Positions 1 to 32,062 of a DNA stretch of 32,062 bases are shown here, one piece after another. Below the pieces are notes generated by a model. It made no database searches. It worked only from the letters and a program-made list of their open reading frames with translations, and was not told where the DNA came from. Location of the stretch: IMG/VR virus record IMGVR_UViG_3300030117_006961, positions 1 through 32,062 of that record. One strand, written 5' to 3'. A program made the translations under genes and the position numbers. Within the stretch, counting starts at the first letter, position 1. Each line of letters begins with the position of its first letter. The DNA is from a virus.

Positions 1-262
1 GTCTATATTCACTAGCAGAATAATGCGCATCAGAATTATTTCCGGTATTGTATTTAAATAAAACATTACCGCCACTATCACTACCAGCATTTGTAACAAC
101 ATAATGTGTATTTAAAGTTTTTACTGTTTCCGTTCCGGTTGCTGTAGTTCTTATAATAACCTCAAGATCTGCATCAGCAAAAATCTTAAACCCATAGGCA
201 TAAGAATGTGTTGATCCATTTCCGGTTCCGGTTGCTGTAGTGGTAGTTGATGATATTGTCAC
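1..262 (-). CDS. Tail fibre protein, N-terminal fragment (T7 gp17-like)
   Basis: The 87 visible residues read as a T7-type tail-fibre N-terminal domain, the part that anchors the fibre to the tail. They begin T-I-S-S-T-T-T-T-A-T-G, contain HSYAYGFKIF and VIIRTT, and continue into the LNTHYVV...GGNVLFKY region seen in this family. The start is a GTG at 262-260 that overlaps the TGA of the preceding gene in a GTGA arrangement, so translation is probably coupled. The gene runs off the left window edge and its receptor-binding part is missing. The fragment at the right edge of the window may be the other end of the same gene. Confidence 0.75.
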   Translation of the reverse strand, partial: MTISSTTTTATGTGNGSTHSYAYGFKIFADADLEVIIRTTATGTETVKTLNTHYVVTNAGSDSGGNVLFKYNTGNNSDAHYSASEYR

Positions 263-3200
263 TGAGCATATTCCTTAACTAATTTTTTTTCTGTGTAGGC
301 TTGTAAAATGTCTTTGTTTTCTTCTTTAAACAAAAGAATTTCAAACCCTTGTTGATAAAAAGCGTTTTCTAGTTTTTTAATTTTTCTCACCTGGTCTTCA
401 TCTTTTGATGTTAAAAAATCAACACTTCCTAAAAGTGTCTCAAGGGCTTTACGAAATGTTTGCGGCGGCATACCTTCATAAGCGGGAAGGACAACTTCAT
501 TTTTTGCAACCTGGTTTAATTCACCACGAAAATATTTAGGCAAACTAATGCCATGCATAGTTTTCTTCTCAACTGCTAATGGCGCGCCTAACTTTACTAA
601 CTCCTTATGCCATTCAGGCATTTCTTCGCTGCGCGATATTTTAAATGGAGTCATGCTGTTCCATAAGGCTGCTACCGGATTAACACTATAAGGAACACTA
701 CTTTCAATTTTTTGACCTAACATATCGTATCGATATTGATAATCCGTAACATTTTCCTCATGCCAGGGATTATTCTTCATTTGATTACGCCAAAGATTTA
801 TAAATTCTTGCTGAAAAAATTGTGAATGAGAATAGTCTTTTACTGTTCCAACTAAATGATATGGAACCTCATCTAAAGGATAACGCTCTTCTAAAGATTT
901 ATCATACATAGCTTGAACATCTTCTATAGAATAATATTGAAGATCATTAGATACTTTTTTGTAAGTTGGATCTTGTAATTTATCTACGTTTCTCACAACC
1001 GCGCTATACGGCATTGGCAAAACACCCAATGTTGATTGCATTGGTGACCTATAAATTATTGATGGGTCTTCATATTCTATTGCAGCAAAAATTTCTCCCA
1101 TGCCTTGTAAAAAAGGTAATTCTTTAAAATAATTAAATGTTGCCATCCCAGAGGCAGATATAAAATTTGTTCTTTCAGCTGGATCAGAAATTCTTCTCAT
1201 TCTTTCTGCTGTATCAGCACTAATTCCTAAAAATGCAGATACCGGCTCTAATCCCGAATAATTTACATATAATAATTTCCCATTAGGATTGCCGTATTTA
1301 TCCCATATTGGAAGAAAATCCCCATCTTCATCTTTTGGGAAGTCTTTGCCTCTAAAAACAAAACTGTATGGCTGCCATCCTGGAGGCAACATATTTCTTA
1401 CTTTTTGATCACTTGGCATAGCGCCGGTCATTCGACCGTTTTGCGCTAAACTATAAAAATAGTACATTGTAGCAGTACCCATCGCTAATCTTGCTCTTGC
1501 CCTATCTGTCAATTTTGGGTCTACGTCAGGGGAGCCTAATAGTAATTTTCTGCCATTTGGTGTAGTTAATCGAAGAGCCGCCCATAAAGGATGACCATCA
1601 GCAACCATTCTTATGGCGTTTGTTGGTGCTTTTGCAAAAGGCAAAATTAATCGACCAAAAAAATCTTTTTGAACAACTCTTGTTAAAGCGCCTAATGCTT
1701 GTGGTAAATCTTGTGTTAAAGTTGCATACCTTGCAGCAGCATCCATTTCTTTACTTACAGAACGAGGATCTAATAAGACCATCATCGCATTATCAACCGC
1801 CTCTTGGTCTGTTCCACCATTAGCCAAAGTTTGCCGTGCTTTTCTATGAGCCTCTTCATAAAGAACACCCCTAGAATTTACTACACGCCAAAAGTCATCA
1901 ACCGCCGTTAATAATCTTCCTGGTATACGGATCATTTTGCCGAACCAATCAACACCTTTACCGTATGCGCCAGCAATCCTTAAATTTTCTGAATCAATTT
2001 GTTTATATTGATTAAATTCTATTTTTGATGCCTGGTCAGCTGGAACCTCTGTTGCAAAACTTTTATTTGCTACTACCCATGCATCAGCTATTGATTGCCT
2101 AAATCCATGCCATCTAGCTGCAACATCATCAAAAGTAATAGTTTCAAAATAATCTTTATCAAATTGTTTTCTGGCTTTACCAGCAACGGCAATACTTAAA
2201 TCAACCAATTGATTATAAGCCATCCAAATAGGCGTAGCAAAACCGTTTTTTAATTGTGTTTTTGGATAAGCAAGCATTCCATTAATATAGATCTCATGAA
2301 ACACACCTTTTGCTTTACTATCCCATCCAGAATACACAAATTTATTAGCATTAGCTTGACCACCTTCTAAAGCCTTTAAATATCCTTTTACTAATCCTTT
2401 TGTGTGGTTTACTCCTCCACCATCCTGGAGCATCTGAGTTACAGCCTCGGCTGCATCAACATTTGTTCTAGCACCTACTGGTATTTGAAAACTTTGTAAT
2501 GCCCTGGCAATTTCTGTTTGCGCTCCTTTTGCTTTCATTTGCAATCCAGCATGAACAGACATTAATTTTCTAAATTTTAATAATGTTATCGAACTGTCAT
2601 CACCAGCCTCAATTTCTTTAGCAACATTAGATAAATTTTCAGCAGATTTTTGGAGCATTATTCTTAAAGCTGTCATATCTTCAGCTTTTAATAAATCGCC
2701 CGATTTCATTTTTAAAATCTGTTTGGTAAACCCTATTTCATCAGCTAGTTTTTGCTGCGCAACTTCTAAAGTTTCTTTATTTGTTTTTATCCCTCTTTTT
2801 GCAGCCTCTGTAGGATTAGCAATAACTTCACTAACAGCATTTACTACTGCAAGTATTTCTTCACCACTCTCAAATTTGTTAAAATTAAAATCTATTCCTT
2901 CATCCGTTTGGATTAAGGCGCCTCTATTAACAAACATTTCAAAAACATCTAGCGCATCCCCTTCTGGGAAAGCACCGGTATCAAAATCGTTAACAGCCTT
3001 TTGTGCTGTTTCTGTCAGTGTTTCATCAGATGTTTTTTCAGCTGTTGCCATAGCCGCAGACAATTCTGTTGGATCAGTTGGCAAATTAGTTGCAATTTGC
3101 GCATCTCCACCAGCTGCCTGGAACCGTTCTAAACCACCTTCAGAAAGCATTTGTGGTGATAAGCCTTCTTGGGTTTGTGAATACGATACACCAGAAGGCA

Positions 3201-3405
3201 TTATAGCCTCGGTTGCTGGTTCCGGCACTCTACCAGCTACGCCATCAGTTTCTGTAGCTACATTATCTAAAGGCAAAGTTTTTTTGAGAATATTTTTAAT
3301 AAGACTCGCATATTGTGTATATTCTTGCGAATGCGGATTTTTATCCGCAAATGCAGTTACACCACCTTGGCTTAGAGCATCGCGCGCTTGATCTGTTGGT
3401 AACAT
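259..3405 (-). CDS. Very large internal virion / DNA-ejection protein (putative)
   Basis: This 1048-residue protein lies between the other internal virion genes and the tail fibre, where T7-like phages keep their gp15/gp16 ejection proteins. No lysozyme or transglycosylase motif is obvious. The middle half carries blocks I associate with large polyvalent or ejection proteins of environmental phages, such as FHEIYINGMLAYPKTQL, DDFWRVVNSRG, LPFAKAPTNAIRM (about residues 590-605) and NGRMTGAMP. The N-terminal 250 residues are acidic and helix-rich, suiting an elongated core protein. It is preceded by a terminator hairpin at 3414-3440, so it may be made at a different level from the genes upstream. 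Function rests on position and size; the exact family is unproven. Confidence 0.6.
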   Translation of the reverse strand: MLPTDQARDALSQGGVTAFADKNPHSQEYTQYASLIKNILKKTLPLDNVATETDGVAGRVPEPATEAIMPSGVSYSQTQEGLSPQMLSEGGLERFQAAGGDAQIATNLPTDPTELSAAMATAEKTSDETLTETAQKAVNDFDTGAFPEGDALDVFEMFVNRGALIQTDEGIDFNFNKFESGEEILAVVNAVSEVIANPTEAAKRGIKTNKETLEVAQQKLADEIGFTKQILKMKSGDLLKAEDMTALRIMLQKSAENLSNVAKEIEAGDDSSITLLKFRKLMSVHAGLQMKAKGAQTEIARALQSFQIPVGARTNVDAAEAVTQMLQDGGGVNHTKGLVKGYLKALEGGQANANKFVYSGWDSKAKGVFHEIYINGMLAYPKTQLKNGFATPIWMAYNQLVDLSIAVAGKARKQFDKDYFETITFDDVAARWHGFRQSIADAWVVANKSFATEVPADQASKIEFNQYKQIDSENLRIAGAYGKGVDWFGKMIRIPGRLLTAVDDFWRVVNSRGVLYEEAHRKARQTLANGGTDQEAVDNAMMVLLDPRSVSKEMDAAARYATLTQDLPQALGALTRVVQKDFFGRLILPFAKAPTNAIRMVADGHPLWAALRLTTPNGRKLLLGSPDVDPKLTDRARARLAMGTATMYYFYSLAQNGRMTGAMPSDQKVRNMLPPGWQPYSFVFRGKDFPKDEDGDFLPIWDKYGNPNGKLLYVNYSGLEPVSAFLGISADTAERMRRISDPAERTNFISASGMATFNYFKELPFLQGMGEIFAAIEYEDPSIIYRSPMQSTLGVLPMPYSAVVRNVDKLQDPTYKKVSNDLQYYSIEDVQAMYDKSLEERYPLDEVPYHLVGTVKDYSHSQFFQQEFINLWRNQMKNNPWHEENVTDYQYRYDMLGQKIESSVPYSVNPVAALWNSMTPFKISRSEEMPEWHKELVKLGAPLAVEKKTMHGISLPKYFRGELNQVAKNEVVLPAYEGMPPQTFRKALETLLGSVDFLTSKDEDQVRKIKKLENAFYQQGFEILLFKEENKDILQAYTEKKLVKEYAQ

Positions 3406-3413
3406 AAATTCCT

Positions 3414-3440
3414 AAAAAAAAACCTGGAAGAAATCCAGGT
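3414..3440 (-). terminator. Intrinsic terminator between two ejection-protein genes
   Basis: On the minus strand a perfect 7-bp stem (ACCTGGA / TCCAGGT, five-base loop) is followed at once by nine T residues. This is a textbook intrinsic terminator. It lies in the 96-base gap between the 1242-residue and 1048-residue ejection genes, only about 10 bases before the next start codon, so it should lower expression of the last ejection gene and the tail fibre unless read through. Confidence 0.8.
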
Positions 3441-3453
3441 ATAAATTGACTAG

Positions 3454-3479
3454 CTATATATAGCCCTAACTATATATAG
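3454..3479. repeat. Two copies of the palindrome CTATATATAG
   Basis: The self-complementary decamer CTATATATAG occurs at 3454-3463 and 3470-3479, 16 bases apart. A third copy is at 20008-20017. At both loci it lies just upstream, in the leftward direction, of an intrinsic terminator in an intergenic gap. It may be a protein-binding or processing site, or part of a phage promoter; its function is unknown. Confidence 0.45.
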
Positions 3480-3501
3480 ATATTACTTCATTTCAGGGCA
3501 T

Positions 3502-6500
3502 TTAGGAATTATTTTTGTTAGATATTAATGGCGTTAATGATACCGCCCCAACAATTCCAAATTTCTCTAATATTTTTATGGTTTTATCATCAAATATTAC
3601 AAACATAGTATCATTTGGTAATTTAACATATTTATGTCTTCCCATTCTGTCAGTGCCTGGCATACCATCATTACCAGGATCTTTAAAACCTTTATAACCG
3701 GCATTTTCCAATTCAGAAGTTAAAATTATTGATTTTCTATAATTTTTACCCAATGGGTTATTTGGCATTTTGCTCAGTAAATCTACAACTAATTTATTTT
3801 CATCTAGATTATATTCATCGTAATATTTTCTTAAAACGTCTTGCGCTTTTTGTGGAAGTTCATTTAATTTCATACCCATGTTTATTAATTGATCATCGCT
3901 AACATCTAAATTAACTTTATAGCCAACACCTTCTGTCTCTTTACCAATATTATCGTAAATATCTTGCTGGCGCATTGCTTTGTAATGTTCTGCAACATCT
4001 TTTTTACTGCTAAAATAAATACCATGGCCAAAGAATGTACGCCCGGTTCCGCTGGCAACTTTTTCTATTTTAAATTGATTAAAATCGGCGCCTGACCCAT
4101 GATAAGCAATTACACCAGGAGTATTACCACTTGGTGGAGTTACCTCAATATTTTGATTTAGTTCAGCGCTTGTTGCTGATTCCGTTTTACCGATCCGGTC
4201 AGATACATCTGTTTGGCTGACATTCCCGATTTCTCCGCCGCTATCTGTCGTTGCAGCTGTTGTACCACGAAAGTCTGCCCCTTTTGCTTGGCTTTCTCCA
4301 ATCGTAGTTCCAATTTGCTCTTCGTAACTTGTTCCGCCATTTATCCACTCCGTTCCAGGTCTATCCCGGTTCACATATACATTTGTATCATAATACGTCA
4401 TATTTGCAAAAGAAATTTCATTCATTTGACTAAGATCATTTACAACCTCATCAAATAAATTTTCCATTTCTTCACTTCTTATTGCAAGATTAGTTCCATC
4501 AAAAGAATCATCAAAATTAGGTATATATTGAAACCTAAAACCGGTTAAATTAGCTGTTTCAGTATTTCCTAATGCTTGAACATTTATTTGATCAGATTGT
4601 CTTGCATCCGTAATAAAAGTAAATCCATCAATACCTTTTTCCCTTAATAAGGTGGTTATTTTTTGGATAAAATCAACACCTTGAGTTGATCGGAAATAAA
4701 CCTCTACTCCAGGCAAGGCATTTGGTGTATCTGCTGAAACAACTTTTGAAACAAAAACTGCATCTTGATCATATTTACGACCAAGTTCAGCAACTTTATT
4801 CTTTAAAGGAATATCATTAAATTTTTCATTAGTAATTATTTCTACATTCAACGCTCTTTCCGGCTCTCCCGCAAATTCACCATAAGTATTATTTGCCTGG
4901 TAAGCTGCAACACTTTCATCATTAGATATAACGTCAGTTAGTTCATTTGACAGTTCTTGCATTTCTAAATTAGTTGGTGTTTCCTCTCTTTGCCTGGTAA
5001 TACCTACAACTGTCCTATCAAGAGGTGTAGCCATCTCTTCTAATTCTTTAGTAGCTAATGCTCTTGCCTCATCAGTACTATCTTTACTATCAATAATTTG
5101 CCTTAACTCATTAACTCTTTCTCTGTCAGCAATACCAGCTAAAGAAGACTCATAATCTAACGATCCAGCCTCTCCAGCTTTATTTGTCCAACCATTTTTA
5201 GTCCAATTCTCTTTTTCTAAAAACCACAATACTGCTTGCATATCATCAGGATTTAGATTTGAAATATTTTCATCAACATTTGAAATAATATTCATAACTT
5301 TAGCATCGTTATTTATTAATGCTGTTGCATCTCTAATTACTTCTTGCCCAAAATTAAACTCTGCCCCTATTACCGGATTATCAAACGTACTTTGTGTTAA
5401 ATGTTTGCCGCTAACCGCTTGCTGGGCAACCGGCGGTATACGATCATATCCAGCAATTTTTCTTAAATATCTTGCCGCCCAAACATCAATAGTAGCCTCT
5501 TCAGTAAATCCAATTAAATTGCCAGCGTAATTAATTGTTTTAGGTGATTTGCCCGCTTTAATTTGTCTAAATAAATCAAGTAATGCTCCGGTTGCAGCTG
5601 GACTATTTGCATTAAATAATTTGCCTGATGCATCTTTTATTAATTGGAAAGGATCATTTACATCTTTATCAAGATTATGAAGGGTTATAGTATCAACCTT
5701 TTCACCAGCATCAAGACGCTTTTTAAATAGATTTATTTCTTTATCAAAATCACCTCTTGAATATTGTCTTAAAATTTCAAGAGCATTATCCCAATTTGCC
5801 CTTACATTAGTTTGCGCTGATGTAGCCCCTAACAAATCTGCAAAAACATCACCAAGCCCTCCAAATTCTTGCCTTAACTTTGTGCGCATGGATCTATACC
5901 AATTTGCTTGTTTTATAATATCAATAGCAGCCTGATCACCATTTTCTGCTCTTTGCGCGAGTTCTTGAATATCAGAATAAGTTTTATTAATTAAATTTTT
6001 CTTATGGTTTTCAATAGAAATTCTTTTATCTTTTGGCTTATTAAATGACCAGGGTATTAACTGCCAATTTGGAATTACTTTACCTTCTTTATTAATTTTA
6101 AATGCTGGTTTGGAACTTTTTAAATGGATATTTATTGGCTCCCAACCATCTTGAGTTTTAAAATTATTTTTTACTCTTAAAATCTCATCTTTACCCTGGG
6201 TATAAATTGCATTTGAAACTTTGTTGTTTTTAGTTGCAGCATCTTTAACTAATTTATTTTCTAAATTTGATAATCGATTTATTACAATATTTTCTTCTTG
6301 TTTTGGAGCAAGTTTTGCCAGAATTTGGTCAATGCCTTTTTCAACTTCACCAATACCTAATGCAGATAAAGTTGTTCCGCCCTGGTCTAATCGACTTTGC
6401 GCATCTGTACCAATTTTCTGCATCATTTGCTGCCAGGGAACTTTTTTTGCTGTGTATATTAATGCCTGGACTACACCTTCCATAGCACCACCCGCAATCC

Positions 6501-7230
6501 CACCATCAACCATTGATTTCATACGGTTAAATATATCCGGGTTAGTCTCATTTTTTCGTAAGGCATTAACTATAACATTACCAAATGCTGTTCTTTCTTC
6601 CGGTGTTGCACCATCTAAATATTCAGTAAGCATTACAGCAAGAGTTTCATCATTAGGATTAAATGAGGCAAAATCTGCAATACCACCCCACAAAAATCCT
6701 CTTGTTACTGCATTTGCTGTTGTAAGACCTTTAACAAGTGTTGCAGCTGGAACAGCTGTTATCCCAAATTGCCCTATAACTTCCGCAATATTATTTAAAA
6801 TAGTTGGTTCATACTGTAACTGCTCATTTAAATAGGTATCAACTTCAGCACCACCTAAATAATTTTTGTAAAATTCATTAGCCGAATTTATCGCTGATTT
6901 AATTGAATCACTTCCGCCAACAACATTAGTATCATCATCCATAAAACCTAAAGATTTCATGGTGTAACCATACAAATCACCAGCTGCGCCTAGAACATCA
7001 GCAGCGGCACCAAAACTTTCTTCTGCTCCTTTAGCTGCACCTACAGTAAGCGCTTTAGATACATCTAATAACCCAGAGTTAACTATAGGGGGATTTTTTT
7101 GCGCCCCGGTAATAACATTTTTTAATTCTTCGGGTGATTTGCCAACATTTTCACCAAGCGGAGTTGGTTTAAACAGTGGAATATTTTTTATCTCAAATTC
7201 ATCGTATTGTTCTTGCTCATAATCCGACAT
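3502..7230 (-). CDS. Large polyvalent ejection protein with C-terminal ADP-ribosyltransferase-like domain
   Basis: This 1242-residue protein is in the internal-virion position of a T7-like late operon, so it is probably packaged and ejected with the DNA. At about residues 465-610 there is a block (DVFADLLGATSAQTNVRANW, later VWAARYLRKIAG and QQAVSGKHL) that resembles a conserved domain of phage polyvalent proteins. At residues 1039-1221 it has AYHGSGADF, then FGHGIYF, and near the end MFVIFDDKTIKIL, matching the order of motifs in the ART-PolyVal type of ADP-ribosyltransferase. The likely activity is transfer of ADP-ribose from NAD to a host target soon after entry; the target is unknown. Residues 960-1035 are a low-complexity Thr/Ser/Gly linker. 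The stop shares one base pattern with the terminator gap that follows, and the start overlaps the upstream stop by one base. Confidence 0.7.
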   Translation of the reverse strand: MSDYEQEQYDEFEIKNIPLFKPTPLGENVGKSPEELKNVITGAQKNPPIVNSGLLDVSKALTVGAAKGAEESFGAAADVLGAAGDLYGYTMKSLGFMDDDTNVVGGSDSIKSAINSANEFYKNYLGGAEVDTYLNEQLQYEPTILNNIAEVIGQFGITAVPAATLVKGLTTANAVTRGFLWGGIADFASFNPNDETLAVMLTEYLDGATPEERTAFGNVIVNALRKNETNPDIFNRMKSMVDGGIAGGAMEGVVQALIYTAKKVPWQQMMQKIGTDAQSRLDQGGTTLSALGIGEVEKGIDQILAKLAPKQEENIVINRLSNLENKLVKDAATKNNKVSNAIYTQGKDEILRVKNNFKTQDGWEPINIHLKSSKPAFKINKEGKVIPNWQLIPWSFNKPKDKRISIENHKKNLINKTYSDIQELAQRAENGDQAAIDIIKQANWYRSMRTKLRQEFGGLGDVFADLLGATSAQTNVRANWDNALEILRQYSRGDFDKEINLFKKRLDAGEKVDTITLHNLDKDVNDPFQLIKDASGKLFNANSPAATGALLDLFRQIKAGKSPKTINYAGNLIGFTEEATIDVWAARYLRKIAGYDRIPPVAQQAVSGKHLTQSTFDNPVIGAEFNFGQEVIRDATALINNDAKVMNIISNVDENISNLNPDDMQAVLWFLEKENWTKNGWTNKAGEAGSLDYESSLAGIADRERVNELRQIIDSKDSTDEARALATKELEEMATPLDRTVVGITRQREETPTNLEMQELSNELTDVISNDESVAAYQANNTYGEFAGEPERALNVEIITNEKFNDIPLKNKVAELGRKYDQDAVFVSKVVSADTPNALPGVEVYFRSTQGVDFIQKITTLLREKGIDGFTFITDARQSDQINVQALGNTETANLTGFRFQYIPNFDDSFDGTNLAIRSEEMENLFDEVVNDLSQMNEISFANMTYYDTNVYVNRDRPGTEWINGGTSYEEQIGTTIGESQAKGADFRGTTAATTDSGGEIGNVSQTDVSDRIGKTESATSAELNQNIEVTPPSGNTPGVIAYHGSGADFNQFKIEKVASGTGRTFFGHGIYFSSKKDVAEHYKAMRQQDIYDNIGKETEGVGYKVNLDVSDDQLINMGMKLNELPQKAQDVLRKYYDEYNLDENKLVVDLLSKMPNNPLGKNYRKSIILTSELENAGYKGFKDPGNDGMPGTDRMGRHKYVKLPNDTMFVIFDDKTIKILEKFGIVGAVSLTPLISNKNNS

Positions 7231-8879
7231 TATTTAATACCTTCTTCTTGAGCAAATTTGCTCATTTCTCTATAAAAACCTAATAACAATGGATTTGTAC
7301 TCATTTGTTTTACAATCTCTGGACTTCTTAAAAACTGCAAAACGCTTTGTAATCTATTGTCTGGGTCTTCTGTATACCCAGCGGCTACTAATTGATTTAC
7401 AATTGCTGCGTATTCCATATTAAATTGATCTTGAATAATTGGCGTTAAATCTTCTTTGTTACTAGAAATAATACTTTTTGCCTTATCTATTATTGCTGCA
7501 TAGGTTGAACCTTTGCCTTCATCATCTAACCAATTCCGTAACTCAAGCATTGAATCATGATATTGCATTGTGGTTGCTGCCGCATAGGCGCTTGGCATAT
7601 CTTTATATTTTTCATATTTAAATGCTGATGATATTAATGCTTTAGCATTTGTAACACCTTGCCCAGCCTCAGAAGTAACTTCCTTTAACCAGGACTTATA
7701 GTCCGCATCCGATAATAAATTTTCTTTGCGATATTCTTCTATTACATCAAATGTTAATAAATTTTCATTATCAAGTTTATTTAAATGCGCAATAGCCTTA
7801 TCATCTGATTTTGTTTGTTTTTCCGTTTCTGGGTCTTCTGGTTTTGTAAAATTATCTAAAGCATTTCGTTTTGATGCATCTATAAAATCTGTATCAGAAT
7901 TATACAATTCAGTTTTTAATTTATTAATTTCATCTATATCTTTAATTGGATCTAATTTAAAAATGTCGCTAAAAATTTGTTTGTCATTATTTAATGCCTC
8001 TAGTTCAAGCGCTTTTTCTCTGTTTTCTCTCTCTTCATCAATACTACCAGCTAAAGACTTTAAGCTATTAATAATAGACATTTTTTTGCTTGGGTCTAAA
8101 AGGTTAGCATCAAGAATTTTTTGAATTAATGGATCATTTGATTTACCAGCAGCAAGACCTAAAACAATACCTAAAGCATCATCATTATTCGGTTGAGTCA
8201 TTGCATCTCTTAAAGTTCCAACTATCACATCTTCTAATGCCTGATCATTTAATGTAACAAGTTCATTTCCTCTAAAATAACCCGCTTGACCAGCCATTGG
8301 TATAATGCCATTTTCCGCATTAAAAATTTCGTTAAATGACTTTAACCTTTGTTCTATTGGAATATTCATATCGGCAATATTCCGTATTTTATTTTTTATG
8401 CTTATTTTAACATTATGTTTAGCGTGATCACTAATACGCTTGGCATTGTTTTCTTTAAATTTAATAAGACTATTACTAATCATTTCCTGGGCTGGAAAAC
8501 CAAAAGACCCTACTGCTCTTTTATTTAATAGTAAATTTCCACTGCCATCAGTTTTTGTTCCGCTTGTATAAGTTTTAAATAAATTTTGTAATTCTTTTTC
8601 ATAATTAAGTTCTGCTTGATTAGGATTTAGCGCAGCCTCTTGTTCAAATTGTTGTGTTAAGTTAAAAATGTCATCTTTTAATAATATACTTGCACGATTA
8701 ACCTGATTTTGTGCCTCTATCTTTTCTTTCTCTTGACCAACATTAAAAAATAAATTTCCTACTTTTTGTAAGGCTTGTCCTTGGGCTGCCCAAGCACCAG
8801 GGCTTGCTTGTGCTGTTAAAGTACCGCCTCCATAAGTTTTTGGCATTCCAACTTGCGATGTATATGTAGGAACTTTCAT
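7230..8879 (-). CDS. Internal virion protein, coiled-coil rich (gp15-like position)
   Basis: This 549-residue protein is largely helical and charged, with long heptad-like stretches at about residues 50-90 and 275-345. The N-terminus (MKVPTYTSQVGMPKTYGGG) is glycine-rich and resembles the start of internal core proteins that follow gp14-like genes in podoviruses. No enzyme motif was found. The start codon overlaps the upstream stop by one base, and its stop overlaps the start of the next gene by one base, so the three genes are probably translationally coupled. The role as an ejectosome component is inferred from position. Confidence 0.55.
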   Translation of the reverse strand: MKVPTYTSQVGMPKTYGGGTLTAQASPGAWAAQGQALQKVGNLFFNVGQEKEKIEAQNQVNRASILLKDDIFNLTQQFEQEAALNPNQAELNYEKELQNLFKTYTSGTKTDGSGNLLLNKRAVGSFGFPAQEMISNSLIKFKENNAKRISDHAKHNVKISIKNKIRNIADMNIPIEQRLKSFNEIFNAENGIIPMAGQAGYFRGNELVTLNDQALEDVIVGTLRDAMTQPNNDDALGIVLGLAAGKSNDPLIQKILDANLLDPSKKMSIINSLKSLAGSIDEERENREKALELEALNNDKQIFSDIFKLDPIKDIDEINKLKTELYNSDTDFIDASKRNALDNFTKPEDPETEKQTKSDDKAIAHLNKLDNENLLTFDVIEEYRKENLLSDADYKSWLKEVTSEAGQGVTNAKALISSAFKYEKYKDMPSAYAAATTMQYHDSMLELRNWLDDEGKGSTYAAIIDKAKSIISSNKEDLTPIIQDQFNMEYAAIVNQLVAAGYTEDPDNRLQSVLQFLRSPEIVKQMSTNPLLLGFYREMSKFAQEEGIK

Positions 8880-9340
8880 TAAGCAAAACTCGACAATAAA
8901 CTGCCCATTGCTTGAGTTCGCATAGCGCGCGCTTGCATATTAGCCTCATATTTTTTTAATTGACCGGTTAATTTCATATTTATAGAACTTTCGATGTATG
9001 CTGTTTTTTCTGCCTCGGCGTTAACTTTCATCATTTGTATATCTTTTTCCGCCTCAACAGCATTTGCTAACTGCACTTCTAGTGCTGTTCCGCTTGTTGA
9101 TACAATCCCGCTTTTCATATATGCCTGGGATGCCGCTTTATTTAACTGCTGAAATTTTTCTCTAAAGCGTGATATTGCTAATTCATTTTTAAATTGCGCA
9201 TATTCCGCTTTGTTTTTTTCAACTTCTGAATTACGGTCATAAATCTGTTTATTGTATTCACCAGCTTGTTGAACACCTTTTGCGGCTTTCATTCCGCCCA
9301 TGGCAGAAATACCAGCACCAATTATTGTAAATGGACTCAT
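8879..9340 (-). CDS. Internal virion protein (T7 gp14-like)
   Basis: The 153-residue product begins with a short hydrophobic, glycine-rich segment (IIGAGISAMGGM, residues 6-17), then forms a long charged helix, then ends MGSLLSSFA. This pattern, together with the GTALEVQLANAVEAEKD block, is typical of the gp14-like ejection protein, which in T7 inserts into the outer membrane to open the DNA channel. It sits directly after the GNAT gene with a one-base overlap and directly before the coiled-coil internal protein. Length is a little below T7 gp14 (196 residues). Confidence 0.65.
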   Translation of the reverse strand: MSPFTIIGAGISAMGGMKAAKGVQQAGEYNKQIYDRNSEVEKNKAEYAQFKNELAISRFREKFQQLNKAASQAYMKSGIVSTSGTALEVQLANAVEAEKDIQMMKVNAEAEKTAYIESSINMKLTGQLKKYEANMQARAMRTQAMGSLLSSFA

Positions 9341-9780
9341 TATATTACCTTTGCATATCGTAGTACGTTAACTTTATCGGGTGTGTATTTTTGCATTTCA
9401 CCCTCATTTTTCATGCCCACAAACTCGGCAAATTTAATTGCTTTCTTATAATCAATGCGAACATGAGCCTGGATTCTATGAAAGTTTTTTTCTTTCATTA
9501 TCCTGGTTAAATTTTTTTTAATTGCCCTGGATATTTTTATTGGATGTTGATTCATCTTTTGGCTGCCTAAAAACCATGCCTCACCAACACCATCCCAAAT
9601 TTCATAAATGCCAGCACAAGCAATTAATTCATCATTAATAATACCGGTAAAACTTAATTCTGCTTTACACATTTCTTTAACAAATTCGATTAACTGAATA
9701 ACCGGTCTGTTTTTTTCATCATTTAATGACTCTGCTAAAAGAGCATCAGCATGGCTAATATTAAAATTTACAATTTGCAT
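9340..9780 (-). CDS. GNAT-fold acetyltransferase-like protein (gp13-like position)
   Basis: The 146 residues have the secondary-structure order of a GNAT fold: an N-terminal strand/helix, then FTGIINDELIACAGIYEIWDGVGEAWFLGS (strands beta2-beta4), then a helix with KISRAIKKNLTRIM and a C-terminal FAEFVGMKNEG segment in the usual place of beta5-alpha4. The classical Q/R-x-x-G-x-G/A acetyl-CoA loop is not clear, so catalysis is uncertain. T7-like phages often carry such a gene (the gp13 position) next to the internal core genes, where it acts in virion assembly. Both neighbours overlap it by a single base. Confidence 0.6.
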   Translation of the reverse strand: MQIVNFNISHADALLAESLNDEKNRPVIQLIEFVKEMCKAELSFTGIINDELIACAGIYEIWDGVGEAWFLGSQKMNQHPIKISRAIKKNLTRIMKEKNFHRIQAHVRIDYKKAIKFAEFVGMKNEGEMQKYTPDKVNVLRYAKVI

Positions 9781-9965
9781 TATATGTTTTTAAAAAACTT
9801 CTTTTTTTCTAATGTTAGCTTTTTAAAAACTAATTCTTTTGCCTCTTCTTCATTTCTAGCATCAAGAACAACCCTAATGTTACCATCGCCGGCATAAGGT
9901 TCTTTAAGACTAATTAAATAATAAAATCTTTTTAAATGATTACTTATGTAATATTGTCCTGGCAT
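9780..9965 (-). CDS. Small unknown protein in the tail operon
   Basis: This 61-residue protein is rich in Tyr and Lys. The ATG at 9965 is preferred over an upstream GTG at 9971 because AGG lies five bases before it. The ARNEEEAKELVFKKL segment suggests one helix after two strands. The stop overlaps the next start by one base, and the gene sits between the tail nozzle and the GNAT gene. I do not recognise a family. Its tight packing between real genes supports that it is expressed. Confidence 0.5.
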   Translation of the reverse strand: MPGQYYISNHLKRFYYLISLKEPYAGDGNIRVVLDARNEEEAKELVFKKLTLEKKKFFKNI

Positions 9966-9978
9966 AAACACCTATTTG

Positions 9979-12273
9979 TTATTTATCAAAAACAGTCAAT
10001 GTCGGATATATTGCTAATATAGACATAGGCAAAGGCTGGTCTTGTTGAAGAAAAATTGTCGCATCATTATCAAAACCACCATTAAATTCTATTTGTTTGT
10101 CACCGGTAAATAAACTTACCGCTTTATCCATTGAGTCAGCGGAAGATCGAAACGGTACGCGGTCAAGCTGTGAACTACTAGTTCCAACTTTTAAACCAAC
10201 TGTCCTATATAATCTTACAGTAACATCAGCAATTCTTTTAACTTTGCCTTGTGAACTTCCTATTGCTGAACCTCCATCAATTCGCAATGTTTCTAATTCA
10301 CTATTAAAAGGCAACCCTATGTGAACTTTTGTGGCAGATCGATCTAAGGTTATAGACCCACTACTTACCGTTTTATTTGGATGAGAGGAACCATTGGCAA
10401 GAACAGCAACCGTTTGACCTTCCAGGTGCGTTAAACCACTAATAACCGTTGCTGAACTCCCTGAATACGTTAAACCGCTATCGACAAAAAATGCATCCTC
10501 TATATCTGTACCAAAATCAAAATTTGATAAATATTCTACATATCGTTTTGTAGCACCGCCTATTGTTCTTTTAACAATAACCCACACTTGATCTTCATCT
10601 AAATCACCAGGGATGGTTGCAACACTTTCAACAACCGCATCACCACTTCCAAACACTCCGCCAATAATGTGCCTATGCCAGGCAACAACTTGCTCTTCTC
10701 TTCGATAGGTCATACACGCTAATTGACCATCTGCTCGCACACACCAGGCAACAGAGTCAGGTTCTTGCTGGTAAGCCATTTCTGTTATGCCGCCAGCTGT
10801 AATATGTTCTGCTAATATTGTCATATCAGGAGCAGAAAAAGCATTAACGTCATTACTAAAAATCATTTCGCGAATTTTTCGTTTTGCTCTTTGAACAAAT
10901 AGGACAGCATTCCCAACTTGCATAGGCTGAATGTTTGAAGACCCATAAGTAGTTTGCTGTTTAATTTGGGTATTAGTCGGCGTTAATGGCTCATCTTGAC
11001 CTGATGCACGAACAATAAATTCACCACCAGACGTTCCAACTATTAACTGTTGAATAGATGATAAATATCGTATGACATTAACCTGGTTAGATCCAATTGT
11101 ATAAACTAATGCGCTTGTATTATCAGTTCCGCTTTCAAAATTTTCAAAATCACCAGATTGACTAAAAAATAATGTTTGCGGTTGTGTTGCTGTTCCACCT
11201 ATGACGAGCCTTTGCTCATAAAATGCCACAGTACGACCAAATCCGGTTGTGGTGCTAAATGCTCCTAATGCCCATTTATCATCACCATTTGTATTATAAA
11301 CAGCACCGGTAATTGTAACACTTTGCCCCGCCGCCTCACTAACCAAATCAACAGCTGGTGCAAATGTCATTGTTGAATCAGTTAAACTAACAATTAATCG
11401 TTTTGTTCCATTGTTAGCGCTGGTGGAAAACCCACTAACATCAACATACATTCCTTCTTCAAAACCTTCATCAATAAACTGCGCGCCGGTATCTTCAATA
11501 CGATCATTATGAGCAAGTCCGGTTGAACTTGGATCTCCTTCATGCGCGCTTAAAGTTGTTGCCGTATATGTTGGCATTAATTCTGCTCGACCATCGACCA
11601 GGGTTTGAACAGTTGCTGTAACAGTGGTGGTATTTGTATAAGCTGTTATTTTAACAAAACCTTTATACAATTTTATTAAGCGCCCAACATCTGTTGCTGC
11701 AAAAGGCGTATGTCCGGTAGCTGTGATAGTTACTGATCCGGTTAAAGCACTTGATGATAAAAAATCATCGCGCACTGTATTTCTATCCATAAAAGCACCG
11801 CGCAACAAAGATACTTCTGTTAATGTCCAGGCATTATGATCTGTCCGGGTTAACTTTCGTAAATTGTAACTTGGATGAACCAGATACATAACATCACCGG
11901 TTTGCGCAAATTTAATTTCACTCAGATCAGCGGTAGTATACGGTGATGAAATTTCATAAGCACTAGAAGACCCGCTTGCTAATATAACACCACCATCTTT
12001 ATAAAATCGAATATAAGTATTTCCAAATTCCAGGATATACGATTGTGTCACATTAAACTGAAATGGAATAAGTCGTGTTTGGGCTGAACTAGTTTTTACC
12101 TCACTTACAAATTTTGTTCCTGGCCTTCGCGTTAACCCACCATGAGGCTGAACTAAAAAATTTTCCAGGGAAGTTGCCCCATTTGCATACCGCCCTAAAT
12201 CTGTTCGACCATATAAACGCGGAGATAATTCACCAGCTGTGAAATTAACCTTCGCATCTGTAATTTTTGCCAT
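9979..12273 (-). CDS. Tail tubular protein B / nozzle (T7 gp12-like)
   Basis: The 764-residue product begins with the strongly conserved pattern of podoviral nozzle proteins: NFTAGELSPRLYGR (residues 9-22), then SLENFLVQPHGGLTRRPGTKF. The rest is beta-rich, with further family-like segments such as YEQRLVIGG, LFFSQSGDFENF and GGEFIVRASG. It forms the tip of the short tail that carries DNA to the cell surface and works with the adaptor encoded immediately upstream, one base away. The length is close to T7 gp12 (794 residues). Confidence 0.9.
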   Translation of the reverse strand: MAKITDAKVNFTAGELSPRLYGRTDLGRYANGATSLENFLVQPHGGLTRRPGTKFVSEVKTSSAQTRLIPFQFNVTQSYILEFGNTYIRFYKDGGVILASGSSSAYEISSPYTTADLSEIKFAQTGDVMYLVHPSYNLRKLTRTDHNAWTLTEVSLLRGAFMDRNTVRDDFLSSSALTGSVTITATGHTPFAATDVGRLIKLYKGFVKITAYTNTTTVTATVQTLVDGRAELMPTYTATTLSAHEGDPSSTGLAHNDRIEDTGAQFIDEGFEEGMYVDVSGFSTSANNGTKRLIVSLTDSTMTFAPAVDLVSEAAGQSVTITGAVYNTNGDDKWALGAFSTTTGFGRTVAFYEQRLVIGGTATQPQTLFFSQSGDFENFESGTDNTSALVYTIGSNQVNVIRYLSSIQQLIVGTSGGEFIVRASGQDEPLTPTNTQIKQQTTYGSSNIQPMQVGNAVLFVQRAKRKIREMIFSNDVNAFSAPDMTILAEHITAGGITEMAYQQEPDSVAWCVRADGQLACMTYRREEQVVAWHRHIIGGVFGSGDAVVESVATIPGDLDEDQVWVIVKRTIGGATKRYVEYLSNFDFGTDIEDAFFVDSGLTYSGSSATVISGLTHLEGQTVAVLANGSSHPNKTVSSGSITLDRSATKVHIGLPFNSELETLRIDGGSAIGSSQGKVKRIADVTVRLYRTVGLKVGTSSSQLDRVPFRSSADSMDKAVSLFTGDKQIEFNGGFDNDATIFLQQDQPLPMSILAIYPTLTVFDK

Positions 12274-12864
12274 CTAAAACCTCGATGCAATAAACAAATC
12301 ACCTTCTTGATATGTTTTATCAGTAAGGTTAGTAATGTTATCAGGTGTTCCTTCTGTAGCATCAACAAAACGCGCCTCGCGTATTTTACTATCATATTGA
12401 CGCTCTAATTGCTGTGTTAGGTTTGTGCTATTAACCAGGGCATAACTAATGTCCGCTGCAAGCCTGGCTGCAATTGTCTCCATTAATAATTGATCATATA
12501 AATTAACATCTAAAATTCTAGCAACGTAAATTAATTTAATTGTACTTTCATTGCATAAGATTTTGCGACCTTCAATAGTATGAACGGTATCATTATCTTG
12601 TAAGCGTAAAACTCGTAAACAATAAGGATCGGTTGGTAAAGTAAATTGATAAGAATAATCAAATGCGGGTGTTGTGGTATCCGCTGTAAGAGAAACCCTG
12701 GTTATTAGACTGTTCCAGGGATGCGAGCGGAAAACAGCATCTCTAATGAAAGCATATCTTTGATTGCAAATTCTTGCAGCCTTAGAATCTTCGGTTAAAT
12801 TTAAAATATTGGAGGCGCCAATTAAATTTAATGCCGAATTACATATTTCAACTTCTGATGCCAT
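12274..12864 (-). CDS. Tail tubular protein A / adaptor (T7 gp11-like)
   Basis: This 196-residue protein starts SEVEICNSALNLIGASNI and continues ARICNQRYAFIRDAVFRSHPWN, a recognisable signature of gp11-type adaptors (known motif: a helix bundle that joins portal ring and nozzle). Length matches T7 gp11 (196 residues). It is followed immediately by the nozzle gene. The ribosome-binding site is AGAGGGGAAAATGG-like at about 12865-12875 on the minus strand. Confidence 0.9.
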   Translation of the reverse strand: MASEVEICNSALNLIGASNILNLTEDSKAARICNQRYAFIRDAVFRSHPWNSLITRVSLTADTTTPAFDYSYQFTLPTDPYCLRVLRLQDNDTVHTIEGRKILCNESTIKLIYVARILDVNLYDQLLMETIAARLAADISYALVNSTNLTQQLERQYDSKIREARFVDATEGTPDNITNLTDKTYQEGDLFIASRF

Positions 12865-12881
12865 TTTCCCCTCTCTGTTAT

Positions 12882-13346
12882 TTAATCAACAACATAATAC
12901 ATTGTTAACTCAATGGTTCCGGTTCCAGCTGCTCCCGCAAGAACAACAGTGATTGGAATACCATCTTCATTAGCATCAACAACACTGTTTTTACCTAATG
13001 CGGATGTTGCCGCAATATCAACAGTTGTGATGCTAGTAGATGCCGCTGCTGCTTTATATTCATCAACATCTAAAGCAACCGCAGTACCAGCTGAGTTTGT
13101 ATAGGCAGCGTGACCAACGGATAATGTTGTACTACTACCTAATGCATCATGCACTAATTCACCACTAAGGATTCTTGCTCCATTAGGTAAATTAAACATT
13201 TCAATGACGTCACCAGCAGATAAACTTGATGCCTCATATGATGCATAAGCTATACGAACTCTGCCGCTTAATTCATTGGGTTTAATAAACTCTTTTGGAG
13301 TGTTTTGATCCCATTTGGTTTTTTGAACTGAATAAACTGTAGCCAT
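12882..13346 (-). CDS. Small beta-rich virion protein, possible head decoration
   Basis: The 154-residue product lies directly after the capsid gene, 10 bases away, and before the tail adaptor. It is Ala/Ser/Thr-rich with many short beta segments (RVRIAYASYEAS, SAGDVIEMFNLPNGARILSGELVHD, STTLSVGHAAY) and ends TIELTMYYVVD. The pattern of a temperature-like profile of alternating strands without charged clusters is typical of capsid decoration or minor structural proteins in marine podoviruses. The role is inferred from position and composition. Confidence 0.55.
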   Translation of the reverse strand: MATVYSVQKTKWDQNTPKEFIKPNELSGRVRIAYASYEASSLSAGDVIEMFNLPNGARILSGELVHDALGSSTTLSVGHAAYTNSAGTAVALDVDEYKAAAASTSITTVDIAATSALGKNSVVDANEDGIPITVVLAGAAGTGTIELTMYYVVD

Positions 13347-13356
13347 TTTCTATCTC

Positions 13357-14217
13357 CTATTCTGAACAAGCTATTTCAATTACTTTTGCCTCTTCCATTC
13401 TTGTACTTCCAATGGTCTGGCAATAGTAAACTTGAGTTGAATAGGACTTATCGGCACGCTCATCAATTTTGGCGTTTGGTTCTTTCCCAACAGCCAATTT
13501 CATTCCGTCTTGCGCCCAGGCAAACACTCTTCTGTCGCTGTTGCTATCAACCGGTAAACGGTTAGTAACCACAAATCTAAATCCAACGAAATCTGAAATG
13601 AGTCCCTGGCTTAAGGCACGAACCGTATTGTAGTCCGCCGATGTGACAGTTGTGTTATTTAACAGATCAGAAATCTGTTTTGGTGAACAAGCAATAAATC
13701 TTGGAATTGATGGATCAACAGAACTTTCATCAAGTTTCTGTTTTGCCTCAACCAATTTAGCAATGGTTAAACCAGCACTTCCATGAGCAATTTTATTGCC
13801 AGCTGGAAATGATGTTGATGTAGAACCATCTTTACCGGTTTGGGCTGTTCCATAAAAAGCCGCTATTATTACGTCATCCATTGCCCTACCCATAGCAGCT
13901 GCTGCTGCTCTAGCGTAAGTTGAAGTTGGATCGACTAAAAGTCTTACCTTATCTTGAGTATCAACCAGATCCGCGTATTCATAATCAGATAATGTAACCA
14001 TTCTGCGCGAATGTGGGGTTTCTACTAAAGGTGTATCGGCGTGCCGTGACGTTCTTAAAACTGCCGCAGCGGAACCAACTTGATCAAAAAATGCTTTTTC
14101 ACCATTGACTGTTTCTACATCCACAGTGGAACGTAAAAGACTGCCCATTTGCTGACTTAGCATTTGAATGTTTGCTGAAAATTGGTTCACAAACGCTGTT
14201 GTTATTTGCGTAGATAT
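13357..14217 (-). CDS. Major capsid protein, apparent AUA start
   Basis: The protein carries the pattern of a podoviral major capsid family: TAFVNQFSANIQMLSQQMGSLLR at the N-terminus, TLSDYEYADLVDTQDKVRLLVDP, AMGRAMDDVIIAAFYG and a C-terminal YCQTIGSTRMEEAKVIEI. It builds the icosahedral shell with the scaffold encoded upstream. The first standard start in frame is a GTG at 14190, but that would cut the conserved TAFV start and has no ribosome-binding site. An AGGAG at 14230-14226 is exactly eight bases from an in-frame ATA at 14217, giving a 286-residue protein beginning (M)STQITTAFV. I therefore place the start at the ATA; a sequencing change of ATG to ATA is the other explanation. Confidence 0.85.
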   Translation of the reverse strand: MSTQITTAFVNQFSANIQMLSQQMGSLLRSTVDVETVNGEKAFFDQVGSAAAVLRTSRHADTPLVETPHSRRMVTLSDYEYADLVDTQDKVRLLVDPTSTYARAAAAAMGRAMDDVIIAAFYGTAQTGKDGSTSTSFPAGNKIAHGSAGLTIAKLVEAKQKLDESSVDPSIPRFIACSPKQISDLLNNTTVTSADYNTVRALSQGLISDFVGFRFVVTNRLPVDSNSDRRVFAWAQDGMKLAVGKEPNAKIDERADKSYSTQVYYCQTIGSTRMEEAKVIEIACSE

Positions 14218-14338
14218 TGCAAAATCTCCTATTTAAAAATTAAAGTTAAAGTGAAATTTCGCGTACTTATCCTTTTAAGGGGTAAACTATTGGTTAAGCC
14301 AATTACTCTAGCTTTACGTTAAGCTAACGCTAAAGGGG
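14218..14338 (-). promoter_or_regulatory. Capsid gene leader with Shine-Dalgarno and small hairpins
   Basis: This 121-base gap holds the strong AGGAG of the capsid gene (14226-14230, read on the minus strand). It also contains two small inverted repeats, TAGCTT/AAGCTA with a six-base loop and ATTGG/CCAAT with a five-base loop. There is no T-run, so these look like mRNA leader structure rather than a terminator. High capsid expression would fit a stable leader here. Confidence 0.35.
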
Positions 14339-14509
14339 CTATTTTGTCTTATTAGCCTTATCTCCAGATTTATTCACCTTGGTAGATTCTTTTTCATGAA
14401 TCCATTCAAGGTAACTTTTTGCAAGTCCAACCGGATCTTTAATTGTATTTACAGATCCATAGCTGACCGCTAATTTTAAACACTCTAGGCGTAATTCTTT
14501 ATCATCCAT
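14339..14509 (-). CDS. Small acidic/basic protein between scaffold and capsid genes
   Basis: This 56-residue protein begins MDDKELRLECLKLAV, continues DPVGLAKSYLEWIHEK, and ends in a Lys-rich tail. Its ATG overlaps the last codons of the scaffold gene by eight bases, which points to translational coupling. The pattern of an N-terminal ELRLECLKLA helix and a short YLEWI helix resembles small proteins found beside scaffold genes in related podoviruses. The function is unknown. Confidence 0.55.
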   Translation of the reverse strand: MDDKELRLECLKLAVSYGSVNTIKDPVGLAKSYLEWIHEKESTKVNKSGDKANKTK

Positions 14510-15320
14510 GTAATAAACTCCTTAATCGTAATACTTCTTGGACATCATTGTCATGTTGAGGATTCATTTTATCCCAATACGCTGTACCTGGGGCTGTCAT
14601 TCGCGCAATAGTTGTTTGAATATCGGTGTTACTCATGCCAGGCTCACTATCACGACCGCTAAAACTGTCTTCACCCATTTTTTCATGCATAAATGCTCCA
14701 ATTTTAGCAAATAATCTTATAAGCTGCTCATTATCACCAATTTTGGTTCCATTGCCCAAATCTAAATCAATCAATTCCTTTTCACCAAATTGATCAACAA
14801 CTTCATTAGCTTGCTGCATATTTCGTTCATATGCATCACCCCAATCTTTTCGTAACGCTGTTTCCGTTTTTACCTGGGATTGTTGTGTTTCTTCTGCTGT
14901 TTTTGTAGTCCAATCGCTGACCATAGAATTATATTCTGTTAATAACATTTGGGCTTGGCGGTTATTTAATCCCGCATTAAAAGCCATCTCTTTAAATCGC
15001 TTTACATTTTCATCAACAGCCCCTTCACCAGGATCTATTTCATAACCATCCGTACTGTCTGGTCTTCCTAGCTTAGTGTAAACATTAGCCCAATCGGATT
15101 CATTAGCCCAAGACCCAGGAATAGCAATTTTATCTGCTCCAACCATTTTTTGAGCGTTAACTAATGATTTGGCCATGCCATTAATATCTTTATAGCTGGC
15201 AAGGGCTGGGTTTGTTTTAAGATCATCTTCTAAATGATCTCTAAAATTAAATTCTACGACATTTTCAGACGGTGCTTGTCCGCTTTCCGGGGCATCCGCT
15301 ACCTGGTCTTCAGCCATCAA
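14502..15320 (-). CDS. Capsid scaffolding protein
   Basis: The 272-residue product lies between portal and capsid genes, the standard place for the scaffold. It is very acidic, with an N-terminal disordered region and NPALASYKDINGMAKSLVNAQKMVGADKI (about residues 38-66), followed by GRPDSTDGYEI and AGLNNRQAQMLLTEY, a pattern I recognise from podoviral scaffolds. It guides shell assembly and is lost from the mature head. Length is close to T7 gp9 (307 residues). Confidence 0.8.
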   Translation of the reverse strand: MMAEDQVADAPESGQAPSENVVEFNFRDHLEDDLKTNPALASYKDINGMAKSLVNAQKMVGADKIAIPGSWANESDWANVYTKLGRPDSTDGYEIDPGEGAVDENVKRFKEMAFNAGLNNRQAQMLLTEYNSMVSDWTTKTAEETQQSQVKTETALRKDWGDAYERNMQQANEVVDQFGEKELIDLDLGNGTKIGDNEQLIRLFAKIGAFMHEKMGEDSFSGRDSEPGMSNTDIQTTIARMTAPGTAYWDKMNPQHDNDVQEVLRLRSLLHG

Positions 15321-15534
15321 TATTCTCCTCTATAAGTTTAGTGTCAGTAATCATGCGATGAATAAATATAAGAACTGACCGCTGCCCTTCCCTATAAATA
15401 GTTTCATCGCTATTAGGAACATACGATGTTGATTCCATATTAAATCGTTTTCCTAAATCTTCTAAAATTTTTTCTCCTTCAGAACTTTTAAAAAGTTGTT
15501 TGTAAATTTCTTTATACTGTTGTGGCGTCAACAT
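15310..15534 (-). CDS. Bbp19-like small head-region protein
   Basis: This 74-residue protein has the short pattern YKQLFKSSEGEKILEDLGKRF followed by YREGQRSVLIFIHRMI, typical of the Bbp19 family of small phage proteins encoded next to portal genes. It overlaps the portal gene by 23 bases at its start and the scaffold gene by 11 at its end. A role in head assembly is inferred from position; no biochemical function is known to me. Confidence 0.65.
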   Translation of the reverse strand: MLTPQQYKEIYKQLFKSSEGEKILEDLGKRFNMESTSYVPNSDETIYREGQRSVLIFIHRMITDTKLIEENIDG

Positions 15535-17200
15535 CTTCTAATCCTTCTGCTATTGCCGCTTTACCATCCGGTGATAAATTATCAAGAGCATTAAGTGCCG
15601 GCGCACCTTCACCCGCCGCTTTTGCCATTTCAGCGCCTTGCTGCATCTGTTGCATTTGTGCCTCTTGTGCCTGGCGCTGTTCGCGTAATTGCGCAACTTG
15701 CTGTTCACCTCTAACAACTGTTGCCGGAATATTAGTAACCTTAATAATATGCTGGGCTAATCCATCCATATCCAGGTAATCGACAACACTTGGATCGACT
15801 TGCATTAATGGCGCTAAGAACTGAAATAATTGCATGGCGCTTTGAACATCTCCAGAACGCTGTGCTTTTGCTAATGGTGATACATATTCAATATCAATCT
15901 CACCATTTTGCATAAAATCCGGTGCTGGAGCAAACATCTTATTTCTAGCTAATAAATTAAATGTTCGATTAACTAACGGATGTAAAAGTTCCGCCTGGAG
16001 TCTTCCCAGGGCTGGCGCTAACAAGCGCATTTTTTCTTCCGTTCTTTGAATAACTTCTGTTGCCGTCATATTTGGACTATTGCCCAGGATTAATTGATCA
16101 ACATAAAACGCCGCACGAATTGCCTGGCGTCTTTGTTCTAGCATTTCTTGCCCAATAGGATTATTACCGCCAATATTTAATGGCTCAATTCTATCTCTTG
16201 TTCCACTTCGGTAAAAATTTAATCCCCCAGGAATTGTTCTTACCGGCAAATGGAACCCATCATCTGGAACCATTAGTGGCGGATGAATATGCAGCTGGGC
16301 GGCGCGAATTGTCACTTCAGACATCTTATTTAACATTTTCGTATCACTCAAGCTGTTCATGGCGGGAGATCTTCCATAACCCACCTCGAAGGAGGCTTTA
16401 AGGTATCTCGGCGATACATATGCATTTTCCATATAACCGCCCTCACTTAATATAATCTTATCTTCCGGATCTAAATAAATAGAGGCATACGGCATATTTA
16501 ATGAATCAACTTTATTAACATCGCGATCATTACGCGGCATAACAACATGAACTAATTTAACCATTTCATGTGGGTCTTCTTTTAAAACCTTGGCAATATT
16601 TTTGCCTATCTTGTCTTCACCAAATTGTTTGGCAGCTGCCCTGGCAGACATTTTAAACTCACGGTATACGGTATCAACCCGCCCCTGGTCATCTTCCGCT
16701 AAATAACATTCCGCTATGTGCCTGGTGCTATATCGTAATAAACTCGACCACCCATCACCCTTCTCAGGTTTTTGTGCATCTATAAACATTACCGCTGTAC
16801 CAAATGTTACCAGGTCAGAATATAATTCATGAATTGCCTCATGAAAATTTGACCGGTGAATTTCCTGGTACATAATATCCGTTGCACTTTGCAGCCACTC
16901 TTTAGCCTGGTCATCGCTATCAAATTCATCATTAGTAAATCGTAAATGGAACCAGGGCGTACTCGCATTAGTCAACATTCCATGTAATGACGCCGCCATT
17001 AATTCTGCGGCATGAATTGCCGTGCCATCATAAATTAATTCGGTGCGCTTATCACCAGCAGTACGTTTTTTTGTAATGTCCGCTTTTCTTGGAACTATAA
17101 AGTCCGCAATATCTTGCCAATGCGACTCCCAATTAGAGCGCTGCTGCTGCAAAGATGAAAATCGTTTTAAAAGCGTTACCGCTTGTTTATCTATACTCAT
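15512..17200 (-). CDS. Portal protein (T7 gp8-like head-tail connector)
   Basis: This 562-residue protein starts with the typical portal pattern LLKRFSSLQQQRSNWESHWQDIADFIVPRK, then TELIYDGTAIHAAELMAASLHGMLTNASTPWFHL. Later come DTKMLNKMSEVTIRAAQLHIHPPLMVPDDG and SPNMTATEVIQRTEEKMRLLAPALGRLQAELL. These are conserved in podoviral portals, which form the 12-subunit ring through which DNA enters and leaves the head. The C-terminal 60 residues are Gln/Glu/Met-rich and likely helical. It lies directly after the terminase large-subunit gene and a small proline-rich ORF. Confidence 0.93.
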   Translation of the reverse strand: MSIDKQAVTLLKRFSSLQQQRSNWESHWQDIADFIVPRKADITKKRTAGDKRTELIYDGTAIHAAELMAASLHGMLTNASTPWFHLRFTNDEFDSDDQAKEWLQSATDIMYQEIHRSNFHEAIHELYSDLVTFGTAVMFIDAQKPEKGDGWSSLLRYSTRHIAECYLAEDDQGRVDTVYREFKMSARAAAKQFGEDKIGKNIAKVLKEDPHEMVKLVHVVMPRNDRDVNKVDSLNMPYASIYLDPEDKIILSEGGYMENAYVSPRYLKASFEVGYGRSPAMNSLSDTKMLNKMSEVTIRAAQLHIHPPLMVPDDGFHLPVRTIPGGLNFYRSGTRDRIEPLNIGGNNPIGQEMLEQRRQAIRAAFYVDQLILGNSPNMTATEVIQRTEEKMRLLAPALGRLQAELLHPLVNRTFNLLARNKMFAPAPDFMQNGEIDIEYVSPLAKAQRSGDVQSAMQLFQFLAPLMQVDPSVVDYLDMDGLAQHIIKVTNIPATVVRGEQQVAQLREQRQAQEAQMQQMQQGAEMAKAAGEGAPALNALDNLSPDGKAAIAEGLEDVDATTV

Positions 17201-17415
17201 TTAAGTTTATTCTGCCCTAATAATGTTGGAACATTTGTTGGCGCCTCGCTTAAGAGACCTTGACCACCGGTAACTATTGATGCGGCTTGCCCTTTTTTCT
17301 GCGCATTAATATCTTCGGTACGTTTTGTCTCTTTTACTTGCGCTGGTGTAATAACCGGGCGTGCTGGAGGTGGCGGCGGCGGGGGAGGTGGTTTGCGACT
17401 TCGCATAAATCCCAT
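17197..17415 (-). CDS. Small proline-rich protein between terminase and portal
   Basis: This 72-residue protein has nine prolines in a row at residues 9-17, preceded by a basic start (MGFMRSRK). The rest is polar and probably disordered, ending VPTLLGQNKLK. The stop overlaps the portal start by four bases. Proline-rich small ORFs at this place are seen in other podoviruses. The function is unknown. Confidence 0.6.
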   Translation of the reverse strand: MGFMRSRKPPPPPPPPPARPVITPAQVKETKRTEDINAQKKGQAASIVTGGQGLLSEAPTNVPTLLGQNKLK

Positions 17416-17416
17416 G

Positions 17417-18703
17417 TTAGGCTCCTATAAGTTGATTAAAAGGGTTATAATCCATATTCGCTAATCGTTGCGGCGGTCTTCCATCTGTTTTTGTTTCTTT
17501 AATACCAATTGCCATATATCTCCAGGCATCCGAATAATGCGATGACCAATCATGTACGGGGCTTGTACGAAACGCTCTATTTTTTTCATTATATGCTCGG
17601 TGATAATGACGTAATGCATCCAATAAATCCTTGCATTTTTCTTTATCAAACCAACAACGCGGAATAATAATCTGTCCAGCATGAATACCATCCTCTAACG
17701 GTAATTTCGGTACAACACGAAAATTTAATCCTAAATCCCAGGCTATCTCTCTTCGAGATTTGCCGGTGCCTAATTCACGAACTTCAATGTCATGCGGTGC
17801 AAAATGCTCCCCATACAAATAATTCTTTTTCTGTAAAACACTGACATAATGCGGCAAACCTTGCCCACGCGATTCATAACAATCAATCACATGAATTGCG
17901 CGCCCAACCGATTGCGTAAAAATAATAGCTGTTGAATCACCAACACCTAAATCCCACCAGGTATCAACCTTTACCCTTGGCTCATAAGGTACATTACTTA
18001 TTCTGCCATCCTCTTGCGCCTTTTCTAACTCTTTTCCATAAATCGAACCGGGAACATTCGCAACCCAGCTGCATTCATATTCCTGGGCATACTGATCGGA
18101 TGTCATCGTTTCCCTGGCACTGTCTAATTCTTCTTCATCAACAATCCCCGTTTCTGATGCCTTGTGTATCGCTGTTAACCACCCTTCACTATGCAATGAC
18201 TGCTCATACAATTCAAAAAACATATTCTGCCCTTTGGGTGTACCAACAAAATAACAAAACCCTTTCCGATCTGATAATGCCGGGCGTATGACCTCAGGGA
18301 AAACACTCTCCGGCATATCAGCAACCTCATCCATGAAACATCCATCTAAATAAATGCCTCGCAATGAGTCCGGATTTTCTGCTCCTAAAAGACTAATCCT
18401 TGCGCCATTGGGGAGGTCACAGCGCAATTCTGTCTCATGAAACTTTACATCCGGTATCTTCCCCGAAAATACTTTAATATAATCCCAGGCAACGCTCTTA
18501 GCCTGGCGGTATGTCGGTGCTAAATAAGCATACCGGGGGTTGGGCTTATCACACAATATTGCAGCCCGTAATAGATGGTTAACTGCCATCACTGTCTTGC
18601 CCATCCTTCGATGACAAACAATAACGCCCCACCTATGATTATCCAAAGAATCATGCAACTCTTGCTGCAAGGGTCTTGGAGAATATGGAATAACAATCTG
18701 CAT
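17417..18703 (-). CDS. terL: Terminase large subunit
   Basis: The 428-residue product is the packaging motor. The ATPase half has a Walker A (HRRMGKT, residues 31-37), a Walker B (GCFMDE, 121-126, with E126 as the catalytic Glu) and the coupling motif GTPKGQ. The nuclease half shows DTWWDLGVGDSTAI (about residue 250) and an Asp-rich C-terminal HDWSSHYSDAWRY, the RNase H-like metal site. The ATG at 18703 follows an AAGGAGAG 14 bases upstream, a long spacing. It pairs with the TerS-like gene at 19494-19925, but three small genes including an HNH protein lie between them. Confidence 0.95.
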   Translation of the reverse strand: MQIVIPYSPRPLQQELHDSLDNHRWGVIVCHRRMGKTVMAVNHLLRAAILCDKPNPRYAYLAPTYRQAKSVAWDYIKVFSGKIPDVKFHETELRCDLPNGARISLLGAENPDSLRGIYLDGCFMDEVADMPESVFPEVIRPALSDRKGFCYFVGTPKGQNMFFELYEQSLHSEGWLTAIHKASETGIVDEEELDSARETMTSDQYAQEYECSWVANVPGSIYGKELEKAQEDGRISNVPYEPRVKVDTWWDLGVGDSTAIIFTQSVGRAIHVIDCYESRGQGLPHYVSVLQKKNYLYGEHFAPHDIEVRELGTGKSRREIAWDLGLNFRVVPKLPLEDGIHAGQIIIPRCWFDKEKCKDLLDALRHYHRAYNEKNRAFRTSPVHDWSSHYSDAWRYMAIGIKETKTDGRPPQRLANMDYNPFNQLIGA

Positions 18704-18955
18704 AGATGTAAGACACTCTCCTTAGGCTATATTAACGCTACTACATCCGGCGCCCATGTTTCGGGTGTATAGGGGGTCTGCATAGGAAATTCGTGATCAA
18801 AAAGTGGCACACTAGTGGCACAAGGTCGTAACATTCTTCTGGCATTTAAATCTATGCCTGGATTACAGAGCCAACGACCGCCGGACTATAAAGCCATTTC
18901 AAAAAACAAAGACTCACGCGCGTAGCAATCGCAACACAGAGCCTTTTATATATAT
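18704..18955. other. Non-coding gap upstream of the large terminase gene
   Basis: No convincing gene is visible in these 252 bases. They contain a pair of GTGGCACA repeats (18804-18823), a GGTCGT...ACGACC inverted repeat about 45 bases apart, and inside it GGCAT...ATGCC. The AAGGAGAG Shine-Dalgarno of terL lies at about 18717-18724. A structured, repeat-bearing gap next to the terminase genes is a reasonable place for a packaging or cleavage site, but this is inference. Confidence 0.4.
18804..18823 (+). repeat. Direct repeat pair GTGGCACAC / GTGGCACAA, 11-bp period
   Basis: Two copies of the nonamer GTGGCACAM begin at 18804 and 18815. The same element, with the same 10-11 bp phasing and same orientation, flanks the attP core at 28521-28551 and 28770-28790. 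That makes it a likely binding site for the integrase arm-binding domain or another phage protein, here far from attP. Confidence 0.6.
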
Positions 18956-19174
18956 CTACTTCTTCGATCTGTTCCTACTCTTACCCATCACACTAAGATT
19001 ACTTAGCTTATTATTCTTAGGGTTCCCATCGCTATGGTCTACGTCTTTACCATCTCCAAGTTTAACTCTACCCAGCTTAGATAGCTTACGTCTAGCACTG
19101 TTCCTGGAAGATCTATTCTGTATCTGATCAGGCTTAGAGTGATACTCTCTATATTCCTTTTTATAATCTCTCAA
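18956..19174 (-). CDS. Small HNH endonuclease-like protein
   Basis: This 72-residue protein ends in a compact HNH-type motif: GDGKDVDHSDGNPKNNKLSNL, with D46-H47, N51 and N55 in the usual order, followed by SRNRSKK. The N-terminal half is basic, with RNSARRKLSKLG. The best start is a TTG at 19174 overlapping the stop of the upstream small ORF (TTGA), suggesting coupled translation. HNH proteins encoded beside terminase genes assist the terminase in cutting DNA in several phages; that role here is inferred. Confidence 0.65.
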   Translation of the reverse strand: MRDYKKEYREYHSKPDQIQNRSSRNSARRKLSKLGRVKLGDGKDVDHSDGNPKNNKLSNLSVMGKSRNRSKK

Positions 19175-19302
19175 CTACCAAGACCATTCTTTACATTTAG
19201 CCAATGATCTAGCCAATGAAAGAAAGACAAAGGCTTTGGTGCTTGTTTAACTGTTGTCTTATTTGTTTGGTACATTTTTTCTACACCTTTATTTTTTGTC
19301 AT
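19171..19302 (-). CDS. Small unknown protein (43 aa)
   Basis: An ATG at 19302 opens 43 codons: basic N-terminus MTKNKGVEKM, then KPLSFFHWLDHWLNVKN, ending GLGS. The start overlaps the preceding gene by 14 bases and the stop overlaps the TTG of the HNH gene. It fills a gap of more than 100 bases in an otherwise tightly packed series, which is the main support. The aromatic FFHWLDHWL patch suggests a short amphipathic helix. No family is recognised. Confidence 0.45.
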   Translation of the reverse strand: MTKNKGVEKMYQTNKTTVKQAPKPLSFFHWLDHWLNVKNGLGS

Positions 19303-19522
19303 GTTTATGCTTTCCCATTATTGATCGTTGTTTAGCAAATGCTGTAGCAGATGGAAGATCTCCATGAACAGCTATTGGTTTAATTTGATTGTTACTATAA
19401 AGTTTTTTTAGATTACTTTCTGATAATGTTACGCCAGCTACTTTGCTTTTAAATGTGTACCATTTATCTTTAATCTGAATAGTTTTAGAAAATTCATGAC
19501 CCACTAGCTGTAACTTCTCCAT
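19289..19522 (-). CDS. Small unknown protein after the small terminase
   Basis: This 77-residue product overlaps the end of the small terminase gene by 29 bases. It contains KDKWYTFKSKVAGVTLSESNLKKLYSN, suggesting a small alpha/beta domain, and ends in a His/Lys-rich tail (GKHKHDKK). I recognise no family. Its place in the packaging gene cluster and its overlaps suggest co-expression with the terminase genes. Confidence 0.5.
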   Translation of the reverse strand: MEKLQLVGHEFSKTIQIKDKWYTFKSKVAGVTLSESNLKKLYSNNQIKPIAVHGDLPSATAFAKQRSIMGKHKHDKK

Positions 19523-19925
19523 TAGCCCAGGTTAAAACTATACTTCCATTATTTGTATTCGCGTCTTCTTTCTTATCTCTTAAACCATAAGGCTGTATCC
19601 TGGCAAAAGTCCATTTAAGCGTATCAATTTCTAATCGCCGTCTTTGCACTTCAGCATTTAATATTCTGCTATCGACTTCTTCCCCTTCGGGAAGTGGTGA
19701 TGTAGCAAGATCATTGATATGATCACTATAGTATTCTGCTTGTAATATCCGCCCTCTTCTATACATTTCCCACATCTCTTCATCTTGCTGAACTTTACGA
19801 ATGACGGAGCGATAATCAGGCATAGCTGTATCTTTGCAAATCTTAATCAAACTATCACCAACCGCCAAGCGATCACAAATGTCTTTTAATAATGTTTTCG
19901 TTACTTTTATATTTGGCATAATCAT
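19494..19925 (-). CDS. terS: Terminase small subunit-like protein
   Basis: The 143-residue product has an N-terminal helix-turn-helix-like segment (LLKDICDRLAVGDSLIKICKDTAMPDYRSVIRKVQQD), a central RRGRILQAEYYSDHI helix, and then the typical RILNAEVQRRRLEIDTLKWTFARIQPYGLRDKK, as in small terminases that recognise the phage DNA and recruit the large subunit. Two start codons are possible, ATG at 19925 or 19919; neither has a Shine-Dalgarno directly upstream. The first abuts the T-run of a strong hairpin at 19926-19966, so expression may be controlled there. Confidence 0.75.
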   Translation of the reverse strand: MIMPNIKVTKTLLKDICDRLAVGDSLIKICKDTAMPDYRSVIRKVQQDEEMWEMYRRGRILQAEYYSDHINDLATSPLPEGEEVDSRILNAEVQRRRLEIDTLKWTFARIQPYGLRDKKEDANTNNGSIVLTWANGEVTASGS

Positions 19926-19966
19926 AAAAAAATACAGACTACAGCAATCCTATAAACTGTAGTCTG
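19926..19966 (-). terminator. Intrinsic terminator directly before the small terminase gene
   Basis: On the minus strand a perfect 10-bp stem (CAGACTACAG / CTGTAGTCTG, 12-base loop) is followed by TA and seven T residues, then at once by the ATG of the small terminase. It separates the early leftward genes (Cro to DUF6362-like) from the packaging and structural genes, so late expression probably needs antitermination or a separate promoter. The loop contains an AGGA that could serve as a ribosome-binding site. Confidence 0.75.
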
Positions 19967-20007
19967 CATAAAAGTTAAATTTGAGGAGGAAAAAACATTG
20001 TCTATAC

Positions 20008-20017
20008 CTATATATAG
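20008..20017. repeat. Third copy of palindrome CTATATATAG
   Basis: Same decamer as at 3454-3463 and 3470-3479. It lies in the 137-base gap between the DUF6362-like gene and the small terminase, 42 bases before the terminator stem in the leftward direction. Apart from this site and the terminator the gap shows no gene on the minus strand. Confidence 0.4.
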
Positions 20018-20062
20018 TCAATGTTAAAGAAATAGTACGCCATTTCATGACATTCGGCAAAA

Positions 20063-20467
20063 TTATTTTTGCAAGTAATACAATTTTAATAACGCCTCAT
20101 CAAACTGTCTTTTGATTATCCTGGGATCTTTATAACCGAGCATTTTACTAACCTTAGTCCATTGCGCTCCGCGTTGTCGATAAGCAGCAGAATAAGCTAT
20201 GCCCCAAACAATCTTTCTTTCTTTAACATCAAGTAGCGTTGCTAAATCTAATGCCAGGTCATAGCGGCTAATCTGCTCTGGTGTTGCTTTTGTTATTGTA
20301 GTGCCAGCTTGTGTCCAGCCATAACTATGCCAATCTTTAGGGTAATCGACCCATGTCGATAGCTTTTGCTTTTTAATAGCTGGTGGTAGCTTTCTATTTG
20401 TTTCAGCTGCCTCAAAGAACAAATCTAAAAGTTCATTAACTTTTAATTTTTTCGATACTTGTAACAA
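20063..20467 (-). CDS. DUF6362-like protein, possible late regulator
   Basis: This 134-residue protein matches the pattern I associate with DUF6362: STWVDYPKDWHSYGW, then ATPEQISRYDLALDLATLLDVKERKIVWGIAYSAA, then QWTKVSKMLGYKDPRIIKRQFDEALLKL. The last part looks like a helix-turn-helix. Such proteins sit just before terminase genes in several alphaproteobacterial phages. The start is a TTG at 20467 that overlaps the upstream gene by 32 bases; no ATG is available nearby. A DNA-binding role, perhaps in late transcription, is inference. Confidence 0.55.
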   Translation of the reverse strand: MLQVSKKLKVNELLDLFFEAAETNRKLPPAIKKQKLSTWVDYPKDWHSYGWTQAGTTITKATPEQISRYDLALDLATLLDVKERKIVWGIAYSAAYRQRGAQWTKVSKMLGYKDPRIIKRQFDEALLKLYYLQK

Positions 20468-20777
20468 TCTTTTCTCTTTCTGTAAGCGATGCTTGAGATA
20501 AGGCCTTCATAAAGTTGGAATAGTCGTGAACAGACAAGAACGGTCTGACCTTTTTTAGAGCCTTTGATAAACGCCAATCATCCGGATGGTTACGGCGATG
20601 ATCCTTGCCCATTTTGTAGGGAACGCTGGTCGATTTTAAAGCGCGCGTTAATCCCTCTCTATACTGTATAGATGTATAGCTAGCTTTATTTTTACTATGT
20701 AGGGATTCTTTATTCTGTATAGCTTGCTGTATAGCTAGCTTTAAGTTTGTAGAAATAATTTTAATTCTGTCATTCAT
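20436..20777 (-). CDS. Unknown protein, basic
   Basis: The 113-residue product is basic and helical, with an N-terminal KIISTNLKLAIQQAIQNKE segment and a C-terminal RKALKK...HDYSNFMKALSQASLTEREKIV region. The start overlaps the upstream stop as ATGA. The DNA for its first 40 codons contains an imperfect direct repeat (20659-20743). I recognise no family. Its position between a zinc-ribbon protein and a DUF6362-like protein suggests an early regulatory or DNA-binding role, which is unproven. Confidence 0.5.
   Translation of the reverse strand: MNDRIKIISTNLKLAIQQAIQNKESLHSKNKASYTSIQYREGLTRALKSTSVPYKMGKDHRRNHPDDWRLSKALKKVRPFLSVHDYSNFMKALSQASLTEREKIVTSIEKIKS
20659..20743 (-). repeat. Imperfect direct repeat inside a coding region
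   Basis: On the minus strand two copies of TAAAGCTAGCTATACA followed by CTATACAG begin at about 20743 and 20689. The two copies are in different reading frames of the overlapping gene, so the repetition is at DNA or RNA level and not a protein repeat. It may be a binding site or a nut-like element. Confidence 0.45.
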
Positions 20778-21085
20778 TTTTTGTCAACACCTAATTCTCT
20801 TAAGGTAAAACTGGAGTCAGTCACTTCGCTCCAAATATCTTGTAAACCCATGGGATTTTCGGTTCGTTTTTTTATATATTTTGGCAAGAAAGTTTTTGGT
20901 TTAACAATTTTCTTTTCATCTCTGTTTTGTAATTTATTCTCACGCCGAACTGATTCGTCAGAATAAATTTCCCTGGTAAAAAAAACAGCAGGACATTTTA
21001 AACATCTCCGGCGGCGCCTAATCTCAATACCATCTTCCCTACTGTCCAGGACTTTTGTTTTGCCTTTGCATTGTTTACATCTCAT
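20774..21085 (-). CDS. NrdR-like zinc-ribbon protein without ATP cone
   Basis: From the ATG at 21085 the protein begins MRCKQCKGKTKVLDSR, then IRRRRRCLKCPAVFFTRE. The four cysteines C3, C6, C28 and C31 and the D-S-R...RRRR-C pattern closely match the zinc ribbon of the ribonucleotide reductase regulator NrdR. The ATP-cone domain that follows in true NrdR is replaced by about 60 polar residues, so nucleotide sensing is unlikely. It is probably a small DNA-binding regulator. The start overlaps the upstream gene as ATGA. The alternative GTG at 21094 adds three residues and seems less likely. Confidence 0.65.
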   Translation of the reverse strand: MRCKQCKGKTKVLDSREDGIEIRRRRRCLKCPAVFFTREIYSDESVRRENKLQNRDEKKIVKPKTFLPKYIKKRTENPMGLQDIWSEVTDSSFTLRELGVDKK

Positions 21086-21909
21086 ACGCCACACATCCCT
21101 TCACATTCATCCAGAAAGTTTAATTGCCCTCTATCTTCGGCTGTCGATAAGTCAGCATCTTTTAAAGGAACTCTTGATTCATGAACAAATTGCTCTTTGC
21201 CATGAAAATCTATTCTTAACTTTTCATCAATTTGAATGGCTTTTTCCCAACCCTTTTTGTCATTATCTTTTAAATAACGCCACTCATCATTTCTTTTAAA
21301 AGGGCAATACACACAAGCCGATCTGGGTAACGATCTGTTTTTAAAATAATTATTAAAAAAAATTTTACAGTCATTTCTGTTCATCCCTTGTTCAATTAAA
21401 GGATATCTATTTTCTATATATTTTATGTTGCTAAATTTAACCCTTTGTAATTCATCTGTTGAAATACCTATCCATTGTTCCACCATGATGCCTTTTGAAA
21501 CCTTTTGTCTTTTTTTAACATTTAATAAATCTCTAATTTTATTTTTGATAGGTTCAATTTTATAGGCTCTTGTACAATGCCTTAATGACATTCTATACTC
21601 TTTTGAGTGTAATGGAGCCATTACTCCATTTTTTGTATCTTTATTTGACAAAGCCACAAGGGCATCGCTTAAAGGTTTTCCATTTTTTGAAACTGTAAAT
21701 ATTTTAAAAGGTAATACTTTTTTTAACCAATCTAAATGTGTGTAAACTTCATCTGGCTCATCCATTGTATCAGCAAAGATTGCACAATCAGGCATGGGTG
21801 TTATTTTACCCATACCAGCCATTAGTGCCATAACAGACGATTGAACCCCAGCACCTAAACTAATAACCCTTAGATCAGCACCAGGTATCTGTTTACTAAA
21901 ACTTATCAT
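21082..21909 (-). CDS. PAPS-reductase-like PP-loop enzyme
   Basis: The 275-residue product has a PP-loop-type motif VISLGAGVQSSVMALMA (about residues 15-31), then CAIFADTMDEPDEVYTHLDWL, which is the phage branch of the phosphoadenosine phosphosulfate reductase-like family. Later it has RHCTRAYKIEPIKNKIR (about residue 110), SACVYCPFKRNDEWRYL (about 198-214) and CEGMC near the end; the cysteines could bind an Fe-S cluster or a metal. Related enzymes activate a substrate with ATP for sulfur transfer (for example DndC-like and TtcA-like). The substrate here is unknown. It starts one base after the VRR-NUC gene, so it belongs to the early leftward operon. Confidence 0.75.
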   Translation of the reverse strand: MISFSKQIPGADLRVISLGAGVQSSVMALMAGMGKITPMPDCAIFADTMDEPDEVYTHLDWLKKVLPFKIFTVSKNGKPLSDALVALSNKDTKNGVMAPLHSKEYRMSLRHCTRAYKIEPIKNKIRDLLNVKKRQKVSKGIMVEQWIGISTDELQRVKFSNIKYIENRYPLIEQGMNRNDCKIFFNNYFKNRSLPRSACVYCPFKRNDEWRYLKDNDKKGWEKAIQIDEKLRIDFHGKEQFVHESRVPLKDADLSTAEDRGQLNFLDECEGMCGV

Positions 21910-22341
21910 TTAAGCACCAACCATCCTTCCCCACTTTTCAATGCCAGAACGGTTGCCATTATCGCGTAGCGTTATTAACTCATTTAAAAAGAATATAATT
22001 GTATCTAATTTGTTAGCTGTCAGAACATGACAACCAATATTTTTTAACTGCTCTTGAACGCTCTCCTGGAATGGCGATAGCTTTCCTTTGCCGGTTGGCG
22101 ATTTTAATTCAATGAATATTGGCTTAAATGTCTTATTGTGAAAATGTTTGCCTGGAACATAAATCTCTAAATCACACCATCCCGCTTTCATGCCCAGCTT
22201 TTTTAATTTCATTTTAAAACTTACATGACGTTTACCCTCATTCGGTGAATGATGATAGAGAGATCCATTAGGTAAAGCGTTGTCCAGCCAATTTACAACC
22301 AGCTGCTGAAACTCTTCTTCAATCATTGCGGTAAAAATCAT
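21910..22341 (-). CDS. VRR-NUC-type nuclease
   Basis: The 143-residue protein has the VRR-NUC pattern of the PD-(D/E)XK fold: HHSPNEGKR (residues 30-38), KLGMKAGWCDLEIYVPG with D57, then PIFIELKSPTGKGKLSPFQ with E78 and K80. These residues coordinate metal and cut DNA; relatives act on branched DNA such as Holliday junctions. It follows the Cro-like gene with a small overlap, so it is expressed early. An internal ATG at 22326 is a possible alternative start. Confidence 0.8.
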   Translation of the reverse strand: MIFTAMIEEEFQQLVVNWLDNALPNGSLYHHSPNEGKRHVSFKMKLKKLGMKAGWCDLEIYVPGKHFHNKTFKPIFIELKSPTGKGKLSPFQESVQEQLKNIGCHVLTANKLDTIIFFLNELITLRDNGNRSGIEKWGRMVGA

Positions 22342-22528
22342 TAGGCTGAACCGCGCCCATCGTTATGTTTTGTATCACAAGCATAAACTTTTTATTGGGA
22401 ATCATTCGATCTTTGTGATTCGTAGGTAGACACCAACGCCTTGCTACAGTGGCGTGTCTTGCACCACATATTGTGGCAAGCCTCTCAAAACTCAGCTTAT
22501 GTTGTGTTCGATATTCATTTAATGTCAT
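22319..22528 (-). CDS. Cro-like helix-turn-helix regulator
   Basis: From ATG 22528 the 69-residue product reads MTLNEYRTQHKLSFERLATICGARHATVARRW, a compact helix-turn-helix (about residues 12-32), then a short C-terminus ending PNDFYRND. It is transcribed away from the repressor across a 100-base shared control region, as in lambda cro. An upstream ATG at 22543 lies inside the operator dyad at 22540-22568, so I prefer 22528. It is the first gene of the leftward series that leads to the terminase and virion genes. Confidence 0.7.
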   Translation of the reverse strand: MTLNEYRTQHKLSFERLATICGARHATVARRWCLPTNHKDRMIPNKKFMLVIQNITMGAVQPNDFYRND

Positions 22529-22539
22529 AACAATTTGTA

Positions 22540-22568
22540 ACATTATTGACAGTAGATAGTCAAAATGT
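22540..22568. promoter_or_regulatory. Operator dyad in the repressor/Cro control region
   Basis: TTGAC...GTCAA (22546-22563, eight-base spacer) is extended outward by ACATT...AATGT. It contains the 11-mer TTGACAGTAGA, which recurs at 23355-23365, with close variants at 23287-23309 and 28495-28505. It is probably bound by the repressor or the Cro-like protein. Confidence 0.65.
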
Positions 22569-22574
22569 TAATTA
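22546..22574 (+). promoter_or_regulatory. Candidate repressor promoter
   Basis: TTGACA (22546-22551) is a perfect -35 box. After 17 bases comes TAATTA (22569-22574) as a possible -10 box. The operator dyad overlaps it, which would allow autoregulation. Predicted only. Confidence 0.4.
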
Positions 22575-22631
22575 TCTAATTTCATAATTGTCAGAAAATG
22601 TCATTAGTATTTAAAGGAAGGGAGAAGTATA

Positions 22632-23285
22632 ATGATCGACATGGCTTTTAAAAGTAATTTAGATAAATACATACAACAGTCAGGCTACACAAAAGAAGAA
22701 GTAGCAAGACGTAAAGGGATAGCACCTGAATCTTTGTCCAGGCATATTAGCGGAAGATCAAAGTTTTCTGTGCAAGACGCTATTGAGTACGCTAATATTT
22801 TAGGCACAAGACCAGAGCAAATATTATTTGATCATAAACAAATTAAAGTTTTTGGTTTTAACAATATGATTAAAATTCGGGTTCTCGATAATTCAGAAAG
22901 ACAATGCTATTTGACTTCCCCTTTTCCTTATAAGCCCTCAGTCCAGGTCATTGTAAATGAAGATTGCGATGATAGTTCTTTTAACGACCATATCATTTAT
23001 GTTGATACAAAGTATATGGAATATAGTCGTATCCAGCAGCAGTGTTATGGGGCGATATGTGTTATTAAATGCAGCAATAACATAGTAAGCGTTAAAAAAA
23101 TTTACCCAAACCCACCATCAACAAATGAGATTAATGGACAAAGACAATCCTTTACTTGTGTTCCTCATTTTTCTGTGCAAGGTGGGCAAGTTCAAACCGA
23201 TGTAGTGTTGCAATATGCAATGCCAATTTTATCAGTGACCTTTCGCCCTGATCTTATCGGTTTAGAATTTAGCTGGCGTTCATAA
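22632..23285 (+). CDS. CI-like lysogeny repressor with degenerate S24-type C-terminus
   Basis: The 217-residue product has an N-terminal XRE-type helix-turn-helix (about residues 8-60: SGYTKEEVARRKGIAPESLSRHISGR), then a C-terminal beta-rich domain with CYGAICVIKC and VSVKKIYPNP at the place of the S24 peptidase fold of LexA/CI proteins. The Gly-Asp-x-Met motif that surrounds the catalytic Ser in self-cleaving repressors is not visible. Induction by RecA-stimulated cleavage is therefore doubtful. GGGAG seven bases before the ATG is a good ribosome-binding site. It is divergent from the Cro-like gene and precedes the recombination operon. Confidence 0.75.
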   Translation: MIDMAFKSNLDKYIQQSGYTKEEVARRKGIAPESLSRHISGRSKFSVQDAIEYANILGTRPEQILFDHKQIKVFGFNNMIKIRVLDNSERQCYLTSPFPYKPSVQVIVNEDCDDSSFNDHIIYVDTKYMEYSRIQQQCYGAICVIKCSNNIVSVKKIYPNPPSTNEINGQRQSFTCVPHFSVQGGQVQTDVVLQYAMPILSVTFRPDLIGLEFSWRS

Positions 23286-23286
23286 G

Positions 23287-23309
23287 TTAACAGTAAAATT
23301 GACAGTTAA
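23287..23309 (+). promoter_or_regulatory. Tandem operator-like half sites after the repressor gene
   Basis: TTAACAGTAAA (23287-23297) and TTGACAGTTAA (23299-23309) lie head to tail with a 12-bp period. The first is identical to the minus-strand site before the integrase gene (28495-28505). Confidence 0.5.
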
Positions 23310-23352
23310 ATAACATCAATTTGATACCTAATTGATTTTTTATTAATCTTTT

Positions 23353-23373
23353 ACTTGACAGTAGACGTCAAGT
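23353..23373. promoter_or_regulatory. Perfect operator dyad before the recombination operon
   Basis: ACTTGAC and GTCAAGT form a perfect 7-bp dyad around a seven-base spacer. It contains the same TTGACAGTAGA as the switch operator. The TTGACA could also be a -35 box, with TACTCT (23379-23384) as a weak -10 box, so bound repressor would block the recombination genes. Confidence 0.6.
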
Positions 23374-23407
23374 GGAATTACTCTAAAATTTCAAAATTGT
23401 TAGAAAG

Positions 23408-24337
23408 ATGTATATGACCTCGATACCAACTGTTCCCACCTGGGCGGCAAATAAACACTATTATTGGCATTCTAATCCCGAATCACGACCGATCTGTCAG
23501 GTCTACTTTGATAAGTGTTTTATAAGACCTAAAAAAGATCATGCCTGGGAAATTATAAAATCTAATAATAAGTCTGATGCCGCTGCTTTAGCGTATGAGA
23601 CAATTAATTTTTATAGAGATGATAACGCTAATATGATGGCGGGTAGATCTGTCCAGGAAATGTGCAATAAATTATTATTGGAAAACGAATCGGAGCAAAG
23701 TGTAATATCTTTTGGCTCCGATTTTTTTGAGAACTATCATCCCCGCAATTGGGATAATGGGAAAGATATTGATAAGCATCAAATTAATATTGCCGAATTT
23801 GTTGATGTATATAAATCAGCAAGTAATGGCATTAAAGAGGCAGCCAACCAGCTGCGCATCAATCGACTTGAGGGTGAGGAAAACTTAATGTTTAAAATGC
23901 CAGGACTAAATCTCCCTTATAATGGCATTCCTGATTTTAATGGATCGATAGAATTAAAAACCAAATGGTCTTCTATCAGTTCAAAAGCAAAATCCGGCAA
24001 AACAACTGCAAGTTTACCTAGCAAACCATTATATTCTCATGTTTGCCAAGTAGCGGGTTATTGGTTTGAAAAAAAACGCCCTCAAGCGATTGTATACGCC
24101 AATAAAAATGATTTTAGGATATTTACTGACCAAAATTGCGAACTTCTTACAGAAGAGGCTCTAAACGGCGTTATTCGTTATATGACCGGTCAGTTGCTAA
24201 TTCGCGAGAACCAACTTAAAGCAGCAAAGGATGTTCAGTCATTATTACGAATTATTACCCCGCAATTCAATCATATGTGGGCTTGGGATTATCAACCAGA
24301 AGTTTTACGAGAGGCAAAGCAATTATGGGGGTTTTAA
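23408..24337 (+). CDS. RecB/lambda-type 5'-3' exonuclease (YqaJ-like)
   Basis: The 309-residue product looks like the exonuclease of a phage recombination pair. It has MAGRSVQEMCNKLL (about residues 77-90), corresponding to the first conserved helix, then PYNGIPDFNGSIELKTKW (about 170-187) with the metal-binding Asp and the E-x-K of the PD-(D/E)XK fold, and HVCQVAGYWFEKK, the usual Gln-x-x-x-Tyr motif. It would resect DNA ends to give single strands for the ERF-like protein encoded downstream. It is the first gene of the rightward operon behind the operator dyad. A second ATG (23414) is possible. Confidence 0.75.
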   Translation: MYMTSIPTVPTWAANKHYYWHSNPESRPICQVYFDKCFIRPKKDHAWEIIKSNNKSDAAALAYETINFYRDDNANMMAGRSVQEMCNKLLLENESEQSVISFGSDFFENYHPRNWDNGKDIDKHQINIAEFVDVYKSASNGIKEAANQLRINRLEGEENLMFKMPGLNLPYNGIPDFNGSIELKTKWSSISSKAKSGKTTASLPSKPLYSHVCQVAGYWFEKKRPQAIVYANKNDFRIFTDQNCELLTEEALNGVIRYMTGQLLIRENQLKAAKDVQSLLRIITPQFNHMWAWDYQPEVLREAKQLWGF

Positions 24338-24339
24338 CC

Positions 24340-24477
24340 ATGGAGAAAAAAGAAAATACAAAAGAGGAAAATTTAGAAAAAACAAAAAAGAAAATTTTAG
24401 AACTTATGGCAAAACTCAGTGATGAGGATTTAGCACTTATGATGGAAATTTTACAAAATTGGAGGATTTTAAAATGA
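24340..24477 (+). CDS. Small coiled-coil protein (45 aa)
   Basis: The ATG at 24340 lies two bases after the exonuclease stop. The 45 residues are almost all charged or helix-forming (MEKKENTKEENLEKTKKKI, then LMAKLSDEDLALMMEIL). A longer reading from 24277 would overlap the exonuclease gene and is less likely. It may be a small partner of the recombination proteins; the function is unknown. Confidence 0.5.
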   Translation: MEKKENTKEENLEKTKKKILELMAKLSDEDLALMMEILQNWRILK

Positions 24478-24794
24478 ACAATATGTTTGCCCAAATGAAT
24501 ACACCTATAAATATGCGCGATGCAAAATTTCGTTTGTTTCACGAAAAATATCCAGAGGTTTACGACCTTTGGGATAATTTTACAAAAGAGGCAATTATTA
24601 AAGGTGCAAAAAGTATGGGGAGCCAAATGATATTTGAGCGTATTCGATGGGAGACAAAACTTAATATGAAGACTAATGAGGCTTTTAAATTAAATGATCA
24701 CCTGGTTCCCTACTATGCCAGGTTATGGATGGAAAAAAATCCAGACTATCCAAAATTTTTTAATACAAGAAAGGTAGAGGGTCAAAATGATTGA
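24474..24794 (+). CDS. Unknown protein in the recombination operon
   Basis: The ATG at 24474 is preceded by GGAGG with good spacing and gives 106 residues. It contains KFRLFHEKYPEVYDLWDNF, MIFERIRWETKLN and LNDHLVPYYARLWMEKNPDYPKFFNTR. I recognise this as a pattern that recurs in phage recombination or early regions, but know no function. The stop overlaps the next start by eight bases, so it is likely coupled with the ERF-like gene. Confidence 0.6.
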   Translation: MNNMFAQMNTPINMRDAKFRLFHEKYPEVYDLWDNFTKEAIIKGAKSMGSQMIFERIRWETKLNMKTNEAFKLNDHLVPYYARLWMEKNPDYPKFFNTRKVEGQND

Positions 24795-25392
24795 TGAAGA
24801 TTTTGAAACATATAATTTAATTCAAAAAGAATTACAAAATGCCCCTACAATTAAAGATGGTAAATTAAAAGGGTATATTGATGTTGCCTCAAGAGTAAAT
24901 ATTTTTAGAAAATATTACCAGCACCTTAGTTTAATATCTAATCTTATTGTTGATACTGATGAAAGAGTTGTGTTTCAAACAGAAGTTCGTGACCGAGAGG
25001 GTAATGTTCTTGCAACCGGTTATGCTGAAGAACTTCGTAATGCAAATTATATAAATAAAACATCATGTTTAGAAAATTGTGAAACAAGTTCATGGGGGCG
25101 CGCGCTTGCTAATTATGGTTTAGCTGGGCAAAAAATAGCATCTGCTGATGAAGTTAAAAATGCAGTACAACAACAATCTGATTTGCAACAACAAAATAAA
25201 TTAACAATTTCTGACTTTAAAGCGCAGCTAGAGACTTTTACAAAACTTGAAGAATTGCAGAGATGGGCGTCAAAAAATAGCATCCGTTTAAATGAATTAA
25301 AAAAGTTAGAGGCAGATGCATACAAAGATTTAGATAAAAGCTATCAGGCTAAAGAAAAAAAATTAAAAAATGAGAAAGAGGCTAAAGGATGA
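24787..25392 (+). CDS. ERF-like single-strand annealing protein
   Basis: The 201-residue product has YIDVASRVNIFRKYY near residue 30, then VVFQTEVRDREGNVLATGYAEE, and the typical NKTSCLENCETSSWGRALANYGL followed by IASADEV (about residues 97-127). This motif set is characteristic of ERF-type or related annealing proteins, which pair complementary single strands. The C-terminal 75 residues are Gln/Lys-rich and likely flexible. It pairs functionally with the exonuclease at the head of the operon. Confidence 0.65.
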   Translation: MIDEDFETYNLIQKELQNAPTIKDGKLKGYIDVASRVNIFRKYYQHLSLISNLIVDTDERVVFQTEVRDREGNVLATGYAEELRNANYINKTSCLENCETSSWGRALANYGLAGQKIASADEVKNAVQQQSDLQQQNKLTISDFKAQLETFTKLEELQRWASKNSIRLNELKKLEADAYKDLDKSYQAKEKKLKNEKEAKG

Positions 25393-25754
25393 GACCACAA
25401 TTTAAAAACAGTAGAATAAAAGTTCTTGAAACTTTTGGAGCAGAAGATCAAATAAGCGCATCGTTTTGGTTTAATATCCAAGATCCTAATTTACAAAAAT
25501 CTTTAGAAATGTATTACGCCCTGGCAAATGAAAAACCTAATTTACAATTTCAAATTAAGCGGGATGGAAATTATCAAACTATAGGAAGTTGCAGCTTGTT
25601 TTTAAACGATGACCGCCGTGATGAATTAATAGCAGAAAGTAAAAAAATTAATGCAGATAATACTGCCGATAAAAATGATAGTCAGGAAAGTGGTAATGCC
25701 TATAAGGAGGCTAAAGACGGTGCTAATTTCCCTTTTGGAGCAAATAATGAATAA
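25389..25754 (+). CDS. Unknown protein with acidic tail, possible SSB analogue
   Basis: This 121-residue protein starts in an ATGA overlap with the ERF-like gene. The N-terminal 80 residues look beta-rich (RIKVLETFGAEDQISASFWFNI, LQFQIKRDGNYQTIGSCSLFLND), followed by a polar tail ending NFPFGANNE. A small beta domain plus a disordered acidic tail next to an annealing protein would fit a single-stranded DNA-binding protein, but no family match is clear and the classic DDIPF tip is absent. Confidence 0.5.
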   Translation: MRPQFKNSRIKVLETFGAEDQISASFWFNIQDPNLQKSLEMYYALANEKPNLQFQIKRDGNYQTIGSCSLFLNDDRRDELIAESKKINADNTADKNDSQESGNAYKEAKDGANFPFGANNE

Positions 25755-25983
25755 AATATTATTTTCTCCAGAAGAAGTGGCCAAAATATTATGGGGCGAT
25801 TGGAACAATACTACTAGAAAAAGAGTATATAAATTTTTAAAAGAAGAAAAAATACTTGGTATAAAAAATGGAAGTACCTGGTGGGTATCTAAATCAGAAC
25901 TTCAAAAATTAGGTTATTCCGATCAACCAAGCACAAACCAAGCAAAACCATTTGTGTCATCATTTAATATTGGCAATGACTAG
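25747..25983 (+). CDS. Excisionase-like helix-turn-helix protein
   Basis: From ATG 25747 the 78-residue product reads MNKILFSPEEVAKILWGDW, then RVYKFLKEEKILGIKNGSTWWVSKSELQKLG. This matches the winged helix of the excisionase/MerR-like family, which binds and bends DNA. It overlaps both neighbours by eight bases. With an integrase in the same genome it is the best candidate for the directionality factor, although it lies 1.3 kb from the integrase gene and on the opposite strand. Confidence 0.6.
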   Translation: MNKILFSPEEVAKILWGDWNNTTRKRVYKFLKEEKILGIKNGSTWWVSKSELQKLGYSDQPSTNQAKPFVSSFNIGND

Positions 25984-26482
25984 AAAAGATAACGACTTTT
26001 ATCCAACCCCTCATTCCATTGTTTCTGCTCTAGTAGATCATTTAACCTGGGAAGGTGAAGTATGGGAACCATGCACCGGAGATGGTAGATTTGCCCAGGC
26101 ATTAAGAGAACATGGTTTTAAAGTTATTTGTCATGATATTGTAACCGGTAATAATTTTTTTAATTTTAAAACAGCAGCTGCTGATACTTTAATTACTAAT
26201 CCGCCCTTTAGAGATATCCGCAGTTTCATCTCTCATGCATTTAATATAGGCGTTAAACGTATGGCATTAATATGTCCAGAACGTCTTTGGGCGTGTCAAA
26301 AGGGTAAAGCACAGTTTATTAAACATCGACCTTCAAAATTTATAAACATGGATTGGAGAGAAGATTATCTTCAAAAAGGTGGAAAGCCTGATAGATCTTT
26401 AGCCGTTAGTATTTGGGAAGAGCCTTGTAGCCCAAATACATTTTATGAAATTTGGAGCAGAAAAAATGGGAAATTATTTTAA
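25976..26482 (+). CDS. Orphan DNA N6-adenine methyltransferase-like protein
   Basis: From ATG 25976 the protein is 168 residues. It has DFYPTPHSIV (residues 7-16), the AdoMet-binding EPCTGDGRFAQAL (31-43), and TNPPFRD (74-80) as the N/D-P-P-Y/F catalytic motif of N6-adenine methyltransferases. It is short and lacks a recognisable target domain, as in phage orphan methylases that protect DNA from host restriction. No partner nuclease is encoded beside it. The target sequence is not predictable from here. Confidence 0.75.
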   Translation: MTRKDNDFYPTPHSIVSALVDHLTWEGEVWEPCTGDGRFAQALREHGFKVICHDIVTGNNFFNFKTAAADTLITNPPFRDIRSFISHAFNIGVKRMALICPERLWACQKGKAQFIKHRPSKFINMDWREDYLQKGGKPDRSLAVSIWEEPCSPNTFYEIWSRKNGKLF

Positions 26483-26728
26483 ATGAATATTTATCGTTTT
26501 ACAATTATTGGAAAATGTCCGGGAGATGATGCTGATGATATTTATAAAGTTAAACTTAAAACACATCTATTTATTGAATGTGAATCTATAAATGCTTTTA
26601 TAGCTAATAATAAAGAAAAAAAAATATACCAGGAAAAATTTACAGCAGAAATAAAAAAACAATTTCCTTACTGCAAAGTTAAAATCAAAGGTTACCACTC
26701 AGGAATAAAAGTAATTAGCCTTTTATAA
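26483..26728 (+). CDS. Unknown small protein at the end of the recombination operon
   Basis: The ATG follows the methylase stop directly. The 81 residues begin with strand-like segments (MNIYRFTIIGKC, YKVKLKTHLFIECESINAF) and end KVKIKGYHSGIKVISLL. I recognise no family. Its last codons lie inside a perfect AT-rich inverted repeat and overlap the end of the converging GNAT gene by six bases. Confidence 0.5.
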   Translation: MNIYRFTIIGKCPGDDADDIYKVKLKTHLFIECESINAFIANNKEKKIYQEKFTAEIKKQFPYCKVKIKGYHSGIKVISLL

Positions 26729-26747
26729 AAATTTACGATTTTTATAA
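26723..26747. terminator. Possible bidirectional terminator between converging genes
   Basis: TTATAAAAAT and ATTTTTATAA form a perfect 10-bp stem with a five-base loop. It covers the stop codons of both converging genes. The stem is only A/T and no long T-run follows outside it, so termination would be weak. Confidence 0.4.
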
Positions 26748-27265
26748 CCTTCAACAAAATCATTATATTTAATTAAATTAGTTTTAGTAAATTCAAAGTC
26801 AGGGTTTTTTTGAAAATCTTCTGTAAGACACCATTGAATTAACCCTTCATAAGTTTTGTCTGTATATTTTTTGGCTTTAAATTTTTGTGCCTGGAACCCT
26901 AAAGCCATTAATGAAGATCCACTTTCACCTGGTTGGGTATAAGTAATTATAGATTTATAACCCATAGCAAAACACGCCGTAATAGCCTTGCCTAATAGAT
27001 AACTTGCAACATTTTTAGTATCATAGCCATCATCTCTAATAACAAGTCTGCGAATTTCAATGTGATCAGACCTTTGACTCCATGCATGACTTGAACAAAT
27101 ATCAACTGTTACAATGCCTAAAATAATTCCAGGCTCTGTATTTTTAACTGCACCTATAGAAAATTTGTGCCGCTTTAGTGGCTTACTGTGCCTATGAAAG
27201 GCATCAGTAAACCACTTAGCTGTATTTAATTTAAGTCTTATGGTATTGTATGTATGCTGGCTCAT
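26723..27265 (-). CDS. XF1762-like GNAT acetyltransferase
   Basis: The 180-residue product starts LKLNTAKWFTDAFHRHSKPLKRHKFSIGAV, then IILGIVTVDICSS, IEIRRLVIRDDG, LLGKAITACFAMGYKSIITYTQPGESGSSLMALGF. This is the XF1762 phage family, a GNAT fold in which the HRH-xx-P segment and GESG loop are conserved. Its substrate is unknown. The start overlaps the integrase stop as ATGA, so both are expressed from the integrase promoter. Confidence 0.75.
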   Translation of the reverse strand: MSQHTYNTIRLKLNTAKWFTDAFHRHSKPLKRHKFSIGAVKNTEPGIILGIVTVDICSSHAWSQRSDHIEIRRLVIRDDGYDTKNVASYLLGKAITACFAMGYKSIITYTQPGESGSSLMALGFQAQKFKAKKYTDKTYEGLIQWCLTEDFQKNPDFEFTKTNLIKYNDFVEGYKNRKFL

Positions 27266-28449
27266 TTCAAACCTATGGACTTGGCTGAGATGTTGCTAGT
27301 TTTTGCACTTTTAAGCGTATTACGAATTGTGTGACCGTATTGCTTATAAGTAAAGGTTGGGTTGGAATGACCAAGGACACTACTCACTTCAGCCCAATCT
27401 GCCCCTAAACCTCTTAAAAGGGATGATGCTTGGTAATGTCTATGATCACCCCATTTAATATATTTAACACCCGCACGCTTGCTTATTCGCTTTGCTAACT
27501 CGCGTAATGTTTTACTTTCTTTTATTGTTCCATTAGATGTAGCAAAAACTAAATCATCATCAGCTGAATATCTTGTGCTGATTTTTAATTCTCTTAATTT
27601 ATTAAGAACAACTTCATCAACAGCTATAAAACGAACACCACGCTTAGTTTTCGTTTTATTAATAATTTTAGTTTTATGCTTAACGGCTTTGGTAATATGT
27701 ATGCCACTATCATCAAAATGAATATCAGCCCATTTAAGTGCGCGTAACTCTTGCTGCCTTATACCGGTAGATAAAGATAAAATAACTGCGACCTGGTGAA
27801 GAAAATCTTCACCTTTAAGACCATCCTTAATAATTTTCTTAACATTTAATTCTGAAATTATTGGCGCCTTATCTTTATACTCTTCATGAACATCAATATT
27901 AACTTCTTCTAATGGGTTAATAATTATCCAGCCTTTTCTAACACAAAATTTAAAAAACTGTTTTGCTCCCTTCACTCTTTTATGAGCAGTAGATTTTGTA
28001 TTAGCATCTCCCTGGATATGACTTTCGATCTTAACGGCAATTTGATCTTTATTAGTGCGGTTAAAATTTTTCAAATCTAACTTTGATAAATGTGTTCCAC
28101 CTATTTTAATACCTTCGTAAGTTTTTATTCTATCTTTTGAAGGTTGATCTTCAAATTCACCAATTAAAAACCGAACAGCCCTTTTTGTATCTTCTAAAGT
28201 TTCTGCTGCAATTTTACCAAGATCTAAACGATCATTTTCATAATCAATAAATACCTTGGCACATTGCTTTAAGTTTTTATATTCTATTACTTCATCAAGC
28301 TGACCTAGAGTATGCTTTGCTAATAATTTAGCAGCCTCTTCAGTCGCAATAGCCTTAGTAGGATAATGCCCATGACGCCGTTGCAGACCAATCCTTGATC
28401 CGTTAATGGTGAAGTAATCTCTGTATTTGATTACCTTTAAATGTTTCAC
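27262..28449 (-). CDS. int: Tyrosine-recombinase integrase
   Basis: The 395-residue product has an N-terminal arm-binding part, a SAM-like core-binding domain (about residues 60-170) and a catalytic domain: Arg in STGIRQQELRALKW (about residue 229), GDHRHYQAS (334-342), LGHSNPTFTYKQYGH with H361 and the nucleophile Y371. The first His of the usual H-x-x-R-H is Gly (G334), though R337 and H338 are kept. The start is a GTG at 28449 preceded by AGGGAG. It integrates the phage at attP, whose core matches the 3' part of tRNA-Asp just upstream. A repressor-type operator precedes it. Confidence 0.92.
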   Translation of the reverse strand: MKHLKVIKYRDYFTINGSRIGLQRRHGHYPTKAIATEEAAKLLAKHTLGQLDEVIEYKNLKQCAKVFIDYENDRLDLGKIAAETLEDTKRAVRFLIGEFEDQPSKDRIKTYEGIKIGGTHLSKLDLKNFNRTNKDQIAVKIESHIQGDANTKSTAHKRVKGAKQFFKFCVRKGWIIINPLEEVNIDVHEEYKDKAPIISELNVKKIIKDGLKGEDFLHQVAVILSLSTGIRQQELRALKWADIHFDDSGIHITKAVKHKTKIINKTKTKRGVRFIAVDEVVLNKLRELKISTRYSADDDLVFATSNGTIKESKTLRELAKRISKRAGVKYIKWGDHRHYQASSLLRGLGADWAEVSSVLGHSNPTFTYKQYGHTIRNTLKSAKTSNISAKSIGLK

Positions 28450-28488
28450 TGTTATATCTCCCTATAATTAACAATAATTAATTTTAAT

Positions 28489-28505
28489 TTAACATTTACT
28501 GTTAA
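28489..28505. promoter_or_regulatory. Operator-like dyad upstream of the integrase gene
   Basis: TTAACA and TGTTAA form a 6-bp dyad (TTAACATTTACTGTTAA). Its minus-strand half, TTAACAGTAAA, is identical to 23287-23297 in the switch region. It lies about 40 bases before the integrase start and could let the repressor control integrase. Confidence 0.55.
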
Positions 28506-28520
28506 TAATACAACAAAAAA

Positions 28521-28551
28521 GTGGCACAAACTGGCACAAAAGTGGCACAAA
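28521..28551 (+). repeat. Three arm-type repeats, left of attP core
   Basis: GTGGCACAAA at 28521 and 28542, with CTGGCACAAA at 28531, are phased by 10-11 bp, one helical turn. With the two copies at 28770-28790 they flank the attP core in the way lambda-type arm sites do. Confidence 0.7.
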
Positions 28552-28553
28552 CT

Positions 28554-28587
28554 AAAAAAACGGTCGTTGAGTTATTTCTCAAGACCG
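28554..28587 (-). terminator. Terminator downstream of attP, closing the late/lysis unit
   Basis: On the minus strand CGGTC-TTGAG pairs with CTCAA-(bulge)-GACCG around a six-base loop, followed by seven T residues. It stops leftward transcripts from the lysis genes before they reach integrase. In an integrated prophage it would also give the host tRNA-Asp gene a 3' terminator. Confidence 0.75.
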
Positions 28588-28618
28588 TCTTAAGTCGTTG
28601 TTTTTATTGGGAAAATTG

Positions 28619-28663
28619 TGGCGAGAGTGACGAGACTTGAACTCGCGACCTCTGGCGTGACAG
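28619..28663 (-). other. attP: attP core: 3' part of a tRNA-Asp(GTC) gene
   Basis: On the minus strand these 45 bases read as the 3' part of tRNA-Asp: anticodon loop CTGTCAC with GTC, anticodon stem GCCAG, T arm GCGAG-TTCAAGT-CTCGT, acceptor CACTCTC, discriminator G and CCA. G73 is the known aspartate identity base. The bases before the anticodon loop do not form a tRNA 5' half, so this is not a complete gene. It is the expected arrangement when integration restores the host tRNA. Hairpin-prone sequences (TGTGATCACA and AGAGAA/TTCTCT) lie between the core and the right arm. Confidence 0.85.
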
Positions 28664-28769
28664 TCCATTAAAATGGTACATTGTGTGGGAATATGTGGGC
28701 TTTTGGGGGCTTTTTGTGATCACAAGAGAAGTGATTCTCTTTGAATGGTGTTCTAAGGTAACAAAAAAA

Positions 28770-28790
28770 GTGGCACAAAAGTGGCACACT
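28770..28790 (+). repeat. Two arm-type repeats, right of attP core
   Basis: GTGGCACAAA (28770) and GTGGCACACT (28781) have the same phasing and orientation as the left set. Likely integrase arm-binding sites. Confidence 0.7.
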
Positions 28791-28856
28791 CTATTTTGAA
28801 GGTTTTTTGTCTTTCTTTTTTTTGTATTTACCCATCAAGGAATGATATCCTGGCAT
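28791..28856 (-). CDS. Tiny basic MPGYH protein (21 aa)
   Basis: An ATG at 28856 with AGGAG eight bases upstream opens a 21-codon gene: MPGYHSLMGKYKKKKDKKPSK. A short protein with an MPGYH start and a lysine tail recurs in many marine phage genomes as I recall, so it is probably real despite its size. It is the last gene of the lysis series before attP. The function is unknown; the charge suggests nucleic-acid or membrane binding. Confidence 0.6.
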   Translation of the reverse strand: MPGYHSLMGKYKKKKDKKPSK

Positions 28857-28924
28857 AATTTTTCTCCTTTAATAAAATAATTTAAACCGTCAGAGGACTA
28901 AATTCTTACCGTCAGAACGCTATT

Positions 28925-29380
28925 TTATTTTGCGCTTTGGCGATATAATTCTGCAATTCGATTTGACCGTTCTCCAACTTGCTGACTCCATTTCGAGTTT
29001 AATGCATGGGTGGCGGCATCGTCAAATTTACCTTCTTGCAAACTAGCTAGCATATTTTTAAAAGTTTTTAATCTTGGAAGACCCATATTGAATGCCTGGT
29101 TTATTAATGCTCTTTTTGCATTGCCAGGTAAATCTAAATACCAGGGAAAATTTTTCTCAACTTCTTCAATCATTTCGACTAAATCATTTTGCAACATTTG
29201 CTCAACTTCACTGTCTCTTAAACCCGCTCCAGGAACATCAGGATCGATCAATCTTCCAATTCCAATTGTCTCATGAGCCTCTGAATCTATGTACATAACA
29301 TGACGGCCATTTCTAATTTCTGTTCCTTCATCTCTTTTGATTTCTTCAACTAATTTCTTCATTTCATCTTGTTCTAACAT
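28925..29380 (-). CDS. Endolysin, T4-lysozyme type (muramidase)
   Basis: This 151-residue protein has the catalytic pattern of T4-type lysozymes: IKRDEG with E18, YIDSEAHETIGIGRLI with D32 and T38, then later NQAFNMGLPRLKTFKNML and ALNSKWSQQVGERSNRIAELY, where the R-x-R-I-A-E-L end is also typical. It cleaves the peptidoglycan glycan chain. There is no signal peptide, so it needs the holin encoded upstream. AGGAG lies nine bases before the ATG. Confidence 0.88.
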   Translation of the reverse strand: MLEQDEMKKLVEEIKRDEGTEIRNGRHVMYIDSEAHETIGIGRLIDPDVPGAGLRDSEVEQMLQNDLVEMIEEVEKNFPWYLDLPGNAKRALINQAFNMGLPRLKTFKNMLASLQEGKFDDAATHALNSKWSQQVGERSNRIAELYRQSAK

Positions 29381-29449
29381 CCATTAATGCTCCTAAAATT
29401 AGGTAGGTTGAATGATACTACCCTATACAGTTTGATGCCTCTCAGGGCG

Positions 29450-29472
29450 CTTAAAAAACGATTTTTTTAAAG
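29450..29472. other. AT-rich hairpin between holin and endolysin genes
   Basis: TTAAAAAA and TTTTTTAA can pair around a short loop (29451-29470). No separate T-run follows, so it may act as an mRNA stability element or a weak attenuator in the 100-base gap. Confidence 0.3.
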
Positions 29473-29482
29473 CCGGAGGTCT

Positions 29483-29878
29483 TTAATTCTTTAAATTCTC
29501 TCTTGCAACGCCTTTTGACTTCTCAAAACTTCTTAAACCTCCAAGACCTAAAAGTGATAGTGTTAACGCCATTAATTCCTCTGTCCTTAAACTTGGAAGA
29601 TCAATCTCAGGCGCCCAAATTGCAGTTGCCCATTCAACAATTGGCATGATGAAAAATTGAGTCATTAAACCTAACGTACAGACCCACATAGTAGCGGGGC
29701 GTGCGCCGGCAACAAAAATTGAAGGGTGTTTTGCTTGCTCAATATTTGATTGTGCTTGTGCTAAATTTAGTCCAATTAAACTTTGTTCTAGTTCAGCTTT
29801 TAATCTATTTTTTTGATCTTTGTCTTCTATAAATTTATCGACAATAGGACTTACTGCCCCTAAAATTGTTCCTAACAT
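29483..29878 (-). CDS. Holin of the GTA/3TM type
   Basis: The 131-residue product starts MLGTILGAVSPIVDKFIEDKDQ, has a charged helix, then the family signature HPSIFVAGARPATMWVCTLGL followed by two or three hydrophobic segments (about residues 63-82 and 103-117). This matches the GTA_holin_3TM family. It would form the membrane lesion that releases the endolysin encoded next. The start MLGT... and the AEL...AQAQSNIEQ linker are typical. Confidence 0.8.
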   Translation of the reverse strand: MLGTILGAVSPIVDKFIEDKDQKNRLKAELEQSLIGLNLAQAQSNIEQAKHPSIFVAGARPATMWVCTLGLMTQFFIMPIVEWATAIWAPEIDLPSLRTEELMALTLSLLGLGGLRSFEKSKGVARENLKN

Positions 29879-29894
29879 TTAATTATCCTTTCCA

Positions 29895-30086
29895 TTAATC
29901 TTGAATTTGATCTGTCCTTTGTGGAATGCAATATGCTCTAACAGACGTACCTGATGCTATAACTTGATTAAAATTTTGCCCTAATACGCGCTGTTGCAAT
30001 TCCAAACAGTTCTCAATTGAATTAACAAATACTGGCTCCATTTTTTCATTGCCCAGGAAAACAATAAGCACCCATATTAATGTCAA
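29895..30086 (-). CDS. Small exported or membrane protein, two Cys
   Basis: This 63-residue protein starts with a short hydrophobic stretch (LIWVLIVFLG), followed by a polar domain with two cysteines (NCLELQQRV and AYCIPQ) that could form a disulfide outside the cytoplasm. It overlaps its upstream neighbour by four bases. Similar small Cys-pair proteins lie in lysis regions of marine phages. A spanin-like or envelope role is possible but unproven. Confidence 0.5.
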   Translation of the reverse strand: MTLIWVLIVFLGNEKMEPVFVNSIENCLELQQRVLGQNFNQVIASGTSVRAYCIPQRTDQIQD

Positions 30087-30415
30087 TGACCATTTTCCTT
30101 AACCCTTGTCCAAGCTGTACTTGCCATAAAACTTGCTACTATTCCTAAATTTGCCACAATATAAGTAGAAAGTAATGCTGTGACCATTTCAACTCTTGCA
30201 TCTGGAATAACAGGACTTAAAACCAATATAATTAAACAAATTGACGAAATACTTGAAACCCAACAAATCATTCGCTGTTGGTCTTGCATTTTGTCAGCAT
30301 TTTCCAGACGAATTATTTTTTCTTCTTTGGCAATTTCTTCGTCTGTTACAATCCCATCATTATCTTTATCATAATCAGCAAATGCTGATTGTTTTTGTAA
30401 TTTTTTTTGTGCCAT
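30083..30415 (-). CDS. EF-hand membrane protein of the lysis region
   Basis: The 110-residue product has a canonical calcium-binding EF-hand loop at residues 16-27 (DKDNDGIVTDEE: D16, D18, D20, G21, E27), followed by an amphipathic helix and two membrane segments (about residues 50-67 and 78-97). The combination is rare for a holin or holin-like protein. The start lies just after the next small membrane gene, and it is in the lysis cassette. Calcium binding is predicted from the sequence; a lysis role is inferred from position. Confidence 0.6.
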   Translation of the reverse strand: MAQKKLQKQSAFADYDKDNDGIVTDEEIAKEEKIIRLENADKMQDQQRMICWVSSISSICLIILVLSPVIPDARVEMVTALLSTYIVANLGIVASFMASTAWTRVKENGH

Positions 30416-30418
30416 TAA

Positions 30419-30712
30419 TTAATCTTTAAATTGTTTTTTAATACTTTTGATAACATTTTTTAAACTAAATGGTTTTGTGTTTGGTCTGTATGGACATTGA
30501 TATTCCCTGGGGCAAACACCAACCTCTTTAGGAATGTTGTTTAAATATTCTGTATTATTAGCACCAACATAAATACAAGCTAATGTATCTTTTACAATTA
30601 ATTGTTTTGCCAGGCGGCAAGTTGTCATTGTTTGAGAACTGTATGCAACTAAGATCATTAAGCTACTAAAAACAATAGCAATAATAATATAATAAATTAA
30701 ATTTTCTATCAC
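30419..30712 (-). CDS. Small single-pass membrane protein, Cys-containing
   Basis: The 97-residue product begins with one strong membrane segment (LIYYIIIAIVFSSLMILVAY, residues 5-24), then a polar domain with four cysteines (TCRLA, ACIYVG, VCPREYQCPY) and a basic C-terminus. Cysteines in that part suggest a disulfide-stabilised external domain. No family is recognised. The start overlaps the upstream gene by four bases. Confidence 0.5.
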   Translation of the reverse strand: MIENLIYYIIIAIVFSSLMILVAYSSQTMTTCRLAKQLIVKDTLACIYVGANNTEYLNNIPKEVGVCPREYQCPYRPNTKPFSLKNVIKSIKKQFKD

Positions 30713-31197
30713 TTACCAGCCATAGACATACTTATAATCCATACCATCCAACCTACTGCTGCAAGACCAATAAAACTTGCAATGCCCATAATTGTGTATT
30801 CAATCATCGCTTGCCTTCTCTCTTCAGCCTGGTAAATAAGTTCTGCTCTTTTGCGCCTAATGCGACCTTCCTCTTTAATAAGGTCATTCCATGCTTGTAA
30901 CCCATAATTACCAATTAAATAATTTTTAAGTTCTTCTCGTTGTGCCTCAATTTTCTTTTTAGCGGCATAACTTTTTAATGCGACCTCTTCCACAGATCCA
31001 TTTAACATCCGTGTCAAAGATGATGCATTTTGTGCTGATTTATTTATATTATCTATATCTGAAACACTAGTCATCCACCTCCCAAGAGTTTCAGAAATAT
31101 CCTCAATTTCCTTACCAGCTGTTATCATTTTTTTTACAGCCGAATATGCAGCAGACGCAGTACTAACGGCTGCACTTAAAGTAATTGGATCAATCAT
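30709..31197 (-). CDS. Coiled-coil protein with C-terminal membrane anchor
   Basis: This 162-residue protein has a helical, charged middle (IGNYGLQAWNDLIKEEGRIRRKRAELIYQAEERRQAM, about residues 93-130) and a C-terminal membrane segment (MGIASFIGLAAVGWMVWIISM). The GNYGLQAWNDLI block recurs in marine phage proteins of unknown function. The N-terminus is Ala/Ser-rich. It sits between the small XhlA-like protein and the Cys-rich membrane protein, so it probably belongs to the lysis or host-envelope module. Confidence 0.55.
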   Translation of the reverse strand: MIDPITLSAAVSTASAAYSAVKKMITAGKEIEDISETLGRWMTSVSDIDNINKSAQNASSLTRMLNGSVEEVALKSYAAKKKIEAQREELKNYLIGNYGLQAWNDLIKEEGRIRRKRAELIYQAEERRQAMIEYTIMGIASFIGLAAVGWMVWIISMSMAGK

Positions 31198-31205
31198 TTA
31201 TTTTC

Positions 31206-31364
31206 TTATTTTAAAAGGATGCCTAATAATAATAGGATAATTGCACCAGCCGAACCAAGCATGATGGATTCTATCCTGGTTATTCTAGTAATTAATATTT
31301 TATGTCTTTCTTCACAAACAGCCTCATGGGTAGTTAGTTTAGAATTTACTTCTGCTATTCTCAT
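31206..31364 (-). CDS. XhlA/holin-like small membrane protein
   Basis: An ATG at 31364 opens a 52-residue protein: EVNSKLTTHEAVCEERHKILITRITRIESIML, then a 20-residue hydrophobic segment (GSAGAIILLLLGILLK). This pattern of a short coiled coil with H-E-x-x-C-x-E-R followed by one C-terminal membrane helix is typical of XhlA-like phage lysis accessory proteins. The start overlaps the upstream stop by one base. Confidence 0.6.
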   Translation of the reverse strand: MRIAEVNSKLTTHEAVCEERHKILITRITRIESIMLGSAGAIILLLLGILLK

Positions 31365-31921
31365 TAGGATACCTCATCTGGAAAATCATACATAGGTGCT
31401 TTGCCCCCTGAAGGCACATCAAACAAAGCTATAAACTTTGCAAGTGTATCACACGCATCTATCTTATCTTCTATTGTTTTAGTAGCCGTTCTAACACTTG
31501 TTCTATAAGTAGAAATATCGCTTGGTATAGCTGTACTTGATTCAGCTTTGCGAGTTACATACCAATCTGTTTTTTCTAAAAGAGCATGGGCATATTTTTT
31601 GGTACTGTCTTTCCAACTATTTTTAAGTCCTTTTGTTACACCTTGTTTGCCTGTTAAAGGGTCATTTTTTGGATTACCACTTTCATCAACCCATAGAGTA
31701 TCGGCTAAACTTTTTTCTATTAAAGTGCCATCTGCTTGTCTGCCAGAATAAAAACGATTATCAAATACTGCATCTTGTGGTGATGGGTTAGACCATACAA
31801 GACCAACAGCTTTCTTTTGGTCATCCGACCATACAGACCAATTACTTGGGTGTCTTATTTTACTAGCATCAACCCAACTGCTACCTGCTTTAATTACTGT
31901 ATTGCCTAATTTCCACGGCAT
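31364..31921 (-). CDS. Tail-fibre-associated protein (assembly chaperone-like)
   Basis: The 185-residue product follows the tail fibre gene by nine bases. It starts MPWKLGNTVIKAGSSWVD, has GLVWSNPSPQD, then TKKYAHALLEKTDWYVTRKAE, IPSDISTYRTSVRTATKTIEDKID and ends with a short acidic tail. The DWYVTRKAE...IPxxI...YR pattern is like that of fibre assembly proteins of DUF4376-like type, which are encoded just after tail fibres. The role is inferred from pattern and position. Confidence 0.6.
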   Translation of the reverse strand: MPWKLGNTVIKAGSSWVDASKIRHPSNWSVWSDDQKKAVGLVWSNPSPQDAVFDNRFYSGRQADGTLIEKSLADTLWVDESGNPKNDPLTGKQGVTKGLKNSWKDSTKKYAHALLEKTDWYVTRKAESSTAIPSDISTYRTSVRTATKTIEDKIDACDTLAKFIALFDVPSGGKAPMYDFPDEVS

Positions 31922-31930
31922 TATTTTCTC

Positions 31931-32062
31931 CTATCTTGCGTTTGCATATTTAAATGGTCCACCTTGTTCGGCTACAGCATAAAATGCATAGGTGTTTGCA
32001 TTGTTAAATCCATAGTTTGCAGAGCCATCTCTAATTTTAAAACCATTCGATAAAAAATCTAT
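31931..32062 (-). CDS. Tail fibre / receptor-binding protein, C-terminal fragment
   Basis: These 43 residues end a gene whose start lies beyond the right edge. They read DFLSNGFKIR, then GFNNANTYAFYAVAEQGG, ending PFKYANAR. The LSNGFKIR...NTYxxxAxAE...PFKYANAR pattern is a conserved ending of many phage tail fibres of environmental phages. It is likely, but not proven, that this is the end of the fibre whose start is at 1-262; joining the two window ends directly does not keep one frame. Confidence 0.65.
   Translation of the reverse strand: MDFLSNGFKIRDGSANYGFNNANTYAFYAVAEQGGPFKYANAR

What the first reader, a model, noticed from the sequence alone, without database searches (positions are those of the whole stretch)
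3502..7230. ADP-ribosyltransferase-like domain on a large ejection-type virion protein
The C-terminal 200 residues of a 1242-residue protein in the internal-virion position carry AYHGSGADF, FGHGIYF and VIFDDKTIKIL, the order seen in polyvalent-protein ADP-ribosyltransferases. If it is packaged, the phage would deliver a modifying enzyme at the moment of DNA entry, as T4 does with Alt. A T7-like podovirus of this type with an ejected ADP-ribosyltransferase would be unusual and its target is unknown.
Basis: partly seen in the sequence, partly recalled or inferred. Interest (0 to 1): 0.6.

Follow-up and report, generated by a model that had tools for sequence, protein, structure and literature searches.

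The report
Swappable enzyme payload on phage injection protein
A marine phage gene in the block that makes the proteins a phage injects ahead of its DNA ends in an enzyme-like domain of a known phage family (ADP-ribosyltransferase), and related phages swap this domain for unrelated ones at exactly the same spot, which suggests an interchangeable payload fired into the host at the start of infection.

Summary
The 1242-aa minus-strand ORF at 3502-7230 ends in an ADP-ribosyltransferase (ART) domain of the ART-PolyVal / Tox-ART-HYD2 kind. All three active-site positions are present (H1044, Y1072, D1214). The isolated domain passes the Pfam cutoff (31.4 vs 31.2 bits) and AlphaFold2 gives an ART-like fold whose best PDB match is a protein of a solved podovirus pre-ejectosome (cyanophage A-4L). 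The gene lies next to internal virion protein D, as claimed.

ARTs at this position are not rare: the same slot holds ART proteins in many uncultured marine podovirus contigs. The phage looks like a temperate HTVC010P/epsilon15-like podovirus, not clearly T7-like.

The new point is the slot. Near-identical phages (94-98% DNA identity on both sides) carry the same N-terminal carrier with different C-terminal payloads: an ART, or either of two DUF7178-related domains. The window phage and relative L017 stack one DUF7178-like domain and an ART. No immunity-gene-sized gap follows the ART versions. I read this as a modular, ejected host-modifying effector. Packaging, NAD chemistry and target are inferred, not shown.

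The parts
3502..7230 (-). 1242-aa slot protein: N-terminal carrier, DUF7178-like core, linker, C-terminal ART
6250..7230 (-). residues 1-327, N-terminal carrier module, shared in relatives between proteins that carry ART and proteins that carry the DUF7178-like core
4309..6249 (-). residues 328-974, DUF7178-like core: helical domain (about 328-735) plus tandem ferredoxin-like domain (about 738-955)
   Evidence: AF2 pLDDT 90.5; Pfam DUF7178 in 23 of 27 relatives; at least 461 IMG/VR stretches
4144..4308 (-). residues 975-1029, low-conservation linker (32% identity to L017; GC about 47% against 32-33% on both sides)
3556..4110 (-). residues 1041-1225, ART-PolyVal domain
4099..4101 (-). H1044, predicted active-site His in strand 1
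4015..4017 (-). Y1072, predicted active-site Tyr in strand 2
3589..3591 (-). D1214, predicted active-site Asp at the end of the penultimate strand
259..3405 (-). 1048-aa internal virion protein D-like (gp16-position) gene, 96 nt downstream; no room for an immunity gene
   Evidence: phrog_6651 E=3.6e-20; IVP-D of marine podophages
7230..8879 (-). 549-aa gp15-position protein, translationally coupled upstream neighbour
   Evidence: position and synteny
8879..9340 (-). 153-aa internal virion protein (phrog_418)

Best explanation
The gene encodes a modular ejection-associated effector of a temperate HTVC010P/epsilon15-like marine podovirus. An N-terminal carrier module takes the protein into the internal virion (ejectosome) set. 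A DUF7178-like core and a C-terminal H-Y-D ART are payloads that reach the host cytoplasm with or just before the DNA. There the ART would use NAD+ to mono-ADP-ribosylate host macromolecules in favour of early infection, as proposed for polyvalent-protein ARTs and shown for T4 Alt. Shown here: ART family membership and predicted fold, conserved triad, location in the internal-virion block, and exchange of payloads between near-identical phages at the carrier/payload boundary. Inferred: packaging, ejection, catalysis and target.
For: Pfam ART-PolyVal hit and triad. AF2 model pLDDT 79, with the ART core above 90; Foldseek best hit 9k3a_B, cyanophage A4 pre-ejectosome, E=3e-4, prob 1.00, followed by sub-significant hits to diphtheria toxin catalytic domain, MbcT, RES and PARPs. 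9k3a_B is A-4L protein A4L_27, which carries YHGT..GSGTYF..LVINP at 1425-1589. Gene order MCP > tail A > tail B > (GNAT) > IVP-B > gp15-like > slot gene > IVP-D holds across tens of contigs. Payload exchange: L102 (ART) against L040 (core) is 96.5% identical in DNA through the carrier and 97.8% from the start of IVP-D on, with no match between; L099/L041 and L106/L061 repeat this; L184 adds a third payload in the same carrier. ART kept at 47% identity between window and L017 while the linker is 32%. ART-only slot genes abut IVP-D (-62 to +127 nt), leaving no immunity gene.
Against: No virion proteomics for this phage. No cultured relative encodes this protein at tblastn level. Whole-protein Pfam score is just below the gathering cutoff. 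Foldseek matches to canonical ARTs are above E=0.05, and the region of 9k3a_B matched is not printed by the tool. Most core-family homologues lack the ART (81 of 84), so the ART is dispensable to the core. D is replaced by N or G in some relatives, so activity may vary.
Confidence: 0.66

Rival explanations
1. The ART domain is a structural part of the ejectosome: an ART-like fold that has lost or does not need NAD chemistry and serves assembly or conduit formation.
For: In cyanophage A-4L the ART-like motifs lie in a protein resolved in the pre-ejectosome, so such folds can sit in the ordered assembly. The Asp is not invariant.
Against: Phages with near-identical flanks replace the ART by unrelated domains, and most homologues of the window protein lack it; a required structural part would not be swapped so freely. 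His and Tyr are kept in nearly all relatives.
Confidence: 0.15
2. The ART acts on phage components or DNA, for example modifying its own ejection proteins or protecting DNA, or is an NAD glycohydrolase that depletes NAD, rather than modifying host proteins.
For: ART-fold phage and bacterial enzymes include DNA-modifying and NAD-degrading members (literature: PMC9503650; PMC13285283 by title and abstract).
Against: H-Y-D ARTs of polyvalent proteins are grouped with protein-modifying ARTs (PMC5512222). No direct test.
Confidence: 0.15
3. Interbacterial polymorphic toxin of the MuF sort, made by the prophage and released to kill competitors, with a cognate immunity protein.
For: N-terminal carrier with variable C-terminal domain, in a probable temperate phage; 14% of MuF toxins are putative ARTs and 89% of MuF toxin genes are followed by a small ORF (PMC5576092).
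Against: No MuF domain. ART-only slot genes run straight into IVP-D and the window gap is 96 nt, so there is no immunity ORF.
Confidence: 0.04

Closest known systems
ART-PolyVal (Pfam PF18760) / Tox-ART-HYD2 ARTs of polyvalent proteins (Iyer et al. 2017, PMC5512222), prototype Roseovarius Plymouth podovirus 1 virion RNAP
   Same: H-Y-D triad in the same order, ART fused in a large late-gene protein of a podovirus, predicted ejection with DNA
   Different: Here fused to a DUF7178-like core and an N-terminal module, not to an N4-like RNAP; the slot shows allelic exchange of payloads
Cyanopodophage A-4L A4L_27 (PDB 9k3a_B, pre-ejectosome)
   Same: Internal-virion protein of a short-tailed phage with an ART-like domain; best structural match of the ART model
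   Different: No sequence-level match to the ART profile beyond the motifs, different rest of protein (1717 aa); the structure paper could not be read here
T4 Alt
   Same: Packaged ART ejected with DNA (by analogy)
   Different: Alt is of the R-S-E-2 clade, not H-Y-D; a stand-alone head protein of a myovirus
MuF polymorphic toxins of temperate phages (PMC5576092)
   Same: Conserved N-terminal virion part with exchangeable C-terminal domains, some of them ARTs
   Different: No MuF domain, no downstream immunity ORF, different morphogenetic protein

Membership tests
ART-PolyVal / Tox-ART-HYD2 | Profile match at the curated cutoff | tested here: met
   Isolated domain 31.4 bits against cutoff 31.2; whole protein 28.8, just below
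ART-PolyVal / Tox-ART-HYD2 | H in strand 1, Y in strand 2, D in strand 5 | tested here: met
   H1044 in model strand 11-17, Y1072 in strand 42-45, D1214 two residues after strand 180-183 (model residue = residue - 1029)
ART superfamily | ART fold | tested here: met
   AF2 pTM 0.77; Foldseek best 9k3a_B E=3e-4; canonical ARTs follow at E 0.06-0.5, so support is moderate
ART superfamily | NAD+-dependent transferase activity | not testable with these tools
   needs purified protein
Polyvalent proteins | Two or more distinct domains in one polypeptide encoded with virion genes | tested here: met
   N-terminal module + DUF7178-like core + ART, in the internal-virion block
Polyvalent proteins | Companion domains of the published network (MPTase, LPDs, ArdC, SNF2 etc.) | tested here: inconclusive
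   None by Pfam in the window protein; relative L009 has core + ART + LPD38 in one protein
T4 Alt / VIP2 clade | R-S-E active site | tested here: not met
   H-Y-D motifs instead
MuF polymorphic toxins | MuF domain | tested here: not met
   no Pfam MuF hit at E<=1
MuF polymorphic toxins | small immunity ORF directly downstream | tested here: not met
   96-nt gap in the window; -62 to +127 nt in 21 ART-only loci
T7-like (Autographiviridae) phage | single-subunit RNA polymerase gene | tested here: inconclusive
   not apparent among the larger ORFs and no dedicated search was run; the record may be incomplete; tail genes nearest HTVC010P-type and epsilon15-like phages
Virion (ejection) protein | present in purified particles | not testable with these tools
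   position only; needs proteomics

The most novel reading that the evidence does not exclude
The gene directly upstream of internal virion protein D in a large group of uncultured marine podoviruses is a polymorphic effector slot: one N-terminal ejection carrier, with C-terminal payloads (H-Y-D ART, at least two DUF7178-type domains, possibly others) exchanged between near-identical phages as cassettes and delivered into the host before or with the DNA, without immunity genes.
Probability: 0.6. Interest if true: 0.72.

Novelty: new variant of a known kind. Interest (0 to 1): 0.56.

Why it matters
If true, short-tailed phages of the open ocean use their ejection proteins as an exchangeable delivery device for host-modifying enzymes. 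The payloads that differ between otherwise near-identical phages point straight at host factors or defences under selection, and give ready-made natural pairs for testing (same phage, different payload). It also extends the polyvalent-protein idea from a catalogue of domains to an observable, recent exchange at a fixed locus, and supplies a way to find unknown early effectors: look for what else sits on this carrier.

Tried and rejected
(1) That residues 430-600 of the core are a helix-hairpin-helix DNA glycosylase (TIDVWAAR resembles the glycosylase VDVH loop): AF2 gave a high-confidence model but Foldseek found no glycosylase among the PDB matches listed. (2) Core as a SAM lyase: weak match of one ferredoxin-like part only (E 0.1, prob 0.92), probably a shared fold. 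(3) Close cultured relatives: no tblastn hit for the window protein or the L017 protein in 50,697 phage records. (4) Sequence search of PDB with the ART and core profiles gave nothing meaningful. (5) Search for the window's own N-terminal module in viral contigs returned nothing; the exchange evidence therefore comes from other lineages. (6) Chimeric assembly as the cause of the payload swap: each allele occurs in several independent metagenomes (ART: L099, L102, L186; core: L039, L040, L041, L089), so unlikely. (7) Defence-system families: no PADLOC hit for the slot proteins.

Full report
1. The observation. The ORF at 3502-7230 on the minus strand is real: 1242 aa, ATG start, TAATG overlap with the gene before it and GAAGG upstream. 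The three quoted motifs are present in the stated order and give H1044, Y1072 and D1214. The ordered set did not arise in 200,000 shuffles of the region. Pfam ART-PolyVal matches with E=2.4e-6. The whole-protein score (28.8 bits) is just under the curated cutoff of 31.2, and the isolated domain (31.4) is just over it. In an alignment of 19 relatives His is nearly invariant and Tyr invariant; the Asp is D in most and N or G in a few.

2. Fold. AlphaFold2 on a 19-row alignment gave pLDDT 79 and pTM 0.77, with the core strands above 90. H1044 falls in the first strand, Y1072 in the second, and D1214 two residues past the penultimate strand, as described for ARTs of polyvalent proteins (PMC5512222). 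Foldseek against PDB put 9k3a_B first (E=3e-4, probability 1.00), followed by diphtheria toxin catalytic domain, MbcT, RES toxins and PARPs at sub-significant E-values. 9k3a_B is the 1717-aa protein A4L_27 of cyanophage A-4L, solved inside the pre-ejectosome. Its gene lies in the internal-protein block, and it carries YHGT at 1425, GSGTYF at 1444 and LVINP at 1589. The tool does not print which residues were superposed, and the structure paper is not held, so that the ART lies in the ordered part is inferred from the match and the motifs together.

3. Place in the genome. The order is terminase, portal, scaffold, major capsid, tail tubular A and B, a GNAT-like protein, a 153-aa internal virion protein (phrog_418), a 549-aa protein, the 1242-aa protein, and a 1048-aa internal virion protein (phrog_6651; homologous to 'internal virion protein D' of pelagiphages and roseophages). 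The tail nearest relatives are HTVC010P-type pelagiphages and epsilon15-like phages. With a tyrosine integrase and a Cro/CI-type HTH protein this looks like a temperate podovirus, and 'T7-like' is not established.

4. Anatomy. Residues 328-974 form a domain found in at least 461 IMG/VR stretches. It is distantly related to DUF7178 (23 of 27 rows) and predicted with high confidence (pLDDT 90.5) as a helical domain plus a tandem ferredoxin-like domain. It has no convincing PDB match and matches other large phage proteins, including ones annotated with polyvalent-associated domains, in the viral library. Of 84 distinct, 3'-complete homologues, 81 lack an ART, and many of these stop right after this domain. 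The window protein, L017 and L009 have an ART behind it. L017 has the same gene order (capsid 87% identical) and the same architecture. Between window and L017 the ART is 47% identical, the core 51-57%, the N-terminus 40% and the linker 32%, so the ART is under constraint. Window and L017 are sisters in both the core and the ART trees (SH-aLRT 99 and 98, with long branches).

5. The slot. ART proteins without the core (about 450-880 aa) lie in the same place. In all 21 ART-only loci where internal virion protein D was detectable it is the next gene; for core-only loci this holds in 54 of 55. The sets were selected by similarity and contain near-duplicates, so the counts are not frequencies in nature.

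6. Payload exchange. N-terminal regions of ART-only and core-only proteins fall largely into one similarity cluster (113 of 145), and some cross-pairs are 94-97% identical. DNA comparison shows clean replacement. L102 (ART) and L040 (core) match at 96.5% through the gp15-like gene and the carrier module to L102:5106 / L040:6886, show no similarity over the payloads, and match again at 97.8% from L102:6280 / L040:9008, the start of internal virion protein D. L099/L041 and L106/L061 show the same pattern. L184 has the same carrier with a third payload that hits DUF7178 and is shared at 67% DNA identity with L197, which has a different carrier. Each allele is seen in several metagenomes, which argues against chimeric assembly.

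7. Reading. This is the layout of a delivery part with interchangeable cargo. MuF polymorphic toxins have a comparable layout, but there 89% of toxin genes are followed by a small putative immunity ORF (PMC5576092). Here ART-only genes run into the next structural gene (-62 to +127 nt) and the window gap is 96 nt. This fits an effector delivered to a host that is to be taken over, rather than a toxin against neighbours. ARTs of polyvalent proteins have been proposed to modify host proteins early in infection, with T4 Alt as the model (PMC5512222, PMC9503650). Packaging, delivery to the cytoplasm, catalysis and target remain untested for this protein.

8. Novelty. The ART itself is a new member of a described family, and an ART in a podovirus ejection protein has precedent. 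I found no report in the held library of cassette exchange at this locus, but that library is partial. I therefore rate it a new variant of a known kind.

Noticed in passing
L102:4101-6296 vs L040:5878-8877; L099 vs L041; L106 vs L061; L184:480-2651: Same N-terminal carrier, different C-terminal payloads, flanked by 90-98% identical DNA: cassette exchange in the gene upstream of internal virion protein D.
   Followed up: yes
L180 (Anabaena phage A-4L, KF356198) 20116-25269: A4L_27, the protein of PDB 9k3a_B in the solved pre-ejectosome, carries ART-like motifs YHGT/GSGTYF/LVINP at residues 1425-1589; Pfam does not recognise it.
   Followed up: partly
window 4309-6249: DUF7178-like core: high-confidence predicted fold (helical plus tandem ferredoxin-like) in at least 461 viral stretches, no convincing PDB match, function unknown; itself one of the exchanged payloads.
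   Followed up: partly
L078:1-5967 and L077:698-6652: Large core-containing proteins with other C-terminal domains: a zeta-toxin match (PF06414, 47.9 bits) in L078 and a weak ASCH match in L077.
   Followed up: no
core-only loci, e.g. L040 8877-9008: Many core-only slot genes are followed by a 117-224 nt gap before internal virion protein D, while ART-only genes mostly abut it; reason unknown.
   Followed up: no
window 21082-21909: PAPS-reductase-like protein with a PADLOC SspD match (E=3.8e-19): possible DNA sulfur-modification gene in a phage.
   Followed up: no
window 9340-9780: GNAT-like protein in the internal-virion block (phrog_308/phrog_4177), annotated 'putative acetyltransferase' in HTVC010P-type pelagiphages; another possible delivered enzyme.
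   Followed up: no
window 22632-23285 and 27262-28449: HTH repressor-like gene and tyrosine integrase: the phage is probably temperate.
   Followed up: no
L006:7439-11977: Relative in which the core is fused behind an SLT transglycosylase domain (PF01464), as found in T7 gp16 N-termini.
   Followed up: no
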